Shown: positions 1-64,000 of the stretch, in pieces | Layout of the letters: the number at the start of each line of letters is the position of its first letter | Numbering within the stretch: the stretch's first letter is position 1 | IMG/VR virus record: IMGVR_UViG_3300047553_000334 | Coordinates: 1 to 64,000 of that record | Origin: a virus | Length of the DNA: 64,000 nucleotides | Direction: 5' to 3' (one strand) | Translations under genes and position numbers: made by a program | Notes under the pieces: model-generated | Database searches by the model: none | The model's input: only the letters and a program-made list of their open reading frames with translations | What the model was told of the DNA's origin: nothing

Positions 1-855
1 GCACGAACGACTGCTGGTACTTATCGTGTATATAAAAACATATCGACTACGGAACGCACGTCTACTGCTGGCATAACTGACTACAGTGGATTTGATTCTG
101 TCACAGGATTAAACGCAGTAACGATTGATCTTAGTAACAACACAGATGCTGGGTTCTACGCTGCTGGCAATGATTACGTTGTAGTGCTGGTCGGCGCGGT
201 TGTAGATAGCTTGACAGTCAATGTGCCGTTGTTTCAATTTAGTATTGAGAACAGAGCTGAAACATTATTAGTTCGCAATGCTATAGCGGATTCTGTCTGG
301 GATGAGGCGTATGCCGATCATGTGGCAGCTGGTACGTTTGGCAAGCTAATGGATATATTGCGTAAGTCGAATTATGTGACAGAAGGCACAGTGACAAGTT
401 CTGCTAGTCCATCTGTAAATGAATTTTCAACAACTCTGGTTGGACTTGATGGAACGTATGACCATCAGACGCTTTTGTTTGTAACGGGTGATTTAGCCGG
501 TGAATCAAAACCAGTGCTTACATTCCTTCAGTCAAATGGGTTAGTGACTGTAGAGGAAGACTTTACATTAATCCCGCAAACGGGAGATGAATTTGTCATA
601 CTGCCAGATCACGTACACGCAGTCATAGGTATTGCTGATGGCATATTAAATAGATTACTTGACAGCTCTGGCAGTAGTGCGGATGTGTTTAACGAACGCA
701 CTGTGCGTTCTGCATTACGCGCAATGCGAAACAAGGTCTCTGTAAGCAACGGCACTATGGCTGTGTATAAAGAAGACGATACCGAAGCTGCATGGGAAGG
801 TACAGTGAGTAATACTGCTGACGTTACAGTCAACCCAGATGGAGGATCATCGTAA
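1..855 (+). CDS. Fibre/appendage-like virion protein (5' end cut by window)
   Basis: The reading frame is open from base 1, so the GTG at 184 is not a real start and the gene begins outside the window. The visible 284 residues include a beta-rich part with GFYAAGNDY and a region ending PLFQFSIENRA, a pattern I know from phage fibre-operon proteins of unknown fold. The C-terminal module (RTVRSALRAMRNKV, then a short beta stretch) is closely related to the C-terminus of the protein at 2199-3110. It is followed by an 83-aa gene in TAATG overlap. The position, upstream of other appendage genes, suggests a receptor-binding or fibre component. The function is inferred from context only. Confidence 0.7.
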   Translation, partial: ARTTAGTYRVYKNISTTERTSTAGITDYSGFDSVTGLNAVTIDLSNNTDAGFYAAGNDYVVVLVGAVVDSLTVNVPLFQFSIENRAETLLVRNAIADSVWDEAYADHVAAGTFGKLMDILRKSNYVTEGTVTSSASPSVNEFSTTLVGLDGTYDHQTLLFVTGDLAGESKPVLTFLQSNGLVTVEEDFTLIPQTGDEFVILPDHVHAVIGIADGILNRLLDSSGSSADVFNERTVRSALRAMRNKVSVSNGTMAVYKEDDTEAAWEGTVSNTADVTVNPDGGSS

Positions 856-1106
856 TGGTTCAACTAGAGTGTACATACGCAGGTCTTAACTCTGATGGTG
901 TATGGACTCTTGCATTTAGTGACGGATCTGGCATTGAGTTTCCAGATGAAGAGGCATACATAAGTTATTGCAGCGATCAATACATTGATGTAGTTGCTGT
1001 GGAATCATTGCGTCGCGTTACGGCAGTACGTAAATTTAATAACGAGACCGCCATTGCAACATTTGATATTAATGAGGCTTCTGGCAACGTGGTCAAGGTA
1101 AGTTAA
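855..1106 (+). CDS. Small hypothetical protein in the fibre operon
   Basis: An 83-aa protein that starts on the A of the preceding stop (TAATG) and ends on the A of the next start, so it is translationally coupled on both sides. It is acidic and predicted beta-rich, with no cysteine pairs, signal peptide or membrane segment. I do not recognise a family. Its tight insertion between two appendage genes suggests a small virion subunit or a fibre-assembly helper. Confidence 0.7.
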   Translation: MVQLECTYAGLNSDGVWTLAFSDGSGIEFPDEEAYISYCSDQYIDVVAVESLRRVTAVRKFNNETAIATFDINEASGNVVKVS

Positions 1107-2206
1107 TGGCTGCATTCCAATTTTCATATCCAGACATACCTGTACCAAACGGTGGCGCACCAGCGTTCCAGACTGTCACGTTAGACGCAACTACTGACAG
1201 ATATGCTGTAGTCTTTCGTGCTGAAGACAACATGACTGTAACTTCTGTGCAGTTTAGGCAAGGCACTGTAACTGGGTCACCTGATGCATTGCGTGTAGGA
1301 TTGCAAGAAGTTGATGCAACTAACGGTTTGCCAAATGGAACATGGCTTGGTGGGGTATCAAACTATCAAGCACTCACTATTGTAAGTGGCAATAACAACT
1401 CTTTTGTTACGGCAACGTTACCAACATCGGTAACTTTAATTAGGGGTCAAGTCGTTTCTATGGTTCTGCAGCCAGTATCTGGTGGTGGTGGTGGGGCTGG
1501 CTGGGATGCTGGCGACTTTATGACAGTCAGTAGGACTATAGCAAACGTAGCATACGGTCATCGAGGTCCATATGCTGTAGACAACACAACTAAGTCAACT
1601 AACCAAAATTGTGTATTTAAAATTAATACATCTACTCGGTCGTATGGTCTTCCTATTGAAACAATTACATCACGAAGTAACAACTCTGGAAGTACGCCAG
1701 ACGAGTATGGAATGTACTTTCGGATACCTAGTGGTGTGTGTTCTACCTATAAGATACAGGGAGTAAGAATATCTGGTGCGCTTAGTTCAGCTGACTGGTA
1801 CTTACGCTTGTATGACACTGATGGAACTACTGTATTACAAGAGGTATTTGTAGACAGTAGTGAACTATCTATGGGTACAGTTTATCCTTCATTGATCTAC
1901 TGGGATACATCCACGCTTGCAACACTGAATGCAGGCAGTTATTACAGACTGGTTTTCGCGCCTGCAACAACTACTGCAACGGGTGCGTTGTATGCATGGG
2001 ATCTTGATTCAGCAGACGACAGAATATGCTTTCTAGGTGATGCTGCCGATATATCTGCCACAGAAAGAACAAATGCAGGTGCTTGGACAGAAACTAACAC
2101 TAGACTGTGGGCAATGCAAGCATTGATAATTGACATTACCGCACCAACAGGTGGTGGCGGTGGAATGTTAGTTCATCCGGGAATGTCAGGAGGAATACGT
2201 GGCTAA
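1106..2206 (+). CDS. Beta-sandwich appendage protein, possible receptor-binding protein
   Basis: A 366-aa protein rich in Gly, Thr, Ser and Asn, with alternating hydrophobic residues typical of stacked beta-sandwich domains. Around residues 30-125 the pattern (polar surface, RVGLQEVDATNGLPNG, then WLGG) resembles carbohydrate-binding or adhesin modules. The C-terminus is a glycine-rich tail (GGGGG, then GMSGGIRG), often seen in fibre tip or trimerisation segments. It overlaps the next gene by 8 nt. I infer a receptor-binding or capsule-binding fibre component. No catalytic motif is evident. Confidence 0.65.
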   Translation: MAAFQFSYPDIPVPNGGAPAFQTVTLDATTDRYAVVFRAEDNMTVTSVQFRQGTVTGSPDALRVGLQEVDATNGLPNGTWLGGVSNYQALTIVSGNNNSFVTATLPTSVTLIRGQVVSMVLQPVSGGGGGAGWDAGDFMTVSRTIANVAYGHRGPYAVDNTTKSTNQNCVFKINTSTRSYGLPIETITSRSNNSGSTPDEYGMYFRIPSGVCSTYKIQGVRISGALSSADWYLRLYDTDGTTVLQEVFVDSSELSMGTVYPSLIYWDTSTLATLNAGSYYRLVFAPATTTATGALYAWDLDSADDRICFLGDAADISATERTNAGAWTETNTRLWAMQALIIDITAPTGGGGGMLVHPGMSGGIRG

Positions 2207-3110
2207 ACTTTTTATACAGGCTAACAGCACCGCACACAGTGAATACGTATTCATTCAGGATTCATCAAGTACGGTTGGCAACGGTCTTACTGGTCTTGTT
2301 TTTAATAGTGCTGGATTGACAGCAAGTTATTGTGTAGAACGTGGGGCACGTACTGCAATTACACTTGTGACATTAGCTAGTGCTACAGCAGCGTACACAT
2401 CTGGTGGGTTTATCGCTGTTGATGGAACAAACATGCCGGGGCTTTACCGATTTGATGTTCCAAATGCATTGTTCTCTGTAGCGGGCACTAACAATGTGGT
2501 TGTCATGCTGCGCGGTGCAACAAACATGGCGCCCGTGTTACTTGAGTATCAGATAGTTGCATTCGATCCAAATGATGCTGTTAGGCTTGGGTTAACAGCT
2601 TTACCGAATGCAAACGCTGGAGCATCCGGTGGACTGCCCACGGGTAACGCATCTGGTCAGGTTACAGTTGCTACAAATAACGATAAGACAGGGTATTCAC
2701 TTAGCGCAACGCAGACGTTTAACGTTACTGGCAATATTACTGGTAACGTAACTGGATCTGTTGGCTCTGTAGCGTCCGGTGGTATTACTTCAGGTTCGTT
2801 TGCTGCTGGCGCTATTAATGCTGCAGCCATAGCTACAGACGCTATTGGTAGTGATGAATTAGCTGCTAGTGCTACGGCCGAAATAGCAGACGCTATTCTT
2901 GCTCGTAATCTAGACAGTTCTGGTAATGAAGTGTCCACCACATCAAGTGGCAGGACGGTACGAAATGCGTTACGCATCTTGCGCAATAAAGTTGATGCAA
3001 GTTCTGGAACGCAGGTTGATGTGTACAATGAAGCGGACACATCTGTTATATGGTCTCAAGCGATCACAACAAGTGTTAGCGCTGATCCGATTGTAAAGGT
3101 AGGTACATAA
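2199..3110 (+). CDS. Fibre-associated virion protein with repeated turn motifs
   Basis: A 303-aa protein. Its N-terminal 130 residues follow a pattern common in tailed-phage fibre operons, ending VLLEYQIVAFDPNDAVRLG. Next come a low-complexity stretch of NVTGNITGNVTG turns and an alanine-rich run of collagen-like spacing. The C-terminal module (RTVRNALRILRNKV, then VDVYNEADTSVIW) is paralogous to the end of the first gene in the window. It probably forms an elongated trimeric fibre or collar part. The order of modules is visible; the role is inferred from neighbours. Confidence 0.7.
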   Translation: MAKLFIQANSTAHSEYVFIQDSSSTVGNGLTGLVFNSAGLTASYCVERGARTAITLVTLASATAAYTSGGFIAVDGTNMPGLYRFDVPNALFSVAGTNNVVVMLRGATNMAPVLLEYQIVAFDPNDAVRLGLTALPNANAGASGGLPTGNASGQVTVATNNDKTGYSLSATQTFNVTGNITGNVTGSVGSVASGGITSGSFAAGAINAAAIATDAIGSDELAASATAEIADAILARNLDSSGNEVSTTSSGRTVRNALRILRNKVDASSGTQVDVYNEADTSVIWSQAITTSVSADPIVKVGT

Positions 3111-3111
3111 T

Positions 3112-3621
3112 ATGTCGAAGGCATTCACAAACTCTGTCGAGTCACAGTTATTAAATGTGACTTTGAGAACAGGATGTTTAGTTCAAACAGGAACTGGATT
3201 ATCCTACTCAACAGGAACAACGACGTATACAACAGGAACGTCAAACCCGTTGTATTTGGCATTTCTAACTAACTCAACTGATGATACATCTATTACCGAG
3301 TTAGCTGCTGGTGGAAGTTATACTGGTGCTGGACGACCAGCTTTTGTTGGTACAGCAGGTCAACAATTTTCTACTAGTGCTGGAACAAACGTTGCTTCAA
3401 CTGCAGGTGCTGCTCTTGTAAACGCAAATGCACTAACGTTTACCGCTACAGCAACGCATACTGGAATCGTTGGTATTGCTATTTGTACTAGCCAGACTGT
3501 TGGTTCGTCTCTGGATACTACTGCAATTTATTATGGAGACCTTACAGGTGGATCGGTTACTTTAACTGCTGGTCAATCTATTACGTTTGCTGCGGGTGCA
3601 ATTTCTGTTACCTTAAACTAA
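3112..3621 (+). CDS. Hypothetical virion structural protein
   Basis: A 169-aa protein beginning 2 nt after the previous stop. It is dominated by Thr, Ser, Gly and Ala with regular beta-strand alternation and contains YSTGTTTYTTGT, a short threonine repeat. It has no catalytic motif, signal peptide or membrane segment. The composition matches phage appendage or decoration domains. Co-transcription with fibre genes suggests a virion component. Confidence 0.65.
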   Translation: MSKAFTNSVESQLLNVTLRTGCLVQTGTGLSYSTGTTTYTTGTSNPLYLAFLTNSTDDTSITELAAGGSYTGAGRPAFVGTAGQQFSTSAGTNVASTAGAALVNANALTFTATATHTGIVGIAICTSQTVGSSLDTTAIYYGDLTGGSVTLTAGQSITFAAGAISVTLN

Positions 3622-3625
3622 TGTA

Positions 3626-4966
3626 ATGGCGACACCACTTGGCGCTGGCTATATAACAGTAGCCTTTATTGCTGCAAGACTTGCTGCACCTTCACTGGCA
3701 CCAACCAATGGAGCAGCAAGTCTTACTGGTATTGCTACGCTTACAGCATTACCATCTATCCAAGCAAGCGCATCAATAAATGGTATTGCAAATGTTACGT
3801 CTAACATATCCTTTGTTAGATCATCCGACATAGCTGGCATCGCGCAACTTTCTGCATCGTCTGCATTTGTTGGTCAAGTCTCTAGTATTGGCATTGCCAG
3901 TTTAACTGCTAATCCATCATTCCCAAGAACTGCACAAATACTTGGCATTGCACAAGTTAATACGTCTGTTTCTTTTCCTAGATCAGCGGGCATAAATGGC
4001 ATTGCATCCCTGCAGTCGTCAATACAATTTAACAGGTCGTCACAACTTACTGGTATTGCTAGTTTAACTGCAGCTCCAACGTATAGCATTACGTCTGACA
4101 TACGAGGAATTGCAACTGTAGCAGCAACCGCTACTGGTAGTGCTGCATCTTCTATGACTGGTATTGCCAGTGTTTCAGCTACACCGCAATATTCTATTAC
4201 TAGTCAACTTACTGGTATAGCCAATCTGTCGGCTACTGGTACTACAGCATCTGCTATACCGGCTGCATCAAACATTGCAGGTATAGCACAACTTACTGCA
4301 GTTACGTCTACACAGGCGCAATCGGCTATTAATGGCATTGCATCTCTGAGTGCATTGCGGTCAACGCAAGTTCAGTCATCAATAAATGGCATTGCAACGG
4401 TAACTGCGCAAACGTCAACCCAATTACAATCTTCTATAGTTGGTATAGCGCAGTTAGCGTCATCTGGTACCGTAGCTAATCCTTTATATTTAAATAGTTC
4501 TATTCTTGGTGTAGCGTTTACACAAGCAGGTGTTTCTTTTGTACGCACCGCAAGCATCGTTGGTATTGCACGGATAGATAATTATCCTTTCACTCCTAAT
4601 ACACCAACACAACCTTTATTTGCAAACATAGGTGGTATAGCAAGTCTTTCTGCTAATGGATTTATTCCTAATCTGTGTGAGTGCCCACCGTGGATACATG
4701 CTGATCAAACAACGTGTGGTTGGGAAGTATCACCATATGATGGACCAGTAATCACCCAGCAATTAAGTTACGACTTACCGTTTACGTTACCTATGTTTAG
4801 GATGCACGTACTAGCAACGGGTACAACATCTACGACAACTGGTATCTCGACATATGATCGAGAGCCTACTCCAAATTGTCAATATACTATTTCTACAGCA
4901 GTCAATGTAAACTACGTTGTTAACTCACCAGTTAAAAAATCATATTCACGAGGTGGTTGTATCTAA
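3626..4966 (+). CDS. Repeat protein with about 17 GIA-type tandem repeats
   Basis: A 446-aa protein built from about 17 tandem units of 16-22 residues, each centred on (I/L)xGIAxL with a serine/alanine-rich spacer. The array fills residues 25-350. The last 95 residues form a different domain with a CECPPWIHADQTTCGWEV cysteine cluster and a final C-terminal cysteine. The repeats would stack into a beta-solenoid or fibrous shaft, with the Cys-rich C-terminus as a cap or tip. I do not recognise a named family. It ends in TAATG overlap with the 1206-aa gene. An elongated fibre is inferred. Confidence 0.7.
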   Translation: MATPLGAGYITVAFIAARLAAPSLAPTNGAASLTGIATLTALPSIQASASINGIANVTSNISFVRSSDIAGIAQLSASSAFVGQVSSIGIASLTANPSFPRTAQILGIAQVNTSVSFPRSAGINGIASLQSSIQFNRSSQLTGIASLTAAPTYSITSDIRGIATVAATATGSAASSMTGIASVSATPQYSITSQLTGIANLSATGTTASAIPAASNIAGIAQLTAVTSTQAQSAINGIASLSALRSTQVQSSINGIATVTAQTSTQLQSSIVGIAQLASSGTVANPLYLNSSILGVAFTQAGVSFVRTASIVGIARIDNYPFTPNTPTQPLFANIGGIASLSANGFIPNLCECPPWIHADQTTCGWEVSPYDGPVITQQLSYDLPFTLPMFRMHVLATGTTSTTTGISTYDREPTPNCQYTISTAVNVNYVVNSPVKKSYSRGGCI

Positions 4967-7900
4967 TGGCTTTAAGACAAGTACGCAATAACCAACAACC
5001 ATTTACACTGGGTGACAGAAAGTTTCAAGGGATTGATACGTACAATGATCCATCCCGTGTTGATGCTGGTTTCTGTCAAAATGCAGAAAACTTATTTATT
5101 TATGGTGGCATAATACGTCCACGTAATGGCTGGGCTTCTGTTTGGTACAACACATCTGGCACACCAAGTTACAATTTTGCATTAGCAAATCCTGTCCGTG
5201 AATTGACAGTATTACGTGATGCTGGACAGACATCTAGATTAGTCTTTGCTAGTGGAACATCGCTTTATACATATGACACAGCGCAATATGTTAATGGTGG
5301 CACGCGTTATACGGCATCCAATCAGCCAGTTATTTTAAATGATCGACTAACTGGATCTCCAATTAATATTACCAATGCTGATAATGTTCGTATGGTGCAG
5401 TACGGCCGTTATCTATATGGATGCAGTAGCGGAACTAATCCGTTGTTCCGTGTCAGAATGAATGGTAGTACTGTTGAAGCAGAGACATTACCAGATTTAA
5501 GCGCATCGCAATTAGCAGACGTAAAACCTGTCGCAACGGCATCTACATTACAGGTTATGGCTGGCACACAGATTAGTGCGAAGTACACAACACCTATACA
5601 AACAAGTGGTTTCAGTAATTTACCAAGCTCTTTATTTAGCAACCTTGTTGGTGATCCAAGCTTTGAGTTAAATGTCAATTCCGGTTTTAATAGATGGAAT
5701 TACAATTCTACCGATGTACAAAATATAACTAGTGGAGCTACCAATAAATTCTCTACGACTGCAAAAAACCCAATGGGGTTTATATCAACTCGTGACGGAT
5801 CGACTGGAAAACGTTGTTTAAAAGTTGATCAAATACAGGATTATTTTTATCAAGATATAGATGTTCGATCAGTAAATGTCACATATGATTCTGAACCATA
5901 TACGTACAGTGTTGCAGGTGGAGCACTAACTCAAGTTGTAACATCAACACCACATGGCTTAGCACTGGGCCAGAAACTTCAGTTTACTGCTGCTCTTGGT
6001 GGTGTTAGCACGTCAACTATTTATTACGTAAAAAGCATTGTCAATGTAACAACGTTTACCATGACGAGTGATAGTACATTGGTAGCTGCTGCATTTACAT
6101 TCAGTGGTGCTGTTACTACTGGGCAATTCAACGTACTTAAAAATGTCGGCACATACGTATTTACTTGTTACCTATGGAATGAGGATGACCTAACAAACTT
6201 TGTTAGTGGAAATACTCTTGACATCAAGATTATTGGATTTAAAAACACAGCAACCACGGCATTTGCAAGTACTGAAGTTATTGCGGGTGCTGAGGTTTAT
6301 TACAATGCAAGACCGTCTGCAGCAAGGACATCAAGTGACTGGCAGCGTTTTGAGATTTTTGTTGACTTCCGTGAGTTTGCCAATTTACTGACTGGTATTC
6401 AGATCCGAGTGAGCACTGCTTTTGATAGAGGTGGTGCAAGTTATATGCTTGTAGAAGATACGTCGTTGTATGCAATTAACAGCGCACTATCCATATCGCC
6501 AGTGCAAGATGACCCAAATGGATTAGCAAAATTAATTGGTACTCAGGACAACACAACTTTTGAGAATACAAGTCCCGTAGAATCGTACGCGCGATATCTT
6601 CAAAATGAATATATCAAGATTGACCTTGGTGCTAACTATTCATTTACTGAGACTGAAAGCTTAAGCATACGTGCGTATTTCAGTGAGGTGATTAATACAT
6701 CCGTTCCTCCGTTCAGCTTAGGATTCAGGTTGAACAATAGGACTGAATGGACTGGTCAGTGTTCCTACGATAAAGATAAAGGCTATTTAACTTTCCAGTT
6801 ATTCCCCATACCACAGGCCTACCGTACATCGGTTCGATATTTATACATCAAGCTGGATTACGATATTAGTGAGTTACGAAACAATGAATGGTGTATTTCA
6901 CTTGGCGAGGTAACAAAACAAGGGGCGTTAACACCATCTAGCAAGTACTCGTATGGGTTTACATTGTGGCGCCCATACACACTTCCTAGTAATCCAACTG
7001 CAGGAGTTGGCGTATCAGCATGGAGTACATTGCCTGAGTTACCTAGCGGTGATGGATTTGAGACGCCTGTTACTCAATTTAGTGCTGATGTAACCATAAC
7101 GGCTGCTGTCAATCAGGTTACGCTTAAGCTTTATTCAGGCGATTTACGTAAAATTTCTGGCGGTAACTGTCAATATAAGTTTGCCCTTATATATCGCAAG
7201 AATGTACTTACAGGTGATGACCGTGGTCGATTGATAGCTATTGTTGATTTAGATACTGGTGCATCATACGCAGATGGCAATAAATGGACCGGTGCATCAT
7301 CATCATTTAGTAATACGGCAACAAACGAGATCACATTTACAGACCAAGTGCAAGATAGTTCGTTGTTATTTGACAACGGGAGTGGGACGCGTGGTTATAG
7401 ATTTCGTTTTGGTCGTGATCCATTCCCTACTGGGTGTGACTCTATTGCATCATTTAATGGCAGGTTATTTGTATCAAAGAAAAATACAGTACATGCTAGT
7501 TGGCAATTAGATACGTCTAATGAATATGGTATTTACACAACACTGTATCCAGATTTTAATGATCCATTATTACCACTCAAAGGATCTACATTTGATATCT
7601 CAAGTCGAACAGATGAAGAAAAGATTGTAGACATGTTACCCATTGGTGGTGATGGATTAATTAGAGAGAATAGTTCCAGCGCAGCATTAGCTATTTTACG
7701 CGAGCGATCAGCATATCTCCTTACGGGAGATAATCCAGCGCAGTTTGCAAGTCAAGGTTACTTACAAGGTGAAGGCACTGGGCTGTTGGCTAAGCGTGGG
7801 GCTTGCATTATAAACGGTCGTCTAGTTTATGCAACTGCTGGTGGAATTATGCAGTTGATGGGTGTCCAGTTACAGCCATTAGGTTTAGCACTAGAGGGTG

Positions 7901-8586
7901 TACTAAATGTTCGCAGTCAAGATTTTGGCCCTAGTGCTTCATCCAGCTATATTTCTGCAGCATCGTACGCTAACGTCGAGTTATGTGTGCATGACAGACG
8001 GATACACGTATTGGCGCCAATAGCTGGAGAGGCTAGTGGTGCAACCTGCACAAGACAATATGTATACGACACACGTATTGACGGATGGGTAAACTGGATC
8101 AACCCGGTTGCGTACACGTCACTAGTAAGTGTTGAGACGGCAGACGATACACAGGAACTTTATGCTGGTACACGTGATGGTCGATTAATGCGACTAGAAG
8201 GGTTTGCAGATAAGTCATACGGAGCTGCTACTCAAACTAGCACAGGTATTCAATGGCAATTTAAGTCACGTGCGTTTGGTCAATCAGCTGCTGAAGGAAA
8301 CATGTATTACAGTGACAACAAAATACATAGCCTTAACATGCATTTTGAAAACACATCGGCTAGTAATCTAGTAGTTAACTGGTCACTCACATCTATGGAA
8401 GGTTATTCATCAACAGGTACGTATCAATGGTCACCGCAAAAAGAAAAGGTTGTTAGCATAAAGCACATACAGAGAACAAGTGATAAGCAAACATTTACGG
8501 TCACATTATCTGGTACTTCATCTTCTTTATGGAAGATGTTTAGTTATCATGTGCAAACAACCGAAGGTAATACACCAAGGAATTAA
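4966..8586 (+). CDS. Large tail protein, nozzle-like (stabilisation protein type)
   Basis: A 1206-aa protein. I place the start at the ATG that overlaps the previous stop (TAATG), not at a TTG 9 nt upstream. The N-terminus (FQGIDTYNDPSRVDAGFC, then IRPRNGW) follows the pattern seen in podovirus tail nozzle or stabilisation proteins, where the chain begins by listing a run of values bound to the tail. A later block (SIASFNGRLFVSKKNTVHAS, near residue 830) and a segment around residues 930-1010 fit a beta-propeller-like body. Its size and place between the fibre and internal virion genes support a central tail hub or nozzle. Confidence 0.65.
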   Translation: MALRQVRNNQQPFTLGDRKFQGIDTYNDPSRVDAGFCQNAENLFIYGGIIRPRNGWASVWYNTSGTPSYNFALANPVRELTVLRDAGQTSRLVFASGTSLYTYDTAQYVNGGTRYTASNQPVILNDRLTGSPINITNADNVRMVQYGRYLYGCSSGTNPLFRVRMNGSTVEAETLPDLSASQLADVKPVATASTLQVMAGTQISAKYTTPIQTSGFSNLPSSLFSNLVGDPSFELNVNSGFNRWNYNSTDVQNITSGATNKFSTTAKNPMGFISTRDGSTGKRCLKVDQIQDYFYQDIDVRSVNVTYDSEPYTYSVAGGALTQVVTSTPHGLALGQKLQFTAALGGVSTSTIYYVKSIVNVTTFTMTSDSTLVAAAFTFSGAVTTGQFNVLKNVGTYVFTCYLWNEDDLTNFVSGNTLDIKIIGFKNTATTAFASTEVIAGAEVYYNARPSAARTSSDWQRFEIFVDFREFANLLTGIQIRVSTAFDRGGASYMLVEDTSLYAINSALSISPVQDDPNGLAKLIGTQDNTTFENTSPVESYARYLQNEYIKIDLGANYSFTETESLSIRAYFSEVINTSVPPFSLGFRLNNRTEWTGQCSYDKDKGYLTFQLFPIPQAYRTSVRYLYIKLDYDISELRNNEWCISLGEVTKQGALTPSSKYSYGFTLWRPYTLPSNPTAGVGVSAWSTLPELPSGDGFETPVTQFSADVTITAAVNQVTLKLYSGDLRKISGGNCQYKFALIYRKNVLTGDDRGRLIAIVDLDTGASYADGNKWTGASSSFSNTATNEITFTDQVQDSSLLFDNGSGTRGYRFRFGRDPFPTGCDSIASFNGRLFVSKKNTVHASWQLDTSNEYGIYTTLYPDFNDPLLPLKGSTFDISSRTDEEKIVDMLPIGGDGLIRENSSSAALAILRERSAYLLTGDNPAQFASQGYLQGEGTGLLAKRGACIINGRLVYATAGGIMQLMGVQLQPLGLALEGVLNVRSQDFGPSASSSYISAASYANVELCVHDRRIHVLAPIAGEASGATCTRQYVYDTRIDGWVNWINPVAYTSLVSVETADDTQELYAGTRDGRLMRLEGFADKSYGAATQTSTGIQWQFKSRAFGQSAAEGNMYYSDNKIHSLNMHFENTSASNLVVNWSLTSMEGYSSTGTYQWSPQKEKVVSIKHIQRTSDKQTFTVTLSGTSSSLWKMFSYHVQTTEGNTPRN

Positions 8587-8588
8587 CT

Positions 8589-9044
8589 ATGCCAGCTGTT
8601 GCACCACTTACATATCCTGTTGATGGACGATATGGACAACCTGAAAGGTTGTCTGGGCGCGGTAAATCATCTGTAGCAATACGTGAGCAAAACTTGCGTG
8701 GTATAGATCCAGTTCCATATTCACCATCGTCTAATGTTTTGTATTACGCAAGTTCAGCATATACTGTGGATTATGCGCCATGTGTTGTTTTATGTGATGC
8801 GAATACTGCTGGTTTTAGTATTACTCTTCCTATAGCAGCTTCATGTTATGGAAGATCAATAGATGTAATTAAGACAGACGCCACTGTAAACGCTATTACA
8901 TTTACAGCATCTGGATCAGATATTGTGTCATACAACGCAGCTTGGGTAGGTTTAAATGAGCAATGGGAAACGTGCAGAGTTCTCGCAACAGTAGATTCAT
9001 CGGGTCAAGGTCGATGGATTATTATGATGACAAGGACGGTTTAA
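8589..9044 (+). CDS. Small fibre-type beta domain protein
   Basis: A 151-aa protein. Residues 60-150 show the layout (ITLPIA, RSIDVIKTD, ITFTASGSD, then W near the end) of a domain common at the ends of phage fibres, where two short sheets are followed by a noise-like loop and a tryptophan. It lies 2 nt after the nozzle-like gene. It probably contributes a head-binding or tip domain of an appendage. There is no enzymatic motif. Confidence 0.6.
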   Translation: MPAVAPLTYPVDGRYGQPERLSGRGKSSVAIREQNLRGIDPVPYSPSSNVLYYASSAYTVDYAPCVVLCDANTAGFSITLPIAASCYGRSIDVIKTDATVNAITFTASGSDIVSYNAAWVGLNEQWETCRVLATVDSSGQGRWIIMMTRTV

Positions 9045-9045
9045 C

Positions 9046-9777
9046 ATGATTGATCCAATGACTGGTTCGTTGATTATGCAGGGTGTTGGTCAACTTGCTG
9101 GCGGGTTATTTAAACCACGTCGCAGTAAGACATTGCCTATGCAAGAGGCTTATGCTCGGTCAAAGATGGGATACATCCCGTACTTTGACAATATGATGAA
9201 GCAGGGTCAGCAACAGCAAAATATGTTTATGCCTGTTGCCCAGAAATCTGCAATGATGGGCATCGAGGCTGCTAACAAACCACTTACACAGACAGATGTA
9301 TTCAAGGGCACTGGTGCAACAAATGCTATCTTGCAGAACCAAGGCGACGCTCAGATGGCAGCAGCTGGAATGAACGCTGCGCGATCTGGATTATATGGCC
9401 CAGCGCGTACATCTATGTTGCAAGGTACTGCTAATAACATTAACGCAGCACAAGCTGCAAACATTGCAAACTTTGGTGCTAACTATGAAGCCAACGCGCC
9501 ACAGCGTATGTTTAACGCATCGCAGGTAGCAGGTGGAATGGCTGGTGCTGGTACTAACATGATGACTGGTGGAATTAGTGGAGCCACTAATTTGTACAGT
9601 CAGGGAATGCAAGATCAAGCGAATATTGGTGCACAGTATCAAGCTGCTGATGACGCAGCCCGTGCTGAGCACGCACAGTTCACACAGTTCTTGACGGGCC
9701 TTCCATTCCAAATGGAAAGCGCACGTAATATGCGTGCGCTTGCAAATAAGACTAACAACCCTACTGGTACAAGATAG
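9046..9777 (+). CDS. Internal virion / DNA-ejection type protein
   Basis: A 243-aa protein, almost entirely helical and rich in Ala, Gln, Met and Asn (a QQQQN run near residue 48). Its N-terminus (MIDPMTGSLIMQGVGQLAGG) is short and hydrophobic, like the small internal core protein of podoviruses that inserts in membranes during ejection. It is followed by a second, longer helical protein and then the giant protein, matching the small-medium-large order of ejection proteins in podoviruses. The assignment rests on composition and order, not on sequence similarity that I can prove. Confidence 0.55.
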   Translation: MIDPMTGSLIMQGVGQLAGGLFKPRRSKTLPMQEAYARSKMGYIPYFDNMMKQGQQQQNMFMPVAQKSAMMGIEAANKPLTQTDVFKGTGATNAILQNQGDAQMAAAGMNAARSGLYGPARTSMLQGTANNINAAQAANIANFGANYEANAPQRMFNASQVAGGMAGAGTNMMTGGISGATNLYSQGMQDQANIGAQYQAADDAARAEHAQFTQFLTGLPFQMESARNMRALANKTNNPTGTR

Positions 9778-9786
9778 GAGACGAAC

Positions 9787-11550
9787 ATGCCTTTTAATTC
9801 ATCCGCATTAAGTGCAGGTATTGGATCAATGTTACAGGGCATTCAACAGAATGCTCAAGAAAAACTACAGCTTGCACAAATGGCACGGCAGCAACGCATT
9901 GAAGACAAGCGACTTGCTGACGAACAAGCAATGAATGATATTAACAGGCAGATAGCTACCGAAGGTTTGAATCAAACCAGAGTAATTAATCCTATTACTG
10001 CTGATATGGCACGATCTCAGTTATCTTTAGCTAGAGGTTTAATGCCACATCAAATAGAAAGTGCAAGACTTGGTGTAGTTGGACAAGATATAGGGAACCG
10101 AGCAAATTTATTTCAGGTTGAAAAAATGCAACCAGAGCAGTTAATTTCTGCTCAAACTGGCAACAGATTCCAGAAAGCACAGGCAGACGTAGCTGAAGCC
10201 CTTGTGCCGACCAATATAAAAGCTGGAAAACAATCAGTAGAAGCAAACGAATTAACTGCGTCTGAGCGAGTACGTCAGCGATATCAAGGCGCATTAGGTC
10301 AAGTCAAAACTGCAGCATCTATATTAAAAAATCCGCAAGCTACTCATGCAGATAAGTTAGCAGCATATAACGAATATCAAAAGGTGGTTCCTATCATTCG
10401 TGGTGCTATTGGCGATGTAGACGCAATGGCTCGTTTAGGTTCCTTGTTTGGTGATCGTGCCACTATTATGCAAGATGTACGCACGTCATTGGGTATTCCT
10501 CCTACAGTTACTGATGACCAATTGCAGCAGTACTTAATGCAGTTGACGCCAGATGTAAATATGCCATCACCTGCGGATGACCCTGCGCGTTTTGCGCAGA
10601 TACAAGGGATGCTTTCTGGTGTGTTAGGCCCACGTGCATTATCTCCAGCGGAAGGCTTTGTTGATTATGTACCACCGACTTTATCTGGAAATAGGATAGT
10701 TGGTGGAGGACGTTTACCGCAAATCAATACATACAGACTTGCTGAAGCGTCGTTTGATGAGGTGTTGAACGAAATACGTAAGGCAAAGTCACTTGGGTAT
10801 ACCCCTAAAGCAATTTGGCAAACGATAGGTAATTTTACAGATAAGGATTTTGATGCGTCTGGAAATTTAAACGTCCTTGATAAGGATATAAAGAAACGCG
10901 CCATACAGGCTATTGCTACGAACTTTAGAGCACCACAAGGCACACAAGACGCATTAATTAAATATCAGTCCGGTTATGAAGATAAAGTGAAAATGAATTT
11001 GCAGGCGCGGATTGCGGAGATGAATAGTGCAATGGGTAACGCTCAGGCTAATGCACAACTTAAAGCAGCAATGGCAACAACTAGTTTACCTTTAGTTAAT
11101 GTATGGACAGACACATTTAGAAATGGTTATGCGCAACTAGACAAACTTGCGACTGATGGTATTGCTTTATTTGGATTTGATATTAAGTCCGATTTACCGG
11201 GAGCGTTTTTAACGAAGATTAAAGACACCAAAGACGCAAAGACGATTGCCCAAGCTAAGCAATTTGTTGCGCGATATGAGGCTATGCAAACTGCCTTAAA
11301 AGAATCCAATAGCATTTTTGGTAAAACGCAAGGTATTAATGACACAACGCGTGTTAGTAATGCACTCCACAGACTTGTCAAAGTCGGTATTTCAATCGAT
11401 CCTACATTGTTACAGCAATCTGGTTTAGCTGGTGGTGCACCAGCACCTGCTCCAGCACCAGCTAACAGTAATTTCGGTATTAGTGGTGGCAATAACATAA
11501 GCATTGACCCACTTACGCTGCCGGGCGGTGGCAAACCACCAATGCAGTAA
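9787..11550 (+). CDS. Internal virion protein, helical, Pro/Ala-rich tail
   Basis: A 587-aa protein preceded by a good ribosome site (AGGAG, spacing 6). The N-terminal 180 residues are Gln- and Lys-rich coiled-coil (LQLAQMARQQRIEDKR). The middle is helical, and the end is a linker of PAPAPAP followed by a GGGKPP tail. There is no catalytic motif. It lies between the small internal protein and the 4254-aa giant, so a role in the ejected core is likely. Confidence 0.55.
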   Translation: MPFNSSALSAGIGSMLQGIQQNAQEKLQLAQMARQQRIEDKRLADEQAMNDINRQIATEGLNQTRVINPITADMARSQLSLARGLMPHQIESARLGVVGQDIGNRANLFQVEKMQPEQLISAQTGNRFQKAQADVAEALVPTNIKAGKQSVEANELTASERVRQRYQGALGQVKTAASILKNPQATHADKLAAYNEYQKVVPIIRGAIGDVDAMARLGSLFGDRATIMQDVRTSLGIPPTVTDDQLQQYLMQLTPDVNMPSPADDPARFAQIQGMLSGVLGPRALSPAEGFVDYVPPTLSGNRIVGGGRLPQINTYRLAEASFDEVLNEIRKAKSLGYTPKAIWQTIGNFTDKDFDASGNLNVLDKDIKKRAIQAIATNFRAPQGTQDALIKYQSGYEDKVKMNLQARIAEMNSAMGNAQANAQLKAAMATTSLPLVNVWTDTFRNGYAQLDKLATDGIALFGFDIKSDLPGAFLTKIKDTKDAKTIAQAKQFVARYEAMQTALKESNSIFGKTQGINDTTRVSNALHRLVKVGISIDPTLLQQSGLAGGAPAPAPAPANSNFGISGGNNISIDPLTLPGGGKPPMQ

Positions 11551-11569
11551 AATGTTTCAGGAGATATAA

Positions 11570-14500
11570 ATGCCACAAACTAATTCATCGCGCAATAGAA
11601 GTGTCAGTGATGCATATTGGAAAAAGCGTTATCAGCAAGCAGGAGTTGTCCCAAAGGCTGGAGGTGGCGTCACTGTTACTAAACCAACTCAGCGCCTTGG
11701 ATATGAAGCTCCACAAGACAAGCAATCGTGGATACAGCAAAACTATATTCCTATAACTAACCTTATCCAAAAAGGTGATACACGCGTTGTTTCATCTCAG
11801 GTTTTGGATATAGCACGTAGCGGTTTTAATTCTGGATACATTAATCAAAAACAGTACGACTACATTGCAGACAATGTAGAGAGATTTAGAAAAGCTTTAA
11901 CCACGCCAGTAACTAGTGGTGGTGAACAAATACCATTTACTACGTTAGGTCAAACTGGTGCACGTGGAAATTTCGGGGAAGTACAGAGATCACTAAAGCA
12001 CTCCGACCTTATTCGTTACAACCCTGATGGTTCGTGGGAATATGATCCACGTGATGCAAATGCTGCAATTCGCGCCAATGTAGGTCGTACACAAGGATTA
12101 ATTAAGGACGCTAATACAAACATCTTTCCGGATGTTGGTGCAACGGCTGCAGGTTTACTGGCAACTGTTCCTTTACGCGTTGCGAAGTCATTTGGTTATC
12201 AGCCAACGTTTGACGAGAATACTTTTACTGGGCGTGTAGGACGAGCTGCTGAAGGTATAGAAGCTGGATTAAGTTCATTTGTGCCAACAGTTATGTCTGG
12301 CATTAGTAATAGAACTCGTTATGCTATGTCTCGCGCTTATGGTAGAACGCCAGAAGAAGCAGAACAAGACGCAGCAAATTTGATGATGGAGACCCCGTGG
12401 TATCAAGTTGCAAATGCAGAGTTAGCGCCTGCTCAAACAAGTCCTAACTTTCAACTTGGTTCTGTATTAGGAATGGAAGCAGCTGCAGCTGTGCCTTCCT
12501 TATATACAAGTTTAGGATTACTAAATGCTGCATCTAGTTTAGGTGCGCGTGTATTGTCTCCATTTGGTTCACAGGCGTCCAGTATTGGTAGATATGCTGG
12601 TATTGGCGCAGCTGTCGCAGCACCTCCTACTATTACTGCGTTCCGTGATCAATTAACTGGCGGTCAGCCGGGTGTCCGTGAGGACATTGTTTCTGGTGTT
12701 GAATCCTTTATGGATCCTGTTCGTACTGCACAACAACGTGGCACAACAGAATCACAGATGCTTGGCCAGCAGGAGTTTGACCCTAAAGGTGTATATAACA
12801 CGGCTGCACAACGTCTTGGCTTATTTACTATGGCAAGTGGTGGCGCACGTGAAATGTGGCGTGACGTCAAGAATGAGGCAGCTCGTGGAATGTTTGCATT
12901 CCGAGGAAGACTCAAGGAAACTGGCAACCCATTTGTTGCTGCTAAGACTGGACTTGCAGCATCTGTAGAAACAGAAATCGGCAAGGCTGCTGCAGCAGAT
13001 CTCGGTTTTGCTTTAACGCAACCATTGGGTGACATTGGTCGTCTCGTATATTCGCAGACTCGATTTGATAAATCAAAACCTGTAGATGTACCAAAAGCAG
13101 AAGACTTAGTTATTGATACATTACTAGGACTTTCGGCTAGTCGTCCCGGCAAAGGTGCTCAGTGGATTTTCCGTGGTAATCCATTAGAGCGGCTTGAGCC
13201 TAAGACAATGGCTATAGCAGCTGCTGTAGATACAGTCAATAAGCAAAGTCCTGAAATTAACTTACTCCGTCAACGCATTGCAGAATTACGTGGGCCTGAC
13301 TTCAAACCAAATGAGGCAGATTTACGGCGTGTAGCTAGTGAGTTAGCACGTACTAACTCTGCTAACTTAGAGTCATTATCTAGGATGGATGAGATTCCAG
13401 AAGGTATCGCCATTCACAGAACGCCAGAAGAGCATATTAGAGCCTACGTAGAGAATCCAGATTCAATTTCAGTTGACGTACGCTCTAGATATGACAATCT
13501 TATTGAAAGTATGCGTGGAGCAAAAGATAAGATTGATATTGAAGATGGTAATCCATTAAACAATTTAGATATCTTAGACAATTACCGTACTGACTTAGCA
13601 ACACGAAGACGTCGAATTAATGAACTGACTAAGGCATTGCTGCCAGAGTATGAGGCAATGTTTAAGTCAATGAAAAGTAATAAGCCTGTTGAACGTACTC
13701 CTGCAAAGTACTATGGATTAAAGCGTGGTGATGGAACCATGCTTGTATTTACCAGCGACTTTGAATCTGCGCGTATTGTTCCAGAGCACGATAGCCCAGA
13801 CATACAAATGCTTGGTCCTAACTATTATGGTGAGTCTAGCTCTCGTGAATTAACTGCTGAACGTACTGCGTTTCATAGGAGTGTGGTAGCGTTGCGTGAA
13901 ACACCTATTACTCTTGATGGAGTAGAAGGTGTACCAATTGCGTTTACTGGTAATTCGATTTACCTTAAGGATTCACTTGGCAATGTAAGAGCATACACTG
14001 CAGATAAGTTACTTGACGCACAACGAAAAGCTAAATCTGAAGGCAAGAATGAATTAGTACAACAAATTCAAGATGTAATTGATGTTGTAAACGAATCCAA
14101 TAAGCTTTATAGAGAAGGCAAGATTAGTACATTCCAATCTGACGGTCGTGTCAGTGTGCTTACTCGTGATCGTGCAGTACGTGATTCTCGTTTTCAAGTA
14201 CCGCTTATTGATTCACCTGACGATTCTCGTGGACGTTTAATTGACCGACAGAATGGCTATGGAATAGTTCAGTCTGATACTGGAATGTATTACATTGTTC
14301 CAGAAATAGATTTACGTGGCTCAGACGGAGAAATATATCCTGTAGAGAATGAGCTTGATGATATTCACATTACTGACCTTGACACTGAAAATAACAGAAT
14401 AACTGTATTTCTGCCTAATGTTGACACTGGAGAATCATTTCCATTAACGTTACAACTTACACCGGATCAAGTACAAGCGTTTAAAAACGATGGCGTTCCA

Positions 14501-17500
14501 CCTGATGCATACGAATTCTTTAGAGAAGCCATGGATATGGCAGAACCATTTAAGCGTCAGGTTGGTGACATTGTTACAATAGAATCAAAGTATCTGGACG
14601 GCACAACGGCATCTCGTCGTTATGTCATTGTTCAGGCAAATGCTGATCATGGAGTAGGTTTACCTATTGATAACTTAACTGGCACAGAGCCAAGTATGGT
14701 TATCTTTGATCACTCAGGGTTAAAGGTTGAGCGGACAAATACAGAGTTTCTTCTTAGGGAGATGCAGAACGCTCAACGCATTTCTGGATATGACCCAACA
14801 TCTGATCGTCCGACTGATGACCCACTTGGTAATATTTTTAAGTATGCGTTCTGGTTGTCAAATCGAAACACCGATACCACAGTTCCTGTAAAGTTAGTAC
14901 CAGCTATTGTTAACGCTACGGCTGAAGAGTTACCGTCTATACTTCACGGACATATTCTTAGTTCTTTAGATGACACTGGACTATTGCAGAATGTCGTTGG
15001 CAGTATGCGTGAATGGTTAGCTAAGAACCCTGATTCTGCTGGCGACTTTGAGTTTATTGTTAATCAAGCACTAGCTACAGAGTTGTCTAAGGGTTCTGCA
15101 GATGTAAGTGCATTGGCCCTTGGTCACCTAACAAATATTGCACGCAATGCTGACTTAAATGATTTAGTTGATCTTCTTATAGGTCGTTTTGACGATGAGA
15201 AAGAAGTTAGCGGAGAGACATTCTTTAGTTCTAGTCCACGTCGTATAGGTAGATCACAAGGTCAATTTCAGATTATGTTGTCTGCCGTAAACATGATCAA
15301 CTCATTTATCCGACGTAAAGGACGCATTACAGATGAGCGCCTGACAAAAATCATTACTAATTTCTTAGGGACTAACCCATCATTTGAGGGGAATCTTGAG
15401 AATGCAATTACCACAATTAAACGACTAGCCCAACTCTCCAGCTCTATCAATCATTTAGCGTATGGAGTTATTAGTGAGAAGGGCGCCATCTGGATGATGG
15501 AAAAATTATCTGCTCTCCCACATGAGGTACAGGTACTTTCTGCGTTACTACCATTTGATGGTGTTCGTGATATCTATCAAGATGATTTTGGTAATTGGTT
15601 TGCATCAAAAGAAAAATATGATGCTGCTGTACAACGCGCACGTGAATTATATGCGGATGCTGCTTCACGTGGTGAATCTGGTATAGACGACTTACGCAGT
15701 GCAATGTATGATGCACGTCTAGGATTTTTCTTTGAGATAGCTGCAGCAGGTTTAGAAGTAACAACACGACGGCCAATGGTCAACGTAACTGACCCAAGAG
15801 CAGTTGATGTAATACGAGCTAACGCCGAACGTGCAAGTAACGCTGTCAACGAGATGATTAAGCGTGTTGCTACTGCAAAGTTAGCGGTTCTCTCTAAGAG
15901 GTTGCAAGATAACGCTAGTGCGGATACGCCATCTGTACCAGTACGTCTTGATGAATTGGCAACTGCATCTCTACTTGCTGCTCCAGATGGTGTATTGCAT
16001 CCTGAACAGATTATTGATCAAAATGCAACAGAAGCTGCAGAAACAAGTCTTGTAACTATGCAGAGCGTAATAGATAATGTGCGCCAGCAAATGGACAATA
16101 TTGACGCAGCATCAGTGCTACCCGGCGTTGCTGTTTACACACCAGATGAGGCCACTACTGTAGGTACAACTGCATTGGCAACAGCAGCAAAAGCACACGA
16201 AGGCAAGTTAGTGCTTGATGCGTCTAAACAAGCGTTTGATGCACTACCTCCTCAAGTACGTGACATAGTGTCTTCTTTGGCATCACCATTACTTTGGTTC
16301 TCTGATGTAGTTCGTGCTATTGATCGAACAGGTGATGACAATCTACGTGAAGCATTAGTGTTTGCGTTGATGAATGCCCAAGGGACAGAAGGTGCATCTA
16401 GTCTATCTATTCGCCTGAATACATTATTTAGAACTGAAGAGGCATTCAACAGGTTTAATGATTTTGCTAGTGTGGTTTACGATAAAGTTAACAACACAGA
16501 TACTGGTCGCAAAACTGCAGTTCGCGGAGCAATGGATCAGTTACTTAAGCTAGTTGATTCAATGGTCGGGGAAGAAGGAACGTCATTAGTAGATGATGCA
16601 GTTGCTTATTATCAAGGCCAAAACTTAAATCCTATTCTCCTTAAAACATTTATTGAATTAGCGTCGAAAGAACTTATTCAATCTTTAATATCTAATGCTA
16701 CACGCGTTTCACCTGAAGCTGCATCTGATGTACTCGGAAGTATTAATACTTATGTAGAGAACAACAGAGAGCGTATACGCAGAGCTGGCGCATTTGTAGG
16801 TGATAGTGCAGCCAAGGCTGAAGCGTTACGGCTGATTGAATCTGGTTCAACAGATGGCTTACGTTATTTAGGATTCTCGTTTAACGGGCAACGACGTACG
16901 CTCATACAAGATGCAGTGCAGTCATTGGTCAACAATATGAGCACTCGCAAGTATGAAGGCAGTGCCATGGCACAAGCACAAGCATTGCTAAATGATGCAC
17001 GTGAATTAGCTAGAACAGTAGCAGATTTTGTTTTAGGTGATGAAGGATTAGCTGTTGGTCAAGATCCCGCATCTGCTTATACTCCCGCTGTAGAGGTACA
17101 GTCTAGTTCATTTATTGATGCGCTACGTGGCGGTATGACGTTTGCTCGTACTTCTACTGGTCCTGACACAGCACCATTGTTAATGGCTGGTAACAGGGCA
17201 GGACTTGAGAAGATCATCTTAGCAACATTGTTGGATGCAGCTAATAAAGCAGAACTAAATTACGAGTCTGTAGACAAAGCTTTAATGGAAGCTGTTGTTG
17301 GACCAGAGATTGCTAAAAAATATTTTGAACGATTAAAGCAGGAAGATTTTGTAAAACGCAAAATCATATTTAGCAGAGAACCTGTGATGCGTGCTGCAAT
17401 TATTCCGGGCGTTGACGGGCGTTACACATTACCTACTGGTATGGCTCGAAAAGAATTGATTGAGGGTCAGGCTATGTTTAATAGCTATGTGACCAAGATG

Positions 17501-20500
17501 TTGAATCTATTAAAGCCACGTGACGCACAGCGCTTTAAGGATGCGTTAGCAGAGTATGTAAACAAAAAGCGAGCAGAAAGCGGTGATCAAGTATTTGTAT
17601 TTGCTATGGCTGATTTACTTGCAATAGCAGAAGGTTTCAACGAAACTCGCGGTGTATTATTCCGCGCATCTGCTGATGCATCCGAGTTGTCATTTGGTGT
17701 AACTAATAAGGACGCTCATAATGCTGCATACAAAATAAAGTCGAGGCTGGCATCTATAGTTACAGATGTTGAACGTGGAGTTATACCAAATCGATATGAC
17801 TTGGCTGACCAGTTTGACAATCTTGGTGATGCAACTAGTTTCATTGATAAGTTTGAAGCAATAGATATTTACGAGCCGTTACCAGATGACATGGTAACAA
17901 TGAATGACGCTGAGGCACTTGGCACTTTGTATTCGCAAATGTCACGAGACAATGCTTATACAGATGACCAGAAGAAAAAGTTTGACACACTAGCAAAATC
18001 ATATCGTCGTGTTGCACGAAGTAAAGATGACTCACCAGCAAAGGTTATTAATAGATACTCTGATGCACGTGTCGTTTCTGCTAACTTAGCCAAGGTATAT
18101 GACACCTATGCTGCACGTATGGCAACTCAAAAAGTCAGCAATGACATGAAGTTTAACTATGACCTTGATGACTATAAGGCACTGACTGCTTTATTAGGAG
18201 TCAATGCTGAAGTTCAGTCAAAGGTTATGGCAGCTACAAGTGTCAATGAAATCTTTACAGAGGCTGTATTAGATAAGGATCAGCAACGTCAGTTAGTTGC
18301 ATTGCGAGCGGCTCAACTAAAGCAAGACTTCTATAACCAACATCACAAGTTATTCTTTGCACATGAAGCAATGATGAACGAGATGGGATATCAACGCGTT
18401 GCTGATTCCGCACGTGATGTTGACGGCTTTATTACTCGCACTAAGATTGCAAATGCAACATCATCAATCTTGTTTATGGCTGCGTCTAAGAACTTTGGTA
18501 AGAGTGCTTTGACTGTTGCCCATGAAATATCTCACCACTTATTCTTCTCTTTGCCTGATGCACAGCAAGTACGTTGGTTAAAGGCTGTGATTCCACCACT
18601 CAACCGTGACAAGTCTGAAAAGGTTGTGCCAGAAGAAGAGCTGGTTCATGGTTATTTAAACAAGCAAGTTGATTTACTCAACGGATATTCCACACTACAG
18701 GATGTTTATTTATTTAGACGGCAGACAGTTGAGCAGTTTGCTGGAAGTAAATACACTCCCGAACAAATTCATAACGCTAAGATGATTTTAGGAGAACTGT
18801 CTGCTACTAGCTTAATGAACTTTATTCTTAATAGTGGTGTTGTTCATATGCCTAATGACCGTGTGTCAATAGCAGAAGATTTAACTAGCTCACTTCTTAA
18901 CCTGCAGAAAGTCTTGGCTCCTATTGCTAAAACGTTGAGCAGTGAATTTGGTCCGTGGGCAATGGTTGGAGATAAACCAACTAACGTATTCTATTATTCT
19001 CCATCATCAGTTGTGTATGAATCACCTAAAAAAACTGGTGTTAATCGTGTCTTCTATCCTTTAAAACACGGTACGTACGTCCAGTTCATAAACAACATCG
19101 GTAAAAAGTTTAGTTCAGCAACACGTGTGGTTGATATTCACGACGTGATTATGGCTAACAAAGAATTTATTGATGGGCGATCAGACAAACGGCAGCGATT
19201 AGTTGATGCGTTATCTAACGTCATTACAGATAGAGATGCGGTCAATGAAATTGTTGATAAGTTAATTGCATTAAAGACTGAAAATCCACGCGCTGAATAC
19301 GGCAAGCATTACCGTATTAGTTTAAGTGGCGACAAGGCATTTCAGAAACAAGCAGACGGTACTACTGAGGAGCAAGGTTATCCTGTAGTTGGTCGCGTAG
19401 TTGGTATGGCTCACGAACGTGTGACTGCACGGTTTGATCGTGTTAGACCGTTTAAACTTAATGGTCGTGAGTGGTTTATTAGTAGTAAAAACAAAAATGA
19501 CAACTCGCAGTGGTATGGTTTAAATGCCTACGAAAAGGCTAACGGACCAACTAAATTATTACAGAGTGGTATGCGTGGTGATTATGGGTATGTCGTAGAA
19601 AGTACTGCACAGATACGCTTACATACCCTGTTTGAGGGTAAGGATATTGACCTTGGCGATAATAAGATGTCGCGAGTTGATGTACCTGTTAGGTTTATTG
19701 TTGGTCATGACTATATTGATACAAGCCAGAATTTCCATTTAGTCGGTTCTGGTGATGCTGGTAATCCAGCATTTATGTCAATCGTATACAACATGCTTGC
19801 CAAGATTGATCAGAATGTTATTCAAGCTGCTGGTCAACGCACGTATGAGTATGAGTTACGCATAAACAAAGCTTTGTCCGAGGCTATGCGAACAGGTGAC
19901 TATAGCAAATGGGACGAGACTGTCACTGCCCCTCTTGCGTTATCAATGGACAAAGATATTAAAAATATCATTGCTCGTACACCTGTTTCTGAGATTCAAG
20001 CTGTAAGGCAAACTGCAACACATGCATGGTTACGTAATCAAAGTCATTCACGCAGTCTTTACAGATGGGCACGTAACATTAAGGATGAGGGTACACGTTC
20101 TACTGTATTAGGCTTGATTGATAGGATTACGGAACAGCACGCATTTACTGTTGGTGAATCTTTATCTGACTCATCAATCACATCTGCGACCAAGCGATTA
20201 CAGAGTGTTCTTAAAGATGGCAAGGGTTGGTATTCATTCATTCCATTTAGTGCAGATAAGTTTGCAAAGAACGGAATGGCACCAATTGTAACTGCCGTAC
20301 ACGAACAGTTGTTTACTTCATACGATGACCTCATAAGGTTTTACAATGAGGTTAAAGAATCTCGTGCAGAACTATTTGCTAGTCGAGATCAAACATCACT
20401 TGTGCCATATCTTGCACAACCTACTGCATTAACAGTTGCTGGTGAAACTGCTTCTACTGCTGGACGATCGTTTGCTGTCGAAGTAGACGGCGTTAAGGTT

Positions 20501-23500
20501 GATTCAAGTTCATTGATTGAACAGATGTTTGGTTTACATGTTGATAACTTAGACGCCGCTTTCCAACAGTTTCAGATGCAATGGCTTGGTACACAGTTAA
20601 CTAAATGGATTACAGAAAACCAGTCCGTTGTAAGTGGTACGAACAGATCGTTTAGCCAACGTCTGGCTGAACTTTATCAAGGATTAATGACAGGTGATCC
20701 AGATGCATATACTAAATCTGGTTTATCTAAAGACTTTGTTATTGGTGGCAAGCAGATTGACTTAGATAGTGCATTGCGACTAGTTGCTCAAGCAGCTGGA
20801 ACACCAGAAAACTTTGAAAACGGATTGCGGTATTACGCAGGTCAGAGTGATATTGCAATACAGTTTAGTGCGGAAACAGGGCTTAAGGTTGTACCACACG
20901 CAGTGCTGGATCACATTGCCAATAAGATATTTACTAATCAAGATGACATGATTAGATTTATGACAGCTGTTGCTGGAGATACTAGTGACACTGTTTCTCA
21001 AAGTGATGTTATTCGTGCTCGCAATTTATTCAATACTGTTGAGCATATTGTCCGCACAGATGCAAAGATACGTAGTTCTGCATTACGCAACTGGAAAAGT
21101 TACGAGTTGGTGAAAAGTGATCCTAACTCATACGAGGTTATTATTCGTTCTCCTGACAGGGATATTGCTGCAGATGAAGTTGGAGCATCTAAGTCTGGTG
21201 CGCTGTATCGCGTCAATATGCAAACGGGTAAGACACATCTTGTTGCTGAGTCGAGACGTTATGATGCACAAACCAACAAGTGGGTTGAAACATACGAGAA
21301 CATTCAGGATATAGATGACTATCTCCGTTACAACTGGGTACGCAAACCAAATGAAACAGCAAGACGTGATCCATTTGCTTTTGATGCAAAACCACGAGCA
21401 ATCAAATTGGATGCTAAACAGTTGTTTGGATTTGACGATTTCCTGAAAGTCAATGACACGTTAATGGCATTAGCTGGTGAATACGGTGTGTCTCATGGCG
21501 TAGTTAATGATGAGCCAGTGTACTTTATGCTTCCTATATCTATTGCTGAATTAGCTGCCAGCGAGATAAACATCTTTGATCCTGATGTTCCTATTCGTAA
21601 TGCTGGAATGAATATTATTAAGGGCACTTACGATAAGAAAGAAAAACAATGGTCATTTGTAGATACGTCTAACAACTGGCAAGATGCAAATAATTATAGG
21701 TCTCAAATGCCTATGGGTTTATTAGAGATGGTTATTAGTCCATTTGATAAATCTAGTGCAATGACTCTTACGTATGATCGTCAACAAGAAATTGCCAAGC
21801 ACAAAATGCTGCAAGAGGAATATCACATTGCAAAGTTATTGCTTGCCAAGGATAGGAATGTAGATAATCCACAGCATTCAGAATTCACAAAGGTAGGCAA
21901 ACAAGCTTTGTTTAATAGTGAGTCTGATTTAATGCAGGATGCGAGTACTGGTACATGGTTCTCAAGTAGTCCTAAGTTTATGGATGAAACTCCAGACAAC
22001 ATACCTGAATTACGCAAGCCATCTGCATTACATGTTAACGATACTGAAGATCCTATTATTCAGTCAAGTATGGGTGTCCTTGATGATTTGGCTGCTGATG
22101 CAAAAGAAAAAGCATTCCAAGTTCCACAGGAAGTTACGTTCTACCGTGACCCTAAGACAAAGGGTGGAATGCTTCAATCTGGAACTAAAGACAAACTAGT
22201 ACTACAGGTTAGTAGCGACATATATGACAAGTTGGTTACTGATCCATTAAAGGGTAGCCAGTGGGAAACCACAGTAAAAGATGGTCAGGCTATTACTTTA
22301 GATGGTGCTGATGCTGATGTATATTTTGCATCTACTCCTAAGTTTGTTGACACTGCGTACAATGTTTATGCATACGGATTAAAACCTCTACAAGATTTTT
22401 TCCGTGGTGTACTTGGATTAGACCTTTCTGCATTTGCTATTCAGTTAGGCTCAATGATGGTGCGAGCACCGTATCAAACGTTTAAGGCGTTAGTATTATC
22501 TGTCCCTGAGTTATTTGCTGGTAGCAGTGCGGACATTGGACTTGTGCTAGGTTCTCTGTGGCACGGGGCTAGACAACAGCGCAGATTAAAAGGTGAGGGC
22601 CAATGGTTCAACCAGTCTTTAAACCTTGATGCTCGTTACTATGATTTCATCATGAACTCAGTGGTAGATAGATTTAATCAGACTAACATTGGTACTACAG
22701 TATCTATGTCTGAATTAATTGATGATTATTACATGCAGTCTAGTTACTCTGACTGGTATAAGCGATCAAAAGCTAACATGATTGCAGACCCTACTAAATA
22801 CAAATCCATCATAGACACTCCTTGGGAAAGTCAGCGAGAGAACGTGTTTAGTGGTGGAATCATGGGTACTGTTGTACCCGGTTGGCGTAGAGCTGAAATG
22901 ACAAGGCAGTTAATTTTGGATTTAGCTATGCTTCAACAATCATTGTCTGCAGTAAAAGATGCGCGAGCTAATCAAGCTAAAAATAAGGATCGCGATATCT
23001 CTGATAGTGAAGTTGATAAGGATATTAAAGCAGCACTTACCAACCTCGGTAAGGAGATTGGTATTGGGTCTCATGCACGTAGTAAAACTCAGGCTCCTAT
23101 ATGGAGAGCGTTGTCAAATGTTGTGCAATATTTTATGACTGCACCTTCTTATACACGTAACTTTAATCAGTTTGTTGGCTTTACTCCTTTTGTAGGTACA
23201 AAAGAAAAGATTAACGAGTGGTCTAAAATTGCAACGCAAAATGGTCCAGCTTGGTTACGTGGTGAGGTATTTGATATTGAAAGTGACCTCAGGCATCAAA
23301 ACTTTGAGACTGCTTGGGCTGAAAAAAGAAGGATCAAATATAGAAATCAAGCTGCAATAACATGGGGAATTATTGCAGCATTAAATGCATGGGTTAATTT
23401 TCAACAGCATCAAAAGAATCGTCCATATGAAGAGGAAGATAAAACTTCATGGATGGACATCATGAGCAAGCGCTTTGGTTACGTTGAAGTAAACGATAAC

Positions 23501-24334
23501 TGGGCTGTCCAAGTACCTGTGCTTGGTAGGTTTGCTGGATTAGTCAAGCCAATAGCAGAAGCTGCATCTGTGGAAAACTATGGTCCGCTTGAAAAAATTG
23601 AAGCTGGATTTAATGGGCTTACAAAACAGCTTATTAAAAACAAGATTCACAATGGTGGACAGTTTATTATGAGTGCGTTTAGTGGGAAGACTTTTAAAGG
23701 ATTACCTGCAGGCGAACAAGACGCAGGTCTTAAGGTTGCTGTTGAAAATGATGTGCGAGCACCATTCTATTTCCATCCAACTGGATACTTGTTTCCACAA
23801 CAAAGTAAGTTGGCAATGGATACTATGACGCTTGCTCATCAAAGGGCGTATTATGATGACCTTTTGAAATTAGCTATCTATTCTGAAATGGCTAAGAAGG
23901 GTTTGAATGAACAGCAGATTATGCGTGAAGGTGGCGTATTACCATCTGTTCGTGTAAGTCGTCAAGCAGCAAATGAACTGTGGTGGAAAGGTACTGTTCC
24001 ACGTTTGCTTGGATTTAACGTAATGTATGAACCTTACGGATACAAGTACATAAACAAATTCCCAACGCAGTTTGGACAGAGTAGTACGACTCTTGGACGT
24101 ATCGCATACATGAGTAAGGATTGGTATAACTATCCAAATTTATTTGAGACTATGCGTGATCATCCTCGTCAATTGATTAGTGGTTGGCCAATACAGGATG
24201 TAAGTGGGCCATCTTTAGGATTCCCATCAAGTGAATCTCAAGCACGTTCCACACCACGCGAACGCATCAGGTTACCATTGAACAACGTTACACGAGCTTT
24301 GATTCAGTACAATAGCGACAATAGAGGCAAATAA
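11570..24334 (+). CDS. Giant 4254-aa virion protein with HExxH metalloprotease motif
   Basis: One uninterrupted 12.8-kb gene. Visible features in order: a helical N-terminus; Gly/Ala-rich hydrophobic stretches at about residues 295-365; an FFSSSP motif near 1217; long helical regions; a zinc-peptidase motif AHEISHHLFF at about residues 2317-2326 (H2318, E2319, H2322); two more FSSSP/FASTP-type motifs near 3462 and 3583, which look like domain junctions; a hydrophobic segment near 3605-3670; and a C-terminal helical region. The gene ends in TAATG overlap with the lysin. The layout resembles the large polyvalent proteins injected with phage DNA (named in work by Iyer, Aravind and colleagues). 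The protease motif is seen; ejection into the host is inferred. Confidence 0.8.
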   Translation: MPQTNSSRNRSVSDAYWKKRYQQAGVVPKAGGGVTVTKPTQRLGYEAPQDKQSWIQQNYIPITNLIQKGDTRVVSSQVLDIARSGFNSGYINQKQYDYIADNVERFRKALTTPVTSGGEQIPFTTLGQTGARGNFGEVQRSLKHSDLIRYNPDGSWEYDPRDANAAIRANVGRTQGLIKDANTNIFPDVGATAAGLLATVPLRVAKSFGYQPTFDENTFTGRVGRAAEGIEAGLSSFVPTVMSGISNRTRYAMSRAYGRTPEEAEQDAANLMMETPWYQVANAELAPAQTSPNFQLGSVLGMEAAAAVPSLYTSLGLLNAASSLGARVLSPFGSQASSIGRYAGIGAAVAAPPTITAFRDQLTGGQPGVREDIVSGVESFMDPVRTAQQRGTTESQMLGQQEFDPKGVYNTAAQRLGLFTMASGGAREMWRDVKNEAARGMFAFRGRLKETGNPFVAAKTGLAASVETEIGKAAAADLGFALTQPLGDIGRLVYSQTRFDKSKPVDVPKAEDLVIDTLLGLSASRPGKGAQWIFRGNPLERLEPKTMAIAAAVDTVNKQSPEINLLRQRIAELRGPDFKPNEADLRRVASELARTNSANLESLSRMDEIPEGIAIHRTPEEHIRAYVENPDSISVDVRSRYDNLIESMRGAKDKIDIEDGNPLNNLDILDNYRTDLATRRRRINELTKALLPEYEAMFKSMKSNKPVERTPAKYYGLKRGDGTMLVFTSDFESARIVPEHDSPDIQMLGPNYYGESSSRELTAERTAFHRSVVALRETPITLDGVEGVPIAFTGNSIYLKDSLGNVRAYTADKLLDAQRKAKSEGKNELVQQIQDVIDVVNESNKLYREGKISTFQSDGRVSVLTRDRAVRDSRFQVPLIDSPDDSRGRLIDRQNGYGIVQSDTGMYYIVPEIDLRGSDGEIYPVENELDDIHITDLDTENNRITVFLPNVDTGESFPLTLQLTPDQVQAFKNDGVPPDAYEFFREAMDMAEPFKRQVGDIVTIESKYLDGTTASRRYVIVQANADHGVGLPIDNLTGTEPSMVIFDHSGLKVERTNTEFLLREMQNAQRISGYDPTSDRPTDDPLGNIFKYAFWLSNRNTDTTVPVKLVPAIVNATAEELPSILHGHILSSLDDTGLLQNVVGSMREWLAKNPDSAGDFEFIVNQALATELSKGSADVSALALGHLTNIARNADLNDLVDLLIGRFDDEKEVSGETFFSSSPRRIGRSQGQFQIMLSAVNMINSFIRRKGRITDERLTKIITNFLGTNPSFEGNLENAITTIKRLAQLSSSINHLAYGVISEKGAIWMMEKLSALPHEVQVLSALLPFDGVRDIYQDDFGNWFASKEKYDAAVQRARELYADAASRGESGIDDLRSAMYDARLGFFFEIAAAGLEVTTRRPMVNVTDPRAVDVIRANAERASNAVNEMIKRVATAKLAVLSKRLQDNASADTPSVPVRLDELATASLLAAPDGVLHPEQIIDQNATEAAETSLVTMQSVIDNVRQQMDNIDAASVLPGVAVYTPDEATTVGTTALATAAKAHEGKLVLDASKQAFDALPPQVRDIVSSLASPLLWFSDVVRAIDRTGDDNLREALVFALMNAQGTEGASSLSIRLNTLFRTEEAFNRFNDFASVVYDKVNNTDTGRKTAVRGAMDQLLKLVDSMVGEEGTSLVDDAVAYYQGQNLNPILLKTFIELASKELIQSLISNATRVSPEAASDVLGSINTYVENNRERIRRAGAFVGDSAAKAEALRLIESGSTDGLRYLGFSFNGQRRTLIQDAVQSLVNNMSTRKYEGSAMAQAQALLNDARELARTVADFVLGDEGLAVGQDPASAYTPAVEVQSSSFIDALRGGMTFARTSTGPDTAPLLMAGNRAGLEKIILATLLDAANKAELNYESVDKALMEAVVGPEIAKKYFERLKQEDFVKRKIIFSREPVMRAAIIPGVDGRYTLPTGMARKELIEGQAMFNSYVTKMLNLLKPRDAQRFKDALAEYVNKKRAESGDQVFVFAMADLLAIAEGFNETRGVLFRASADASELSFGVTNKDAHNAAYKIKSRLASIVTDVERGVIPNRYDLADQFDNLGDATSFIDKFEAIDIYEPLPDDMVTMNDAEALGTLYSQMSRDNAYTDDQKKKFDTLAKSYRRVARSKDDSPAKVINRYSDARVVSANLAKVYDTYAARMATQKVSNDMKFNYDLDDYKALTALLGVNAEVQSKVMAATSVNEIFTEAVLDKDQQRQLVALRAAQLKQDFYNQHHKLFFAHEAMMNEMGYQRVADSARDVDGFITRTKIANATSSILFMAASKNFGKSALTVAHEISHHLFFSLPDAQQVRWLKAVIPPLNRDKSEKVVPEEELVHGYLNKQVDLLNGYSTLQDVYLFRRQTVEQFAGSKYTPEQIHNAKMILGELSATSLMNFILNSGVVHMPNDRVSIAEDLTSSLLNLQKVLAPIAKTLSSEFGPWAMVGDKPTNVFYYSPSSVVYESPKKTGVNRVFYPLKHGTYVQFINNIGKKFSSATRVVDIHDVIMANKEFIDGRSDKRQRLVDALSNVITDRDAVNEIVDKLIALKTENPRAEYGKHYRISLSGDKAFQKQADGTTEEQGYPVVGRVVGMAHERVTARFDRVRPFKLNGREWFISSKNKNDNSQWYGLNAYEKANGPTKLLQSGMRGDYGYVVESTAQIRLHTLFEGKDIDLGDNKMSRVDVPVRFIVGHDYIDTSQNFHLVGSGDAGNPAFMSIVYNMLAKIDQNVIQAAGQRTYEYELRINKALSEAMRTGDYSKWDETVTAPLALSMDKDIKNIIARTPVSEIQAVRQTATHAWLRNQSHSRSLYRWARNIKDEGTRSTVLGLIDRITEQHAFTVGESLSDSSITSATKRLQSVLKDGKGWYSFIPFSADKFAKNGMAPIVTAVHEQLFTSYDDLIRFYNEVKESRAELFASRDQTSLVPYLAQPTALTVAGETASTAGRSFAVEVDGVKVDSSSLIEQMFGLHVDNLDAAFQQFQMQWLGTQLTKWITENQSVVSGTNRSFSQRLAELYQGLMTGDPDAYTKSGLSKDFVIGGKQIDLDSALRLVAQAAGTPENFENGLRYYAGQSDIAIQFSAETGLKVVPHAVLDHIANKIFTNQDDMIRFMTAVAGDTSDTVSQSDVIRARNLFNTVEHIVRTDAKIRSSALRNWKSYELVKSDPNSYEVIIRSPDRDIAADEVGASKSGALYRVNMQTGKTHLVAESRRYDAQTNKWVETYENIQDIDDYLRYNWVRKPNETARRDPFAFDAKPRAIKLDAKQLFGFDDFLKVNDTLMALAGEYGVSHGVVNDEPVYFMLPISIAELAASEINIFDPDVPIRNAGMNIIKGTYDKKEKQWSFVDTSNNWQDANNYRSQMPMGLLEMVISPFDKSSAMTLTYDRQQEIAKHKMLQEEYHIAKLLLAKDRNVDNPQHSEFTKVGKQALFNSESDLMQDASTGTWFSSSPKFMDETPDNIPELRKPSALHVNDTEDPIIQSSMGVLDDLAADAKEKAFQVPQEVTFYRDPKTKGGMLQSGTKDKLVLQVSSDIYDKLVTDPLKGSQWETTVKDGQAITLDGADADVYFASTPKFVDTAYNVYAYGLKPLQDFFRGVLGLDLSAFAIQLGSMMVRAPYQTFKALVLSVPELFAGSSADIGLVLGSLWHGARQQRRLKGEGQWFNQSLNLDARYYDFIMNSVVDRFNQTNIGTTVSMSELIDDYYMQSSYSDWYKRSKANMIADPTKYKSIIDTPWESQRENVFSGGIMGTVVPGWRRAEMTRQLILDLAMLQQSLSAVKDARANQAKNKDRDISDSEVDKDIKAALTNLGKEIGIGSHARSKTQAPIWRALSNVVQYFMTAPSYTRNFNQFVGFTPFVGTKEKINEWSKIATQNGPAWLRGEVFDIESDLRHQNFETAWAEKRRIKYRNQAAITWGIIAALNAWVNFQQHQKNRPYEEEDKTSWMDIMSKRFGYVEVNDNWAVQVPVLGRFAGLVKPIAEAASVENYGPLEKIEAGFNGLTKQLIKNKIHNGGQFIMSAFSGKTFKGLPAGEQDAGLKVAVENDVRAPFYFHPTGYLFPQQSKLAMDTMTLAHQRAYYDDLLKLAIYSEMAKKGLNEQQIMREGGVLPSVRVSRQAANELWWKGTVPRLLGFNVMYEPYGYKYINKFPTQFGQSSTTLGRIAYMSKDWYNYPNLFETMRDHPRQLISGWPIQDVSGPSLGFPSSESQARSTPRERIRLPLNNVTRALIQYNSDNRGK

Positions 24335-25125
24335 TGAATAGTAACGAGTTAGCAAAAGCGTTCTTAGAAATTGCAAACAAATATGTTGGGGTTGCTGAAC
24401 AACCTCACGGCAGTAATCGTGGAACATTGATTGACAAATGGAATCTACAATGCAATGTTCCAGCAGGAAGTTTTTGGTGTTGTAGTTTTGTTTCTGGTGT
24501 TGGAAAGGAATTGCAGGACACACATGGTATTCAATGGCCGATTCCATTGACTGCAGATTGTGATGTTGTGTATGCATTTGCTAAGAGACGTCAATTGATT
24601 ACATCGTCTCCTAGCCCCGGAGATCTTTTCCTGTGCCACAAAGGTGATGATGCATATCACATTGGGATTGTAGATGTTGAAGGTAATGATGGTGTCATTG
24701 GTAGCATAGAAGGCAACAGTAATAATGATGGCAGCCGTAATGGTTATCAAGTAGCTCGACGTCCAAATGTATTTGGGAACAGATCGATAAGCACCTTAAA
24801 ATTTGTGCGATGGACTTCTCTTGTACAAGATAAAGATAACTGGGTTGTTAAGGTGGGAGGTAAACAGGTTGAGTGTATTAATCACGGCAACCGAGTTTAC
24901 GCTCCATTACGACAAACGTTGAATCTATTCTTTACACAACATGAAGTACTGGTAAACCTTAAGGCTACTGAAGATGGTGCAATGTGGGGTGATGACATTA
25001 TCCCTGCGCCACTTATCACTCGTGATGGCAAGAGATATATTGGCGTCAGGGATATTGCTATATGGATGCAATGCAATATTGCAATAAATGAAATAACTAA
25101 GACTGTTATTTTACTAAAGCCCTAA
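24334..25125 (+). CDS. CHAP-domain endolysin
   Basis: A 263-aa protein. Residues 1-155 form a CHAP amidase/peptidase domain: the catalytic Cys in SFWCCSFVS (C49, possibly C50), His in DAYHIGIVD (H109), and the following acidic/Asn positions in IEGNSN (E126-N128). The C-terminal 100 residues (WVVKVGGKQV, YAPLRQTLNLFF, YIGVRDIAIWMQ) look like a copper-amine-oxidase-N-type stalk domain, probably for wall or substrate binding. It cuts peptidoglycan cross-links for release or entry. No signal peptide is present, so export would need a holin or virion delivery. The gene is convergent with dnaB and overlaps it by 12 nt. Confidence 0.85.
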   Translation: MNSNELAKAFLEIANKYVGVAEQPHGSNRGTLIDKWNLQCNVPAGSFWCCSFVSGVGKELQDTHGIQWPIPLTADCDVVYAFAKRRQLITSSPSPGDLFLCHKGDDAYHIGIVDVEGNDGVIGSIEGNSNNDGSRNGYQVARRPNVFGNRSISTLKFVRWTSLVQDKDNWVVKVGGKQVECINHGNRVYAPLRQTLNLFFTQHEVLVNLKATEDGAMWGDDIIPAPLITRDGKRYIGVRDIAIWMQCNIAINEITKTVILLKP

Positions 25126-26484
25126 TAAGTCAAATTCTGAGAACTTGGCGTACCGGGGTTCAAAATCTAATAGGGATACTCCGGTGCGCCCGTTACGGTT
25201 CTTTGCAGTGATAATCTCTGCTTTATCAGTACCGTAATCCTCTTCTCCGTCTTGCTTGCGATCGTAGTATGCAGACCTATAGATAAACTGAATAACGTCT
25301 GCGTCTGATTCAATGTCTCCTGATTCACGTAAATCAGACATCATTGGACGCTTGTCTTGGCGTTGCTCTACTGCACGAGATAGAGATGACAATGCAATAA
25401 CCGGACAGTTAAACTCTCTGGCTATATCTTTCAGTCCACGACTGATAACACCAATGTCTCGCGTCCTGTTCTCAGACTTAACTGTAGCTGGCATACTAAT
25501 CATCTGAAGATAGTCAACTACTATTAATCCGACTGCTGCCTTTTTACGCATGTTCTTAGCGCCGTCTCGTATAGACTGCAATGTAACAGACTGGTCTGCC
25601 ATAACGTCTATAGTTAATGTCTTTGCAGTACGTGACGTTGTTGCCAAGCAGTCCATCTCGTGACTAGATAGTTTCTTGGTTTGTATGGCTTGACTATCCA
25701 CTCCACTATAGATGCTCAGCATACGTGCAGTTACCATGGCTTTAGACATCTCTGCGCTAACAACCAAGACGCCAGTACGCTGCTCTAAATTACGTAAAGC
25801 TACTGCTGCATTCCATGCATACTGCAATCCTAAACTAGACTTACCCATAGATGGTCGTCCGCCAACAATAATCAGTTCTCCGTCTCTCCATCCACCAGTA
25901 ATGTGATCTATGTCAGTAAAGCCACTGCTAATACTGAAGTCAATCTTGTCTTCTTTTCTGTTGATTGCCGTATGAGTTAGATCAAAAATTAACTGAGATA
26001 AATCATCAGTTGCCTTTCCGGATTGAGTAAACGTAACAGAGTTATTTAAATCAGTGACAATAGAATCAACAGGATCCTCACCTATAGATGCACGTTTACT
26101 TGCATACTCAGCAGCAAAAATGATCTCTCTACGCTTATGGTATTCCCATACAATGTCAGCATAACTGTTGCAGTGGCCTGTTGTAGGCAGTAGTTCCGCA
26201 CATTGCATGATGTATCCCAGTCCACCACATGACTCCAGTGCGTTTCTCTTTGTTAGTTCTTCATTGACTGTGACAATGTCAATCTCTTTTCCTGAATCAT
26301 CTATCGCCTTATAAGCATCCCAGATTAGACTGTGTGCAACGCGATAGAACATTGACTTATCTATGCGCTGCATGTCTTTGAATAACTTATTACCACCTAA
26401 AAGAATAGATGCTATGAGCGATTGCTCGCTCATAACATCTGATGGGATTTCAATATTGAAGCCTAAGCTTTTATTGTTGTTCAT
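25114..26484 (-). CDS. dnaB: Replicative DNA helicase, DnaB family
   Basis: A 456-aa protein, the normal length for DnaB. An N-terminal helical domain (residues 15-130) is followed by a RecA-like domain with Walker A GRPSMGKSS (209-217), Walker B LIVVDYLQMIS (320-330), and the later SSLSRAVEQR and DLRESGDIESDAD motifs. It unwinds the fork 5'-3' on the lagging strand. It is the last gene of the minus-strand operon and overlaps the upstream loader-like gene by 14 nt. Since no phage polymerase or primase is seen, this helicase is probably the link to the host replisome. Confidence 0.95.
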   Translation of the reverse strand: MNNNKSLGFNIEIPSDVMSEQSLIASILLGGNKLFKDMQRIDKSMFYRVAHSLIWDAYKAIDDSGKEIDIVTVNEELTKRNALESCGGLGYIMQCAELLPTTGHCNSYADIVWEYHKRREIIFAAEYASKRASIGEDPVDSIVTDLNNSVTFTQSGKATDDLSQLIFDLTHTAINRKEDKIDFSISSGFTDIDHITGGWRDGELIIVGGRPSMGKSSLGLQYAWNAAVALRNLEQRTGVLVVSAEMSKAMVTARMLSIYSGVDSQAIQTKKLSSHEMDCLATTSRTAKTLTIDVMADQSVTLQSIRDGAKNMRKKAAVGLIVVDYLQMISMPATVKSENRTRDIGVISRGLKDIAREFNCPVIALSSLSRAVEQRQDKRPMMSDLRESGDIESDADVIQFIYRSAYYDRKQDGEEDYGTDKAEIITAKNRNGRTGVSLLDFEPRYAKFSEFDLLGL

Positions 26485-26899
26485 TGATTTCGTTGGTTAA
26501 CCTTACAAGTAATATTTCACTGATGATTTCTGCAAGTTGCTGTCCTTTGACTGGTGGCTCCACTCTCCAAGCACGTAAACCACCAGTCTTTTTTAGCACT
26601 AGCACAACAGTAGGATGAAGCTTGTTTGGATCAAGTCCAATCCTGATTGCCTCGGATATGTCATGAATAACCATATGTGGTTGTGCATCTCCGTACTTCT
26701 CTATAGCAATATTGAGTAGTACCTCTGATGGTGTGGGTCGGAACTTACACCTAGTTAAAATGCGTTGCATCCCACGCTTGATGTCTTCATCTCCAATGTT
26801 GTTTACAGCAACTCTGTAAACGGTCTCACTTGTGTCATTCCAAGGTATAGAACTTGGTAACTGCGAGAGAACAGCCAGTAATTTATCAGTCAACGTCAT
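26471..26899 (-). CDS. Possible helicase loader / DnaB-associated protein
   Basis: A 142-aa, mainly helical protein. Near residue 50 it has CKFRPTPSEVLL, the phenylalanine/arginine-proline pattern shared by phage helicase loaders and loader-inhibitors. It lies directly between an initiator-like gene and dnaB, with 14-nt overlaps on both sides, the usual place of a loader. It has no Walker motif, so it would be the ATPase-free type that holds DnaB rather than an AAA+ loader. The identity is an inference from motif and order. Confidence 0.55.
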   Translation of the reverse strand: MTLTDKLLAVLSQLPSSIPWNDTSETVYRVAVNNIGDEDIKRGMQRILTRCKFRPTPSEVLLNIAIEKYGDAQPHMVIHDISEAIRIGLDPNKLHPTVVLVLKKTGGLRAWRVEPPVKGQQLAEIISEILLVRLTNEINEQQ

Positions 26900-27599
26900 C
26901 GAACCATGCCTCTACTTTCTTTTGTATATCTGATGAAACCTGTGTTGGTTGTGCGTATGTATCCCAATGCTTCCATAGTGATCGCACGGTTACCATTTCT
27001 GGCTTCCACTTTCCTAACAACTCTTTTGTACGAATATACACATCGTCACTTGTCACACCTGCCTTATGCATTTGCCAAATAGTGAGTCGCACATCCTTCC
27101 ATTCTTTATCAGTAACATTCAATAACTCAAGTGTCGGTAACTTGTATCTAGCAATTTTAAACTGCTTATACAATGCAAACGCAGGGTCATCTTCTTTTGC
27201 TGCATCCTTTTGTATTTGCTTGACTGCTTGAACTTTTACGTCTTCTGCGTGTACTACTGAATCAGGAAACAGCTTATAGCCATTGCTTGATGTTCTCCCG
27301 TTGGGAGATGTTCTTGCATTGATTGCTAGTAATCTTTTGCCGTTAATCTGCATACCGCATAGATACTTAAGGGCAGTCTTGACTGTTGCTTCTGAAAGAC
27401 CTGTGCATTCAACTATGCGTCCTATGCTAGGCCAGCAATATCCCTCGTTGTCAACGTGCATGACAATGACCATAAACACGACAAACCCTGACGGAGTGAA
27501 TGTAGCTATGTGGTCAACAAGTGATCGGTCCACCTGAACAAAGCCAGACGACTTTTCACCGGACAAGCCAAATGACTTGCCGTTAAATACAGTAATCAT
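26886..27599 (-). CDS. DnaD-like replication initiation protein (winged helix)
   Basis: A 237-aa protein. Residues 35-85 form a winged-helix DNA-binding domain (GYCWPSIGRIVECTGLSEAT with a following recognition helix). A basic linker follows, and then a helical C-terminal half (KEWKDVRLTIWQMHKAG) of DnaD/DnaB2 character. It precedes the loader-like gene and dnaB, so an origin-binding role that recruits the loader and helicase is the natural reading. The ribosome site is AGGAA, 8 nt from the ATG. Confidence 0.65.
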   Translation of the reverse strand: MITVFNGKSFGLSGEKSSGFVQVDRSLVDHIATFTPSGFVVFMVIVMHVDNEGYCWPSIGRIVECTGLSEATVKTALKYLCGMQINGKRLLAINARTSPNGRTSSNGYKLFPDSVVHAEDVKVQAVKQIQKDAAKEDDPAFALYKQFKIARYKLPTLELLNVTDKEWKDVRLTIWQMHKAGVTSDDVYIRTKELLGKWKPEMVTVRSLWKHWDTYAQPTQVSSDIQKKVEAWFDDVD

Positions 27600-27608
27600 T
27601 GTAAATTC

Positions 27609-28229
27609 CTATTGGTTATATGGGCATTGATCGCAGTATCTGATTCGCTTGACATCATCCTCTTCTGCCAGCTTAGTAAGACCTGCGTCATATATTTCTT
27701 GTAGTGGTATTGGTGTTGTGCTGATTAAAGATAACGCCTTATTGACGTCATCGACTGACCAGCCTGACGGTATCTCTACTGCCTTAAGTTGTTTCTTTGG
27801 TTCTTCTTCTTTATCTCCCTTGAGTTCTCTTTCAAATTCTGTGATTGTTATTCCTCTTGCTTTTGCTGATTCAAGAATTTGTTTTTGCTGCTCGGTCCCC
27901 ATATGTGCAACAAGCCTATGATGAGTCCAACTGAGACCTGCAACCCTGTTGCTAATAGGAACATTGTTAGAAACCCAACTCCAGTTAGCAAGGCTTTGAT
28001 AAGCGTAACCAGTAGCGTCCATTGCTTGTGAGTACTTCTCACCATAACGTTTTTGTCCATAGTTTAATGCGTCTCCAATGGAGAACTGAATACCTGTAGA
28101 TAACTGTTGGAGTGTAGACATAAGGCGCAGCCACTGATCGTATTCAATATCGTGGTTGAAATATAAACCTACATCAGTAACGCTAACTGCATCTGGGATG
28201 CTACCTATGTAAACTAATTCGTCTGCCAT
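27609..28229 (-). CDS. Conserved phage protein with GDxLNYGQKRYGEKY motif
   Basis: A 206-aa protein. I chose the ATG at 28229, preceded by AAAGGAAAGAG, not a GTG 30 nt upstream that lies inside a terminator stem. Residues 40-95 carry FSIGDALNYGQKRYGEKY, followed by a helix with SLANWSWVS and LSWTHHRLVA. I know this arrangement from many phage and plasmid hypothetical proteins, some next to ParB- or repressor-like genes. The extreme C-terminus has a CDQC pair, possibly metal-binding. It sits between the recombination and initiation genes. DNA binding is likely but unproven. Confidence 0.7.
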   Translation of the reverse strand: MADELVYIGSIPDAVSVTDVGLYFNHDIEYDQWLRLMSTLQQLSTGIQFSIGDALNYGQKRYGEKYSQAMDATGYAYQSLANWSWVSNNVPISNRVAGLSWTHHRLVAHMGTEQQKQILESAKARGITITEFERELKGDKEEEPKKQLKAVEIPSGWSVDDVNKALSLISTTPIPLQEIYDAGLTKLAEEDDVKRIRYCDQCPYNQ

Positions 28230-28251
28230 TCTCTTTCCTTTGTTGGGACAA

Positions 28252-28279
28252 AAGACCACGGATTATTATCCGTGGTCTT
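28252..28279 (-). terminator. Rho-independent terminator candidate
   Basis: Perfect 10-bp inverted repeat AAGACCACGG / CCGTGGTCTT with an 8-nt AT loop. In the minus direction it is followed by TTTTG. It lies after the gene ending at 28334 and before the gene starting at 28229, and would separate the recombination genes from the initiation genes or attenuate read-through. Confidence 0.75.
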
Positions 28280-28333
28280 CCATTTGGTTGTTGTTGGCTT
28301 CTGTGTTGATATGGTTTCAGAAGCACTGCAATC

Positions 28334-28897
28334 TTACTCCTCGGTATCGTTTGCTGTCAATGCTTTGATAGTGATATTTTCTGTTGGATTCGAGATACAG
28401 AATACGTCAGGGTATTGCTCTACAAGCGTAAGTTGAATCTCTTTAGGTATCCTGCTTTTATACACCTTGTATTGCTGCACTACAGCATCACACGACAGTG
28501 GGATAACTTCAGCTGCTCTCTGCTCATCCATAATTGTAAACGACGCAGGGACTGTGCGGAAAGATACTTGACCCCACGGGCACTTCCATGTCTTTGCCTT
28601 GCCAGTGAGTTGTTTCTCTGCAAAGTCTGCAATTTGTTCGCCATAGCGACTTTTGAACCATTCGACTTTGCGTTCTTTCTCTCTGACAAGTTGCTTGCAT
28701 CGATCAACTACAGACTGCATAGCAAGTTGTTCTGCTTTAAGTTCTGTCTCATACTTGAGTAAGCGTTGCATTGCCAGAAGCACATCGTCTTCTGTGGTTA
28801 GTGTATCACCAAGCCAGCCATCGATAGGTCCAGCGTACTCACCTGTCTCGATGTCGTAATATGCGTCGCCGATAATATCAAACTTAGATTTGTCCAT
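28334..28897 (-). CDS. Gp157-like / Gam-like protein
   Basis: A 187-aa protein. A central coiled coil (residues 45-100, KYETELKAEQLAMQSVVDRC onward) is followed by a short beta segment, WGQVSFRTVPASFTI. This two-part layout is typical of the siphovirus Gp157 family, related in shape to Gam nuclease inhibitors. Such proteins are linked to phage recombination and to protection from host exonucleases. The next gene is an annealing protein, overlapping by 14 nt, which fits a recombination cassette. The family call is from memory of the pattern. Confidence 0.65.
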   Translation of the reverse strand: MDKSKFDIIGDAYYDIETGEYAGPIDGWLGDTLTTEDDVLLAMQRLLKYETELKAEQLAMQSVVDRCKQLVREKERKVEWFKSRYGEQIADFAEKQLTGKAKTWKCPWGQVSFRTVPASFTIMDEQRAAEVIPLSCDAVVQQYKVYKSRIPKEIQLTLVEQYPDVFCISNPTENITIKALTANDTEE

Positions 28898-29489
28898 TGA
28901 GTCCCTCTTCCTCTACTGCTAAAAATACTGCTTCTGCTTCTTCTGGTTTGTTGAATCCTTGTAGTACTTCTATAACTAACTTAAGGTTTTCTTCCGTAGT
29001 ATTTGTGTGTCCAGCAAGACGCTCAAACACACGTTTCATGTCAGATGGTGTAATGTCTTTACCCCAGATACGTTTGCACTCAAAAGCAAACTGCTTACCA
29101 GCAGTGAGTGTAGATGCCTTAGCTTGTTGTGGTGCATCAACAATACGTATGTCACCAGATGGTGTTATTGGTTCTTCTAGTTCCTGAGCAAACAATGTGC
29201 CATATCCACACAGAGCTAGTGCTCGTCCAATAGCGCCTGTCTCTGCTTTCTCTCGGTAATCTGCAAAGTGTTTCTCATGTTCAGTCTTGTGTGCTTTAGC
29301 AATTAGTCGTCCTGTTACATCCTGAATCTCAGCAGCAAATGTACAGTAGTCAGCGCCCGAAAGTTCGGGCACTGCATACGTCATGATTGTCCAGTCTGGA
29401 TGGTCTTCTCGAAACCATGCAATACGTGGAGCAACAGGCAAGTATTGCTTGCCTTTAAGATTTAGGAAATGGTCTTTGGGATTAAACAT
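28884..29489 (-). CDS. Rad52/Erf-like single-strand annealing protein
   Basis: A 201-aa protein. The start at 29489 has GGAG 6 nt upstream and an 8-nt overlap with the preceding stop, better than the in-frame start further up. Residues 15-100 hold YLPVAPRIAWFREDHPDW and then EKAETGAIGRALALCGYGT, the signature of the phage Rad52/Erf-type annealing superfamily. The C-terminal third is a mobile linker and a helical tail, probably for partner binding. It pairs complementary single strands during replication and recombination, and lies next to the Gp157-like and nuclease genes. Confidence 0.75.
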   Translation of the reverse strand: MFNPKDHFLNLKGKQYLPVAPRIAWFREDHPDWTIMTYAVPELSGADYCTFAAEIQDVTGRLIAKAHKTEHEKHFADYREKAETGAIGRALALCGYGTLFAQELEEPITPSGDIRIVDAPQQAKASTLTAGKQFAFECKRIWGKDITPSDMKRVFERLAGHTNTTEENLKLVIEVLQGFNKPEEAEAVFLAVEEEGLNGQI

Positions 29490-30156
29490 TCTCTTCTCCA
29501 AACAATTCTTCTTTTGCTTCATCACTAAGTGATGTAATAACAGACTTGCTAGTTGACGATGCCATCAACATGTCATAGATAGTCTCGTTGTTAATACCGT
29601 ATCTGTACTTATTACTTAGTACCCCAAGAGGCAGTGCTCCAAACATTGTGTAGTTATCTTTAGGTGAAAACATATCAACAACTTCATTGTGGTTACTGCC
29701 GATGATCGCACATATTTGTCCGTCAATATTGATAGTCTTGCAGTCTAGGTCATGCTTTGCATATTTTTGTGGATCTAACAAGACTGTAATCATGGTTGTC
29801 TCGTTAGGATATATGTGGTTGCCGTTAGCTGCGTATATGTTTGACGGTACGTAGTTATCACATCCGTACACATACATCGTTGTGCCGTTGTAACTAAGTG
29901 CTCTGAACTCATCTAGTACTGATTTCCATGTCATGATTTTTGGTTCGCGATTATTATTTGTAAAGTAATCAGGATCGTCGTTTACCTCTAGAAATATCTT
30001 GTCGCCGATGCGTGATGCAAACCACGACACCGTGTTGTCTTCTTCTGTATATGAAACATATGTTGTCTCGTACCATTTCTTTGGTATGTAAACATCCATT
30101 TGCTCTGGGTCTACAGGAAACAGGTAGCTCTTACGCCTACCGTTGTCTGAACTCAT
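29482..30156 (-). CDS. Hypothetical protein in recombination cassette
   Basis: A 224-aa protein, rich in Tyr, Asn and Asp, with a beta-rich N-terminal half and a short helical acidic tail (SDEAKEELFGEE). The ribosome site GAGGAG lies 10 nt before the ATG. It overlaps the upstream nuclease gene by 20 nt and the downstream annealing gene by 8 nt. I do not recognise a family or catalytic motif. Its place suggests a recombination accessory role. Confidence 0.65.
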   Translation of the reverse strand: MSSDNGRRKSYLFPVDPEQMDVYIPKKWYETTYVSYTEEDNTVSWFASRIGDKIFLEVNDDPDYFTNNNREPKIMTWKSVLDEFRALSYNGTTMYVYGCDNYVPSNIYAANGNHIYPNETTMITVLLDPQKYAKHDLDCKTINIDGQICAIIGSNHNEVVDMFSPKDNYTMFGALPLGVLSNKYRYGINNETIYDMLMASSTSKSVITSLSDEAKEELFGEENV

Positions 30157-30535
30157 TATTAATAAACTCCTCTATCTTTTTAATTGTTTGTTCGTTACCA
30201 ATCACTAGTTCCACGGTGTGTATTTCATTGAGAACTTCATCTAATGATCTACACACACGTGTTACTTGCATATCTGAATAAATCTGTTGTTTTGTTTGCA
30301 CTTTCCCTTTCTCTGTTTTCAATTCGATGCCAACACCAATAGGTATTTTCCACTTGGTATTGTGTACGTATAAGTCTGGTAGACCTATTGTGTTTCCTTG
30401 CCATCCTGTTGCGTAATGACGAGTACGACATGATGGACATGTAACTTTAGTTCTGGCTTTACCAGACTCAAATACTGTGTAACCTAGCAGTTGCAACGAT
30501 TGGACAACCAACTGTTGCAACTGCTTTTCTGTCAT
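30137..30535 (-). CDS. VRR-NUC nuclease with zinc-binding insert
   Basis: A 132-aa protein. I place the start at 30535 because its ATG overlaps the stop of a tiny upstream gene (ATGA); an earlier in-frame ATG at 30568 has no ribosome site. The nuclease core shows GLPDLY (51-56), GIELKTEKG (69-77) and Q84 in TKQQIYSD, the PD-ExK-Q triad of the VRR-NUC (PD-(D/E)xK) family. Between the first helix and the active site is CPSCRTRHY (33-41), a knuckle that may bind zinc with another ligand. Such proteins cut branched DNA. It lies beside the annealing protein. Confidence 0.8.
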   Translation of the reverse strand: MTEKQLQQLVVQSLQLLGYTVFESGKARTKVTCPSCRTRHYATGWQGNTIGLPDLYVHNTKWKIPIGVGIELKTEKGKVQTKQQIYSDMQVTRVCRSLDEVLNEIHTVELVIGNEQTIKKIEEFINNEFRQR

Positions 30536-30630
30536 CGATTGAAGTAATATGCTGCTGCGATTAACCATAACAATGCAAGTATAGGTGTGATGCAGCTATC
30601 TTGCAGTTTCTTCTTGTCGTCGTCGTTCAT
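30532..30630 (-). CDS. Tiny single-pass membrane protein (32 aa)
   Basis: Translating the minus strand gives MNDDDKKKLQDS, then a hydrophobic segment CITPILALLWLIAAAYYF, then NR and a stop. The charged N-terminus plus an 18-residue membrane helix are convincing despite the weak ribosome site. Its TGA overlaps the ATG of the nuclease gene (ATGA), and its start lies inside the end of the 188-aa gene. It is one of four such tiny membrane genes hidden in overlaps. The function is unknown. Confidence 0.55.
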   Translation of the reverse strand: MNDDDKKKLQDSCITPILALLWLIAAAYYFNR

Positions 30631-31162
30631 GTTGTAACTTTAAGAACTTCCAGCAAGTTACGACATGCGTTAGTGGTATTGATGTTGAGTTAATAGAATT
30701 GAGATACTTCATGGCAATTCTTGCTGATGATGCAGTCGGTGCTTGAAGTACCAATTTTAATATCTCAGGTGTAGATAGTATGTAATTTAAAGTTTGCTTT
30801 TCTCCTTGTGTTAATGCGTCATGCATAAACTCAGCATGACGTTCGTAATGATCAGGTTTGTGATTTGATTTTGTGTAATCAATTACAGTCACTAGCTTGT
30901 TATCTTTATAGACGTATCGTGCTAGTAATGCTGAGTACCAGCAACCGTTTAGTAATGAGATGATGTGCCTACGTGACCACGTTGGCCATTGGTTTGGTGG
31001 AAATATAGACTTCATCTCAACAACATCATTACGAGATGCACCAGACACAAATAGCTCTAGTATTAATATTGCTGTGTATTTGTTTGATACGTGCACACCA
31101 ACGTTATTGATGTGCACGTAATAAGCCACTGGCGCAATGTATTTCTTGCGATGTGATGCCAT
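30596..31162 (-). CDS. Hypothetical protein, helical
   Basis: A 188-aa basic protein starting on the last base of the preceding stop (TAATG). A central region (KYTAILILELFVSGASRNDVVEMK, in parts) suggests a helix-turn-helix-like fold, and the tail (LQHERRRQEETAR) is strongly basic. I do not recognise a family. A DNA- or RNA-binding role is possible. Confidence 0.6.
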   Translation of the reverse strand: MASHRKKYIAPVAYYVHINNVGVHVSNKYTAILILELFVSGASRNDVVEMKSIFPPNQWPTWSRRHIISLLNGCWYSALLARYVYKDNKLVTVIDYTKSNHKPDHYERHAEFMHDALTQGEKQTLNYILSTPEILKLVLQAPTASSARIAMKYLNSINSTSIPLTHVVTCWKFLKLQHERRRQEETAR

Positions 31163-31572
31163 TAGAATCTAGGCTTGTATTTACCAGATAACCGTGCCAT
31201 GCAGTGACCACACTTCCAAGGTGGTGTCCACTCACCACTGAGGAATGCGTCTACAATATCAACAACCTTACCTTTTGGGTATTGGCTCCAATCCTTGTCA
31301 TTTGCGTTCTTAAATGTCTTCCATACAAAATCTTCTTCAATGTCGTAGATATTATCTAATGCTTCTAAGTTCACAGCGTATTCCTCCATAGAGGGTAGCT
31401 TTATGAAATCATTGGGATCTACTTTGAATGAAATAATCTTTAACTTCCATGATGGCCACGACAGCGTTACTATATTTGCGTTTGTAACTGTTACTTCTAG
31501 CTTTGACCAACCAGCTTGATACTCACTGGTGACAGCCATCATCCTGATGATTTTCTCGATATCGCCTAACAT
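31162..31572 (-). CDS. Hypothetical protein with C-terminal CxxC
   Basis: A 136-aa protein. The N-terminal half is beta-rich and the last 25 residues contain WKCGHCMARLSGKY, a CxxC pair that could bind metal with another chain. It is the first gene after the terminator at 31593-31628 and is coupled to the next gene by TAATG. Family and role are unknown. Confidence 0.6.
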   Translation of the reverse strand: MLGDIEKIIRMMAVTSEYQAGWSKLEVTVTNANIVTLSWPSWKLKIISFKVDPNDFIKLPSMEEYAVNLEALDNIYDIEEDFVWKTFKNANDKDWSQYPKGKVVDIVDAFLSGEWTPPWKCGHCMARLSGKYKPRF

Positions 31573-31592
31573 AATTCTCCTTGTGTAAAAAG

Positions 31593-31628
31593 TTTGTGGA
31601 GCCTGAAATGCGTTTTAGGCTCCACAAA
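31593..31628 (-). terminator. Rho-independent terminator candidate
   Basis: Perfect 12-bp stem TTTGTGGAGCCT / AGGCTCCACAAA with a 12-nt loop, followed in the minus direction by CTTTTT. It stands between the genes ending at 31667 and starting at 31572. A promoter-like motif lies just upstream at 31653-31665, so it could also act as an attenuator for that start site. Confidence 0.8.
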
Positions 31629-31652
31629 AGCATGCAAAATACTGTGTATAGT

Positions 31653-31665
31653 ATACCGTAGGTAA
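31653..31665 (-). promoter_or_regulatory. Copy of the TACGGTAT motif, minus strand
   Basis: Minus-strand sequence TTACCTACGGTAT, followed by ACTATAC. It matches the motif before tRNA-Leu at 11 of 13 positions or better. It lies in the only sizeable gap of the minus-strand operon, just upstream of the terminator hairpin. A start here would place the hairpin in the leader. It could be a phage promoter or the binding site of a regulator. Confidence 0.45.
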
Positions 31666-31666
31666 T

Positions 31667-32164
31667 CTACTCACAAGTACATTTGTGTTCCCAGTTCTCG
31701 CACTGAACACACGTTTCAGCACCCATAAGATGAAGGTCATCATCTTCTAGGTCATCATCTGATCGTTGCTTGTGGCTGTATCCTTTTGGACCTGCGTAGA
31801 TATCACCAGCAAACATCATGCCGGGTTCAGCGTAACGGCAGTAAAACTCAAGATCAGGGAACATGTCTGACATAGTCTGTAGCCATATGTCAGCCGGACC
31901 CCACGCTGTATCAAAGCCAATAACAATGTGACCTTCTTTGAAGTCTAGGTAGCATGTGTCACAAGCTCCCCACTTAGTACCCCAGTTATTATATTGCCAT
32001 TCGACATTGCCATAGCCATTCTCATCTAACGGTTCTGGCACAGACTTATTAAAGTCTAGTACTGACATGCTTGTCTCATAATGTGTAGTGTGCAACTCAG
32101 CCCAAGCAGACACTTTGTCTGCTGGGCCAGTGATTGTCAATTCATTCATACACCAATTAGGCAT
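31667..32164 (-). CDS. DUF1281/YubB-like protein
   Basis: A 165-aa protein beginning MPNWCMNELTITG, with WGTKWGACD and FDTAWGPADIWL further on. This is the signature of the DUF1281 (YubB-type, ferredoxin-like) family found in phages and plasmids. The C-terminus has an acidic run and CVQCENWEHKCTC, a four-cysteine cluster probably binding zinc. Family members have no settled function. It ends 2 nt before a promoter-like motif. Confidence 0.75.
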   Translation of the reverse strand: MPNWCMNELTITGPADKVSAWAELHTTHYETSMSVLDFNKSVPEPLDENGYGNVEWQYNNWGTKWGACDTCYLDFKEGHIVIGFDTAWGPADIWLQTMSDMFPDLEFYCRYAEPGMMFAGDIYAGPKGYSHKQRSDDDLEDDDLHLMGAETCVQCENWEHKCTCE

Positions 32165-32175
32165 TGTGTTATTCC

Positions 32176-32511
32176 CTATCCGTAAACTAGTTCACCAAAA
32201 CATATCTCTTGTAACATTGTGTCAATGACATCTTGATCTACTTGTTGCTCTTCTTCAAACGAGCGATCTCCAATTAACCATGCTTTTTGCAACCATGTCA
32301 GCACGTCAAGAGAAGATATTGTATGCACCTCCTCTTCTTCATCATGAATATCTATATGGAACAATGTTTTTGGATCATCAAAACCAATCCAGCTGGCATG
32401 CCATTTAACAACCCATTCACAGTGCCGGATACCTTCAGTGATTTGGTCATACCAAAACTCTCGATTAATATCACCTACTACCCACTTAATATGTGTGTCA
32501 CTTGCTTGCAT
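32176..32511 (-). CDS. Hypothetical acidic protein
   Basis: A 111-aa acidic protein with a Trp-rich N-terminal half (HCEWVVKWHASWIGF) and EEEE near residue 60. No family recognised. The start overlaps the upstream gene by 14 nt. Acidic, aromatic small early proteins of this kind often bind and block host factors, but nothing here proves that. Confidence 0.6.
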   Translation of the reverse strand: MQASDTHIKWVVGDINREFWYDQITEGIRHCEWVVKWHASWIGFDDPKTLFHIDIHDEEEEVHTISSLDVLTWLQKAWLIGDRSFEEEQQVDQDVIDTMLQEICFGELVYG

Positions 32512-32791
32512 TTTTTAACTCCTGTAATGTATTCCAAATCCTGTCCCAATTTGTGCCAAAGTTAGCGTCAAATCCTTCGTGTAGTTCATTGACTACGTCA
32601 GGCCATTTATCTATGTGTTTGATTATCTGACGGACAATCTCATTGTATGAAGGCAAATGGTCTTTTGCTTCACCAACTACAAAATCCCATGGCCCCCATA
32701 CTTCAATGTAAAACTCCGGGTATTTCTCCCGGAGTTCACGCAGCTCTGTTTCAAACGCATTATCGCGTTTTGTCCATTCTTCTTCTGTCAT
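32498..32791 (-). CDS. Hypothetical protein
   Basis: A 97-aa protein. The start at 32791 overlaps the preceding stop (TAATG) and has GGGGAGAAG just upstream; an earlier in-frame ATG at 32806 is part of that ribosome site. Helical, with a Trp-Asp-rich end. No family recognised. Confidence 0.6.
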   Translation of the reverse strand: MTEEEWTKRDNAFETELRELREKYPEFYIEVWGPWDFVVGEAKDHLPSYNEIVRQIIKHIDKWPDVVNELHEGFDANFGTNWDRIWNTLQELKNASK

Positions 32792-33213
32792 TAATCTTCT
32801 CCCCATCCATCTGGTTGCAGTAGTGAGCCATCATCATACAAGTCTTGACCGCTGTACATATCTGTCCATTCACTGTATGTACAGTCATAGATGTACTCAA
32901 ACATAGCGTCATTGAACTCGTCGATGTTTCGCTCATGATACGTAGATGCAACAAGTGCACAGAACTTCTCGATCTCATCACTTGTTGGTCTGTCAATGTT
33001 TAATTGCTCGACAGCTTTGTCAATGAACTTGATGACGCTTCTGTCGTCATACACGACGCTGACATCCGTAAACAACATTTTGCCCACACGTGACATCAAC
33101 TCTACACCAATGCACGGGGAGAGAAACTCCCCGTCTTCTGTGTAGTGCTGATCACGTGCATAATCGTAGTGGTCAGTTGACCATTCTTCGTACTCACATA
33201 CTGAATAAAACAT
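32791..33213 (-). CDS. Hypothetical acidic protein
   Basis: A 140-aa acidic protein rich in Asp, Glu and Tyr, preceded by GAGGTAA at good spacing and ending in TAATG overlap with the next gene. It has no cysteine cluster, membrane segment or catalytic motif that I recognise. Predicted helical in the middle. Confidence 0.65.
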   Translation of the reverse strand: MFYSVCEYEEWSTDHYDYARDQHYTEDGEFLSPCIGVELMSRVGKMLFTDVSVVYDDRSVIKFIDKAVEQLNIDRPTSDEIEKFCALVASTYHERNIDEFNDAMFEYIYDCTYSEWTDMYSGQDLYDDGSLLQPDGWGED

Positions 33214-33246
33214 ATTGTGTTACCTCGTGTTTATTTGTTTGTTTAA

Positions 33247-34140
33247 TTAAACCCACGCAGCTGCACTGCCATGGGCGCGAATGACAACATGACTGTCGCC
33301 ATCACATTGGAGAGATGCAGGACAACCTACACAGGTTGTATGCATTGGTAGCATATTGCGATACGCTCGCATCTCATTGATGAACGGGTCGCTTGGGCAC
33401 TGCTTCATACCCTTGCTGTAGGCTACGTGCCGACGATTGACGTAGTCATGCTCAGGTAGAACTGTAAACGTACCCCAGCCAGCTTGCTCTGCCTCGTACT
33501 GGTCAGTGTAGTTGTCGCATGACGCTTGTAGCACACCCTTGAATGGTTGAGCTAACTGCATGCGCCATTGGTGTGTGTAGCCACGATGGCCAAGGCTGTA
33601 GCGTAGCAGGTCACCCCAGACAGGAAATGGCACGGCTACAGGATCACCATATGAACCAATACGTGTCTCCTTACCAGCAACAATTTGTATGGTTGCAGCG
33701 ACAGTGCTAGACACAACAGGTATGTTGCCGCGTTGGAATGACTCCCAGATTGCAGTGACACCCTTGCCAATATTGACGTAGCACGTACGCACAAGCTTGA
33801 CTTTGCCATTGACAATGTGCCTCTTCCAACCCTTGCGATGTACACATTTGCCACAGATGCAGTCGTCAATCATAAAGTCAATGGCGTGTTGAGGATGGAT
33901 ATCACGCATGATGATATAAGTCTGCAACATGTCACCAGTCTTGATGTTGTAATCCTCTGGGTTGTACTGGCAGTTGGACATCACAGCAATGATAGGGTGG
34001 CGTCGATCAAGTTGTGATGGCCCATTGTAGAAGCAGTACGAGTTGTACTTCGGCTTCATATGCTTGCCGTTAGTTACGTTGGTGAAAAGGGCTGGATTTG
34101 CATCTAGCCCAAACTTGTTGAGATATTCTTTAGCTGTCAT
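33247..34140 (-). CDS. Conserved phage protein with Cys-rich motifs (DUF7227-like)
   Basis: A 297-aa protein. The central motif CICGKCVHRKGWKRH (about residues 94-108) and the following CYVNIGKGVTAIWESFQRG are shared by a conserved tailed-phage family (I recall the label DUF7227, unverified). A second cysteine group, CVGCPASLQCDG, lies near the C-terminus. Both pairs may hold metal. It starts in ATGA overlap with the gene above. It is the longest gene of the unknown early block and the easiest anchor for comparisons. Confidence 0.75.
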   Translation of the reverse strand: MTAKEYLNKFGLDANPALFTNVTNGKHMKPKYNSYCFYNGPSQLDRRHPIIAVMSNCQYNPEDYNIKTGDMLQTYIIMRDIHPQHAIDFMIDDCICGKCVHRKGWKRHIVNGKVKLVRTCYVNIGKGVTAIWESFQRGNIPVVSSTVAATIQIVAGKETRIGSYGDPVAVPFPVWGDLLRYSLGHRGYTHQWRMQLAQPFKGVLQASCDNYTDQYEAEQAGWGTFTVLPEHDYVNRRHVAYSKGMKQCPSDPFINEMRAYRNMLPMHTTCVGCPASLQCDGDSHVVIRAHGSAAAWV

Positions 34141-34517
34141 TTTGTTACTCCATCATTCCAAAACCAATATTTACTGTATTTGTTGTCGTCTTTCTCAATA
34201 ATCTCACATATGTAATGCGCCTCCTCTTCACTGATACCATCCCAGCCAATGTTTACACCGACGGTGCTAAGGTCATCGCATTCGCCTTCACACTTCTTGC
34301 CTACACAGTCAAGTGCAAAACCACACTCAATACGGAATGTCCACGTGTAGTGTGGATCGACCTCATCAAGCACGTCAATGCTGTACGTACGATGTGCATT
34401 AACAGGACAGTCTTTCCACTCACTGTTATGCCATTGCAACTCCCATATGGTTGCTGCAGTTTTCATAATCATCTCAGCAGCTGCATGGTAATACTCTTCT
34501 TTGTATCGCTTATTCAT
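34137..34517 (-). CDS. Hypothetical protein
   Basis: A 126-aa protein with a helical N-terminus and a beta-rich middle containing CGFALDCVGKKCEGEC, a cluster of four cysteines. ATGA overlap with the downstream gene. No family recognised. A small metal-binding fold is possible. Confidence 0.6.
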   Translation of the reverse strand: MNKRYKEEYYHAAAEMIMKTAATIWELQWHNSEWKDCPVNAHRTYSIDVLDEVDPHYTWTFRIECGFALDCVGKKCEGECDDLSTVGVNIGWDGISEEEAHYICEIIEKDDNKYSKYWFWNDGVTK

Positions 34518-34911
34518 AATGACTCTTTGTTGTTACTTGGTTTTCGCCCGGCATCGATTCTATTGTCATGTAGTATGTTGATGGTCCGTCATATCCGTCA
34601 TCACTAACGTCTTCACCACGCCGATCAGCGCGTTCCATGTGACGCAGACAATCTTCGCCATCAGCTATTTTTGCTTCGTTATTTAATTGCTCACAACGTT
34701 CCTGTAGTTTTTTCATTAGCATTTCTGCTGCCTCACGAGACGAGCATTTGCAATACTCTTTTAGTATGTGTAGATAACCCCACCATCCTCCTTCCTCTGG
34801 TCCACCGTAGTAAGATTCGCATTGATAAATAGAAAGGTAGCACTCTTGTGCTACCTCGCGGTCCTCTATAATTTCATTCCATGCTTGCAGGAATATGTTG
34901 TCATCACTCAT
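34510..34911 (-). CDS. Hypothetical acidic protein
   Basis: A 133-aa acidic protein. I use the ATG at 34911 because GAGGAGG lies 6 nt upstream; an earlier ATG at 34926 belongs to that site. It has an 8-nt overlap with the upstream gene. Helical, with several Cys and Trp but no recognised domain. Confidence 0.6.
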   Translation of the reverse strand: MSDDNIFLQAWNEIIEDREVAQECYLSIYQCESYYGGPEEGGWWGYLHILKEYCKCSSREAAEMLMKKLQERCEQLNNEAKIADGEDCLRHMERADRRGEDVSDDGYDGPSTYYMTIESMPGENQVTTKSHYE

Positions 34912-35287
34912 AACGATCCTCCTCATTTGATTTTTTGTATATTGCTTTTCCGTACTTTACTGGCATGACTCGTTCACCATGGCATTTGTAACAAGCCACG
35001 TCGTACACGCCCTCAAAGTAGTCCTCTTCGTAACCACCGTAATACATATCTTCAGCTGTTAGACCATCGCAATCAACAGAAGGATTAACGTGATGGCCTT
35101 TACCATCACATGTATCGCAGGCTTCATATTTGAATTTGTACCAAACTTGTTTATTGGTCTTACTGTCATACTTGTGCCTCACTAGCATCTTGCGTTCATC
35201 AATATCAATCCACCAACGATCACGACCACCGCGTACACGGTGGTCGTTTTGATAGTTGCGGTCTTCCAAGCTAAACCATTCACTCAT
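34904..35287 (-). CDS. DnaJ-type zinc-finger protein
   Basis: A 127-aa protein. The motif CDTCDGKGHH (57-66) and a second CYKCHGERV near residue 100 form two CxxCxGx(G/E) knuckles like half of the DnaJ cysteine-rich domain, set in an acidic chain. There is no J domain. It could be a host chaperone mimic or a nucleic-acid-binding zinc protein. Confidence 0.65.
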   Translation of the reverse strand: MSEWFSLEDRNYQNDHRVRGGRDRWWIDIDERKMLVRHKYDSKTNKQVWYKFKYEACDTCDGKGHHVNPSVDCDGLTAEDMYYGGYEEDYFEGVYDVACYKCHGERVMPVKYGKAIYKKSNEEDRYE

Positions 35288-35582
35288 ATTGTTTCTTCAG
35301 CTCCTTGTATGTTTTACCTGTGTTCTCAAATGCAAGTGAGCAGAACACAATCTCTTGATGGCGTTCGCTATACATGCGGTGATTACTACCATCGTAGTAG
35401 TACTCAACACCACGACGTAGTCCTACACAGCCAAGCTCTTCTGCACATGCACGGCGTAGTTTGATTGGGCTAGGAGGTGTACGATACACCTCATAGCGTT
35501 CTCCTTGTTTGTTGTTTGGTGTGTTGTCCCACATGCAACCCCACACCTCAAACTTATACACAACAGGGTTTTCTGCTTTCAT
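35280..35582 (-). CDS. Hypothetical protein
   Basis: A 100-aa protein in 8-nt overlap with the downstream gene and ATGA overlap with the upstream one. It is beta-rich in the first half and helical and basic at the end. Unknown family. Confidence 0.55.
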   Translation of the reverse strand: MKAENPVVYKFEVWGCMWDNTPNNKQGERYEVYRTPPSPIKLRRACAEELGCVGLRRGVEYYYDGSNHRMYSERHQEIVFCSLAFENTGKTYKELKKQYE

Positions 35583-35821
35583 TTTGTCTCCTCAATTATT
35601 GTGATGGTCACAACGTCATCTTCCCACTCGATGAACGAGTCATCACATTCAAGGCAATACTTAGCTCGCTTGTCGTTGTTGACCCAAGCTTTGAGTATGC
35701 CAAGAAAGTACTTCTTGTCTTTCTTGGACGCACCGCTCATGCGGTAATAGTGACGTGCCCAGCGCAACATGCCGGGAGCGTTGAACATTGGGACTGATAC
35801 TAAAGCGATTCTTGTTTTCAT
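35579..35821 (-). CDS. Hypothetical protein
   Basis: An 80-aa basic-then-acidic protein. The start at 35821 shares ATGA with the preceding stop; an earlier in-frame start at 35878 would lie inside the upstream gene. It has a Cys pair (CLEC). No family recognised. Confidence 0.55.
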   Translation of the reverse strand: MKTRIALVSVPMFNAPGMLRWARHYYRMSGASKKDKKYFLGILKAWVNNDKRAKYCLECDDSFIEWEDDVVTITIIEETK

Positions 35822-36057
35822 ATTTTGTTTCCATTCATGTGATGATCGATGAGGGCTTGTTGATAGCCATACAGCCATGTCATGGCCTCACTAAACCCAC
35901 AGGCTCTTGCTCCACAGTCGGCTGTAAAGTAATCACCGTACATACCTTTTGGTGCAAACTTGTAGCGTGTAACGCCATCGCCTGGGCTGTATGTAAATAC
36001 GTCTAGGTTGCAGTGTTTAAGCACTGCATTCATGTGTTCTTTATCTCGCTTTGTCAT
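35818..36057 (-). CDS. Hypothetical protein
   Basis: A 79-aa protein, basic at the start and rich in Gly and Tyr, with CGARACG near residue 50. It abuts the 36058 gene with no gap. No family recognised. Confidence 0.55.
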   Translation of the reverse strand: MTKRDKEHMNAVLKHCNLDVFTYSPGDGVTRYKFAPKGMYGDYFTADCGARACGFSEAMTWLYGYQQALIDHHMNGNKI

Positions 36058-36321
36058 TTAAATACCTCTTAGTGTTCTTGCTTCTGCGCTTGTAACAACT
36101 CGTACAATTGAGTCGATTACATCTTGTGGGCAGTCTCCTTCTTCAAGGACTGCCATGACAGCTTCCATAGCTGCCTCAAGGATTTCTTCCTGTGTATAGT
36201 CTTCCTCTGGGTCAAAGTAATCCCAAAGGCTCACGTCTGGTAAGTCATTGGTTGTTAATCCAATGTGGTCAATCATAAGCTGATCGACGACAGCGCGGAA
36301 TGTTTGAAGAGTGTATTTCAT
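36058..36321 (-). CDS. Hypothetical acidic protein with pseudoknot leader
   Basis: An 87-aa very acidic helical protein (DYFDPEEDYTQEEILEAAMEA). The leader holds the pseudoknot at 36343-36371 and then AAAGGAC, 6 nt before the ATG. No family recognised. The charge could suit DNA mimicry, as in other phage inhibitors. Confidence 0.6.
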   Translation of the reverse strand: MKYTLQTFRAVVDQLMIDHIGLTTNDLPDVSLWDYFDPEEDYTQEEILEAAMEAVMAVLEEGDCPQDVIDSIVRVVTSAEARTLRGI

Positions 36322-36342
36322 TTGTTTGTCCTTTGTTTGGTT

Positions 36343-36371
36343 GTGCGTTGTTGGTGAGACGCACCCCTCAC
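36343..36371 (-). promoter_or_regulatory. H-type RNA pseudoknot, copy A (5' UTR)
   Basis: Minus-strand RNA order: GUGAG (S1), GG, GUGCGU (S2), CUCAC (S1), CAACA, ACGCAC (S2). S1 is 5 bp, S2 is 6 bp, loop 1 is 2 nt and loop 3 is 5 nt, which is sterically ideal for an H-type fold. It ends about 14 nt before the ribosome site of the 36321 gene. Copies B and C keep the fold with covarying pairs. Confidence 0.8.
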
Positions 36372-36378
36372 ATTGTCA

Positions 36379-36864
36379 CTAGGCGAGTTCGACTAGGTCG
36401 CTGTTGTCACGTGCAGTCGATGCCACACACTTATCGAACTGTGGCATTGAAGTAGCGACGTACTTCCAGAAGTCGAACGGAACCGCAGGAAGCTCAATGT
36501 CTTTGATGATTACATTGAACGCCTTGATAGCCTCCTGAATTTGGTCATCAAGTGTCTCAGATGTAGTCTTGACAGTGAACGTACGCAGCTTTCTACTGGA
36601 TGGATCAGTGCGTTGGTTCTCGTCTTCGTACATATTCAGTGATACATCGATCTTGGCTACGACTCGGTCAAGCAATGCCAAGTCTCGTGTTGCCACATCA
36701 ATACGGAGATGAAAATTGAGGGCAACGCGATGACCATTGATGTTGAACTCTTTGTCATGGTGTGTTGTCTCATAATAATCGTATGTATTGCCGATGCCTC
36801 CGCTAATACGGCGAATGTCATCAGAGAGACGAGAGACGAAATAGTCAAACGTAGGTGTAGACAT
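36379..36864 (-). CDS. Hypothetical protein with pseudoknot leader
   Basis: A 161-aa protein of mixed alpha/beta character with an extended middle region. It is preceded by pseudoknot copy B and an AAAGAGA-type ribosome site. It shows no recognised family, metal site or membrane segment. Confidence 0.6.
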   Translation of the reverse strand: MSTPTFDYFVSRLSDDIRRISGGIGNTYDYYETTHHDKEFNINGHRVALNFHLRIDVATRDLALLDRVVAKIDVSLNMYEDENQRTDPSSRKLRTFTVKTTSETLDDQIQEAIKAFNVIIKDIELPAVPFDFWKYVATSMPQFDKCVASTARDNSDLVELA

Positions 36865-36884
36865 AGTTGTTATGTTCTCTTTCT

Positions 36885-36913
36885 ATGCGTTGTTAGTGAG
36901 ACGCATCCCTCAC
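36885..36913 (-). promoter_or_regulatory. H-type RNA pseudoknot, copy B (5' UTR)
   Basis: Minus-strand order: GUGAG, GG, AUGCGU, CUCAC, UAACA, ACGCAU. Compared with copy A, one S2 pair changes from G-C to A-U on both sides, so pairing is preserved. Loop lengths are identical. It lies between the stop at 36922 and the 36864 gene. Confidence 0.8.
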
Positions 36914-36921
36914 ATAAAACA

Positions 36922-37176
36922 TTAGATAGCGATGTAGCAGTTTTTGATTTCTTTGATGCCAGCTTCTTTGATGATGTGATTACGTACATCAGCAACTTGC
37001 GATTCGTCTAGATATTGAATAGCCTCGCCAAGCCAAAGCAAGACATAGTTGTTCTCATTACGTAGGTCATCAAAAACTTTTGTCAATCTGTCGTATTGAC
37101 CTTGCGTTATTAGATTGTTATTAAATAGTGACTCAATAAGTATCTCGCCACTAATAACTTCAAACGGCATTTTCAT
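36922..37176 (-). CDS. Hypothetical protein
   Basis: An 84-aa protein, helical, with ILIESLFNNNLITQGQY suggesting a small helix-turn-helix-like or docking fold. ATGA overlap with the upstream gene. No family recognised. Confidence 0.55.
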   Translation of the reverse strand: MKMPFEVISGEILIESLFNNNLITQGQYDRLTKVFDDLRNENNYVLLWLGEAIQYLDESQVADVRNHIIKEAGIKEIKNCYIAI

Positions 37177-37445
37177 TTGATTAGATTCTCTTTCTTTTTT
37201 GTTTGTGTTGGTTGTCCAGTTTTGTTATCAAACCAGACAAGCATGTACGGCTCATCAATGTATGTGCCAATTTTTCTACGTGTTATTCGTACGTGCATTA
37301 CAGGTGTGGTCTCTTGCTGGATGATAACTCTATATCGAGACCAAGTCTTAGCCCATGCTGCAGTTCTCCAAACAATAGGAGGGCCGAATTCTCGGCCCTC
37401 AAAGTCATAACATTGACAAAGGTAACTATATGGATAGTTAGCCAT
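37173..37445 (-). CDS. Hypothetical basic protein
   Basis: A 90-aa basic beta-rich protein (RRKIGTYIDEPYMLVWF). 8-nt overlap with the upstream gene. No family recognised. Confidence 0.55.
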   Translation of the reverse strand: MANYPYSYLCQCYDFEGREFGPPIVWRTAAWAKTWSRYRVIIQQETTPVMHVRITRRKIGTYIDEPYMLVWFDNKTGQPTQTKKKENLIK

Positions 37446-37761
37446 TACTTGTATCTACCTCATCCCAACCTTTAGGGTTGACTGGTATTTCCTGTAGTGT
37501 TGCCATCCACTTATCAAACGCAAGCAGTTCTTCGTGTGTTGGCTCATCGTTAATCCAGTCATCAAAGCCCATGACATTGCGCGTGTCATGTGGGACATGC
37601 GCATCTGCAAAGTCAAGGATCTCTGCAAGAAACATGCGAGCTTGCCCGTCAAGAAACTGTTGAAACTGCGGAACTAACTTGATGAGTCGCTCAATGCCTC
37701 CACCCGGATGAATGTGAAGGTATGCAAATCTCAAGATGAGGATTTTGTAGTGTTTAGTCAT
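37438..37761 (-). CDS. Hypothetical protein
   Basis: A 107-aa protein with a His-rich middle and an acidic end. ATGA overlap with the upstream gene. No family recognised. Confidence 0.55.
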   Translation of the reverse strand: MTKHYKILILRFAYLHIHPGGGIERLIKLVPQFQQFLDGQARMFLAEILDFADAHVPHDTRNVMGFDDWINDEPTHEELLAFDKWMATLQEIPVNPKGWDEVDTSNG

Positions 37762-38129
37762 TTGTTATCGTTCTCCATTTCTTTCTGCATAAATGTGATG
37801 AATTGTGTTGCCCACAACCGGAGTGCTTCTGCGTTAGACTCAAACGTCCATTGCTCATGGATATTTGCTGCAGCAAGTCTAATTTGTCCATATGCGTTGT
37901 CAACAAGGTCAACATCAACACGGACTGTCACGTCTTGATATGGCCTTTCTCGATACAACTCAATGGTCATGGTCTGAGTCAGTTTTGTTGTACGACTAAT
38001 TCTGGTGAAACTGTGTATGCCTCCACGCACTGTCATGTCAGTGAATGGATCAGTTGATTTACCTCTTAGCAATTCATACAGAGATGAAGCTACTTCTTGT
38101 GGGGACTCGTAACGATTATTCAGATTCAT
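37758..38129 (-). CDS. Hypothetical protein
   Basis: A 123-aa protein. The start at 38129 has AAAGGAT at good spacing; the further upstream in-frame start has none. Its N-terminus overlaps a tiny membrane gene by 14 nt. Mixed alpha/beta with no recognised domain. Confidence 0.6.
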   Translation of the reverse strand: MNLNNRYESPQEVASSLYELLRGKSTDPFTDMTVRGGIHSFTRISRTTKLTQTMTIELYRERPYQDVTVRVDVDLVDNAYGQIRLAAANIHEQWTFESNAEALRLWATQFITFMQKEMENDNK

Positions 38130-38232
38130 TGTCAATCCTTTGTTGATACTCAGTAACTGAGTGAAAGAACCATCCAATCAAAAATAGAATGGATAGCAAT
38201 GCGATGAGAGTGCAAATGATTATTGCAATCAT
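38116..38232 (-). CDS. Tiny single-pass membrane protein (38 aa)
   Basis: Minus-strand translation gives a 20-residue hydrophobic run, IAIIICTLIALLSILFLIGW, right after the initiator Met, then FFHSVTEYQQRIDNESE. The ribosome site AGGA is 7 nt from the ATG. It overlaps the next gene by 14 nt. It is a convincing single-span membrane peptide of unknown role. Confidence 0.65.
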   Translation of the reverse strand: MIAIIICTLIALLSILFLIGWFFHSVTEYQQRIDNESE

Positions 38233-38243
38233 GATTCGTTCCT

Positions 38244-38348
38244 CAATAATAACGTTCTAATTATTATTGTTCAATGTAATGAGGGGTACAATTTTTATAC
38301 CCCTCTAGGGTACAAAATTTGAGGGGGCTAAATTTTATACCCCCTCAA
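38244..38348 (-). terminator. Cluster of three perfect hairpins; terminator region
   Basis: Three inverted repeats fill the only large gap of this operon part: 9 bp at 38244-38269 (CAATAATAA), 8 bp at 38281-38305 (GAGGGGTA) and 9 bp at 38319-38348 (TTGAGGGGG). The last two share a TATAAAA-type loop and look duplicated. In the minus direction the third is followed by ATTTTG. They would end transcription after the 38352 gene or slow it before the membrane gene. Confidence 0.6.
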
Positions 38349-38351
38349 TTT

Positions 38352-38690
38352 TTATGCCATGTTTCGCACTCGATTGATGATGTTGAGTGCCCGGCAGAGG
38401 ACAACTTCCTCGCTTGGTGTGACCTTCACCTTGTCGAGTACACGCCTCCACAGGCGGTTGCGCCAGCGTGTGCTATTGGTGTACGTGCTGTAGGTAGCAG
38501 GTCGTACGTCGATGAGATCCGCCAATACCTTGACTGGTAGTGCGTCCTCAAGAAGCATCATGCACATTTCCTCTTTGGGAGAAACTTGCACGTCCTCAAT
38601 GAGTCCTGCTTCACGCAGGGCGTTGAACTGCTCGTACTTGATACCAGCAGCTCGTAAAGCGTCAATTTGTTCTTGTGTGAATGGTTTCAT
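38352..38690 (-). CDS. Hypothetical protein
   Basis: A 112-aa helical protein with an amphipathic N-terminal half and a basic C-terminal half (YTNSTRWRNRLWRRVLDKV). It may bind nucleic acid. ATGA overlap with the upstream gene; the stop overlaps a terminator tail. No family recognised. Confidence 0.6.
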   Translation of the reverse strand: MKPFTQEQIDALRAAGIKYEQFNALREAGLIEDVQVSPKEEMCMMLLEDALPVKVLADLIDVRPATYSTYTNSTRWRNRLWRRVLDKVKVTPSEEVVLCRALNIINRVRNMA

Positions 38691-38914
38691 AGTTCACTCC
38701 TAAGTTTGTTTACCAACATACCAACGGGATTCTGCATTTTCTCAGCAGCGTGTGCCCCAAATCTGAGGATATCCTCATCATTGAGGTTGTTAAACCCAGA
38801 CATAGCTTCGTTTACGTAGTCCTCTTGGGAGTATTGTGCCCAGAGGAGAATGTCTGTGTCATACATCCACAGTACGTACGTCTTTATCGCGTCTAACGCT
38901 TGCTCTCTTGTCAT
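38687..38914 (-). CDS. Hypothetical protein
   Basis: A 75-aa helical protein, coupled on both sides by ATGA overlaps. No recognised domain. Confidence 0.55.
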   Translation of the reverse strand: MTREQALDAIKTYVLWMYDTDILLWAQYSQEDYVNEAMSGFNNLNDEDILRFGAHAAEKMQNPVGMLVNKLRSEL

Positions 38915-39120
38915 TTGATACCTAACCTTTTGTTTTTGCGTGTCTCACGATCGTCGTGAAACGTCTCGACGAGAAGTGTGTCAAGCTCCTCAACAAGTTG
39001 TCTAAGATGATTCTCCGGCGCTGGAAAAGTCACCCCATGTAATCGATATGTTTTATGCATAGCGCTTGAGACCTCAGCGATCTTGGCTTGCAGCTCATTG
39101 ATTCTTTGTTGATTTTTCAT
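38911..39120 (-). CDS. Small coiled-coil protein downstream of a ribozyme
   Basis: A 69-aa protein with a helical coiled coil (QQRINELQAKIAEVSSAM) and a basic end. I place the start at 39120: the longer open frame would overlap the upstream gene and the ribozyme. GGA lies 8 nt upstream. A type II hammerhead ends 20 nt before it. No family recognised. Confidence 0.5.
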   Translation of the reverse strand: MKNQQRINELQAKIAEVSSAMHKTYRLHGVTFPAPENHLRQLVEELDTLLVETFHDDRETRKNKRLGIK

Positions 39121-39140
39121 GGTTTGTATCCATATGACCT

Positions 39141-39200
39141 GACTCATCAGTGCAAGGCGGTCAACTCTTACAGACTTCTCCGCATGGGAGAAGTTTCGTC
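39141..39200 (-). ncRNA. Hammerhead ribozyme, type II (HHR-b)
   Basis: Minus-strand order: GAC, GAAA (39197-39194), a 7-bp stem III hairpin CUUCUCC / GGAGAAG (39193-39175), UC, a 6-bp stem I hairpin UGUAAG / CUUGCA (39172-39151, one G-U pair), CUGAUGA (39150-39144), GUC. All invariant core bases are present. Cleavage falls after the C at 39173. Stem II is open, 3 bp (GAC/GUC), perhaps longer through an internal loop. It begins right after the stop codon of the 39201 gene. Confidence 0.85.
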
Positions 39201-39653
39201 TTACAAGAGTCCGGTTGCTTCCATACTCTTGAACACCTGCAAGTGGTAGATGCTCCGGTATGTGCCGTACCACATGTGGAAGCCACAGTTCTTGATCGTC
39301 AACAACACATCCTTCTTGAATGGGAAGTTGTGCTCAGGTTGTACGACCTTAGCCTCCTTGCCAGTATGGGCAAAGAACATGGCGTTGATTTGCTCTGCCT
39401 CATCACGGTCAATGAAGAGGCAAAGCATCTGCTCTTTGCTGTCCTTCTCCATAGTGACAACATACTCACCGTCTGTTGTCTGGAGAACGTACGGCCACTG
39501 GGGGAAGTCAAGCATCTCATTGACATCGATGTTGTTCTCATCGGCATACTCGCGTACGCAAAGATGGAAGTTAGTCATCTCTTTCTTGACCTCCTTGGCA
39601 AGCCAAGCGGTTTCGATACGTTTGATCAGATTAGGTTTCTTGTTTGTTTTCAT
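39201..39653 (-). CDS. Hypothetical protein
   Basis: A 150-aa protein with a basic helical N-terminus and a mixed alpha/beta body containing HMWYGTYRSIYHLQ near the end. Only 9 nt separate it from the Csx16-like gene. Its stop codon abuts the type II hammerhead. No family recognised. Confidence 0.6.
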   Translation of the reverse strand: MKTNKKPNLIKRIETAWLAKEVKKEMTNFHLCVREYADENNIDVNEMLDFPQWPYVLQTTDGEYVVTMEKDSKEQMLCLFIDRDEAEQINAMFFAHTGKEAKVVQPEHNFPFKKDVLLTIKNCGFHMWYGTYRSIYHLQVFKSMEATGLL

Positions 39654-39662
39654 TTGTTTCTC

Positions 39663-39992
39663 CTAGTAGTAATTGACACCGACTTCGTCGCGGATGTCGT
39701 TCCATGCCTCAATAGTCATGACTTTGTAACCAACGAGGCTTGCACCGCACTGATCCATTTGCTCTGGAGTCAGCTCCTTGCCTCGCAGTTCCAATGGCAG
39801 GTTAGGTAAATCCACCGACCACACCTCACGGGCATGGCAGGCGAGGTGCATCGGGATGACACCGATGACCTTGCGTCCTCGCATCAGGTCAGGTGTTGCG
39901 TGGGCAACGACTGTTACATCCGGGCTAACGTGCCCGTGCAGTACTAGCCATTGCACCAAGCCAATATGTCGAGAGATAACTATTGTTTCCAT
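39663..39992 (-). CDS. Csx16-like (VVA1548 family) protein, candidate ring nuclease
   Basis: A 109-aa protein, close to the Csx16 family length. I chose the ATG at 39992 over the long upstream extension, which would run through a pseudoknot. Visible family landmarks are IVISRHIGLVQW (4-15), KVIGVIPMHLA (about 41-51) and LPLELRGKELTPEQM (about 65-79), in the same order as Csx16/VVA1548 proteins. Csx16 is a type III CRISPR-linked family proposed to degrade cyclic oligoadenylate messengers. In a phage such a protein would blunt type III immunity, as DUF1874/AcrIII-1 does. The leader holds a hammerhead and a pseudoknot. Family assignment is by pattern; the activity is inference. Confidence 0.75.
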   Translation of the reverse strand: METIVISRHIGLVQWLVLHGHVSPDVTVVAHATPDLMRGRKVIGVIPMHLACHAREVWSVDLPNLPLELRGKELTPEQMDQCGASLVGYKVMTIEAWNDIRDEVGVNYY

Positions 39993-40020
39993 AGTTTCTT
40001 TGTTTCCTTGTGTTTGAAGT

Positions 40021-40052
40021 ATGCGTTGTTCACCGAGTCGCACCCCTCGGTG
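40021..40052 (-). promoter_or_regulatory. H-type RNA pseudoknot, copy C (5' UTR of Csx16-like gene)
   Basis: Minus-strand order: CACCGAG, GG, GUGCGA, CUCGGUG, AACA, ACGCAU. S1 grows to 7 bp with a new sequence, while the GG loop, the AACA loop and the S2 pairing (4 Watson-Crick plus G-U) are kept. It ends about 15 nt before the AAGGAAAC ribosome site of the Csx16-like gene. Confidence 0.78.
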
Positions 40053-40125
40053 AGTGAGATATGGCCACGTTGGCACCACTCACTCGGTCAATGCGGTTAC
40101 GCCTCTTCGTAACCTGTGATATCTG

Positions 40126-40182
40126 ACGTGTTTCGGCGTGACTGCCTCATCAGCCTATAGGAATCACCCTATAGGTACACGT
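40126..40182 (-). ncRNA. Hammerhead ribozyme, type III (HHR-a)
   Basis: Minus-strand order: ACGUG (stem III, 40182-40178), UA, an 8-bp stem I CCUAUAGG / CCUAUAGG with loop GUGAUU, CUGAUGA (40153-40147), a 3-bp stem II GGC / GCC with loop AGUCAC, GAAA (40134-40131), CACGU (stem III). Every invariant core base is present. Cleavage is after the A at 40176. Loops I and II are complementary (GUGA/UCAC), fitting the known loop-loop contact. It lies in the leader of the Csx16-like gene. Confidence 0.9.
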
Positions 40183-40214
40183 TGGGGTGGCACGTGAGCA
40201 CCACCCCGTACTAC

Positions 40215-40325
40215 TTAGTGACCGTATCGATGCATCGGAAGCGTTGACAGCATCCAATACATAAGCACTAAGCCTCCGACGATAATGACGGCAGTGATGC
40301 CGTCCGTGATGAACTTCTTCTTCAT
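40215..40325 (-). CDS. Tiny single-pass membrane protein (36 aa)
   Basis: Minus-strand translation gives MKKKFITDG, a hydrophobic span ITAVIIVGGLVLMYWML, then STLPMHRYGH. The ribosome site GGTGG lies close to the ATG, and the ATG overlaps the preceding stop (ATGA). Positive charges before the span predict an N-in orientation. The function is unknown. Confidence 0.65.
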   Translation of the reverse strand: MKKKFITDGITAVIIVGGLVLMYWMLSTLPMHRYGH

Positions 40326-40561
40326 CTTCCACCCACCTTTCTTGCAAGGGCTACCACTTCAGGGTCGGTGTCGCCACCAACCAAGCGAGCAAGCCCCATC
40401 ATGTGTCCCTCCAGCTCGCGGTAGCTGAAGATGTGCACGTTGACCATCATCTCCCCGCAAGCGGACTTAATGGAGATGGATGTCTTTGAAACGCTTGTCG
40501 GCGTAGAGATGGTGAAGGACCACTTTCGGTTTGCGGTCATGAAGGCGCCATTAAATTCCAT
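40322..40561 (-). CDS. Hypothetical protein
   Basis: A 79-aa protein with a beta-rich N-terminal half (RKWSFTISTPTSVSKTSIS) and a helical end. The ribosome site AAAGGAAAC lies 11 nt from the ATG. It is the first gene after the type III hammerhead at 40590-40647. No family recognised. Confidence 0.55.
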   Translation of the reverse strand: MEFNGAFMTANRKWSFTISTPTSVSKTSISIKSACGEMMVNVHIFSYRELEGHMMGLARLVGGDTDPEVVALARKVGGR

Positions 40562-40589
40562 GGCTCGTTGTTTCCTTTGTTTTTTGGTT

Positions 40590-40647
40590 ACGTGTTTCGC
40601 CTAGACTGGCCTCGTCAGCTCATTGCCATCACACAATGAGGACACGT
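40590..40647 (-). ncRNA. Hammerhead ribozyme, type III (HHR-c)
   Basis: Minus-strand order: ACGUG (stem III), UC, a 7-bp stem I CUCAUUG / CAAUGAG with loop UGUGAUGG, CUGACGA (variable position 7 = C), stem II GGCC...GGC, GAAA, CACGU. Stem III is identical to that of HHR-a. Stem II needs one bulged G to pair (GCC/GGC next to the loop AGUCUA), the only deviation. It lies between the terminator at 40658-40673 and the 40561 gene. Confidence 0.75.
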
Positions 40648-40657
40648 TTAAAAGGGT

Positions 40658-40673
40658 GGGGGCTTACGCCCCC
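40658..40673 (-). terminator. Terminator candidate overlapping a stop codon
   Basis: 6-bp GC stem GGGGGC / GCCCCC with loop GTAA, followed in the minus direction by ACCC and TTTT. It overlaps the TAA of the 40664 gene and lies just before HHR-c. Confidence 0.5.
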
Positions 40674-40951
40674 TTGGTGAAGGTGCAGTTGTCGTACTCG
40701 AAACTGCACGGTGTACCGTTCCACTGCCGGGAAATCCAGTACGCCCCTTCGATGTCGATTGGCTTGATGGTGTGCGAGCGACTTGCGCAAGCAAGCATCT
40801 GAAGCAGATATCCGTCTGTCCAGTTAGACATCTGATTCACGAACGTCTTACCGTCTTCGACTACGTATGGACCACGCGTAGTGGTCAGCGTCCACGTACA
40901 TACTACGTACGGTTCACTTGGGGTTGATTGTGTGTGTGTTGCGAATGACAT
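40664..40951 (-). CDS. Hypothetical protein
   Basis: A 95-aa protein, mixed alpha/beta, with several Trp and Tyr. Ribosome site AAAGGAT upstream. It is flanked by terminator hairpins on both sides, so it forms its own transcription unit. No family recognised. Confidence 0.6.
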   Translation of the reverse strand: MSFATHTQSTPSEPYVVCTWTLTTTRGPYVVEDGKTFVNQMSNWTDGYLLQMLACASRSHTIKPIDIEGAYWISRQWNGTPCSFEYDNCTFTKGA

Positions 40952-40986
40952 GGCTCATTATCCTTTATGTGTTTTTTTGAAAAATA

Positions 40987-41015
40987 AAGCACCCGGTATC
41001 GTGTACCGGGTGCTT
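40987..41015 (-). terminator. Rho-independent terminator
   Basis: Perfect 12-bp stem AAGCACCCGGTA / TACCGGGTGCTT with a 5-nt loop, followed in the minus direction by TTTATTTTTC. It lies directly after the stop of the first early gene (41023-41364). It is the strongest terminator in the window. Confidence 0.9.
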
Positions 41016-41022
41016 CCGGGGA

Positions 41023-41364
41023 CTATTCGTCCCCTTCGTCCCCAGCCATGGCTGTCGCCATCGCCGTCTTGGTCATCGCCTTCAACGATGCCATGAATGG
41101 GTCGATTGGCTTGGCAGCCTTGACTGCCACTTCGAGATTCGCGAGTTGAGTACCGATTCTGTCCAGAACCAAGCGGTAACTATCGGCATCGGTTTGCCGC
41201 TTCCGGAAACCGACCGCATACACCGTCTGAATGGACTGCCAGCCCTTATTGATTGTATCTTCGGTCATTGGCAGACCGGTTGCGATGTGACCGGCGATAT
41301 CGCTTTCAAACTTGCGAATCGCATTCATCGCGGGTTCGAATATCACGGGTTGTTTTGTTGACAT
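41023..41364 (-). CDS. Hypothetical early protein
   Basis: A 113-aa helical protein, first gene of the minus-strand unit that leaves the divergent region. It has an alanine-rich C-terminal part and an acidic end (GDEGDE). Ribosome site AAAGGAAAC. The leader carries a hammerhead-like element. Its place suggests expression early in infection. No family recognised. Confidence 0.65.
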   Translation of the reverse strand: MSTKQPVIFEPAMNAIRKFESDIAGHIATGLPMTEDTINKGWQSIQTVYAVGFRKRQTDADSYRLVLDRIGTQLANLEVAVKAAKPIDPFMASLKAMTKTAMATAMAGDEGDE

Positions 41365-41398
41365 AATAAAGTTTCCTTTATCGGTATGTTAGATTGTA

Positions 41399-41462
41399 TT
41401 GATGTTTCGACATAGGTTTGTCATTATCAAGCGTACCGTTACCAGCGGTAACACGACATCAA
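41399..41462 (-). ncRNA. Degenerate hammerhead-like element
   Basis: Minus-strand layout mimics a type III hammerhead: UUGAUG / CAUCAA (6-bp stem III), UC, a stem I hairpin (GUUACC / GGUAAC, with a bulge below it), a core-like segment CUUGAUAA instead of CUGANGA, stem II GACA / UGUC, then GAAA. The C3-G8 pair of the normal core would be U-A, and there are extra bases, so activity is doubtful. It sits in the leader of the first early gene. Confidence 0.4.
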
Positions 41463-41535
41463 GGTTTTGAAGGTTTCCAGCGGTGGAAACCAGCGGTACC
41501 GGACGACCCCGGAGGGCGTCCACACCATGTATGTA

Positions 41536-41625
41536 GGTCGGTTTTCAGGGCACAGTCACGTCGGGTGGTGGGGTGGCGGTAGTACCCGGCATGGCAAGGG
41601 GGTGGGTCGGTTGCCTCGGCACAGT
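41536..41625 (+). repeat. Pair of direct repeats GGTCGGTT-N6-GCACAGT
   Basis: Copies at 41536-41556 and 41605-41625: 15 of 15 fixed positions match around a different 6-nt centre. They are 69 bp apart, start to start, inside the GC-rich block. This is the shape of a two-part protein-binding site, such as an initiator or regulator iteron. Confidence 0.6.
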
Positions 41626-41724
41626 AGGGACTCCAAACCATATATTCTCAGCTGATCTTTATCTATTTCTCCCATCGCAGAAACTCATCTCCCCACGGAG
41701 AAAATGATTAGGATCCATATAGAT

Positions 41725-41753
41725 TTGCTACAATCAGCTGGTTTAGATATACT
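41725..41753 (+). promoter_or_regulatory. Promoter for the tRNA-Asn operon
   Basis: TTGCTA (-35, 41725-41730), a 17-bp spacer, and TATACT (-10, 41748-41753), a good host-type sigma-70 layout. Transcription would start near 41760, just before the tRNA at 41764. The -10 region overlaps a copy of the TACGGTAT motif at 41749-41761, which could be an operator. Confidence 0.65.
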
Positions 41754-41763
41754 TACGGTATGA

Positions 41764-41835
41764 TCCTACTTAGCTCAGCGGTAGAGCGTCCGGCTGTTAA
41801 CCGGATGGTCGCTGGTTCGATCCCAGCAGTAGGAG
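41764..41835 (+). tRNA. tRNA-Asn (GTT)
   Basis: 72 nt. Acceptor TCCTACT / AGTAGGA is fully paired. The anticodon stem TCCGG / CCGGA holds loop CTGTTAA with anticodon GTT at 41796-41798. The T arm GCTGG-TTCGATC-CCAGC is perfect. CCA is not encoded. It is transcribed from the promoter at 41725-41753. Confidence 0.95.
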
Positions 41836-41913
41836 TCCCCCATGTATGTAAACGCACTGGGGATAGCGTTGCACCCTGTGGTCCTTTCTCTTTCTCCTGC
41901 AGGGTGTAGCGTT

Positions 41914-42123
41914 ATGAAGCTTACTGTAGACCAAGTGATTGAAATACGCAGGTTGCACGCTTCTGGTATGAAGACGGCATATCTTGCTATGAAGTATGGT
42001 GTGTCACAACAGCATATATATCGATTGCTAGATAACCAGCGCTGGGGTAAGCGTTTACGTCTTGAGTACGACCGTGCTACGCATAAAAAGTTACTGGATG
42101 CTATAGCTGGGCGCAAGCAGTAA
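41914..42123 (+). CDS. Small helix-turn-helix protein
   Basis: A 69-aa protein. I use the ATG at 41914 after AGGGTG, not the upstream frame, whose added residues look like spacer. Residues 5-45 (VDQVIEIRRLHASGMKTAYL, then the YGVSQQHIYRLL helix) form a clear HTH, close to those attached to phage HNH or terminase-associated proteins. It probably binds DNA as a small regulator. A hairpin with ACCCTG/CAGGGT lies just upstream. Confidence 0.7.
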   Translation: MKLTVDQVIEIRRLHASGMKTAYLAMKYGVSQQHIYRLLDNQRWGKRLRLEYDRATHKKLLDAIAGRKQ

Positions 42124-42143
42124 AATGTGGTAGGAGGGTTACC

Positions 42144-42710
42144 ATGCCACAGACGCCCAAAAAACAGAAAGATACATATCCTGTATCATCACCACCCGCA
42201 AAGGTGAATCAGCGCACAGGAGATGCCGCGCCGGGACAGAGTAAATACCTTACACGTCTAGCAAACAACAGGGCATCAATTACTGTAAATCGTCTCACTG
42301 ACATTGGTACATTATATGATTCACCAAACAGGCCGTATAAAGGTTTTTATAAAAGAGACTATCTCAACGTACCGCGCACAGACGCATATTATGAAGAGAT
42401 AAATCCACTACGAAAATTTAAATTGGATTCAGAAACTCTTCAAAAAGATTTAGTGCGTAATAACAAATTGACTGGCTCTACAAAATCGCCTAAATCTGAG
42501 GCGAGCAAGCCTTCACCTATGGAAACAGCTGGCAAGGCAGCCGTTGGTAGCAGTATGTTAGCAAGTCCTGCAGCTAAAGGTTTCGGTACCGTAGGTGCAT
42601 TACTTGCATCACAAAAAGCAGCTGGTCAATCAAGAAAAGATGAGCAATCTGCAGTTGACAACTGGAATTCAAAGACTAATTATGGGCGTTTATTGGGGTT
42701 AAAAAAATGA
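42144..42710 (+). CDS. Hypothetical protein
   Basis: A 188-aa protein with a Pro/Lys-rich disordered N-terminus and an Ala/Gly-rich helical C-terminus. The ribosome site is TAGGAGGG. A 4-nt ATGA overlap leads to the next gene. No family recognised. Confidence 0.65.
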   Translation: MPQTPKKQKDTYPVSSPPAKVNQRTGDAAPGQSKYLTRLANNRASITVNRLTDIGTLYDSPNRPYKGFYKRDYLNVPRTDAYYEEINPLRKFKLDSETLQKDLVRNNKLTGSTKSPKSEASKPSPMETAGKAAVGSSMLASPAAKGFGTVGALLASQKAAGQSRKDEQSAVDNWNSKTNYGRLLGLKK

Positions 42711-43093
42711 GTTCGGCTGTTAAACGTGACCCGGAAAAGTGGAAGCGCATTGTTGCTAGTGTAAAAGCTGGGACAAAAGGTGGCGATCCCGGTGAATGGT
42801 CTGCTCGTAAAGCACAGTTAGCTACGCAGAAGTACAAATCATCAGGCGGTGGGTACGTAGGCCCTAAAAAGGCTGATAATAGCCTAGCAAAATGGACTGA
42901 TCAGAAGTGGCGCACAAGCGATGGAACGCCTAGTGAGGGCAAAAAAAGGTACTTACCAGACAAAGCGTGGGGTTCATTGTCTAAAGGTGAAATAGCAGCC
43001 ACTAATAGGGCTAAAGCTGCAGGTAATCGCGCTGGTAAACAGTTTGTACCACAACCAAAAACGATCGCACAGAAGGCAGCAAGGCATAGATAA
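42707..43093 (+). CDS. DUF5872-like basic protein
   Basis: A 128-aa basic protein. The pattern KWKRIVASVKAGTKGG, then GEWSARKAQLATQKY, GGGYVGPKKADNSL and WTDQKWRTSDG, matches the DUF5872 type seen in many environmental phages. There is no known function. The family is Lys/Gly-rich and suits nucleic-acid binding. TAATG-type coupling to the SNase gene. Confidence 0.75.
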   Translation: MSSAVKRDPEKWKRIVASVKAGTKGGDPGEWSARKAQLATQKYKSSGGGYVGPKKADNSLAKWTDQKWRTSDGTPSEGKKRYLPDKAWGSLSKGEIAATNRAKAAGNRAGKQFVPQPKTIAQKAARHR

Positions 43094-43476
43094 TGTACGA
43101 ATATGGCATACGATTCAAAAGACTTATTGATGGCGATACCTTTGTTTGTGATATTGATCTTGGTTTTGGTATTTGGCTTGTGGATCAGCACTGTCGTCTC
43201 TTTGGCGTGGATACACCAGAGAAAAACACTGAAACAGGTAAGGCAGCTGCGGACACAGCAAGGGAATGGTTCACATCAAGACAAAATACAGCCGAACGAT
43301 TTAGCATTCAAGTACTACAAAAAGCAGATAAATACGGACGACGACTAGTACACGTACGTACAGACAAATCACCGTGCACACTTAACGATGAAATACTTAA
43401 GACTATGGGCACATATCAGTATTTTGGTGGGACTAAACGCAAAAAGGTAACTGCAGTAGCTGAGGTAACTCAATGA
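43093..43476 (+). CDS. SNase-like (thermonuclease) nuclease
   Basis: A 127-aa protein. The fold markers are IDGDTF (12-17), the active-site set R35, D40, E43 in CRLFGVDTPEK, and R83 in KYGRRLVHV, at positions similar to staphylococcal nuclease. It cleaves DNA/RNA using calcium. No signal peptide is present. It may degrade host DNA or nick damaged DNA early in infection. Confidence 0.8.
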   Translation: MYEYGIRFKRLIDGDTFVCDIDLGFGIWLVDQHCRLFGVDTPEKNTETGKAAADTAREWFTSRQNTAERFSIQVLQKADKYGRRLVHVRTDKSPCTLNDEILKTMGTYQYFGGTKRKKVTAVAEVTQ

Positions 43477-43718
43477 CACCCATTGCAGCATTTATATGCG
43501 GAATTGCCGTTACTTCACTTGCGTTCTACATTATTGATCACATTATGTCGTTTCTTGAATATTGCAAATTTAAGCGCTGGCTAGTGTCTATGAATGTTGA
43601 CCCAAAAGAAGTAGACGATAAAGCCTTTGATAAGTTCTACGCAATGTACGAAATTAGTAAATTACCTAACGTAGAAATACAGGAAGTAACAAATAAAACA
43701 GAAGAAGCCCCTAAATAG
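43473..43718 (+). CDS. Small membrane protein
   Basis: An 81-aa protein with an N-terminal hydrophobic span (PIAAFICGIAVTSLAFYII) followed by a basic-acidic cytoplasmic part. 4-nt overlap with the SNase gene. It ends at the terminator at 43704-43725. It could anchor the nuclease or act on the membrane. Confidence 0.65.
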   Translation: MTPIAAFICGIAVTSLAFYIIDHIMSFLEYCKFKRWLVSMNVDPKEVDDKAFDKFYAMYEISKLPNVEIQEVTNKTEEAPK

Positions 43719-43725
43719 GGGCTTC
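43704..43725 (+). terminator. Hairpin terminator candidate
   Basis: Perfect 10-bp stem GAAGCCCCTA / TAGGGGCTTC, overlapping the end of the membrane gene. No T-tract follows directly; a second hairpin, ACTTAAAA / TTTTAAGT, lies about 30 nt downstream. Together they would separate this unit from tRNA-Leu. Confidence 0.65.
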
Positions 43726-43807
43726 AGTTCGCTCGACTTAAAATTATCTAAGGCATGATGGGCGGACTTTTAAGTTTTCATCGCGTTCTGCATCCATACT
43801 ACCACAT

Positions 43808-43823
43808 ATACCTACGGTATAAT
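43808..43823 (+). promoter_or_regulatory. TACGGTAT motif with TATAAT, before tRNA-Leu
   Basis: ATACCTACGGTAT (43808-43820), running into TATAAT (43818-43823), 9 nt before the tRNA. The predicted start is near 43830. No good -35 is visible, so the palindrome may bind an activator or a phage factor. Confidence 0.6.
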
Positions 43824-43832
43824 AATGCGTCA

Positions 43833-43913
43833 GCCTCGGTGGTGAAACGGTAGACACGACAGACTTAAAATCTGTTGTCGCAAGACGTACGGGTTCGAGT
43901 CCCGTCTGAGGCA
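43833..43913 (+). tRNA. tRNA-Leu (TAA)
   Basis: 81 nt. Acceptor GCCTCGG pairs with CTGAGGC (one G-T), discriminator A. The anticodon stem ACAGA / TCTGT holds loop CTTAAAA with anticodon TAA. A long variable arm of class II type follows, then a T arm GTACG-GGTTCGAGTC-CCGTC type. It leads into thyX 11 nt later. Confidence 0.93.
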
Positions 43914-43924
43914 TAGGAGAAGAG

Positions 43925-44557
43925 ATGGCAGCAACACTTAAGTATATTCAACCTGACGCAGAAGCTTTTATGATTCACTTGGCTCGTGTATCGTCAAGTA
44001 ATGAGGATAACCCAGAATACATACGATTACTCAATAAGTGTATGCGTGACGGACATTGGTCTGTATTTGAAATGGTTGACGTAGTAATGGAGATCTATAC
44101 GTCAAGGGCTGTATCTGCCCAGATTTTGCGCCACAGAAGCTTTCATTTCCAAGAGTTTAGCCAGCGCTATGCTGATCCATCAAAGATTGAAATGGACCTG
44201 CCTACAATGCGTAAAAAGGGCAGCAGTAATAGGCAAGGTAGTTTGCCATACACAGACTCTGAAATGCAGTTCACAATGGACAACAAGGCGCTTGCGTCCG
44301 TGCTTTATGCGGTGCGCACATACCAAGAGTTAGTGGACAGCGGTGTTGCATTAGAGTCAGCACGGTTAATATTGCCTATGTGTGTAGGCACACGACTGTA
44401 CATGAAAGGTACTGTGCGAGACTGGTTACACTACTGCCGTGTACGCATGGATGGCCACACTCAAAAAGAACATCAACTGGTAGCAACAGATTGCTGGAAT
44501 GTTTTGAAGGAAGTGTTACCTAACACCACTGCAGCATTTGAGGAGTATCACATGTAA
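43925..44557 (+). CDS. thyX: FAD-dependent thymidylate synthase ThyX
   Basis: A 210-aa protein with the ThyX signature RHRSFHFQEFS (69-79) and QRY following, an N-terminal VSSSNEDNP and the helical FAD-binding body. It makes dTMP from dUMP with methylene-folate and FAD. It sits with a dUTPase and ssb in a nucleotide/replication cassette. Confidence 0.95.
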   Translation: MAATLKYIQPDAEAFMIHLARVSSSNEDNPEYIRLLNKCMRDGHWSVFEMVDVVMEIYTSRAVSAQILRHRSFHFQEFSQRYADPSKIEMDLPTMRKKGSSNRQGSLPYTDSEMQFTMDNKALASVLYAVRTYQELVDSGVALESARLILPMCVGTRLYMKGTVRDWLHYCRVRMDGHTQKEHQLVATDCWNVLKEVLPNTTAAFEEYHM

Positions 44558-44823
44558 TGGATTCTATGGGAAATGTAGAGACATTACTGATTGCTAAATG
44601 TAACGATTCTGACGTAAGCGTTACACATAAAGCAGATGGTACGTATCTCGTAGAATGGGCAGATCAATGGAGGCAGGTGGCAACATTACCAGCAACGGTG
44701 TTGCTACTGGATTTCATACAAGGCACAGGTATGAAAATACCGTGGCGATTTATGCAGGACATTGCAATACAAGCAATAAGCAGAATGTTGGAGGAAGAAA
44801 ATGACAATCATCAAGAAGAGTAA
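44557..44823 (+). CDS. Hypothetical protein
   Basis: An 88-aa protein coupled to thyX by TAATG. It looks like a paralogue in outline of the next small protein (both end with a helical, Met/Ile-rich part). Unknown function, in a nucleotide-metabolism cassette. Confidence 0.55.
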   Translation: MDSMGNVETLLIAKCNDSDVSVTHKADGTYLVEWADQWRQVATLPATVLLLDFIQGTGMKIPWRFMQDIAIQAISRMLEEENDNHQEE

Positions 44824-45037
44824 TGTGTCGGATATCGAAGTGCAGCAGGTAACACCAGAGCTTTATGTACTTACAGTACTTGGCGAGAACAAAGGTGAAT
44901 ACAAGCTAGAAGATCTTGCAGTTGAGGTAATCAAGCTTAAGCAGTCTGTAAAGATCCCAAGTAAGTGGTGCAACGAGTTGGCATATGTAGCACTTACACA
45001 TCTAATGAATAAGCAGAAAGCACTGAATGAAATCTAA
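44801..45037 (+). CDS. Hypothetical protein
   Basis: A 78-aa protein overlapping the previous gene by 23 nt and the dUTPase by 11 nt. Its C-terminal half (VKIPSKWCNELAYVALTHL) resembles the end of its neighbour (GMKIPWRFMQDIAIQAISRM), suggesting an old duplication. Unknown function. Confidence 0.55.
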   Translation: MTIIKKSNVSDIEVQQVTPELYVLTVLGENKGEYKLEDLAVEVIKLKQSVKIPSKWCNELAYVALTHLMNKQKALNEI

Positions 45038-45497
45038 GAGTCTTGAATTTCAGTGGTGCGGTAGTGACGAACATTTAAGCGGACACGAGCCAGTAAGGAA
45101 AACTACGTTATCTTCTGGCTTAGATGTCAAAGCTTACGTGAAGAAACCAGTCACAATAAAGCCCGGACAAACTACGTTAATACCAACAGGCTGGAAAGTA
45201 AAAATGGATCCAGCATACGAGCTACAGGTTAGATCCAGAAGTGGACTAGCCTTAAAGTATGGAGTCCATGTACTTAACTCACCCGGAACAGTAGATGCCG
45301 ACTATCAAGGTGAAGTAGGTGTAGTACTGCACAATGCAGGACAAGAACCATTTGTAGTGATCGACTGTATGGCAATTGCACAGTTAGTTCTGTGTCCAGT
45401 AGAGCGATGTCATGTAACTATCGTGCAGACAGGTAACTTGTTTGACGAAACTACAGATCGTGGATCTGGCGGGTTTGGTTCCACTGGAGAGTTTTAA
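45027..45497 (+). CDS. dut: dUTPase
   Basis: A 156-aa protein with all five trimeric dUTPase motifs: SGLDVKA, RSRSGLALKYGV, NSPGTVDADYQGEVGVVLHN, IAQLVLCPV and the glycine-rich RGSGGFGSTG near the end. It hydrolyses dUTP to dUMP, feeding ThyX and keeping uracil out of DNA. Confidence 0.95.
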   Translation: MKSKSLEFQWCGSDEHLSGHEPVRKTTLSSGLDVKAYVKKPVTIKPGQTTLIPTGWKVKMDPAYELQVRSRSGLALKYGVHVLNSPGTVDADYQGEVGVVLHNAGQEPFVVIDCMAIAQLVLCPVERCHVTIVQTGNLFDETTDRGSGGFGSTGEF

Positions 45498-45751
45498 TGG
45501 ACAACGGTCATTATCGAAAACATAAAATACAGACCGTCCATTGTGCTTGGGAATGGGATTTGACGTGGGCAGAGTTCAATGCCGTTAAATATATTGAACG
45601 AGCTGGAGATAAACCCGGTTCAACATATAACGACGACATTAATAAGGCAATATGGTATCTAGTAGCAACAGTCACTCACAGTGACACGTTTGCTCAGACC
45701 ATTGTAAATATGATTGAAGAGTATTCTAAAGGTAAGACTCAATCGTCGTAG
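45497..45751 (+). CDS. DUF3310-like protein
   Basis: An 84-aa protein with HY near the start and then FNAVKYIERAGDKPGSTYND, NKAIWYLV, the DUF3310 pattern found next to nucleotide genes in many phages. It overlaps the antisense zinc-ribbon gene by 13 nt. Confidence 0.75.
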   Translation: MDNGHYRKHKIQTVHCAWEWDLTWAEFNAVKYIERAGDKPGSTYNDDINKAIWYLVATVTHSDTFAQTIVNMIEEYSKGKTQSS

Positions 45752-45903
45752 TCGCAACCACACTCGGATTTCATCTTTCCACAATCAGGGCATTTGCTGT
45801 CGGACTCGACGCGCTTGCCCTTTTTCATTCCCTTTTTCATGCCCTTCATCATGCTTGTCTTGTACATGCCTTCAGGTTTCATTTGCTTAAGATCTCTTGC
45901 CAT
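45739..45903 (-). CDS. Small zinc-ribbon, Met/Lys-rich protein (54 aa)
   Basis: Minus-strand frame reads MARDLKQMKPEGMYKTS, a MKKGMKKGK basic repeat, then CPDCGKMKSECGC, a likely zinc-binding cluster of four Cys. It is divergent from ssb and convergent with the DUF3310-like gene. No clear ribosome site; TATAGT lies upstream. Small but well structured. Unknown function. Confidence 0.6.
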   Translation of the reverse strand: MARDLKQMKPEGMYKTSMMKGMKKGMKKGKRVESDSKCPDCGKMKSECGCDYDD

Positions 45904-45938
45904 AGCCGTAGTTTACTATAAATGAAAACAACGTGCAT

Positions 45939-45958
45939 ATACCGTATTACGGTATAAT
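45939..45958 (+). promoter_or_regulatory. 17-bp perfect palindrome with TATAAT before ssb
   Basis: ATACCGTA-T-TACGGTAT (45939-45955) is perfectly symmetric and runs into TATAAT (45953-45958). It lies between the divergent zinc-ribbon gene and ssb, so one protein bound here could control both. It is the longest version of the motif seen at 31653, 41749 and 43808. Confidence 0.65.
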
Positions 45959-45974
45959 GTAAAAGGAGGAAGTT

Positions 45975-46355
45975 ATGTTTAATAACGTGTCATTAGTTGG
46001 TAGGTTAACAGATGATCCTGTTACAAAAGAATCGCAACTTGGTAAAAGTTACACAAGTTTTTGCATTGCAGTTGATCGCAGGACAAAAGATAAAGAAGCT
46101 GATTTCTTTAACTGCACGTTATTTGGTAATTCTGGTGTAGCACTAAACGAGTATGCACAAAAAGGCCGAATGATTGCGGTAAGTGGCAAGGTGCAGATTG
46201 ATAAGTACACAAACAAGGAAGGTGTTAAGACTCAGTCTGTTAAGGTTATTGTAGATAACTGGTCACTATTGGATAGCCGTAAAGAACAAGTCGAAGCACC
46301 TGCACAAAAACAAGTTAAGGTGGACGATATTGAAGATCCGTTTGCAGATGATTAA
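45975..46355 (+). CDS. ssb: Single-stranded DNA-binding protein
   Basis: A 126-aa OB-fold protein: NNVSLVGRLTDDPV, DFFNCTLFGN, GRMIAVSGKVQIDKY, and an acidic tail ending DPFADD, the partner-binding tip of SSB proteins. A strong ribosome site, AGGAGG, lies upstream. It coats single-strand DNA at the fork. It is convergent with the HTH gene, overlapping by 4 nt. Confidence 0.95.
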   Translation: MFNNVSLVGRLTDDPVTKESQLGKSYTSFCIAVDRRTKDKEADFFNCTLFGNSGVALNEYAQKGRMIAVSGKVQIDKYTNKEGVKTQSVKVIVDNWSLLDSRKEQVEAPAQKQVKVDDIEDPFADD

Positions 46356-46555
46356 TCTAATAGGTTGTTAAGTAACGCTACGTTATATGCTTTTAATCTA
46401 GCTCCTACTCCGCTTACACCTAGTTTAAAGTAGGCGTTCTCTAGATAAAAATGAACAGTCCTTGGGCTAATGTTTAGCTCAAGGGCTATTTGTTTGGATG
46501 TCTTCTTTTTACCTACTAAGGCAATGACTTCCTTTTCGCGTTTAGATAATTCCAT
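46352..46555 (-). CDS. LuxR/GerE-type HTH regulator
   Basis: A 67-aa protein that is almost all GerE domain: LSKREKEVIALVGKKKTSKQ, the helix IALELNISPRTVHFYLENA, and a final KLGVSG helix. There is no receiver or ligand domain, so it acts as a bare DNA-binding regulator. It is antisense to the late genes and a candidate phage transcription switch. Confidence 0.85.
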   Translation of the reverse strand: MELSKREKEVIALVGKKKTSKQIALELNISPRTVHFYLENAYFKLGVSGVGARLKAYNVALLNNLLD

Positions 46556-46626
46556 AGTGCTGTCATTTTACCGCAAGTAATGTATTGCCACGTTAGGCGG
46601 TGTATGATAGGGAAGAGGTGTAGCAA

Positions 46627-46878
46627 ATGGGAGTTATCAAAAAGTACCAAAATCCTGCAGGTGGATTAAACGCAGCAGGTCGCGCACATTTTAATCGCAC
46701 TACTGGATCTAATTTAAAACCACCAGCTCCTAATCCAAAAACACCAAAAGATGCTGCGCGACGTAAATCCTTTTGTGCTCGTATGGAAGGCATGAAACGT
46801 TCGCGTACTAGCGCAAAAACCGCTAACGATCCAAATAGCCGAATTAATAAATCGTTACGTGCATGGAATTGTAACTAG
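46627..46878 (+). CDS. DUF6321-like basic protein
   Basis: An 83-aa basic protein with YQNPAGGLNAAGRAHFNRT, then SNLKPPAPNPKT, RRKSFCARMEGMK and SLRAWNC at the end. I know this order from a widely conserved phage protein (I recall DUF6321). Basic and small; DNA binding in packaging is plausible. Confidence 0.75.
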   Translation: MGVIKKYQNPAGGLNAAGRAHFNRTTGSNLKPPAPNPKTPKDAARRKSFCARMEGMKRSRTSAKTANDPNSRINKSLRAWNCN

Positions 46879-46879
46879 C

Positions 46880-47095
46880 ATGCTTAATCAAATGCATAAA
46901 TACGTCAATCATCTATCACGCAACAAGATTTTTGCGGTTGAAAAAGATGAACATAATCTGAAGAATACACCTACTGAAAAACAATTGTTGGCCATGGAGA
47001 AAAGGGAGCATAAGTTAAAAACTATTCCCACGATGTCTCAGTTACTAAAAATAGAAAAGAAAGAGCATGGCAACAAAAAAGCACCCCGGTTTTAA
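46880..47095 (+). CDS. Protein of three 18-aa repeats
   Basis: A 71-aa protein. The ATG at 46880 follows the previous stop; the upstream frame would overlap it. It has three copies of (V/M/I)EKxEHxLKxxPTxxQL, all charged helices, then a basic end. It ends inside the next gene (29-nt overlap). Unknown function. Confidence 0.55.
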   Translation: MLNQMHKYVNHLSRNKIFAVEKDEHNLKNTPTEKQLLAMEKREHKLKTIPTMSQLLKIEKKEHGNKKAPRF

Positions 47096-47228
47096 AGCTG
47101 TTCAACAAAAGATAGCGTCGCAACAAGGCGTATCTTTAAAGTCCGCTGGAGCAATCCTAGCGTCTTCTACCCGTAAAGCGTCAGCTGCGGCTAAGAAGAA
47201 AAATCCACGACTCAATAGAGTCAAGTAG
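47067..47228 (+). CDS. Small basic phage protein (53 aa)
   Basis: ATG at 47067, reading MATKKHPGFKAVQQKIASQQ, then SAGAILASSTRKASAAAKKKN, with stop at 47226-47228. This follows a conserved small phage family pattern (GFKAVQ-KIA, AGAILASSTRKAS). Ala/Lys-rich. DNA binding or virion packing is likely. Confidence 0.7.
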   Translation: MATKKHPGFKAVQQKIASQQGVSLKSAGAILASSTRKASAAAKKKNPRLNRVK

Positions 47229-47240
47229 AGGTGTACAATT

Positions 47241-47435
47241 ATGATGAGAAACGCAGCTGCATCGCGTGGTAAAGCGATGGGCATGGCAGCATTACTAGGT
47301 ATGGCTAAGCAAGCTAAAGGCAGTGCAAAGCCAGCACCAAAGAAAAAGGCTGCACCAGCACGTGGTAAGGCACGCGGTAAGGCTCCAATGCCTCCGATGG
47401 GTCCGGGTGGCCCAATGGGACCAATGGGTTATTAG
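47241..47435 (+). CDS. Ala/Lys/Pro-rich small protein
   Basis: A 64-aa basic protein with an A/K-rich body and a PMGPGGPMGPMGY tail, likely disordered. It follows the 53-aa gene and precedes the 2126-aa giant. It may be a DNA-binding or virion-packing protein. Confidence 0.55.
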   Translation: MMRNAAASRGKAMGMAALLGMAKQAKGSAKPAPKKKAAPARGKARGKAPMPPMGPGGPMGPMGY

Positions 47436-47445
47436 GTAGGTAAAT

Positions 47446-50400
47446 ATGGCATCGTTACTGTCTAGTTTAATCATGGGGCAACCCGGTCAAGCAACGGATA
47501 AAGATAAAGTTAATCAAGGTGCGCAACCACCAGTGCCTCCAACTCCTCCAGCTGGTGGTGCGCCAGGATTACCGTCTATTCCACCTGTTGCACAGCAGCA
47601 ACCAACTGGACAGCAACCGCCATCAAATCAGCCATCCGGAGGACCAGTATTTCCTGCTCCTCCGGGTTTTAATCCAATTCAATTTGACCCTATTGCAAGT
47701 ATGTCAAAGGTTTTTGGAAACCTTCCACAAGCCACAGGAGGTGCACCGGGATCTGTACTTGGACAAACAAAGGCTGAAACAGTAACAAAGATTGATCCTA
47801 ATACATGGGATATGGCAGCCATTCAGCCAAAGGCTGCGCGACTAGATTGGTATTTACGTTCGCAGAAATCTGGATCACTTACTAGTGGTGCTGATTTATT
47901 AAAAGGTATGCAGTCGTTTCTGCAAAGTGAGGCATCTGGTAAATCACAGACAGCAGGTACAACTCGTGCAGATATAACTGGTGATGATCCATTTTTAAAG
48001 ACAGTTAGTTATGCTACGTCGTTGTACAACAATGGCGGAACCGTTGAGCGTAAGATGGCTGATGCTTATGCTAATGGATTGATGTACATGACATCTGCAT
48101 TAGCACGTAATGATCAGCAAGGTGTTGATGCAGCTAAGTTTTATTTAAGTGACTTAAGCGATTACACAGTAGAAGATTTCCGAAGTCCTAAAACACAAAC
48201 GTATTTTGCCAAGCAAGCTGCGTCAGTAGTAAAACCGTACGTATTAAATAAATCATCCGACGAACTTACTAAGATGTCGGAAGAAGTTAAACCGGAAGCT
48301 GTACGGAAAAAATTACTAGGTAACGTTTTATACGACTACGTACAAAGTCGTTTCACGGATTTACGAACCGAAGCACAATCGGGAAGTCCAACTGCAAATG
48401 CTGCTCGTAAAACATTAAATACATTTACTAAGATGTATGGTGACTTGGCACGTCCAGCAATCGAAGGGCAGCGTGACAAACAAGTTGAAATGTTTATGGA
48501 GTCACCGCAAGGTCGTGCTCTTATTGACGATGCCTACGATCAATTCGATGGCCAAGGCTTATTTAATACACAAAAAGCAAAAGACCTTGTTACACGCATG
48601 GGTCAGAAAATTAAGTCAACTCAAGGTACTGGTTCTTTTGATCCAGCTAATGACGTTACTCCACAAGAATTAAAAGATTTCTTTGGTCAAACAAAAATGA
48701 AGCGCTATATATCTAGCGCAATTGACATTGATCCAAATATTAGTGATGAGGCATTACGTCGGTTTGAATTAGACCCGTCAAATGTAGATGACGATGAAAT
48801 GTATGGTGCACTGACACCATCCGGTGTTGCTGCACTTTATGGCAAGAAGGACGACTCTCTTGTTGGAGACGTAGGTCGTGCTGGGCGTCCAGACCCATAT
48901 ATGTATGATCTATCGTCTAACTTCTCGGCTAATCAAACACAAGCACCATCTACATTGTCTGGTGGTAATACAGGGCGTATTAGGTCACGTGCTGAGCTTG
49001 CAGGTGCAATGGCATCTGGATTAGGTTTAAGTGAAGCACAGTTAGAGCAAGCAGCCCGTAAGTTATTCTCTAATACAGACGATATTTCTGAGTTTGTAAA
49101 TGCGGGTATGAATGATTACGACATTGAGTCGGATATTCTGCCAAAGGTACAGACCGACATTAAGTCGTCCCGCATTTCGCAAACAGGTGGCATAAAAACA
49201 GCTGGTACATCCACGGGTACATATAACTTACTTACTGATACGTTTAAAGCCGTAGATGAAGTCATGCCGGGTGGACCACAGCAATCATCATGGTTAAACA
49301 AAAAACGCGCCCTTAACGATATTGCTGTGCAGGCTCGTAATCTTGAAGGCACTGCTGTATCTGCTGCTGGTTCTAGGTTTGCTAAGACTGCTACCGGTGA
49401 ACCAGATTACTTTAATCCAATATTGCCTGACCGTGGTGATCAGGTAGGACGCATACAAATCCTGCAAGATATTTTTAAACATGCAAGTGAGAATTCCAAG
49501 TACCGAACTGATTTACAAAATCTTATTCGCAGTGCAATAGATGGCAGGCCATACACAGGCGACATTAAGATGACTCCATCGCAGTTGTCTTCCGTTGTTA
49601 GTATTTATGCAAAGCACCTAGAAGAAGCTGCGTCAGCAAATCCAACAGCAGCTGGAAGCCCAAACCAGTTATTTAATTCCATGTTTGGCATCCTGCCATC
49701 CGACTATAACAAACGCGATTTGCGCATGAAGATTTTGAAGTCATTGCAATCAGCAAGTCCTTCTAAGTTTAAAACAATGTCGAGCACAATGGAAGTTGAA
49801 CCCAGTGGAAACACTAGGTTAATACCAGTTGCTAATGCTGGACAGGTTATGGAAAATGCGTCTAGCATTCCGGGAGACACTGGAGCAAAAGGTGGACGTA
49901 GTAGTAAAACTGAGAATGCTGCACTAAACAGAGTTGAACGTAGTCAGCAAATTTTAGGCGATATTTTTAAAACTGCTAAAGATTCTATTCTTTCGTATAC
50001 CAATGATATTGGTTTAGGTGAATCAATTGGTGCAACAACTGCTCCATCAAAATTTAAGGATGGCGTAGTCGCAGCGTTTGATAAAGCTATTGGTGATTCT
50101 TTAGCTAAGTACAAAATTGACCCAAATGATAAACCAAAGTTTGACCGCATGGTCGAAAAAATTAAAGAGCAGTTAGTTGATCAGGCATCTACTGAATGGA
50201 TGAAGGGTACTGTAACTGGTCAAGAAGTCGACAATATATTTAAACAATTTGGACAAGTCCAAAGATCCATTGGCGCAACGGGTATGTCTGATGCTGCAGC
50301 ACCAGCAGTAGGACGAAATGTGCCTACTAGAGATGATGCTAATGCAGCTAAAGTAACTGAGGGTCGTAAGATTTATGCTGATGCAGTTGCAGCTCTAGGT

Positions 50401-53400
50401 GGTAATTTACCAGCCAAACAGGAGAGTGTAGATGCACTAGAGGCTAAAGTTCAAGGTGTTATTGATCAGGCAACGAAGCGTGGCAAACCTGATTACGCAG
50501 ACTTTGTTCGTAACTGGCAAACACACTCTAACACAATGTTAGTAGAAGCCAAGCGTGATACTGACAGATATGCAGAGAAGATTAAAAACGCACAACAAGA
50601 CATTGCAACATTAACTAAAGAGTCTAATGCTGAAGGCACCACACCTGCCCGAAAAGCAGAAATACAAAAGCAAATTACACGCCTTACGACTGGTATTAAC
50701 GCAGATGCAAAAAAGGGAAGTCAAGCATTACGCAAATTACAAATGCGTGTGGCGACGTATGGAAAAATCCCAACTCCAGAAGACTATGCTGCTTTACTTG
50801 AAAAGGGTGACGAGCAAACACAGCAGAAGAATCAAGTAGATCTTGAATTCAGGCGCGTACGTGCAAAAGTAAGGGCAGGTGGATTTAAGTCACTAACTGC
50901 AAATGAAAAAGCTTTCTGGCTTGATGAGGGCGTAAAACGTTACGACATCGGTGAGGAAAACTCCATCGGCATCGGACGTAGTACACGTCTAGGATTTAAT
51001 AGTTTCCTTGCTAGTATTGCTGGTACTAACTGGACTATTGTTAATCCTGAGTACGAATTGTTTGATGACAATGAACGTGCACCTAAATATTTAACTGAAA
51101 TTCTTGACCCAAAAACCAATCAGATTATTGGCCACAAATTAAATGACAATGTCAAATTTGCATTCCAGTGGAAAAAAGATGAAAAAACAGGGATGTTTAC
51201 GGATGTAAGCGTCGTTGCTACAGAGTTTGTAAAGCAAGGTAACAATGCAAATAAACCTTTGCGTAAACAGATAATAGAAACTGGCGTCGAACGAGCGATT
51301 GTAAGAGCACGTAACTTTTACGTTGCGTTAGAAGATGACCTAAAAAATATTGATGCACGTGTAAAAGGTGAAACATTTGGTTTACTTAAAACTGACACGC
51401 GTGTAAATAGAAATGCATCCAAATTATCTGGCGTCATTCGTGACATTATGGAATTGGAAGGGCGCGGTTCACTAAATAAAGCAAATCAAACAAATATTGG
51501 AGAGTTAAAGAAAGAAGCCATAAAAGGTTTAACAGCAGCTGGTTATGACCAACCACAAACGTTTCTTAATGAGCTTCTTGCTAAAGATAAAGCTGCAAGA
51601 CAGGTTTTAAATTTCTCAGACACATTACGTACTCGAATGGCAGATCGTATTAATACGTTTGCTGGTAAGACTGTGCGTACGCCACAAGAAATACAAGATG
51701 ACATATCTAGTTATTTTGGCACACAGGAAGCGTCATCTGAAGAATTTAAAAAAATAGAGGATCAGACACGGCTAGAGAAAATTGACTTACTTGATAAGTT
51801 AGGTATTGATGTACGTAGATCCAAAGACAGAGCAGGCAATGTAACAGATGTATCTGTCCCAACGAATGCTGTAGGACTTGCGTTAGATAAGATTGACACA
51901 AAAGGCAAGGTGCGTTTTACAACAACAAAAGAAAACGTTGCCAGTTTACGACAATCAGTAATTGCGAAATTACGACCACTACAAGAACGACTACAAAAAG
52001 AAGTTGATGGTGGTGCATTAGTTGGTCGCGATAGATTACAGAAAATTGCAGAGGCAAAGAAGCTTTCAAAGTTAGCAGGAGATATTAATACTGCTACATC
52101 AGAAGGTGAGTTATCTGGAGTTGTACTGGCATTTACATCTAATGATCCAGCTGTTAAGGCAGCGCAAGATGTAGCAAGAGGGTGGTCAACTAGATCGGAT
52201 AAGCTACCATCAGAAATGTATGCTGCTTATAAACGGTTAGCAGATAAGCAATTAGATGGATCTATCTCTGAGGCAGATGGCAATAAGCTAAAAGCAATTA
52301 GTATTCAATTAAACAAACATCTGCGTGATGTAGCTCCTGAACTCGGTAATAACCCATTGGATAAGTTATATAACTTAGACAACATGGAAACACAGATTGC
52401 ACAAGGATATTTAGATCAAACAACAAAGTCAGACAAGAATCCTTTTAAAGTAATTTTTGGTGAGGCTGCATATAAGATTGCGCGTGTGGATTTGCCACGC
52501 GGTAGATCATCTGAAGGTGACGCAGAATTCATCAAGAAGTGGACGAGTAAATGGAAGCGCAAGGACAAAGATCGTCTAGAAAGAGAAATGGATATTGCTA
52601 AGACATTAGGTCTTAGTGTTAACAAATTAGAACTTGGAGACGTTTGGCGACAGCTTGAAAAGAGATTTAATAGTATGTCTCCAAAACAATGGCTAGAGTA
52701 CACATATGGATTACCTGAAGATGCACGTAATCTTGTGTTGCGAGAATATCCATTGCAGTCGCAATCATTGATGCCAAATCAATTAGGTGAGGGCGACGGA
52801 TTATCACGTCGTGAAATTAACAGACGTCTTCTTACTGTAACGCCGGATGGACATGTTGTTCCTGCAGCTAAAGAAACAAAAACAGCTCCGCAGGTGGTTA
52901 AAGAAAACCGGATGCCATTTAGTGAGAAGTATGATGACGCACTTATGTGGAAGATACGTAACAATGCAGTTGAATACACTGACATTCTGCATGATTCACT
53001 TAAATCCTATAAGTATGAAGTAAAAGGCCCAGACGGTAAAACTGTAAAGGTAAATGGTGATGCATCATTTACCGTAGAAAAAACTATAACCCAAAATGGT
53101 AAACAAGTTACAGTTAAGGAACTCAAACCCGGATATACCGTACTTGGTGCTACTGAGTCAGTTACAAATACACTTACTGGGGAACGTACAACTCGTGAAG
53201 TTCCAACACAATCTGACTATATGGTCAATGGTAAAAAGATAACTGTTCCGTTGTTTAACCGACAAGCACTTTTGCTGTCTACTAGACTTCCTGCGTCGAT
53301 AGATGTAGACATAGTTGATAAGAAGTTAGTTAAAGTTGAGCCAGTATTTAAACCAAGGGCACTGCCATCAACAACTGTTGAACCAGAAGGTAGATTAGGT

Positions 53401-53826
53401 TTTAGGTATGAAGGAAAAGACTACTGGATTGGCAGACGTGATTACAAAGCATTTGTAGATAAAATCAATAGTGGCGAAATTGATAAGAAGAATATACGTC
53501 AATTAGTTACGGAACTTGTAACACGTGTGCGAATGAATCCAGAGTTTCCGGGTGAAGTGCAGAAGTACACAAAGATTAGCGCAAGTGTTCGCGGAGCTGA
53601 TGCTAAGAAAGAAGAAGAAGGTGTCAAGATACCCGCAGATGTACAACAAAGGCTTATTGCAGATTCTGAAAACAAGGGTCTTGGTGGAATTGTCACAAAT
53701 AAGGGTGCACGTCACAGTGTTAGTTTCTTAGGTGCATTAATGCTTGCATTTAAAACATATGGCAAAAAATTTATTAGTAGTTATGTTGAGGCTGAACGTA
53801 AAGCTGCAGAAGGAGACAAAAAATGA
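47446..53826 (+). CDS. Giant 2126-aa helical virion-type protein
   Basis: A 6.4-kb gene. The N-terminal 120 residues are Pro/Gln/Gly-rich and disordered (PPVPPTPPAGG). The rest is mostly helical, with charged, coiled-coil-like stretches and an acidic/basic C-terminus. I see no walker, protease, lysin or polymerase motif. The gene overlaps its 210-aa companion by 4 nt. By size and order it may be a second injected or internal protein, or a scaffold. Unassigned. Confidence 0.65.
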   Translation: MASLLSSLIMGQPGQATDKDKVNQGAQPPVPPTPPAGGAPGLPSIPPVAQQQPTGQQPPSNQPSGGPVFPAPPGFNPIQFDPIASMSKVFGNLPQATGGAPGSVLGQTKAETVTKIDPNTWDMAAIQPKAARLDWYLRSQKSGSLTSGADLLKGMQSFLQSEASGKSQTAGTTRADITGDDPFLKTVSYATSLYNNGGTVERKMADAYANGLMYMTSALARNDQQGVDAAKFYLSDLSDYTVEDFRSPKTQTYFAKQAASVVKPYVLNKSSDELTKMSEEVKPEAVRKKLLGNVLYDYVQSRFTDLRTEAQSGSPTANAARKTLNTFTKMYGDLARPAIEGQRDKQVEMFMESPQGRALIDDAYDQFDGQGLFNTQKAKDLVTRMGQKIKSTQGTGSFDPANDVTPQELKDFFGQTKMKRYISSAIDIDPNISDEALRRFELDPSNVDDDEMYGALTPSGVAALYGKKDDSLVGDVGRAGRPDPYMYDLSSNFSANQTQAPSTLSGGNTGRIRSRAELAGAMASGLGLSEAQLEQAARKLFSNTDDISEFVNAGMNDYDIESDILPKVQTDIKSSRISQTGGIKTAGTSTGTYNLLTDTFKAVDEVMPGGPQQSSWLNKKRALNDIAVQARNLEGTAVSAAGSRFAKTATGEPDYFNPILPDRGDQVGRIQILQDIFKHASENSKYRTDLQNLIRSAIDGRPYTGDIKMTPSQLSSVVSIYAKHLEEAASANPTAAGSPNQLFNSMFGILPSDYNKRDLRMKILKSLQSASPSKFKTMSSTMEVEPSGNTRLIPVANAGQVMENASSIPGDTGAKGGRSSKTENAALNRVERSQQILGDIFKTAKDSILSYTNDIGLGESIGATTAPSKFKDGVVAAFDKAIGDSLAKYKIDPNDKPKFDRMVEKIKEQLVDQASTEWMKGTVTGQEVDNIFKQFGQVQRSIGATGMSDAAAPAVGRNVPTRDDANAAKVTEGRKIYADAVAALGGNLPAKQESVDALEAKVQGVIDQATKRGKPDYADFVRNWQTHSNTMLVEAKRDTDRYAEKIKNAQQDIATLTKESNAEGTTPARKAEIQKQITRLTTGINADAKKGSQALRKLQMRVATYGKIPTPEDYAALLEKGDEQTQQKNQVDLEFRRVRAKVRAGGFKSLTANEKAFWLDEGVKRYDIGEENSIGIGRSTRLGFNSFLASIAGTNWTIVNPEYELFDDNERAPKYLTEILDPKTNQIIGHKLNDNVKFAFQWKKDEKTGMFTDVSVVATEFVKQGNNANKPLRKQIIETGVERAIVRARNFYVALEDDLKNIDARVKGETFGLLKTDTRVNRNASKLSGVIRDIMELEGRGSLNKANQTNIGELKKEAIKGLTAAGYDQPQTFLNELLAKDKAARQVLNFSDTLRTRMADRINTFAGKTVRTPQEIQDDISSYFGTQEASSEEFKKIEDQTRLEKIDLLDKLGIDVRRSKDRAGNVTDVSVPTNAVGLALDKIDTKGKVRFTTTKENVASLRQSVIAKLRPLQERLQKEVDGGALVGRDRLQKIAEAKKLSKLAGDINTATSEGELSGVVLAFTSNDPAVKAAQDVARGWSTRSDKLPSEMYAAYKRLADKQLDGSISEADGNKLKAISIQLNKHLRDVAPELGNNPLDKLYNLDNMETQIAQGYLDQTTKSDKNPFKVIFGEAAYKIARVDLPRGRSSEGDAEFIKKWTSKWKRKDKDRLEREMDIAKTLGLSVNKLELGDVWRQLEKRFNSMSPKQWLEYTYGLPEDARNLVLREYPLQSQSLMPNQLGEGDGLSRREINRRLLTVTPDGHVVPAAKETKTAPQVVKENRMPFSEKYDDALMWKIRNNAVEYTDILHDSLKSYKYEVKGPDGKTVKVNGDASFTVEKTITQNGKQVTVKELKPGYTVLGATESVTNTLTGERTTREVPTQSDYMVNGKKITVPLFNRQALLLSTRLPASIDVDIVDKKLVKVEPVFKPRALPSTTVEPEGRLGFRYEGKDYWIGRRDYKAFVDKINSGEIDKKNIRQLVTELVTRVRMNPEFPGEVQKYTKISASVRGADAKKEEEGVKIPADVQQRLIADSENKGLGGIVTNKGARHSVSFLGALMLAFKTYGKKFISSYVEAERKAAEGDKK

Positions 53827-54455
53827 CAGAGAATGAGTTTGCTAAATTTCTTATGTCAAAACTCGGTGCAATCCGTGCCGACCCCAAGAAAGCACTTGGT
53901 AAAACGGCTGGTGGATTTGTCGAGCCACTGTCTTGGTATTACAACAGAGCACCAGATCAAGCAGACATGTTGTCACGCCCCGGTATACGAAACAAGATAA
54001 ACGCTGGTGTTGGAACAGCTCTTGCAGAAGGTGTTAACTGGGCAAAAGATACTGCTAGTGACATGCTGGTTGATTTGATGGGTGTTGCTGGTGCTCCAGA
54101 ATCTGGTGGTACTAGTCTCGGTCTTTTAGCACCACGAGCTGTAAATCCTGCAAAAGCTATATTGAACTTTGCAGGTGATTATTTATTAGACGAGTATGTT
54201 AACCCCATGCTTTACGATATTGCCGATAATGATATTAATCTTGGCGGTAGATTACCAAAGGCGCCATCTTGGTACAAAGGTAGTCCAGTACAGAAAGCCG
54301 TAAATGCAGCAGATAAAAAAGTAACTGATATAGCAAGTTTTGTTTCACGTACTCATCCGCAAAACATTATGTTGAATAAAGCAGGAGAAACGGGTGGGTC
54401 ACATGGAGCAATAGCAAGCAAGATTAAACAGCAAATATTTCCGTCCCGTAAGTAG
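53823..54455 (+). CDS. Hypothetical companion of the giant protein
   Basis: A 210-aa protein overlapping the giant gene by 4 nt. Gly/Ala-rich, partly helical, with WYYNRAPDQADML near residue 40 and an amphipathic middle that may interact with membranes. No family recognised. Its end overlaps a promoter-like motif. Confidence 0.6.
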   Translation: MTENEFAKFLMSKLGAIRADPKKALGKTAGGFVEPLSWYYNRAPDQADMLSRPGIRNKINAGVGTALAEGVNWAKDTASDMLVDLMGVAGAPESGGTSLGLLAPRAVNPAKAILNFAGDYLLDEYVNPMLYDIADNDINLGGRLPKAPSWYKGSPVQKAVNAADKKVTDIASFVSRTHPQNIMLNKAGETGGSHGAIASKIKQQIFPSRK

Positions 54456-54462
54456 GTATAAT
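54446..54462 (+). promoter_or_regulatory. TATAAT-type promoter candidate for the packaging operon
   Basis: CCGTAAGTAGGTATAAT, aligning at 12 of 17 positions with the ssb site (CCGTATTACGGTATAAT). The -10 (54457-54462) overlaps the first possible ATG of the small terminase gene (54461), so a transcript from here would begin near 54469, one base before the second ATG at 54470. Confidence 0.4.
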
Positions 54463-55192
54463 GCAAGTTATGCCAACTAATGAACCTAGATTTATAACTA
54501 ATGCTAAAAACAAACAAGTTAAATTATGCGCTGCAGAATTAGGTGATGGGCGCAAATGTAATGCTGCTGCAATGCGTGACAAAGATTTTTGCAAACACCA
54601 TGGCGGTAAAGCTTTAGTCGGACCAGACTCACCCACGTTTAAAACAGGACTGTGGTCACATCAACGCAAAAGATTTTCTACAGTAGCACCTGAGTTACTG
54701 GAACGTATTGAACAACTACGTGAGGATCCTGAGTTACTGTCTTTGCGTGACGATACAGCTTATATAACAGCAGTGCTTGATGTTCGTGCAGAAGCAGCGT
54801 CCTACGGAATAAGCAAAGAACTATACGAGGAATTACGCGATCAATACAATGTATGTAAAATTGCACCAGAAGAAGCTTTTAGTAAAGAATTTAAAAAGCT
54901 AGGTTCATTGATAGCCGATGGCATTGATGCTGTTCGTGCTAGTGACGATGTTATTTCATTGATAAAAAAACGTGCCGATGTGATTGAGATTGAGCAACGC
55001 ATGGCACATGCTAAGTCATACACATTAGAAGTTGATCAAGCATATAGTTTAATTATGCAAGTCCTTGATGTTGTAAAGAAGACAGTTCGTGATCCAGAAC
55101 AAGTACGTGCCATATCAGACGGCTTTGCTAAACTATTGCGAGTCCATCAAAACGTTGACGAGGAAGTAATAGATGCAGAAGTTGTCAGTTAA
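54461..55192 (+). CDS. Terminase small subunit candidate
   Basis: A 243-aa protein. Near the N-terminus, KLCAAELGDGRKCNAAAMRD and CKHHGGK give a Cys/His cluster likely to bind zinc, followed by a GPDSPTFKTGLWS segment, a pattern known from small terminases and phage HGG proteins. The rest is helical, and a coiled coil ends with an acidic tail. It overlaps the large subunit gene by 20 nt. ATG 54470 is an alternative start. It would recognise the packaging site. Confidence 0.65.
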   Translation: MQVMPTNEPRFITNAKNKQVKLCAAELGDGRKCNAAAMRDKDFCKHHGGKALVGPDSPTFKTGLWSHQRKRFSTVAPELLERIEQLREDPELLSLRDDTAYITAVLDVRAEAASYGISKELYEELRDQYNVCKIAPEEAFSKEFKKLGSLIADGIDAVRASDDVISLIKKRADVIEIEQRMAHAKSYTLEVDQAYSLIMQVLDVVKKTVRDPEQVRAISDGFAKLLRVHQNVDEEVIDAEVVS

Positions 55193-56921
55193 TACTCGTG
55201 CTACACCACGTAATCTAAAACGGTTTGTCCGTCCCGGTAAAGATTTATCATTAGCTTTATTGGAGGCATTGACAGACAACCTAAATGAGTATGCCGATAC
55301 AGGTGCATTTGATGGTGGCACGGCTTATCCAATACAAGGTTCGGAAATGTCTTACTCCGATTGGTTGCGTGTATATGCACCGCAAGCTGCATCATCTAAG
55401 ATGGGCGACCATCACATTCGCGCATGGGAGTGGGCTGAAAAACTGGAAGCTGGTGTTGCTCCTCCAGCACTTATTGAATGTTGGTTTCGTGGTGGTGGGA
55501 AAAGTACTACCATGGAACTTATCTCTAGTCGCCTTGCAGTTAAAGCAAGCCGTAGATTTTTGTTGTATGTCTGCGCTACACAGGATGCTGCAAATAGACA
55601 CGTCAGTGATATTGCGTCAGTGATGGAACGTTGTGGTATTGAACGTGCTGTAAACCAGTATGGTTTTTCACGTGGTTGGAATGCACAGAAATTACGCACT
55701 GCTAATGGGTTTAATGTTTTAGCATTTGGATTAGATACTGGTGCTCGTGGTGTTAAGTTAGATCATCTACGTCCAGATATGATTATTCTTGACGACATAG
55801 ATGAATTGGATGATTCAGTAAATGCCGTTGAAAAAAAGATACGTACTATTACTGCAACAATTCTTCCAGCTAAAAGTGTTGACTGTGCAATTGTTTTTGT
55901 GCAGAATCGAATTCATGCTAACAGTGTAATGTCTCGTGTTTTGTCTGGCGAGCTGGATATGCTTCAGGATCGCATACAGTCACCAATTATTCCAGCTATT
56001 TATGATCTTCTGTATGAACCAGTTGAGAAAGAAGATGGTCGCATGGGCTGGAAGATTACATCCGGAACTGCAGCGTGGGAGCATAAAAATATTGCAGTAT
56101 GCCAAAAGGAAATTGATGACTTTGGATTAATATCGTTCCTACGTGAGTGTCAACACGAGGTTGGTGTTGGTGGTTTATTCTTCCCTCAGTTTAAACCGAT
56201 TGACAGCAATGGTAAAGATTGGCATGTTGTTGATCATATTGATGTTCAACCATGGTGGAGGTTCTGGGGAAGTCATGACTTTGGAACCGGGGCGCCAGCT
56301 TGTTTTATTTTGTATGCAAGTGATGAGCGAGAAAACATATACGTCCTACACGAATGGTATGAGGCAGGTAAGACAAGTAGTATGCAGGTCGATGGCGTAC
56401 TTGAGTTATTGAAGAAGTACAAAATAGCAGAACCTAAAAACAAAAATGCTATGAGTGGCGCATATAACACCAAGCTTGAGGCAATTGCTTTTGACTGGGC
56501 AAGTACATTTCCACCTGAAAAAGTTGATCAGCGAGTTGGTGAGTATCCAGTAGAAATATGGTGGGAACGTGGGTTACCAGCTGTACGTGCTGTAAAAGAT
56601 CGTAAGGCTGGGTGGAGTCGCGTGAAAGAATGGCTTATGGCAACAGAGATGTCTGATGGTCAAGTGAAGCCAAAGTTTGTTATTCATCGTGGTGGTTGTC
56701 CAAATTTAATCAAGCAATTATCAGACACAATGACACACACAAAAGACGCTGATGAAATTGATTCTGGTACACGCAATGACCATGCTATTGATAGCTTACG
56801 TTATGGATTGATGTGGCGTGAACACCCCGTACGATGCCCAGAAGTAGAAGAAAAAGAAAAGAGAAACCTAAACAATAAACCATCTTGGTTAAGGGAAAGG
56901 AAGTTGGATGAATGGTTGTAA
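55173..56921 (+). CDS. terL: Terminase large subunit
   Basis: A 582-aa protein. ATPase: Walker A WFRGGGKSTT (104-113) and Walker B MIILDDIDE (203-211). Nuclease: acidic sites in HDFGTG (D370), FDWAST (D442) and NDHAIDSLRYG (D537, D541). It cuts concatemers and pumps DNA into proheads. It is followed by a 46-aa membrane gene and the portal. A GAGGAAG ribosome site lies inside the small subunit gene. Confidence 0.93.
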   Translation: MQKLSVNTRATPRNLKRFVRPGKDLSLALLEALTDNLNEYADTGAFDGGTAYPIQGSEMSYSDWLRVYAPQAASSKMGDHHIRAWEWAEKLEAGVAPPALIECWFRGGGKSTTMELISSRLAVKASRRFLLYVCATQDAANRHVSDIASVMERCGIERAVNQYGFSRGWNAQKLRTANGFNVLAFGLDTGARGVKLDHLRPDMIILDDIDELDDSVNAVEKKIRTITATILPAKSVDCAIVFVQNRIHANSVMSRVLSGELDMLQDRIQSPIIPAIYDLLYEPVEKEDGRMGWKITSGTAAWEHKNIAVCQKEIDDFGLISFLRECQHEVGVGGLFFPQFKPIDSNGKDWHVVDHIDVQPWWRFWGSHDFGTGAPACFILYASDERENIYVLHEWYEAGKTSSMQVDGVLELLKKYKIAEPKNKNAMSGAYNTKLEAIAFDWASTFPPEKVDQRVGEYPVEIWWERGLPAVRAVKDRKAGWSRVKEWLMATEMSDGQVKPKFVIHRGGCPNLIKQLSDTMTHTKDADEIDSGTRNDHAIDSLRYGLMWREHPVRCPEVEEKEKRNLNNKPSWLRERKLDEWL

Positions 56922-57052
56922 TTCAAGTTATTGGTTTATTGTGCATGTTAATATCAACGTGCGTAGGTGTTATGACATATAGAGTATTGAACGATATTAA
57001 AAACATAAAGATATACTCAAAGGAACTGTACGATCGTGAGGGCTGGCTATAA
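56912..57052 (+). CDS. Tiny single-pass membrane protein (46 aa)
   Basis: Reads MVVIQVIGLLCMLISTCVGV (hydrophobic span), then MTYRVLNDIKNIKIYSKELY and a short end. It starts inside the terL gene and ends in TAATG with the portal. It lies between packaging genes, an unusual place for a membrane peptide. Unknown function. Confidence 0.65.
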   Translation: MVVIQVIGLLCMLISTCVGVMTYRVLNDIKNIKIYSKELYDREGWL

Positions 57053-59250
57053 TGTTTGATCTTAGTAAACTTTCTTCTGATGTACGAGGTTCTGGTCCAC
57101 GCATCTCTGCATTTAAGAAACCTTCAAATCGTGGCACTGTTGGCTCGAATGAATTACTTAATGACAAGTTAGAAGATAAAGACAATCTTGAATTAGACGT
57201 ACAGCCAAAAGCTTGGAAGGTTAATCAATTAGATCAACCCGAAGAGGCGCAAAAGATTGTAAAGTTTATCCAGCAACAATTCGACAGTGCTCAAAAATCA
57301 CGAATAGACATGGAGCTGGAATGGGCACTTGCAACAGCATTCTTTGAGGGACGTCAGTGGTTGCGCATTGCTAGTCAAGGTCGAAACATAATTCGTTTGC
57401 AAAATCCTAACGAACCTAATCGGTACATGACGGTTAACAAGCTTAGGCCACTGATTGATGGCGTTGTTGGAAAATTAACGCAATGTGCGCCAGACGCAAC
57501 TGCTGTTCCTTTATCGGATAGCCCACAAGATCGAGCTGCAAGCGATGAAGCTAATTTTATTGCAAAGCATTACAATCGTAAGTTTGGTCGTGAAACACAA
57601 ACTAAAGAACGTGTACGTTGGGCTTGTGTTTGTGGGACATCATTCTTAAAGGTTTTTTGGGACAGCCGTAAAACGCAGGTTGTGCCACAGTTAGATGTTG
57701 ATGGAGAAACTGTTGTTGGGCACGTAGAGATGCGTGTAGGTGACGTTGTAGAACAAATACTTCCAGCGTTCGACGTATACATTGATCCATCAGCAAAACG
57801 AGACGATGATATCCGTTGGATGATACATGCCATGATTAAACCACTTTCATGGTTTGTAGACGCATATGGCGAAGTTGGTAAACGCGTAGAGGCAGATGCT
57901 CTAACTGGACAGTATTCTGGTTATGTAGATGCGTATCTTGATGGTGCAAATGCGGGTGGGCGCGGTTGGGTTCCACCAGCATCTGCAACTACAAGCACAA
58001 CAGAAAAGCGCAAGAACGCTGCAGTAGTTTATGAGTATTGGGAAAAACCAACTAAACTTTACCCCGATGGGAGATATATCGTTGCTACGCAAAGCACGCT
58101 TCTGTATGCAGGTGTTTGGCCGTACAACAAAAAAGATTCATTTCCATTTATTCCGTTACGATGGCAACCACGTGCTGGTACACCATACGGATATAGTCTT
58201 GGGTTTGACTTAGTATCACTACAAAGTACATACAATCGTATTTACAGTCGCCTACTAGAACAATTTGAAGCACAAAAAGATTACCTGCTTATTGAACGTC
58301 TATCATCTGTTGGAGCAGATGCTTACGACAAAGAGAGCGATACGATTGAAGATAAGAATCGTATCTACCGTAAGGTTTACTACGATCGTGGGAGTCGCCC
58401 ACCAGCTGTTCAGCGTGCACCGGGCATTGGAGCAGATTTATTTCCTTTACTACAGATGATTGAAAAGGACATGATGGATGTTGCTGGGTTACACGACGTC
58501 AGTCAAGGTATGGCACAAGCAGGAACACCAGCCGAATCTGTACGACTATTGCAGAAAGCGGACAACACTCAGCATTCATATGTTAGAGCCGACATCGAAA
58601 TTAGCAACGCATGTATCAAAGAATGGGAAGTGAGTCTAATTGAGCAATTTGCAATTGTCCCCTTTATCGGAAATATCGAAGGAGGAATGCTCCCCAGAGA
58701 CCAAATACAGCAGGGCGTTATGCGCTTTGATGCTTTGCGCAATGGTGGCAGGTATAGGATTGTTTATGTGCCCGGATCTAGTATGGATGAAGGGCCAGAC
58801 CAACGATTAAACAAGTACGCTACATTACGTCAAATGGGTGTATTTGGTGACCCAATGGATCCCGCTACAAACCGACTGTTTGTTCAGTTAGTCAATATGC
58901 CAGAGACAACCAAGATTCTTGACCATTTAGATGAACAAGAACAAAAGATGGCAGAAGCACAGCAACAGCAAATGATGATGCAGCAACAGGCACAAGCAGC
59001 ACAGATGCAGCAACAAACAGAAGTTCTTCAATTCAATATGCAAGTTGAACAAACCAAGGCACAGATTGAAATTGAAAAGATGAAGGCTGAAGTAGCAGCA
59101 AAACTTGAGGCAGACATTGCGCTGGCAACCGCAAAGGCTGGACTTGAGGCGCAGTCAAATGAAGACTACGCAATGGTAGATATTGGAAAACAGTTTGCCA
59201 TGAATGATTTAGGCCCTGAATCTGGCATAAATCCTAATGAAGGAGTATAG
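57052..59250 (+). CDS. Portal protein
   Basis: A 732-aa protein of P22-like portal size. The N-terminal region leads into SRIDMELEWALATAFFEGRQ, WLRIASQGRN and later DVYIDPSAKRDDDIRWMIHA, typical portal stretches. The C-terminus is a Gln-rich coiled coil (QQQQMMMQQQAQ). It forms the dodecameric DNA channel. It lies between terminase and scaffold. Confidence 0.85.
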   Translation: MFDLSKLSSDVRGSGPRISAFKKPSNRGTVGSNELLNDKLEDKDNLELDVQPKAWKVNQLDQPEEAQKIVKFIQQQFDSAQKSRIDMELEWALATAFFEGRQWLRIASQGRNIIRLQNPNEPNRYMTVNKLRPLIDGVVGKLTQCAPDATAVPLSDSPQDRAASDEANFIAKHYNRKFGRETQTKERVRWACVCGTSFLKVFWDSRKTQVVPQLDVDGETVVGHVEMRVGDVVEQILPAFDVYIDPSAKRDDDIRWMIHAMIKPLSWFVDAYGEVGKRVEADALTGQYSGYVDAYLDGANAGGRGWVPPASATTSTTEKRKNAAVVYEYWEKPTKLYPDGRYIVATQSTLLYAGVWPYNKKDSFPFIPLRWQPRAGTPYGYSLGFDLVSLQSTYNRIYSRLLEQFEAQKDYLLIERLSSVGADAYDKESDTIEDKNRIYRKVYYDRGSRPPAVQRAPGIGADLFPLLQMIEKDMMDVAGLHDVSQGMAQAGTPAESVRLLQKADNTQHSYVRADIEISNACIKEWEVSLIEQFAIVPFIGNIEGGMLPRDQIQQGVMRFDALRNGGRYRIVYVPGSSMDEGPDQRLNKYATLRQMGVFGDPMDPATNRLFVQLVNMPETTKILDHLDEQEQKMAEAQQQQMMMQQQAQAAQMQQQTEVLQFNMQVEQTKAQIEIEKMKAEVAAKLEADIALATAKAGLEAQSNEDYAMVDIGKQFAMNDLGPESGINPNEGV

Positions 59251-59255
59251 TTAAA

Positions 59256-60137
59256 ATGTCTGAAGAGATGGTGATGCGCACCTCAGACTCACCAGCTGAG
59301 GCGTCAGACAATGTTGGTCTTAGTAGTTTATTGACACAGGATAGTTCATACGCCAATGAACCTGAAACTGCACCGGCGTTAAACACTGCAGAAGATGCGT
59401 CAGAAACATTAGACTTTTCTTGGTTAGATGATATTGCAAGCGAGCCACCTGACCCACAGGAGCTTATTCGGCAGAAATTAACGGAATCGTTATCTGCTCA
59501 GAAGACCCCAGAAAATGTCCCATACGACAGGTTTCGGGAGGTAAATGAGCAAGCAAAAGCTGCCAAAGATATTGCTGCGCAATATGAAAAATGGGCCGAC
59601 GTAATTCAGGCTTTAGAATCTGATGGTTATACATCAGGCGAGCAACTACGTAATGCGTGGGCACAACAACAACAACAAGCGAACGAAGATCAGATTCGAC
59701 AGAAATATCAGACAATGTCTGAGGCTAATCTTCTTTCAGAAGATGCTGCACGTATTTCTGCGGATTATGAAATTCAACGTATGAAATATGAGGAATTGCT
59801 TTCGCAGGTAGAAGCCCAGAAGCGTTCCCAAAGTTTAGAACAAGCTTTTCGCGAATACCCATATGCAAGGCGTGGCGAACAAATCGTTAACAACTTAGTA
59901 GCACGTGGTGTAGATCCAATTGAAGCAGTTTCATACGTTCACACCGAGTTGGCTAACATGGCCGAATCGCTTGTCCCAGAACTTGCATCTATGTTTGAAG
60001 CACAGAAGCAAGTGCCTATCCCCATCGACACTTCCGAATCTGCACAGCCTGTTGTCCAAGAAGCAACACCGACGCGTGGCCTTGGTGGAGTCTTTAGTAG
60101 ATTAATGGGTATTGGCAGAAACAACAACGGTATCTAA
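59256..60137 (+). CDS. Scaffold protein
   Basis: A 293-aa helical, Gln/Glu/Ala-rich protein with an acidic N-terminus and NVPYDRFREVNEQAK near residue 90, typical for scaffolds just before the capsid gene. A short basic-hydrophobic C-terminus would bind the coat. It helps assemble the procapsid and then leaves. Confidence 0.75.
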   Translation: MSEEMVMRTSDSPAEASDNVGLSSLLTQDSSYANEPETAPALNTAEDASETLDFSWLDDIASEPPDPQELIRQKLTESLSAQKTPENVPYDRFREVNEQAKAAKDIAAQYEKWADVIQALESDGYTSGEQLRNAWAQQQQQANEDQIRQKYQTMSEANLLSEDAARISADYEIQRMKYEELLSQVEAQKRSQSLEQAFREYPYARRGEQIVNNLVARGVDPIEAVSYVHTELANMAESLVPELASMFEAQKQVPIPIDTSESAQPVVQEATPTRGLGGVFSRLMGIGRNNNGI

Positions 60138-60148
60138 GGAGCTAAGAA

Positions 60149-61219
60149 ATGGCTATTGATTTCAATGGTGCCCTTACATTAGCGGATCAGGCAATCTTGT
60201 CAAATGACCCGCTTGTCAAGGAAATCACCAAGAGTTTGCATCAGACGTGGAACGCTGTAAAGGATATTCCTTTCTATACTTCCCCATCTTTACGACAGAT
60301 TGGTATGCGTTATACCAACAGTGGTATTCCTACTCCTAACTGGACAGGTATTAACTCTGAGCCACAGGCAGTTAAGGGTAAACCAAAGCAGTACGAAGAG
60401 CAGATGTTCTTACTGCGCAACAAGATCACTATTGATAAGGTTCTTCTCGATCAGCCTAACAATATTATTGATCCTGTAGATGCACAGGTACAGATGTTCT
60501 TAGAGGGTTTTGCTTATGACTTCAATGACAAGTTCATTAACAATGACCCTACAAGTTCTGCACCGGGTAACTCACCAGATTGTTTCCCTGGTTTAAAGTA
60601 TCGATTGTCTAACCCTCAGCAGTTTGATATGGCATCTGATATGACTATCAACTCAGCAGCAAACATGTCGTTGGCAAACCTGTTAGCTGGTGCTTCAGCA
60701 ACTGCTGGGTCTGGTGCTGCAAACCGCTTCATGTATGATATTCAGACGTTGTTTGACAATATGAATGCTCCAGATGGAGACGGCATCGTCTTGTATGTAT
60801 CCGAGGTTGGCAAGCGTATTATTGAAGCTGCAATCCGTGTAATGGGTATTGGTAGTGGTTTTGATATTACTCAGGACAACTATGATCGCCCAGTTGAGAT
60901 GTACAAGAATGCAAAGATCCGTGTTGTAGGTCGTAAGGCAGATGGCTTAACGTCGGTTATTCCAAATGATGTATCGCTTCCTGCAACAACAGTTCTTTCT
61001 GACGGTACTACTGGCGCACTGACTAATACCACCACTATGTATGCAGTTCGTTATGGAACTGGATATGTTCAGGGTTGGCAGCCAAAGCCATTCAAGCCAG
61101 AGAATCTTGGACGATCGCAAGAGAACGGAATTATGCACAACATCCTCTTTGAGTGGGGTTGTGGTCTGTGGATTCCACACACTCGTGCAATTGGACGCCT
61201 GAACTTTAAGGTAGCTTAA
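60149..61219 (+). CDS. Major capsid protein
   Basis: A 356-aa protein with a ribosome site AAGGAGC. The order N-arm, YEEQMFLLRNKITIDKVLLD, a spine-like helix, a central loop domain and FKPENLGRSQENGIMHNILF before the C-terminus fits an HK97-fold coat protein. It follows the scaffold. Position, size and strong ribosome site support the call; the exact subfamily is not clear. Confidence 0.85.
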   Translation: MAIDFNGALTLADQAILSNDPLVKEITKSLHQTWNAVKDIPFYTSPSLRQIGMRYTNSGIPTPNWTGINSEPQAVKGKPKQYEEQMFLLRNKITIDKVLLDQPNNIIDPVDAQVQMFLEGFAYDFNDKFINNDPTSSAPGNSPDCFPGLKYRLSNPQQFDMASDMTINSAANMSLANLLAGASATAGSGAANRFMYDIQTLFDNMNAPDGDGIVLYVSEVGKRIIEAAIRVMGIGSGFDITQDNYDRPVEMYKNAKIRVVGRKADGLTSVIPNDVSLPATTVLSDGTTGALTNTTTMYAVRYGTGYVQGWQPKPFKPENLGRSQENGIMHNILFEWGCGLWIPHTRAIGRLNFKVA

Positions 61220-61231
61220 CGAGGAGAAATT

Positions 61232-62125
61232 ATGGCAAGAGATTTCAAATTAAATTTCCGTTTTGGATCTGGCGTACTTGGTGCGTCAGGTGGAACGGTA
61301 GCCTTACCCGGAACTAACATTACGGCATTTACTACGTCGTTTGTTGGATTAACTGGTACCGCTGCACCAACTGGTAATACAGCAACCAACCAAGTGTTTT
61401 CATGTCCACTAGCGTGGGGTGGGTACACTCAGACGGCTGTTGGTACTGGTGCTCCATATGCTGAAGATGTTCCAAATAATGGACAGGTTCTTCATGGTCA
61501 CACAAGTCGCAACGATATGTTTGTGATTGTTGATGCATGTGCAGCAACTGCACTTGTAACACCACAATCATTTGTCGTTCAGGCATCTGACGATCTTATC
61601 AACTGGTCTACAATTGGCACAGGTGAAACAACATTGCCGGGTACGAACCCATCGAATGGCACGGTTGTATGTACAATTGCTGCTGGTACATTCCCGGTAC
61701 TGACGGCAAACGCTAATCATGGATTACAGCCCGGAGACTTACTCGTTGTAACTGCTGCGACTACGGTCAACCTCAATAACAACCATGAGTCTGTAGCTGC
61801 TGTTGTAGGTAACGTTGTGGAAGTTGCAACAGTGCCATCTGCGACAACATTTAGTATTCGTTATCCGGGTCCACAGGGCACAACACTTAAAAGTAATATG
61901 TTTCCATTGTCAAACTTGACTGTGGTTGCAACTGGTACGCCAGCGCTTACGTTTACTAAGTGTGCAACGTCTGGTGCTAGTGTAGGTGGACAGATTATGA
62001 TCCCTGTTGCTCCATCCGCAAAACCATATGTTCGCCTTGCAGCATTTGGTGGAGCCAGTGCTGCTGGTATTGCAGTACTGCGTGATGCTTATCTCGCAAT
62101 CGCTCGTACTGGCGTAGCTAGGTAA
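61232..62125 (+). CDS. Head decoration or head-fibre protein candidate
   Basis: A 297-aa Gly/Thr/Val-rich beta protein after the capsid gene with an AGGAGA ribosome site. It contains VQASDDLINWSTIGTGETTL, like a jelly-roll or Ig-like segment. Likely a capsid decoration or fibre. No named family. Confidence 0.6.
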   Translation: MARDFKLNFRFGSGVLGASGGTVALPGTNITAFTTSFVGLTGTAAPTGNTATNQVFSCPLAWGGYTQTAVGTGAPYAEDVPNNGQVLHGHTSRNDMFVIVDACAATALVTPQSFVVQASDDLINWSTIGTGETTLPGTNPSNGTVVCTIAAGTFPVLTANANHGLQPGDLLVVTAATTVNLNNNHESVAAVVGNVVEVATVPSATTFSIRYPGPQGTTLKSNMFPLSNLTVVATGTPALTFTKCATSGASVGGQIMIPVAPSAKPYVRLAAFGGASAAGIAVLRDAYLAIARTGVAR

Positions 62126-62130
62126 CTAAT

Positions 62131-62778
62131 ATGACTCTAGGTCAAATCAAACAACGCATACGTATGATGGGTCGAAACTATTTTGGCTCGGAAGCTGACC
62201 GTGACCCATTTGGCCTAGAGTTTGTTATTTTTGAAACTGCCAATCAGATTTGTCGTAAAACCGACTGTCTGGTTGGCAGAAGATATTTAGATCTGGATGC
62301 TGGCACAACTGATTACTGTGCGCCAGATATTTACAAAATTCGTGTTGTTAAAATTAAAGACAACGACGGAGATTATTTTCAGCCACAGTTATATAACTTC
62401 AGTAATCAGATGGTTGATGAGTACAGGTATCGCACTGATCAAGCCACCCCTGAAGTTGTTGCTGTCCGTGGTATGAATGCGATTAGTATATATCCTGCAC
62501 CACTTGCTAATATTACACAAGGTTTGCTAATTGAAGGTTATGCACAACCGGGTGAGTTCTGGGTGTATGATTCGACTGGTACGGCGTTACCAAACAATGA
62601 TTCATCTGAGTGTCCATTACCTGATGTAGCGCAGGACTGTCTTGTTTATGGATCTTTATACATGCGTTGTCTGCAAATGCGTGATGGCGATGGAATTCAA
62701 TTATTTAAAACAGAATACTTAGATCGTCTTGGCGCAGTAGAATCATACGCAGCTACATATACACGGAGGGCAATCTAA
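62131..62778 (+). CDS. Head-tail adaptor protein (first copy)
   Basis: A 215-aa protein. The N-terminal helices (LGQIKQRIRMMGRNYFG) and FETANQICRKTDCL, then GMNAISIYPAPL and CPLPDVAQDCLVYGSLYMRC, match a common phage adaptor type that sits between portal and tail. It is coupled to its paralogue by TAATG. Confidence 0.75.
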   Translation: MTLGQIKQRIRMMGRNYFGSEADRDPFGLEFVIFETANQICRKTDCLVGRRYLDLDAGTTDYCAPDIYKIRVVKIKDNDGDYFQPQLYNFSNQMVDEYRYRTDQATPEVVAVRGMNAISIYPAPLANITQGLLIEGYAQPGEFWVYDSTGTALPNNDSSECPLPDVAQDCLVYGSLYMRCLQMRDGDGIQLFKTEYLDRLGAVESYAATYTRRAI

Positions 62779-63488
62779 TGGCTGTTGGATTTACCGATCT
62801 CCGATTTGAAACACTACGTCTGTTAAATGAAACAAACCTTTCTGTTGTAGGAGAAATTGCTACAGGTGATGGAGCTACGGGCACAGCTGGTGCAACATTT
62901 ACCGTTTCTTCTAATGAAGGCTTAGTAGACTATTTAAATGAAGGTGCGATAGAGATGTGTCGCACTTGTTGTTATATTGCTGGGACTGACACACTTGCTG
63001 TTACGTCACGCACAACATCTTATGCATCTACGAGTGTGTGGTTTCCGACAACCGCAAGAACTGCATCTGGTCGCCTAACGCATTGTGGTGAACAAGAACT
63101 TGCTATGTATGATCAGGACTACATGACAACTACCGGTACACCTGCGTACTGGTATCGACATGGTCCGTATGACATTGGCGTTTATCCAGTACCAACTACA
63201 AGTACTAACGTAATAATTAGTGGCGCTGCTATACCAACGCCTATAACAACTGCATCTGGAACGTTCAGTTTTGCCCCAGATGATTTACTACTAAAGGCAT
63301 TACCAGCTTATGCTGCAGCTAAATTAGCACTTAAGAATTTTGATGACCCGTCATTAGTTGGGCGTTCCTTCTGGAAAGATTGGTACGACATGACTAGATT
63401 GACTTTATGGCAACAACTTGACACATCATTAAAAATGCCCGGTGGCATATTCGCCGTACCGCCTGTGAACATTTCGTCTGGTAAATGA
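62778..63488 (+). CDS. Head-tail adaptor protein (second copy)
   Basis: A 236-aa protein of the same general plan as its neighbour: helical start (FTDLRFETLRLLNETN), LNEGAIEMCRTCCYI, DIGVYPVPTTSTNVIISG, and FAPDDLLLKALPAYAAAKLA before the end. The tandem pair probably stacks under the portal. Ends just before a small membrane gene. Confidence 0.75.
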   Translation: MAVGFTDLRFETLRLLNETNLSVVGEIATGDGATGTAGATFTVSSNEGLVDYLNEGAIEMCRTCCYIAGTDTLAVTSRTTSYASTSVWFPTTARTASGRLTHCGEQELAMYDQDYMTTTGTPAYWYRHGPYDIGVYPVPTTSTNVIISGAAIPTPITTASGTFSFAPDDLLLKALPAYAAAKLALKNFDDPSLVGRSFWKDWYDMTRLTLWQQLDTSLKMPGGIFAVPPVNISSGK

Positions 63489-63496
63489 GGTGCGTA

Positions 63497-63793
63497 ATGA
63501 AAATTGCATGGGGTCGTTTAATTTTAATTGTTTTGGGAGCATTTACTGCAAGTGCAGCCCCAGAGTTTGACGCTGCGTGGAAAGCGCAACATGTTCCGGA
63601 TTCCGCATCTTTTGGCACGGTGACTCGTGCGCTACTTTTATCTAGCATAGAAGGTCTACGTGCTGGTATACCAGCAATGACAACTGCGTTGATTGCCTTC
63701 TTTATGCGACAAGATAGCAGCCTTCCAGTGTTTTCAATAAACGTGCCGGAGGTGAGAAAAGTCAGTGAAACGACGAGGGACATCGATGGATAA
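63497..63793 (+). CDS. Small membrane protein, holin candidate
   Basis: A 98-aa protein. I use ATG 63497 with GAGGT 5 nt upstream. Hydrophobic span at the N-terminus (RLILIVLGAFTASAAP), a second near residues 50-70 (GLRAGIPAMTTALIAFF), then a polar end. The two-span layout and place beside a second membrane gene suit a holin or antiholin. Confidence 0.5.
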   Translation: MKIAWGRLILIVLGAFTASAAPEFDAAWKAQHVPDSASFGTVTRALLLSSIEGLRAGIPAMTTALIAFFMRQDSSLPVFSINVPEVRKVSETTRDIDG

Positions 63794-64000
63794 AGAGCAA
63801 CTTATTGCAGGTGCTGTTGGAGCGGTTGCAGGTACAGACTGGTGGGACAAAACTAAAGTCAAAAATATTTGGCATGGTTTATCTGGTGTTATTGCTGGCA
63901 CCTTCTCAGCCGTTTATTTAACTCCAATTATTGCTAAGCAAGTAGGCTGGAATACGCCAGATCAAGTTGTAGGAGTTGCATTTGCAGTTGGAATTTTAGG
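63786..64000 (+). CDS. Membrane protein, holin candidate (3' end cut by window)
   Basis: Reads MDKEQLIAGAVGAVAGTDWW, DKTKVKNIWHGLSGVIAGT, then a hydrophobic run, and is still open at the window end. Gly/Ala-rich N-terminus and the WWD pattern fit phage holins of the two- or three-span type. It overlaps the previous gene by 8 nt. The endolysin is far away at 24 kb, so a lysis role is inferred from sequence only. Confidence 0.5.
   Translation, partial: MDKEQLIAGAVGAVAGTDWWDKTKVKNIWHGLSGVIAGTFSAVYLTPIIAKQVGWNTPDQVVGVAFAVGIL

Follow-up and report, generated by a model that had tools for sequence, protein, structure and literature searches.

A family of conserved H-type pseudoknots placed shortly after stop codons in phage operons: candidate 3′-end barriers for upstream messages

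The window analysed here is a stretch of 64,000 nt that makes up nearly the whole of a 65.9-kb virus record, and between genes of its minus strand it carries an H-type pseudoknot with the RNA sequence GUGAG-GG-GUGCG-U-CUCAC-CAACAA-CGCAC (36371–36343). This raises the question of what such a compact fold does in a phage operon and whether it serves the gene in front of it or the gene behind it. An earlier note, made from the sequence alone, had described this pseudoknot as one of three copies in early 5′ leaders. The sequence is exactly as first described, and the window contains the two further copies (Table 1): copy 2 differs from copy 1 by three mismatches, where shuffled sequences are expected to yield 0 such matches, and copy 3 reads ACCGAG-GG-GUGCG-A-CUCGGU-GAACAA-CGCAU. 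Within the window alone, two S1 pairs are compensated and the outer S2 pair changes from G-C to A-U. The portal protein of this phage has about 25% identity to actinobacteriophage portals, and its gene at 36.4–36.9 kb finds no match in GenBank phage DNA.

Table 1. Pseudoknot copies, neighbouring genes and other features of the window
Feature	Position	Strand	Remarks
Pseudoknot copy 1	36343..36371	−	Exact sequence match and covariation
Copy 1, stem S1	36367–36371 / 36354–36358	−	
Copy 1, loop L1		−	GG
Copy 1, stem S2	36360–36364 / 36343–36347	−	
Copy 1, junction L2	36359	−	U
Copy 1, loop L3	36348–36353	−	CAACAA
Pseudoknot copy 2	36885..36913	−	Outer S2 pair A-U, not G-C
Pseudoknot copy 3	40021..40051	−	S1 ACCGAG/CTCGGT, junction A
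161-aa gene	36379..36864	−	Upstream of copy 1; stop 7 nt before pseudoknot
84-aa gene	36922..37176	−	Upstream of copy 2; stop 8 nt before pseudoknot
87-aa gene	36058..36321	−	Downstream of copy 1; AAAGGA 36329–36334, ATG 36319–36321
109-aa gene	39663..39992	−	Downstream of copy 3
Type III hammerhead ribozyme	40126..40182	−	Upstream of copy 3; GUA site
Type II hammerhead ribozyme	39133..39201	−	Rfam RF02276, 37.5 bits, above gathering threshold
Weak hammerhead	40600–40671	−	
GGGGG/CCCCC inverted repeat	38314–38353		After gene 38352–38690; terminator- or barrier-like
4254-aa open reading frame	11570–24334	+	No PHROGs match

The three copies belong to a far larger family, of which 122 copies with 53 distinct motifs were collected and which follows the consensus S1 (any sequence)-GG-RTGCG-N-S1′-NAACAA-CGCAY. 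Stem S1 occurs in 19 different forms among the collected motifs with its pairing retained. A search of viral contigs with the exact pattern gave 33 further stretches, and a second scan, in which S1 was left unconstrained except for its innermost base, matched 77 stretches; all five S1 pairs are present in 54 of the 55 distinct matches with the expected spacing. Among 31 distinct 29-mers, 100% of the cells are paired and four of the five S1 pairs show changes on both sides, with 32 double-change cells against 6.7 after shuffling and a covariation score of 0.367 against 0.116, a control that is weakened by kinship among the sequences. The outer S2 pair in these 29-mers is GC, GU or AU. Counted without bias, this pair is GC in 27, GU in 10, AU in 9 and AC in 0 cases (Fisher 8e-5, uncorrected for relatedness); the G-U wobbles, which pair on the sense strand only, speak for an element that acts as RNA and on this strand. 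When S2 instead was left free in the pattern, the group with GTGAG as S1 contained RTGCG only, while the CGCAG group yielded the fully compensated UCGCG/CGCGA (TCGCG/CGCGA in the DNA of locus L180) and a partly compensated AGCG/CGCU that has lost its outer pair (L181); two further loci (L210, L211) have GCGCG/CGCGC as S2. The pairing of the pseudoknot RNA is thus under selection, and the covarying H-type pseudoknot of the earlier note is confirmed.

The same alignment corrects the loop lengths of 2, 0 and 5 given before. The nucleotide that follows S2, previously counted into a sixth S2 pair, is T, A, C or G in 31, 17, 4 and 1 distinct motifs, respectively; since all four bases face a constant A, it is a junction nucleotide, and the loops are therefore 2, 1 and 6 nt long. 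In the structure predicted from this pairing, S1 and S2 would stack as a single compact rod; the GG would span S2, and the NAACAA strand, rich in A, would run along S1, where contacts are expected. S2 and the loops are conserved in sequence beyond the needs of base pairing, which may signal that a protein or ligand binds there. In L012 and L013 near 8099/8748 (reverse coordinates) and in L016 at 11388, L3 is shorter (GAA, CAUA), and these variants fall off the main consensus.

No Rfam family accounts for the element, in agreement with the earlier statement that it fits no known riboswitch. An Rfam scan of the window at gathering thresholds returned tRNAs only, and a scan of 36200–41760 at E ≤ 10, which included preQ1, SAM-II, pistol and STAXI, gave no match over the three copies. 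A tmRNA pseudoknot, suggested by the tRNA-like sequence behind the element, was rejected, as no tmRNA is called by ARAGORN or Rfam and the two acceptor strands are found together. Likewise rejected was a promoter hairpin of an N4-like virion RNA polymerase, considered in view of the very large protein of this phage, because pseudoknot pairing and wobbles on the sense strand are found instead. Across 85,000 genomes of prokaryotes, nine matches to the pattern were obtained, most of them without S1, and three places on two MAG contigs look real; bacterial genomes are thus almost free of the pattern and a host-encoded element was dismissed. Searches of GenBank phages with short pseudoknot queries gave mostly chance matches, apart from the Corynebacterium phage PSonyx. 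The literature within the scope of our search, outside of which fell most subscription journals and all bioRxiv preprints, contains no description of the element. The pseudoknot family is real and conserved, and apparently undescribed in the literature searched.

The position of the pseudoknot relative to genes indicates to which of its neighbours it belongs. None of the copies in viral contigs lies within a long gene, although both copies of one MAG contig (L170) carry a flag for such a position, and in 93 of 119 collected copies the pseudoknot begins 3–14 nt after a stop codon (6–8 nt in 68), while its distance to the next start is variable; a stable structure soon after the upstream stop codon, as in REP elements, is thus what is found. 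In the CGCAG group a hairpin separates the stop codon from the pseudoknot and the distance is 51–64 nt. Within the window, copies 1 and 2 each lie in an intercistronic gap of 57 nt, and copy 3 is positioned downstream of a hammerhead ribozyme and a hairpin. All three hammerheads of the window lie in intercistronic gaps of one gene block, and similar hammerheads occur in the related loci L024, L025 and L168. In the group to which the window belongs, one upstream gene family, that of the 161-aa gene (n = 33), precedes six unrelated downstream families, and a second upstream family (n = 16) precedes three. The pseudoknot of this group travels with the upstream gene while the downstream genes vary. 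Elsewhere the upstream genes include those for SSB, SSB-like DUF669 and major capsid proteins, products that are often required in quantity, and in L078, L086 and the DUF669 phages the pseudoknot stands after the SSB-type gene, not before it.

Evidence for a role at the 3′ side of a gene also comes from junctions between SSB-like and primase genes. In L078 and L086 the pseudoknot lies 3–4 nt before a tRNA, past an SSB-type gene and before a large gene, which in L078 is primase-like. Using the primase as a search query, we obtained 43 distinct SSB-like|primase junctions, of which 40 score for the layout stop codon, pseudoknot of either of two families, 2–7 nt, and tRNA-like structure. A pseudoknot score of at least 13 was reached in 40 of the 43 junctions compared with 47 of 1290 control windows, which were drawn from the same loci in place of mononucleotide shuffles, a weak control. 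Each of these 40 junctions has a tRNA-like fold 2–7 nt past the pseudoknot (3–4 nt in 32), with an acceptor plus T helix of 12 bp in 29 junctions or 11 bp in 11, lengths into which any unpaired spacer nucleotides (one or two) are counted, and AC follows the fold in 38; anchored at random places, such a fold was found in 12 of 800 cases. To the eye, the other three junctions resemble weaker versions of the pseudoknot, again followed by this tRNA-like fold, which consists of an acceptor of 5–6 bp, a T-arm with a UUCGA loop, a GG in a stemless D-loop and a 3′ AC; where tested, ARAGORN and Rfam did not call it, and its Rfam match to mascRNA is far under the threshold (15.7 versus 42.5 bits).

The second pseudoknot family, S1-C-UGAGCA-N-S1′-NAAAAC-UGCUCA, occupies the same slot, and its S2 covaries as well (UGAACA/UGUUCA, UGAGCCA/UGGCUCA, UGAGACA/UGUCUCA and UGGGGUA/UACCCCA). 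Cultured representatives are the Arthrobacter phages Amigo and Molivia, in which a pseudoknot of this family lies between the gene at the SSB position and annotated tRNAs. Clavibacter phage CN1A and the Curtobacterium phages Yappy and Nonagon have a strong hairpin after the same kind of gene. Since hairpins or an alternate pseudoknot can fill the slot, the conserved feature seems to be a stable structure after the stop codon, which a tRNA or tRNA-like structure usually follows. CN1A carries a tRNA minihelix (L192, 1195–1340), located after the hairpin and downstream of the SSB gene, that has an acceptor, a T-arm and an ACCA tail and lacks an anticodon arm. In L193–L272 the conserved tRNA-like fold between the SSB-like gene and the primase lacks a D stem, and its CUCCUUU loop is long. 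Complementarity between this CUCCUUU-rich, anticodon-like loop and the Shine-Dalgarno sequence of the primase extends over 7.68 nt at its own locus versus 6.54 nt at other loci (0 of 20000 permutations, a figure inflated by relatedness). As related loci share both parts, we treat the match as a lead only.

A stable fold directly past the stop codon and a few nucleotides before a tRNA-like structure is the layout expected of a 3′-end decay barrier. We thus prefer to read the pseudoknot as such a barrier for the message of the upstream gene, a reading that we consider about evenly poised between right and wrong. The neighbouring genes and the pseudoknot would be transcribed as one RNA, and the pseudoknot would stall a 3′-to-5′ exonuclease arriving from downstream mRNA that has been cut or is decaying, by which the upstream open reading frame would be spared. 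The known substrates of RNase P include mRNAs, phage RNAs and the tRNA-like structures of plant viruses (PMC11143913), and in the SSB|primase group the enzyme would cut at the 5′ side of the tRNA-like structure and leave a 3′ overhang of few nucleotides behind the pseudoknot, which would be too short for an exonuclease to load. The three window copies are without a tRNA-like element; there, the ends would come from cuts elsewhere in the transcript by host endonucleases and possibly by the hammerheads of this gene block, and the copies would most economically be read as plain intercistronic barriers. A nuclease block had been among the functions offered in the earlier note and matches this reading, although it was offered there for a leader. 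The leader itself, and with it a switch of translation, is unsupported because the element is tied to the upstream stop codon, is kept with the upstream gene while the downstream genes change, and in other phages lies 2–7 nt before tRNAs or tRNA-like structures, where it cannot be an mRNA leader. The distance of about 15 nt to a ribosome site holds loosely for the window copies, where Shine-Dalgarno-like motifs start about 2–11 nt and the ATG 19–28 nt past the pseudoknot. Since the next ribosome site is close by, these copies may also act on the downstream gene.

Such a downstream role is at the heart of the first rival explanation, in which the pseudoknot blocks a 5′-to-3′ nuclease (RNase J) or keeps the ribosome site open and in this way stabilises the downstream mRNA once the transcript has been cut upstream of it, as a hammerhead might do. 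The Shine-Dalgarno-like AGAAAG or AAAGGA within about 10 nt in the window's group would fit it, as would the position of copy 3 behind a hammerhead cut. We nevertheless think it unlikely, because the element stays with the upstream gene as the downstream genes vary and because in the tRNA or tRNA-like group the next RNA begins 2–7 nt later, so that it would lose the pseudoknot through cleavage by RNase P. A protein-binding translational operator similar to that of T4 gene 32, to which a phage protein binds and from which it spreads over the next ribosome site, appears more doubtful still. While the sequence conservation of the loops and the S2 core beyond pairing and the A-rich unstructured spacer ahead of the start codon in the window's group are in line with an operator, the downstream genes are mutually unrelated, two pseudoknot families of different sequence share one slot, and L078, L086 and the DUF669 group carry the pseudoknot 3′ of the SSB-type gene.

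The linkage to the upstream gene could alternatively mark a recombination boundary, that is, a structured border that recombination maintains between modules and that matters little or not at all for RNA metabolism, since in the group of the window the genes on either side of the element are exchangeable. This is highly improbable, as the S1 covariation and the G-U pairs on one strand speak for selection on RNA pairing, and under homologous recombination one would expect identical sequences to be favoured over 19 stem variants. No more credible is a new class of minimal self-cleaving ribozyme or of metabolite riboswitch: highly conserved loops and hammerheads within the same gene block could be taken in its favour, yet the three copies lack an Rfam match up to E = 10, the flanks are unconserved and, for a metabolite switch, the neighbouring genes are too diverse. 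A recoding signal, with readthrough or frameshifting stimulated by the pseudoknot 6–8 nt past the stop, was rejected as having next to no chance even though this spacing matches known recoding sites and the loop sizes and AACAA strand resemble luteovirus pseudoknots, because a slippery heptamer is present in 0 of 93 cases, in 54 of 93 the next in-frame stop is reached before the pseudoknot has ended, and some copies precede tRNA genes.

Returning to the 3′-end barrier, a wider reading joins it with the match of the CUCCUUU loop, and we put this forward tentatively, as somewhat more likely wrong than right. A portable pseudoknot would cap the 3′ ends of chosen operon genes in many, mainly actinobacteriophage-related, phages, and the CUCCUUU loop of the tRNA-like RNase P site at SSB|primase junctions would also restrain primase translation, so that one module would stabilise the SSB mRNA and restrain the primase as a phage counterpart of the MALAT1 3′-end module. 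If the barrier reading is right, an undescribed RNA family would let phages set unequal mRNA levels for adjacent genes from one transcript, needing neither promoter nor terminator, and a structure of 29 nt would lend itself to the tuning of operons.

Several known systems resemble the element in part. The −1 frameshift pseudoknots of luteoviruses likewise have a 1-nt junction, a short L1 and an A-rich L3 along S1, whereas the element has no slippery site and a longer S2. REP/BIME elements are structured barriers in operons just past the stop codon and act as 3′ stabilisers; they are hairpins, in contrast to the pseudoknots found here in phages with few copies per genome. The STAXI motif (RF01728) is also a conserved pseudoknot near DNA-handling genes (PMC2864571), yet it is a tandem pseudoknot with UUCG loops from Enterobacteriales and has no Rfam match to our copies. 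The gene 32 mRNA is the most stable mRNA of T4, and its pseudoknot, which lies 67 nt ahead of the start codon of ssb, binds gp32 (PMC3014915). The likeness to the T4/T2 gene 32 element lies in an H-type pseudoknot in phage mRNA and, for some members, in the link to SSB; the difference is that the pseudoknot here comes after the stop codon, both of SSB-type genes and of others, and in L078, L086 and the DUF669 phages it does not stand before the ribosome site of ssb itself. For MALAT1 it is established that a triple helix shields the 3′ end and that RNase P is guided by the tRNA-like mascRNA (PMC6888369). The counterpart of mascRNA in NEAT1 is menRNA. MALAT1 and NEAT1 are lncRNAs with a triple helix, whereas an H-type pseudoknot in polycistronic phage mRNA is found here and its processing is predicted; this layout is absent at the window copies. 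What 40 of the 43 SSB|primase junctions share with MALAT1 and NEAT1 is a compact fold followed within few nucleotides by a tRNA-like structure with an acceptor/T helix of 11–12 bp, and if the barrier reading is right, a protective fold and a tRNA-like RNase P site would be paired in phages as they are in mammals.

Follow-up and report, generated by a model that had tools for sequence, protein, structure and literature searches.

H-type pseudoknots are already known in phage mRNA. Polerovirus-type frameshift pseudoknots combine a short first stem (S1) with a 2-nt first loop and an A-rich second loop, and they lie 5-9 nt from the decoding site. In the T4 gene 32 leader, an unstructured stretch separates a pseudoknot from the start codon (PMC3014915). 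STAXI RNAs are pseudoknots in tandem arrays of two or, usually, three repeats, in which UUCG tetraloops are frequent (PMC2864571), and theta (HDV-like) phage ribozymes are self-cleaving nested double pseudoknots (PMC10879173).

The element described here is a phage RNA of 24-32 nt that occurs one to three times per genome as solitary units hundreds of bases apart. It resembles the polerovirus type in its spacing, its short S1, a first loop of 2 nt, and an A-rich second loop, but it has a longer second stem (S2) and neither a slippery site nor a frame relation. Like STAXI, it is a pseudoknot RNA found near SSB and recombination genes, but it is a single H-type unit with no tetraloop, and a cmscan of the element did not report STAXI. 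Like the theta ribozymes, it is a small phage RNA able to adjoin tRNA genes; unlike them, it is a simple two-helix pseudoknot that lies mostly between protein genes.

The window analyzed here is a 64,000-nucleotide stretch of a 65,874-base virus record, which contains exactly three copies of the element. Copy 2 (36885..36913, minus strand), assigned from its sequence, a family alignment, and pair counts, reads GTGAG GG ATGCG T CTCAC TAACAA CGCAT from 36913 to 36885. Its S1 (GUGAG/CUCAC) pairs 36913-36909 with 36900-36896 and its S2 (AUGCG/CGCAU) pairs 36906-36902 with 36889-36885, leaving a GG loop (36908-36907), a linker U (36901), and the loop UAACAA (36895-36890). Copy 1 (36343..36371, minus strand), assigned on the same kinds of evidence, reads GTGAG GG GTGCG T CTCAC CAACAA CGCAC from 36371 to 36343. 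It has the same S1 (36371-36367/36358-36354; GUGAG/CUCAC) and an S2 of GUGCG/CGCAC (36364-36360/36347-36343) whose first pair is G-C. Both copies are predicted to form H-type pseudoknots.

The initial annotation placed a pseudoknot at 36885-36913, which is right for the minus strand, on which the flanking genes are also coded. It also reported equal S1 and loop lengths in the two copies and a change from G-C to A-U on both sides of S2. The paired change is present. Two minus-strand sites in the window, and no plus-strand site, have the exact geometry (5-bp S1, 2 nt, 5-bp S2, 1 nt, 6-nt loop), whereas shuffled sequence is expected to give 0.15. S2 had been drawn as a 6-bp helix and is instead 5 bp long, as 9 of 26 distinct rows of the family alignment lack the sixth U-A pair. 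Output from a loose pseudoknot scan of the window was too noisy, and folding z-scores gave no information on the element because the folding program cannot make pseudoknots.

Both copies sit in short gaps between minus-strand genes. Upstream of copy 2, the gene at 36922..37176 (84 aa, no PHROG with known function) has a stop codon that ends 8 nt before S1. The gene between the two copies (36379..36864, 161 aa, no family match) starts 20 nt past copy 2, and its stop codon lies 7 nt ahead of S1 of copy 1. The gene downstream of copy 1 (36058..36321, minus strand, 87 aa, no assigned function) starts 21 nt past the element. Copy 3 (40021..40052, minus strand) is diverged, with a 7-bp S1 (CACCGAG/CUCGGUG) and an S2 of GUGCG/CGCAU that includes one G.U, and it lies within a long non-coding stretch ahead of the gene at 39663..39992 (minus strand). 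This gene encodes 109 aa from the ATG at 39992, 28 nt past the element; its listed GTG start at 40079 would read through copy 3. Immediately before copy 3 on the minus strand, 40053-40214 is a non-coding stretch of about 160 nt with four hairpin-like inverted repeats.

Relatives of the window locus sought through a flanking protein and through flanking DNA were not found, and the portal of the window phage is only about 25% like those of Microbacterium and Arthrobacter phages. The window also contains two intergenic direct repeats at 38280-38343 (83% identical, 40 nt apart, TGAGGGG...TTTTATACCCC), a 4254-aa ORF at 11570-24334, and a 2126-aa ORF at 47446-53826 with no PHROG match.

Pattern scans of IMG/VR yielded, after deduplication, at least 405 distinct copies of the element on at least 371 phage contigs. 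The pattern GAGGGRTGCGNCTCN{3,12}ACGCAY and two other forms, one altered at S2 pair 2 and one in which S1 pair 3 is swapped, each matched at least 120 stretches, and a fourth form matched 68. Control patterns that break one pair matched only 15 and 8 stretches, the former still permitting a T.G wobble. Across about 257 billion bases of prokaryote genomes, the commonest form matched 7 times, which is about chance by our estimate, and two or three of these look like phage contigs. Scanning the first element-bearing loci for variant stems returned random matches only; CAG/CUG and CGG/CCG stem forms were revealed later by BLAST. The sole match to a CTGCG/CGCAG BLAST query was coding, in M. abscessus prophages, and was judged to be chance.

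Named carriers include the Corynebacterium phages BFK20, phi674, and PSonyx, the mycobacteriophages LilMcDreamy, EastView9101, Arbiter, and BigNuz, and the Escherichia phages phi92, phAPEC8, and ESCO13 with about 130 related records. The carriers include phages that can be propagated on standard laboratory strains. Four records labelled as Campylobacter phages (MG065639, MG065645, MG065650, and MG065656) match the E. coli phage element, and their host labels may be wrong. One phage so labelled, B15, shares 74 identical bases with phAPEC8. In the phi92/phAPEC8 group, the element is the last part of about 75 conserved nt that adjoin a tRNA array, and it may form the end of a small RNA of that length. 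In two relatives (L131 2445-2525 and L132 2445-2527), about 50 nt before the element are also conserved at the end of the tRNA array.

Both helices vary in ways that preserve pairing. Of about nine pairs, six show covariation, some of them at positions that the searches left free. In the window-family alignment, changes on both sides occur at three pairs (the outermost two of S1 and the outermost of S2), and sliding the partners never matches this three-pair result. Among the matches listed, S1 pair 4, which the first patterns left unconstrained, pairs in 199 of 236 copies compared with 100 ± 6 after shuffling, and C-G, U-A, A-U, and G-C are all common there. S1 pair 3 is G-C or C-G, a swap seen in actinophages by BLAST. 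S1 pair 2 can be A-U or G-C; the G-C form was first seen in mycobacteriophages and PSonyx through BLAST rather than through a pattern. S2 pair 2, fully free in the scan with S1 pair 3 swapped, forms a standard pair in 95 of 95 matches listed (70.5 ± 2.4 shuffled).

S2 pair 1 occurs as G-C, A-U, C-G, and U-A. When it was left free as R against Y (n = 119), it was G-C in 102 matches, G.U in 9, A-U in 8, and A.C in none; nine G.U without A.C fits the mRNA-sense strand. At the sixth S2 position, a wider set has A, T, G, or C with A as the partner, and the base before ACGC, when left free, is A in 118 of 119. The innermost G-C of S1, the GG loop, GCG/CGC of S2, and the AA before CGC appear fixed, although GG, GCG, and the second A were built into every search pattern, which may account in part for their strictness. 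Mimicry of 16S rRNA by sequence was dropped as an explanation because S2 changes freely.

The initial annotation took the paired S2 change as direct evidence that the tertiary pairing matters. One double change between two copies in one genome is weak evidence by itself; the comparative data, in which both S1 and S2 covary, make it strong. As judged from these alignments, both helices are under selection, and the statement that the tertiary pairing matters holds at the level of sequence only.

Among the matches listed, a same-strand ORF stops 4-16 nt upstream of 239 of 328 copies; the corresponding figures are 23 for the opposite strand and 22 for random positions. The element therefore lies in the RNA sense. 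The distance from the stop codon to the GAG core has, among these matches, a sharp minimum of 6 nt and is mostly 6-10 nt, and it rises slightly with S1 length. This sharp lower limit suggests that the fold is positioned where a terminating ribosome need not open it. The next start codon commonly lies 14-38 nt downstream of the element in the matches listed, and the leaders between them are G-poor (9.7% G compared with 20% in controls, same matches) and A- and C-rich, not always A+U-rich. Some copies are followed by a terminator; in phAPEC8, the next gene is separated from the element by a terminator and by a sequence that, judged by eye, is promoter-like. Others are followed by a tRNA or tRNA-like gene that starts about 3-6 nt later in nearly all such cases. 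A tRNA within 150 nt downstream was found for 5 of 236 elements and 17 of 7013 open-frame ends among the matches listed.

A tRNA-like RNA directly follows the element at L011 (2290-2365), L022 (3822-3898), L085, L108, and L349. It has an acceptor helix, a long hairpin, and a normal T arm but no D stem, and ARAGORN did not call it in the four loci scanned. The hairpin carries a pyrimidine-rich loop with CUCC, and in two cases CUCCUUUC, like the 3' tail of 16S rRNA. It is possibly an anti-Shine-Dalgarno tRNA-like RNA.

Neighboring genes are unrelated on both sides. Among the matches listed, upstream genes fall into 144 clusters in 258 and downstream genes, mostly without assigned function, into 124 clusters in 244. 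Longest-ORF gene calls were too noisy for judging convergent or divergent contexts. Overall, the comparisons make the fold, strand, and placement of the element nearly certain and show a position just outside the terminating ribosome that is independent of neighbor identity. On this evidence, the element is a compact H-type pseudoknot, conserved in untranslated gaps of phage transcripts and acting in cis.

The best explanation overall is that the pseudoknot is a boundary element, to which we assign a probability of roughly one in three. Its basis is anatomy alone: among the readings weighed, it best fits the spacing to the stop codon and to the tRNA. Just downstream of the pseudoknot, the transcript would be cut by RNase P where a tRNA comes next or by another endonuclease in the G-poor leader where a gene does, or it would end at a terminator. 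Given that such tRNAs begin some 3-6 nt beyond the element, RNase P cleavage would place the pseudoknot at the extreme 3' terminus of the upstream RNA. There, the conserved GG loop and the AA near the S1 minor groove may let it block 3'-to-5' exonucleases, so that the upstream RNA survives through its blocked 3' end. This protection of 3' ends is proposed tentatively, as a somewhat doubtful mechanism. One to three copies per genome are few for a general stabilizer, and the core sequence is conserved beyond what a mere roadblock should need. The element is also kept with its downstream gene while the upstream gene differs more often than the reverse (257 vs. 130 pairs among the matches listed), and there is no clear protein gene directly upstream in phi92-type phages or at window copy 3.

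A rival reading is a translational operator, in which a phage or host RNA-binding protein would nucleate on the pseudoknot, spread along the unstructured leader over the start region, and repress the downstream gene. This fits the leader and the frequent movement of element, leader, and downstream gene together. The order of pseudoknot, G-poor leader, and start codon is that of the T4 gene 32 leader (PMC3014915), and the T4, T2, and RB69 operators are likewise phage H-type pseudoknots in intergenic leaders. Scattered neighbors are replication or recombination proteins (SSB, DUF669, ERF, Sak4, and DUF932). Unlike the gene 32 operator, though, the element has a fixed core common to hundreds of unrelated phages with unrelated neighbors, and, instead of encoding one SSB that binds the element, its downstream genes fall into 124 clusters among the matches listed. 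ERF was absent from ten element-bearing phages tested, which rules it out as a universal partner. Since a tRNA or terminator rather than a gene follows some copies, and a terminator and promoter-like sequence intervene in phAPEC8, an operator is unlikely.

Indifference to neighbors, together with the sense-strand position, the untranslated gap, and the low copy number, would suit a put-like antiterminator, in which the pseudoknot, as it emerges, would bind RNA polymerase in cis (or block Rho) and let transcription continue past downstream terminators. RNA polymerase is conserved and common to the hosts, and the enrichment near untranslated tRNA genes points the same way. Against this, close downstream intrinsic terminators are not enriched (6 of 225 elements vs. 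90 of 2508 among the matches listed, distant ones lying outside the comparison), and where one operon has several copies spaced by a few hundred bases, as in the window, L160, and L253, they would be redundant. We regard this reading as decidedly doubtful.

It is improbable that the element is released from the transcript to act in trans, as a small RNA or as a decoy directed, for instance, at a host nuclease or toxin. The element is phage-restricted and present in few copies, and its position at the end of the 75-nt conserved stretch beside the phi92/phAPEC8 tRNA array would fit a freed RNA. Type III toxin-antitoxin RNAs (ToxI and kin) are also short pseudoknot units, and phages are reported to carry mimics of them (PMC3475682). 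Here, in contrast, the units are solitary with no tandem array noted, the core is conserved across phages of very different hosts, and no ToxN, CptN, or TenpN toxin gene appears among the families listed for immediate neighbors.

A riboswitch, with the downstream RNA controlled by a common metabolite that binds in a pocket made of the GG loop, GCG/CGC, and AA, has a slim chance. Conserved unpaired bases within a small pseudoknot are also a feature of preQ1-type riboswitches, but the downstream genes share no consistent pathway, a tRNA or terminator follows some copies, and the commonest form shows no excess in prokaryote genomes. Stimulation of frameshifting or stop-codon readthrough, suggested by a start 5-9 nt after the stop codon and an A-rich loop comparable to those of viral recoding pseudoknots, is very improbable and was rejected, as no slippery sequence precedes the stop (0.23 bits or less per position), gap frames are roughly mixed (61, 39, 38), and the gap is no more open than when shuffled.

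Rfam 15 covariance models gave no meaningful match over the element up to E values of 5-10, such small pseudoknots being hard for these models. The open-access literature, to which the search was confined (subscription papers were outside its scope), contains no paper describing the element, and a full-text search for the core sequence returned unrelated matches only. There is a substantial chance that its mechanism is new. It is plausible, at somewhat less than even odds, that the element represents an undescribed class of RNA that is very widespread in phages and ranks with the smallest conserved natural pseudoknots. It would control phage transcripts at gene junctions, by a mechanism without named precedent, through a machine that distant bacteria share, such as the ribosome, RNA polymerase, RNase P, or an exonuclease. 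A strongly covarying RNA of this size is common to phages of E. coli, mycobacteria, and corynebacteria and to many environmental phages, and its conservation across phages this diverse suggests that they have a host target in common. The element could reveal a general step in phage gene expression.

Follow-up and report, generated by a model that had tools for sequence, protein, structure and literature searches.

We consider it likely that the minus strand of a viral DNA stretch carries a functional type II hammerhead ribozyme that cuts the mRNA during transcription, separating the messages of two neighboring genes and leaving the upstream message with a hairpin at its 3' end. The 64,000-nucleotide stretch analyzed here (the window) comes from an IMG/VR virus record of 65,874 bases. 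This reading draws on the sequence, a structure backed by covariation, and positional conservation, and takes cleavage and the resulting RNA ends from hammerhead chemistry. A first-pass annotation, made from the sequence alone, had placed a type II hammerhead with intact CUGAUGA, GAAA, and GUC core segments at 39200 to 39141 on the minus strand, which reads GACGAAACUUCUCCCAUGCGGAGAAGUCUGUAAGAGUUGACCGCCUUGCACUGAUGAGUC, and this placement was confirmed in sequence, coordinates, and strand. The closed stem I (UGUAAG/CUUGCA) and open stem II (GAC/GUC) that it described were also recovered by a descriptor scan. Stem III is a closed hairpin as annotated (CUUCUCC/GGAGAAG), but at 8 bp it is one A-U pair longer than had been counted. 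Stem I comprises 6 bp, including one G-U pair, and is closed by a 10-nt loop. Because the UAA stop of gene 39201-39653 occupies 39203-39201, the ribozyme starts directly after that stop codon, in agreement with the annotation. A 5-bp pseudoknot between loop I and the 3' tail (39163-39159 with 39139-39135) had escaped the first reading; such pairing is possible in the majority of type II hammerheads according to Perreault et al. (PMC3088659). The parts of the element and its surroundings are listed in the table.

Table. Hammerhead elements, their parts, and neighboring genes in the window
Feature	Coordinates	Strand	Basis or remark
Variant type III hammerhead-like element, predicted cut 40641^40640	about 40592..40647	-	CUGACGA core, irregular stem II
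Type III hammerhead with GUA as cleavage triplet; cut predicted at 40176^40175	40126..40182	-	Descriptor match, 9/3/6 bp
Csx16-like small gene between type III and type II hammerheads	39663-39992	-	PF09652 Cas_VVA1548/Csx16, E 3.4e-17
Upstream gene, 150 aa	39201..39653	-	Orthologues 43-65% identical directly upstream of ribozyme in G001-G004
Type II hammerhead ribozyme, whole element without pseudoknot tail	39141..39200	-	RF02276, descriptor scan, seven aligned copies
Stem II first strand, GAC	39198..39200	-	Pairs with GUC 39143-39141; invariant in seven copies
Core GAAA (G12-A15.1)	39194..39197	-	Invariant in seven copies
Stem III hairpin, ACUUCUCC-CAUGC-GGAGAAGU, 8 bp	39174..39194	-	None of the 8 pairs varies across seven copies
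Predicted cleavage site between C17 (39173) and U1.1 (39172)	39172..39173	-	GUC triplet at core-defined position; inference
Stem I hairpin, UGUAAG-AGUUGACCGC-CUUGCA	39151..39172	-	Two pairs show compensatory AU/GC changes among relatives
Pseudoknot strand UGACC in loop I	39159..39163	-	Pairs with GGUCA 39139-39135; double-sided changes at two pairs among relatives
Core CUGAUGA	39144..39150	-	Invariant in seven copies
Stem II second strand, GUC	39141..39143	-	Invariant in seven copies
Pseudoknot strand GGUCA in 3' tail	39135..39139	-	Covaries with loop I: GACC/GGUC versus AGCC/GGCU
Downstream gene, 69 aa, start at 39120	38911..39120	-	G001-G004 orthologues align from about there

Membership in the type II class is supported by an Rfam score, the core, the three stems, the pseudoknot, positional conservation, and covariation. 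The Rfam comparison proposed by the first-pass annotation gave RF02276 at 37.5 bits over 39133-39201, only just above the gathering threshold of 37 bits (E = 5e-4 for the window and 1.2e-7 in a search of the whole record), and a fast-filter gathering run missed the match that the slower run scored. The conserved core (CUGANGA, GAAA, and NUH) is present and invariant in seven copies, and the 5-bp pseudoknot fits the length of approximately 4 bp or more that is typical of the class, although not universal in it. The descriptor scan found closed stems I and III with an open stem II, and covariation lends weight to stem I; since stems II and III show zero variation across the seven copies, covariation backs stem I and the pseudoknot only, and the invariant stems are consistent with the assignment. 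When hammerhead types I to III were sought across the window with the same descriptor, two matches were obtained, with 18 and 17 paired bases, whereas 60 dinucleotide shuffles yielded three weaker matches in total (mean, 0.05 each; best, 14 paired bases), and a chance match for the 39200-39141 element is excluded.

Comparison with related viruses indicates that the element has been maintained at this position. A DNA search found no similar DNA among phage records, and a viral-contig scan with the 150-aa upstream protein found no relative; relatives were gathered via terminase, and the four nearest long ones are designated G001 to G004 (the window's record is G000). In all four, a type II element is flanked by orthologues of the two genes that border it here. 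The more distant terminase relatives lack the upstream gene and, except for one (G024), lack a type II match. In G024, two type II matches were observed on the minus strand of L224 (3524-3591 and 4288-4357; 33.3 and 32.6 bits); because their stems differ and the orthologous upstream gene is missing, an independent gain is suggested. A motif scan added four further contigs with the element directly after a stop codon, bringing the set to seven distinct sequences, which align readily and follow UAA, UGA, or UAG with an overlap of at most 1 base. Both sides change together at two pairs of stem I and at two of the pseudoknot; the latter two are among four pseudoknot pairs that persist in all seven copies. 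In total, 12 cells changed on both sides compared with 5.3 in shuffles (none of 500 shuffles was as high), and the signal was lost when the pairing was slid by one to three columns. Over its 60 nt, the element differs between G000 and G001 by only a single insertion and a single substitution, and the surrounding 1,573-nt alignment, at 68% identity, is less conserved than the element. On this comparative evidence, the structure is kept by selection.

The ribozyme lies within the leftward gene cluster of a tailed phage, on the coding strand of this cluster, whose products include a DnaB-like helicase. A strong terminator-like hairpin is located at 41016-40986, upstream of all three hammerheads, and the intergenic gaps from 40986 to the ribozyme yielded no terminator-like site on the minus strand. 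The upstream protein had zero family matches in Pfam or PHROGs. The downstream gene has GGA 8 nt ahead of its AUG at 39120; a start codon within CUGAUGA (39147) was considered and rejected, as orthologues start near the position of 39120, and in-frame core AUGs across the survey described below are about as frequent as chance predicts.

Stems III and I would form in the emerging message, and the 3-bp stem II would be held in place by the pseudoknot between loop I and the tail. Self-cleavage between 39173 and 39172 would then place genes 39201-39653 and 38911-39120 on separate messages; a cut between these genes, as the first-pass annotation anticipated, would follow from the position of the element and known chemistry. 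The upstream message would end 28 nt past its stop codon with the GAAA strand, the 8-bp hairpin, and a 2',3'-cyclic phosphate, and the downstream message would begin about 50 nt ahead of its start codon, bearing a 5'-OH and the hairpin of stem I, the type II layout being the reason for a hairpin on both sides of the cut. Together with the two upstream type III elements, the ribozyme would divide the cluster into two-gene messages, the predicted cuts at 40641^40640, 40176^40175, and 39173^39172 lying 23, 39, and 28 nt, respectively, past the preceding stop codons. The benefit would presumably be message separation and end protection. Tandem phage and prophage hammerheads cleave in vitro, and a triple from Agrobacterium also does so in vivo (PMC3088659).

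The position of type II elements flush with stop codons appears to extend beyond this group of viruses. A strict type II DNA pattern matched at least 120 stretches in viral contigs, and stop codons were surveyed in the 80 viral loci kept among the matches listed (125 type II copies). The element began at -1 or 0 from a stop codon in 42% of these copies (random positions, 1.3%) and between -3 and +3 nt in 66% (random positions in the same contigs, 4.1%), although part of this adjacency may stem from packing, because the random-position control ignores compaction of intergenic gaps. After removal of identical copies, 78 of 123 (63%) lay within 3 nt of a stop, a count that also takes in loci of a parallel type III scan; under a stricter ORF rule, adjacency was found for 63/123 type II copies versus 1/41 type III copies (p = 1.6e-9). 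No statement of this adjacency was found in the literature consulted, which was mostly outside subscription journals, and we do not claim novelty for it; it is the part of this work that deserves follow-up. Pseudoknots of 4 bp were present in 26 of the 125 copies compared with 17.5 for shuffled tails, and since this excess is small, the pseudoknot proposed here rests on the orthologues. Two further generalizations were abandoned: a rule that cuts avoid the ribosome footprint (for type II it reduces to geometry, and type III is not clean, with 5 of 41 at 10-18 nt) and the idea that upstream genes are mainly anti-defense (1 of 97 matches ArdA, and the others are mostly unknown).

Among other explanations for the element, a role in sensing translation is unlikely. 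A ribosome at the abutting stop codon would cover GACGAAAC and the base of stem III and so delay folding, such that cutting would report on upstream translation. The stop codon touches stem II in this and the remaining aligned copies, which between them use three different stop codons, and 63-66% of surveyed type II elements lie within 3 nt of a stop, while type III elements almost never do. Packing alone could account for this, however, as a gap of 12-30 nt before the next ORF start is common and the order of stop, ribozyme, ribosome-binding site, and start may be mere compaction. It is quite unlikely that the stem III hairpin acts mainly as a 3'-end or protein-binding signal that the ribozyme just exposes. 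None of its eight pairs varies, in contrast to the freely changing stem I and loop I, but seven copies from close relatives may simply not have diverged there, and the 17-mer was found elsewhere only in unrelated contexts, with no independent signal seen.

Release of a segment of approximately 1 kb (40175-39173, carrying the Csx16-like gene and gene 39201-39653) by a pair of hammerheads, followed by circularization by a host RtcB-type ligase, would offer a benefit other than message separation. Two same-strand hammerheads do bracket this segment, and RNA ends bearing a 5'-OH and a cyclic phosphate are substrates of RtcB. We regard this scenario as very unlikely, as a family search returned no RtcB or RNA_ligase matches in G000-G004 and relatives without the Csx16-like gene still keep the ribozymes. 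In addition, Perreault et al. sought spliced or circular products of tandem hammerheads and found none (PMC3088659). It is extremely improbable that the element arose as a chance match or survives as a relic that has decayed or lost its activity. Stem I is bulged in two of the seven copies (G001 and G003), and thermodynamic models prefer another fold: a nearest-neighbor calculation without the pseudoknot favors a CUGA/UCAG hairpin (-23.3 versus -15.7 kcal/mol). This competing fold is weak counter-evidence, because 42% of the surveyed type II copies, among the matches listed, behave alike, with almost no stem II in such models. Decay or chance is also difficult to reconcile with a core that is the same in all seven distinct copies, compensatory base changes affecting stem I and the pseudoknot, conservation above that of the flanks, and shuffles that yield nothing similar. 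Message cutting by an active ribozyme thus remains the preferred reading. Whether it can be generalized is more doubtful: phage type II hammerheads might be a standard "stop-and-cut" device, set flush after the stop so that the upstream message would end in the stem III hairpin about 24-30 nt beyond it, clear of the terminating ribosome, and the device would take the place of a terminator without stopping transcription of the next gene. Stop adjacency across many phage contigs in any case provides a concrete hypothesis for the frequency of type II hammerheads in phages.

The first-pass annotation had also counted two type III copies, of which one is canonical and the other is an irregular variant. 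The 40182-40126 element has the core, closed stems I and II, and an open stem III, with homologous copies in G001, G002, and G004; since it matches RF00008 (Hammerhead_3) weakly, at 16 bits against a gathering threshold of 48.5, it is type III by structure and not a scored member of that family. The element at about 40647-40592 has a stem III (ACGUGU/ACACGU) and a stem I (CUCAUUG/CAAUGAG) and gives a 25-bit cross-match to RF02276, but it fails the strict descriptor because its stem II carries an extra G, an irregularity common to the G001 copy. The observation that one phage carries two topologies is correct. This arrangement is neither unusual nor new, because a 2011 study already described type II hammerheads and hammerhead clusters flanking genes of phages (PMC3088659), and matches to the type II pattern are frequent among viral contigs. 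Perreault et al. marked hammerhead types in clusters around prophage genes (PMC3088659), a 2017 review noted that different hammerhead motifs are often near one another, flanking small ORFs (PMC6155905), and mixed types occurred in 9 of 160 surveyed viral stretches among the matches listed.

Novelty is accordingly low: the element adds a well-conserved member to a ribozyme class already known, and its kind of setting is known as well. It resembles Hammerhead_II (RF02276; PMC3088659) in part order, core, short stem II, closed stems I and III, pseudoknot, and phage context, and differs in scoring just over the cut-off and in a stem III sequence specific to this phage group. The three same-strand hammerheads bracketing small genes recall the ardA triple of Agrobacterium tumefaciens (PMC3088659), although that triple lies in a prophage, whereas the present one is on a free virus contig and brackets genes of unknown function plus one Csx16-like gene. 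The HHphage ribozyme of haloviruses HF1 and HF2 likewise sits just upstream of a start codon in an early-gene transcript of a lytic virus, where a transcript 5' end has been mapped no more than 3 nt from the cut (PMC3088659), but it is a core variant, unlike the standard core of the window's element. The function of prokaryotic hammerheads has been called an open question (PMC6155905), and this well-conserved locus, its parts now mapped, is a case that can be tested.

Other features of the region were observed. The Csx16-like gene is missing from all four relatives G001-G004, and its protein scored below the cut-off of NCBIfam TIGR02620. Because Csx16 is a cA4-specific ring nuclease, found in only two of 28,114 phage genomes (PMC12409355), the product may be a viral ring nuclease directed against type III CRISPR. 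The tRNA region at 41745-41836 is 93-96% identical to that of G002-G004, with nearby DNA at 70-84%. An intergenic RNA element is repeated on the minus strand at 36344-36371, 36886-36913, and 40022-40053 and can be folded as an H-type pseudoknot, with a GUGAG/CUCAC or UCACCGAG/CUCGGUGA stem around GGGUGCG, whose UGCG pairs with a downstream CGCA. It had zero Rfam matches and is possibly an undescribed phage cis-regulatory RNA. One or two copies are present in each of G001-G004, a pattern search found it in 58 viral stretches, and it also occurs in terminase relatives that have no type II hammerhead match.

Follow-up and report, generated by a model that had tools for sequence, protein, structure and literature searches.

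A separate, mostly viral sequence branch of the Csx16 family, and a phage member of it as a candidate cA4 ring nuclease acting on type III CRISPR signalling

According to PMC12409355, the cellular Csx16 that was tested is a cA4-specific ring nuclease, which yields linear products and leaves cA6 undegraded, and its modelled fold is CARF-like. The same paper counts Csx16 in 2 of 28,114 phages, and these two are probably the methanogen viruses Drs3 and PhiF3. AcrIII-2 (a viral SAVED protein) and phage Crn4b are virus-borne as well, and degradation of CRISPR cyclic oligoadenylates has been shown or proposed for them (PMC12751052 and PMC12830947); the former cites a published dispute over the anti-CRISPR action of natively expressed AcrIII-1. 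The kind of gene reported here, Csx16 in a phage, was thus known from two phages, and what is new is the branch to which it belongs, the spread of this branch in uncultivated viruses and its changed sequence.

The window is a stretch of 64,000 nucleotides, positions 1 to 64,000 of a 65,874-base virus record (IMG/VR IMGVR_UViG_3300047553_000334), and has the following features.

39663..39992, minus strand: csx16-like gene of the virus type, 109 aa; PF09652 62.6 bits against a cut-off of 25; on the virus side of the tree
40005..40009, minus strand: AAGGA, read from the sequence as a possible ribosome-binding site, 12 nt ahead of the csx16 ATG
39993..40321, minus strand: gap upstream of csx16, about 330 nt long, in whose sequence several short hairpins can be read
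39201..39653, minus strand: next gene downstream of csx16, 150 aa, starting 9 nt past the csx16 stop
25114..41364, minus strand: leftward gene block with replication genes, csx16 near its upstream end
25114-26484, minus strand: DnaB, in the leftward block
26886-27599, minus strand: O-like initiator, in the leftward block
28334-28897, minus strand: Gam-like gene, in the leftward block
30137-30568, minus strand: Holliday resolvase-like gene, in the leftward block
55173..61219, plus strand: terminase large subunit (TerL), portal and major capsid genes (phrog_38, phrog_156, phrog_212)

The csx16 gene was an intact open reading frame with an ATG at 39992 and a stop ending at 39663, and its translation contained all three Csx16 motifs, SRHIGLVQW (which fits SRHxGxxxW), VIGVIPMHLA and RGKELTPEQM. 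This confirmed the place, strand and motifs of the Csx16-like frame described in an earlier note on this DNA. A GTG at 40079 would open a longer frame; however, the family alignment begins at the ATG. In the upstream gap there was no Rfam match, and a possible frame for a 36-aa membrane peptide could be read from the sequence. A promoter scan found 2 sites where 3.8 were expected by chance. The 150-aa gene downstream was without a Pfam match and is probably co-transcribed with csx16.

The TerL, portal and capsid genes indicated a tailed phage, and together with the T7-like character of the portal match and a DnaB helicase match in the record they bore out the designation of the source as a phage. 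The earlier note had also placed the gene in an early operon without cas genes. Its position near the start of the leftward replication block agreed with this, early expression being suggested by the layout, and the type III RAMP profile PF03787 had 0 matches in the 65,874-base record. A search for relatives of the phage by DNA returned tRNAs and short stretches only, and the relatives of TerL were found at 28% in Rhizobium phages. The rightward block contained two very long open reading frames, 11570-24334 (4254 aa) and 47446-53826 (2126 aa).

The window protein is a real member of the PF09652 (Cas_VVA1548, or Csx16) family. Its match in the profile search of the virus record (E 1.9e-18) was far beyond chance and provided the profile match to Csx16 that had been proposed as a check; hmmscan of the protein gave 62.8 bits. 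PADLOC Csx16 models reached up to 62.9 bits, and PADLOC models of fusions between CARF effectors and Csx16 domains matched more weakly. The cut-off of the CRISPR-associated equivalog TIGR02620 of NCBIfam was missed (35.9 vs 46.35 bits), likely because the protein belongs to the virus branch of Csx16. Pfam at E 0.01 returned nothing besides PF09652, PF08960 (AcrIII-1/Crn2) being unmatched, and PHROGs gave no match. PF08960 also had 0 matches in the window's record and in the 50 of the 73 virus records that were searched.

By tblastn, matches among 50,697 phage records were confined to the methanogen viruses Drs3 (two records) and PhiF3, and six of 72,556 plasmid records matched. Five productive pattern scans of IMG/VR led to 72 different contigs in addition to the window (L010-L072, L075-L078, L082 and L107-L110; the loci L073, L074, L079-L081 and L083 repeat contigs already counted). 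The window protein by itself gave 2 stretches in IMG/VR, 0 of which were confirmed. An early alignment, A4, of the window with 21 viral and 2 plasmid sequences matched PF09652 in 24 of 24 rows at E 0.01. Two virus-type queries, L014 and L026, had no match in the 50,697 catalogued phages, so that surveys of such catalogues miss a branch present in 72 uncultivated contigs; L014 matched three plasmids. The neighbours of Csx16 were not shared among the IMG/VR contigs, the largest neighbour cluster comprising 4 loci, as one would expect if the gene were cargo that earns its keep in many viruses.

Several relatives had additional parts. A Cys-rich, zinc-ribbon-looking N-terminal stretch precedes the Csx16 domain in L013, L040 and L059, and the Csx16 frames of L017, L018, L024, L057 and L110 have long C-terminal extensions. 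On the Allomeiothermus silvanus plasmid pMESIL02 (L006:4998-7013), a 671-aa protein carries at its N-terminus a Csx16-like domain in which TQH replaces TRH, followed by a further Csx16-like stretch, with three tblastn places in all; PF03787 had no match in this plasmid.

In a tree of 90 rows, a branch of 100/95 parted the virus type from the CRISPR-locus type. On the virus side were 59 virus rows, the window, two MAG contigs (L084 and L085) and L007, an orphan gene from a plasmid of Deinococcus, and on the other side were 21 genome rows, the plasmid rows L004, L005, L008 and L009, and the methanogen viruses (L002 and L003). The window was the deepest row on the virus side, and the branch that would part it from the other virus rows was weak (91/65). 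Eight identical copies, three truncated sequences (L059, L070 and L082) and two odd ones (L050 and L051) were left out of the tree; the residue counts given below, from 92 rows, left out the identical copies and the truncated sequences. Recent capture from a host CRISPR locus is ruled out by the 100/95 branch, and the tree (81/43) is compatible with one viral origin that would join the methanogen viruses to the virus branch.

The two types also differed in the segment after GxLPxxLA (residues 48-58 of the window protein), which had 11 residues in 64 of 64 virus-type rows and 15 in 24 of 24 CRISPR-type rows; the window had 11 and the methanogen viruses had 15. The archaeal plasmid row L004 had 11 residues in this segment, yet was placed on the CRISPR side. 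Columns entered the tree only if 60% or more of the rows were filled, so that the four-residue gap should not have shaped its topology. In the virus type, changes were seen at W15, D40, R56, Y57, H/N59 and other positions that are fixed in the CRISPR type, but the window kept W15 and further CRISPR-like positions. Median identity was 47% within the virus branch and 31% between the virus and CRISPR types.

Most virus rows came from virus-type patterns, a bias of which the following shared-pattern and Pseudomonadota searches were independent. A pattern drawn from both types, [LI][PTS][PLA]ELRG[KRM]E, gave 22 stretches and 15 confirmed loci in IMG/VR, 15 of the 15 being of the virus type. With one more residue, it gave 68 stretches and 23 confirmed loci in 84,980 genomes; the tree put 21 of these with the CRISPR type and 2 with the virus type. 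In 398 Pseudomonadota genomes searched with a profile, 12 proteins exceeded the cut-off and every one of them was of the long CRISPR type, and a virus-type pattern gave 32 stretches in genomes with 0 confirmed (one pattern was used, against two in the viral scan). Judged from these sequences, virus-type Csx16 is a separate, mostly viral branch. It was not described in the full-text literature searched, preprints and most subscription papers lying outside that scope, and it had also been missed in the earlier note, whose recognition of a Csx16 in a phage otherwise stood.

PF03787 was over its cut-off in 20 of the 22 genomes reached through genomic Csx16 loci. The virus and plasmid records amounted to 78 (73 virus records including the window, 2 phage records and 3 plasmid records), and the profile was over its cut-off in 0 of 50 and 0 of 28 of these, many of the virus records being fragments. 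A match below the cut-off in the L018 record (IMGVR_UViG_3300037424_001387) corresponded to a type IV-B-like cassette at 11067-13418, about 2.4 kb downstream of Csx16, with Csf2-like, Csf3-like and CysH-like genes; the Csf2-like and Csf3-like matches were both under the curated cut-offs. A Csf2 search of the 78 records found none besides L018 (1 of 73 virus records).

Both MAG exceptions on the virus side lie in phage DNA. L084 is a provirus, in which a serine integrase (phrog_95), a repressor-like gene and phage-like recombination genes surround the Csx16 gene. Its start holds chromosomal-looking genes, putatively those for aspartate-semialdehyde dehydrogenase, dihydrodipicolinate synthase and a MiaA-like protein. 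In L085, a terminase gene (phrog_24361) is on the same short contig as Csx16. A Csx16 match was found in that MAG only among 379 genomes of its phylum, and likewise in the L084 MAG only among 10 genomes of its own. Another contig of the L084 MAG carried a type III-B locus with Cmr1, Cas10/Cmr2 (GGDD motif), Cmr3 and Cmr4, and with a Cas6-like gene below its cut-off; a Csx1-HEPN effector had no match in this MAG. It is one case, in a MAG that is possibly contaminated, of a virus-type Csx16 in a cell whose Cas10 seems competent to produce the signal. A gene for a phosphoribosyltransferase-like anti-phage protein (L127:3141-4127; NF053875, 380 bits) was next to the type III-B locus. Just upstream of the L084 Csx16 gene, a gene for 329 aa (L084:8985-9974) contained two degenerate Csx16-like stretches, the second of which (L125) matched PF09652 at 27.1 bits; the sequence reads as if the family had been triplicated there and had partly decayed.

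Models of the window protein (pLDDT 96.0) and of a CRISPR-type Csx16 as a control (pLDDT 95.6) had their main elements in the same order, and a helix was longer in the control at the place of the virus-type gap. R8, H9, G44, P47 and G71 were invariant in 92 of 92 aligned rows and R70 in all but one; among the 64 virus-type rows, H31 varied in 5. In the model, R8-H9 follows the first strand and precedes the first helix, which is also the place of Motif-I in Csx15 and Crn1 according to PMC13148439. The closest solved structure to the window model was 2j6b of the AcrIII-1 family (Z 5.2, rmsd 2.5, 73 residues), followed by Csx1-Crn2 through its Crn2 part (Z 4.3) and by Cam1 (Z 4.2 and 4.1). A methyltransferase followed at Z 3.9, and AcrIII-2 (9r8s) was low at Z 2.9. 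The control model matched Tn3-family resolvases first (Z 5.9), then 2j6b (4.7) and Crn1 (4.6); with resolvases in that place and Z values as modest as these, the fold alone decides little. At a threshold of E 0.001, neither Foldseek with the window model nor a search of a viral structure library returned anything, and no solved structure matched the protein by sequence. The models are thus suggestive, but not decisive, of a relation in fold to 2j6b, Crn2 and Cam1, proteins of cyclic oligoadenylates, and a relation to the AcrIII-1-family fold is likewise reported for cellular Csx16 in PMC12409355. The earlier note had expected a fold different from that of DUF1874/AcrIII-1. This expectation was unsupported and, as worded, was set aside, 2j6b coming first at a modest Z.

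We consider it probable that the viral Csx16 is a cA4 ring nuclease that would switch off host type III CRISPR signalling, and hence a candidate anti-CRISPR like AcrIII-1. The activity is proposed from that of cellular Csx16 (PMC12409355), from the invariant residues and from the fold. The expected substrate is cA4, rather than the range cA3-cA6 named in the earlier note, because the cellular enzyme was shown to be cA4-specific in that source. The gene, presumably expressed early, would give a ring nuclease of small size and Rossmann/CARF-like fold that probably forms a dimer. When the type III Cas10 of the host makes cA4, the viral protein would bind it, with the R8-H9 loop as a putative part of the ligand or catalytic site, and cut it to linear pieces; cA4-activated effectors of the host would then stay off. 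In favour of this role count also the occurrence of the gene in many virus contigs with differing neighbours, the contrast in PF03787 between genomes and virus or plasmid records, and the L084 provirus in a MAG with a type III-B locus; against it count the missed TIGR02620 cut-off, the modest fold matches with resolvases first for the control, the failure to find a Csx1-HEPN effector in the L084 MAG, and the dispute on AcrIII-1. Since the virus type departs from the CRISPR type at many positions that are fixed in the latter, there is a fair chance that the speed or specificity of cA4 cleavage has changed. A wider proposal, which we put forward tentatively and hold to be possible though doubtful, is that the viruses' own branch has been reshaped, with a lost helix turn and changed pocket residues, and would be faster than Csx16 of CRISPR loci or have another messenger specificity. 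Spread over many unrelated uncultivated phages, it would form a further anti-signalling family beside AcrIII-1 and AcrIII-2, possibly reaching beyond type III CRISPR.

The same changes could instead mean that the ring nuclease has shifted to another messenger (cA3, cA6, or one of the CBASS or Thoeris type) and acts on other signalling defences besides or instead of type III. The absence of four helix residues throughout the virus type (64/64 vs 24/24), the differences at W15, D40, R56, Y57, H/N59 and other positions, and the fact that most virus records are without a hint of type III would fit such a shift. However, the core of R8, H9, G44, P47 and G71 is common to both types, cA4 is bound by the best structural matches and is the specific substrate of the tested cellular Csx16 (PMC12409355), and the window itself has kept W15 along with further CRISPR-like positions; we therefore regard a shift of messenger as unlikely. 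It is also conceivable that the protein is a sponge, binding cA4 but leaving it uncut. PMC13148439 describes non-enzymatic binders of this sort among Csx15 proteins, and pocket positions are changed in the virus type. Nevertheless, almost every row of a diverse branch retains R8-H9 and R70, and the same paper argues that a sponge is ill-suited to type III signalling, in which much messenger is made, which makes this explanation improbable.

That the gene is a leftover of a host CRISPR locus, neutral and with no role in infection, might be suggested by its being a single gene in the window phage. Against this, the gene is intact and on the virus side of the 100/95 branch, and this side has a diversity of its own and has been kept open in many viruses, which excludes a recent pick-up; we give a leftover very little credence.

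The Csx16 of type III loci (PF09652/TIGR02620) belongs to the same Pfam family as the window protein and has the same invariant residues and order of elements. The window protein differs from it in being four residues shorter after GxLPxxLA, in its changed fixed positions, in its separate branch and in falling under the TIGR02620 cut-off, and it is viral and without type III genes. The proteins of Drs3 and PhiF3 resemble it as virus-encoded members of PF09652, annotated Cas_VVA1548/Csx16, but have the 15-residue segment of the CRISPR type and lie on the other side of the 100/95 branch. AcrIII-2, a 230-aa SAVED protein, and Crn4, with a fold unrelated to known ring nucleases, are of other families. 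AcrIII-1/Crn2 (DUF1874, STIV_B116-like, PF08960) shares with the window protein the role of a viral cA4 ring nuclease, proposed in the latter case, and provides in 2j6b the solved structure closest to its model, whereas the two are without a sequence match. Should virus-type proteins indeed cleave cA4, viruses would interfere with type III signalling more widely than has been counted, and the cellular and viral Csx16 could be compared as an off-switch and the weapon into which it was turned.

Follow-up and report, generated by a model that had tools for sequence, protein, structure and literature searches.

Three covarying hammerhead ribozymes in one phage operon and their proposed role in forming mRNA 3' ends

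The window analysed here is a stretch of 64,000 bases from a virus record of 65,874 bases, and its genes for a portal, a terminase and a major head protein identify the virus as a tailed phage. Its large terminase is 27-28% identical to those of the nearest phage records, and there is no close cultured relative; a scan of genome contigs gave two matches, both in alphaproteobacterial MAGs. Relatives were gathered by pattern scans of IMG/VR, giving about seven distinct phages when the window's own is included. Very large open frames are also present, one of 4254 aa at 11570-24334 (+) and one of 2126 aa at 47446-53826 (+), the latter without a match in PHROGs.

Three hammerhead ribozymes, HHR-A, HHR-B and HHR-C, lie within about 1.5 kb of one another on the strand of a leftward operon, and all three are intergenic. 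Along the minus strand, the gene F10 (40664-40951, 95 aa, without known family) lies upstream of HHR-A (40590-40647). The interval between HHR-A and HHR-B holds F3 (40322-40561, 79 aa, also without known family), and F11 (40215-40325, 36 aa, with one likely membrane helix) lies upstream of HHR-B (40126-40182). On the far side of HHR-B are a Csx16-like gene (39663-39992, 109 aa) and F0 (39201-39653, 150 aa, without known family), the stop codon of which abuts HHR-C; F1 (38911-39120) lies 3' of HHR-C, and both F0 and F1 are found in all seven phages. The distance from the end of the preceding stop codon to the predicted cut is 23 nt for HHR-A, 39 nt for HHR-B and 28 nt for HHR-C. Promoter scans performed no better than scans of shuffled sequence. 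Upstream of the ribozyme operon and adjoining a tRNA-Asn gene (41764-41835, plus strand), a segment of about 235 nt in which no gene is convincing (41498-41732, minus strand) is 74-84% identical across the seven phages, and it could be a promoter region, a leader RNA or an antitermination element.

HHR-B is the site at which an earlier note had reported a complete type III hammerhead, and this assignment is confirmed at the level of sequence for the minus strand from 40182 to 40126. The 57-nt element reads ACGUGUA^CCUAUAGG GUGAUU CCUAUAGG CUGAUGA GGC AGUCAC GCC GAAACACGU. Its core is complete, with CUGAUGA, GAAA and the cut triplet GUA agreeing with the consensus CUGANGA ... GAAA and UH17. Stem III is formed by ACGUG/CACGU, stem I by CCUAUAGG/CCUAUAGG with loop GUGAUU and stem II by GGC/GCC with loop AGUCAC, as had been proposed; the helices measure 9/3/6 bp (I/II/III) when G-U pairs are allowed. 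Loops close the first two stems and stem III is open, which is the topology of type III. The cut, which the note had placed after 40176, is predicted between 40176 and 40175 (GUA^C). A descriptor scan of the window ranked HHR-B top and gave no matches in 20 dinucleotide shuffles, and the 86-nt HHR-B region had no match among 50,697 phage records.

The comparison with Rfam gave a divided answer. A default Rfam scan of the window reported no hammerhead, while permissive scans placed HHR-C above its cut-off and saw HHR-A and HHR-B locally, below theirs. HHR-B shares with the Hammerhead_3 family (RF00008) the core, the order of stems with III open and the cut triplet, but it scores 16.0 bits against a cut-off of 48.5. 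The earlier note had named a covariance score below the family threshold as grounds for rejecting the hammerhead, and read literally this score rejects it; R1, a covariance model built from the relatives alone, nonetheless gives HHR-B 70.6 bits (E 4e-21) and HHR-A 64.2 bits, the best match in the window outside both type III sites reaching 9.1 bits. Because of the R1 score, the low RF00008 score is taken as a limit in the coverage of that model and not as absence of the feature: the Rfam type III model fits the phage branch of HHR-B poorly.

The earlier note had overlooked two further hammerheads of this strand, HHR-A at 40647-40590 and HHR-C at 39200-39141. HHR-A is a second type III hammerhead, with the core CUGACGA, GAAA and GUC and a predicted cut between 40641 and 40640 (GUC^C); it is recognised by its core match, its R1 score and its presence in seven of seven phages. 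Its stem II holds a single additional G; five of the seven A copies have such a G, and these copies may be slow cleavers. HHR-C has a type II core with stem II open and a predicted cut between 39173 and 39172 (GUC^U), and with its pseudoknot tail it extends over 39133-39201 (minus strand). It scores 37.5 bits on RF02276, the cut-off of which is 37, and it has the pseudoknot of type II, in which loop I forms four to five pairs with the 3' tail and both partners have changed in two of these pairs; the copies in relatives fall below the cut-off, at 27-36 bits. Stem I of HHR-C covaries among the relatives.

HHR-A and HHR-C are found in all seven phages and HHR-B in four (the window's, G002, G003 and G007), being absent from G005, G006 and G008. 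The core is intact in all 11 type III copies from the seven phages. On aligning them, it was found that 95.6% of cells pair and that 12 pairs have changes on both sides, neither value being reached in 500 shuffles; kinship can inflate such shuffle tests, and the compensatory changes can be read straight from the alignments. When the structures were slid by 1-3 columns, 29-41% of cells paired. Stems I and III covary, and stem II is constant in its GC pairs. Counts for stem II were excluded from the evidence, since the place that MAFFT gave this stem changed when the window was included or left out; the second of these alignments underlies R1, whose stem II fits the A copies imperfectly as a result. 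The earlier note had also pointed to complementary loops I and II, as in fast natural hammerheads. This holds for HHR-B of the window, where GUGAU of loop I can form five pairs with GUCAC of loop II, but not fully for the relatives, since one pair is lost in the B copies and only about three are left in most A copies; across the type III family, 88.6% of cells pair for the four pairs tested, with no pair changed on both sides.

The gene downstream of HHR-B had been called Csx16-like, and it was found to match Pfam PF09652 (Cas_VVA1548/Csx16) with 62 bits against a cut-off of 25; on TIGR02620 (NCBIfam) it scores 35.9 bits, below 46.35. Activity as a cA4 ring nuclease has been shown for a representative Csx16 protein, and among 28,114 phage genomes two were reported to have Csx16 (PMC12409355). 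Among the annotated phage records searched, Csx16 matches were seen only in the Methanobacterium viruses Drs3 and PhiF3, and a search of viral contigs with Csx16 as the query gave no relatives. Judged by its sequence, the gene is a candidate cA4 ring nuclease and a candidate type III anti-CRISPR in a phage without cultured relatives.

The suggested pairing of ribozyme and csx16 as leader and gene was not supported by comparison with the relatives. HHR-B stands at the same place in G002, G003 and G007, where the next gene on its 3' side is an unrelated one of about 207 aa. A search of nine related records, of which some are fragments, gave no csx16, and in the family this gene is known from the phage of the window alone. 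The sequence shared with the relatives stops after TCAGATATCA (40117-40126, minus strand), a conserved segment 3' of HHR-B, so that the ribozyme stayed in place while the gene cassette behind it was swapped. Because of this exchange, HHR-B cannot be regarded as a conserved leader element of csx16. The start of csx16 lies 183 nt past the HHR-B cut, whereas the upstream stop codon is only 39 nt before it, and any link between HHR-B and csx16 would be a weak one.

The earlier note knew of no hammerhead beside a gene of this kind. A precedent is found in the clustered hammerheads of phages and prophages described by Perreault et al. (2011; PMC3088659). These clusters flank genes of variable identity, an example being the triple of Agrobacterium tumefaciens around the anti-defence gene ardA. 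Three tandem sets were found to cut in vitro, and the one around ardA also cut in E. coli. It was proposed that the clusters process transcripts into single-gene or operon-length mRNAs, while the role of phage hammerheads was described as an open question (Perreault et al. 2011; PMC3088659). A review of 2017 still regarded the role of prokaryotic hammerheads as open and noted that small ORFs are often flanked by them (PMC6155905). The gene maps of the seven phages show several hammerheads on the same strand flanking genes that are not constant, and the set in the window belongs to these already known clustered phage hammerheads, the lineage being new. The likeness to the published clusters extends to several hammerheads per operon, varying flanked genes or short blocks, an anti-defence gene nearby and a phage setting. 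Unlike them, the present set comes from an uncultured phage lineage, combines two type III copies with one of type II that covary in seven phages, and has separate hairpins before its type III copies, which receive no mention in the consulted sections of that paper.

These hairpins lie just upstream of both type III ribozymes. The one before HHR-B (40184-40207, minus strand) has the sequence GGGGUGGUGCUCACGUGCCACCCC, the upstream sequence of this ribozyme being also given as GGGGUGGUGCUNACGUGCCACCCC; it is kept in all four phages with HHR-B, and its fold energy is within the lowest 0.4% of random positions. The one before HHR-A, GGGGGC-GUAA-GCCCCC (40658-40673, minus strand), contains in its loop the stop codon of the preceding gene in the window, and the loop reads GNAA or UUAG in relatives. 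In HHR-C, its own stem III serves as the hairpin before the cut. Each of the 11 type III cuts in the family comes after a hairpin whose fold energy ranks within the lowest 0.4-2.3% of random positions, though these cuts represent two homologous sites and not 11 independent cases.

Intrinsic terminators were considered for these hairpins and rejected. The likeness is that of a GC-rich hairpin right after a stop codon; unlike terminators, these are followed by a ribozyme and have no U tract, and neither is among the terminator-like sites of the window. After comparable phage hairpins, a U tract (at least 5 T in the next 8 nt) was seen in 0 of 37 cases. A strong terminator-like hairpin is present at 40986-41016 (minus strand), just ahead of the ribozyme part of the operon, and has a T-rich tail, unlike the hairpins preceding the ribozymes, which lack a U tract.

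Phage hammerheads in general were surveyed in two samples, a hairpin being counted when it had at least 6 bp and lay at most 4 nt from the 5' edge of the ribozyme. The first sample comprised 322 hammerheads, mostly of type I, from two core scans of viral contigs. With near copies removed, an upstream hairpin was found for 57% of 65 type III copies; among 203 type I copies the share was 2% and at random sites 2.8%, and there was no comparable enrichment 3' of the ribozymes. The second sample was drawn with a different core pattern, members of the first being removed, and gave shares of 30% for 43 type III copies, 6.7% for 104 type I copies and 2.9% for random sites. The direction was thus unchanged and the effect smaller; since the hypothesis came from the first sample, the second is the fairer estimate. 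In the first sample, the median distance of the ribozyme 5' edge was 1.5 nt to the upstream stop codon and 30.5 nt to the following start that has a Shine-Dalgarno sequence; the closeness to the stop is partly expected because a ribosome-binding site needs room on the other side. Hairpins were also associated with a nearby stop codon (39 of 47 against 6 of 18, p 0.0002), an association that was weaker in the second sample (p = 0.067). A short stem III was considered as an explanation of the hairpins and was unsupported, as hairpin presence did not follow stem III length in the first sample (rho 0.11, p 0.40), in which few long stems were represented.

Two further observations were made on the viral contigs. 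Four of them (L105, L145, L125 and L359) carry four to seven same-strand hammerheads or core patterns within a few kb. In eight others (L289, L265, L226, L242, L233, L266, L268 and L284), a near-identical hairpin, GUGUCUUCAAAGACAC or close variants of it, recurs before type III hammerheads, with up to five type III copies per contig.

The explanation that we favour, with a chance somewhat better than even, is that ribozymes A, B and C form the 3' ends of the upstream mRNAs by cutting the operon transcript, the ends being protected by hairpins. It builds on motifs, their conservation and covariation, their position and their flanking hairpins, all of which are observed. The leftward operon would be transcribed as a single RNA, as the gene order suggests, and the two type III copies and the type II copy would cut it in cis at 40641/40640, 40176/40175 and 39173/39172. 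Such cutting is likely because of the covariation and because of the proven activity of similar sets (PMC3088659). Each ribozyme would thus be part of the 3' end of the preceding gene, at or shortly past its stop codon. The upstream product would end in a stable hairpin, followed by a short tail bearing a 2',3'-cyclic phosphate, the hairpin being stem III itself in type II and a separate GC-rich hairpin just 5' of both type III copies; the downstream product would start with a 5'-OH and the hairpin of stem I. A long transcript would in this way be converted, without terminators, to small mRNAs with guarded ends and independent stability, while csx16 and other genes would be exchanged between the cut sites. 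Co-transcription, cleavage in the cell and protection of the ends by the hairpin are what we infer here.

The same hairpins might instead help the ribozyme to fold, stacking on the short open stem III of type III or shielding this stem against the RNA upstream, in which case the transcript would still be split and the hairpins would have no role in mRNA stability. This fits the finding that 32 of 36 hairpins lie at distance 0 from stem III and that the effect is specific to type III, in which stem III is open; it fits less well with the independence of hairpins from stem III length, few long stems having been sampled, and with their tie to gene ends, weaker as this is in the second sample, and it is regarded as unlikely, if worth serious attention. 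The ribozymes could also act on the other side of the cut, as 5'-leader devices giving csx16 or its counterparts a 5'-OH and a 5' stem-loop that alter stability or translation. After cuts of types II and III the downstream RNA does begin with stem I, and AGGUC, the pseudoknot strand of HHR-C, is located a few nt ahead of a start codon in G006 and G007. Yet the ribozyme is constant while the downstream genes vary (F4, csx16 and others), stop codons are closer to the ribozymes than starts, type I leaves no 5' hairpin, and there is less structure in the RNA 3' of ribozymes than at random sites, so that a leader function seems improbable, a shade more so than a folding aid.

Much smaller probabilities were assigned to two other readings. 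A and B have identical stem III strands (ACGUGU/ACACGU) in the window, G002 and G007, and the ends of an excised RNA could for this reason rebuild a hammerhead; cuts at A and B followed by ribozyme ligation would then give a circular RNA of about 465 nt with F3 and F11, or would splice these genes out. This was rated lowest of all, with hardly any probability, because in G003 these strands do not agree between A and B. Moreover, HHR-B is missing in G005, G006 and G008, A and B may simply be duplicates, and Perreault et al. sought circular or spliced products of their clusters and found none (PMC3088659). It is also very improbable that the ribozymes are relics that have lost their activity, or passengers that do nothing for the phage, given compensatory changes in every varying helix and intact cores in seven phages.

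Formation of mRNA 3' ends by the ribozymes may be more widespread. We tentatively propose, at somewhat less than an even chance, that phage hammerheads of all three topologies constitute one functional class for terminator-free 3'-end formation. The constant feature would be a hairpin directly 5' of the cut, for which types I and II would use stem III and type III would recruit a separate hairpin beside the upstream stop codon. This hairpin rule was not found in the literature searched, and its novelty is uncertain because the search covered only openly licensed papers. Since the Rfam type III model can miss phage copies, counts of hammerheads based on Rfam are likely too low. With three covarying ribozymes in about 1.5 kb and genes exchanged between the cuts, the operon offers a compact natural test of the role of hammerheads in phages, and the hairpin rule makes 'processing' a specific and falsifiable claim on the 3' ends of mRNAs.
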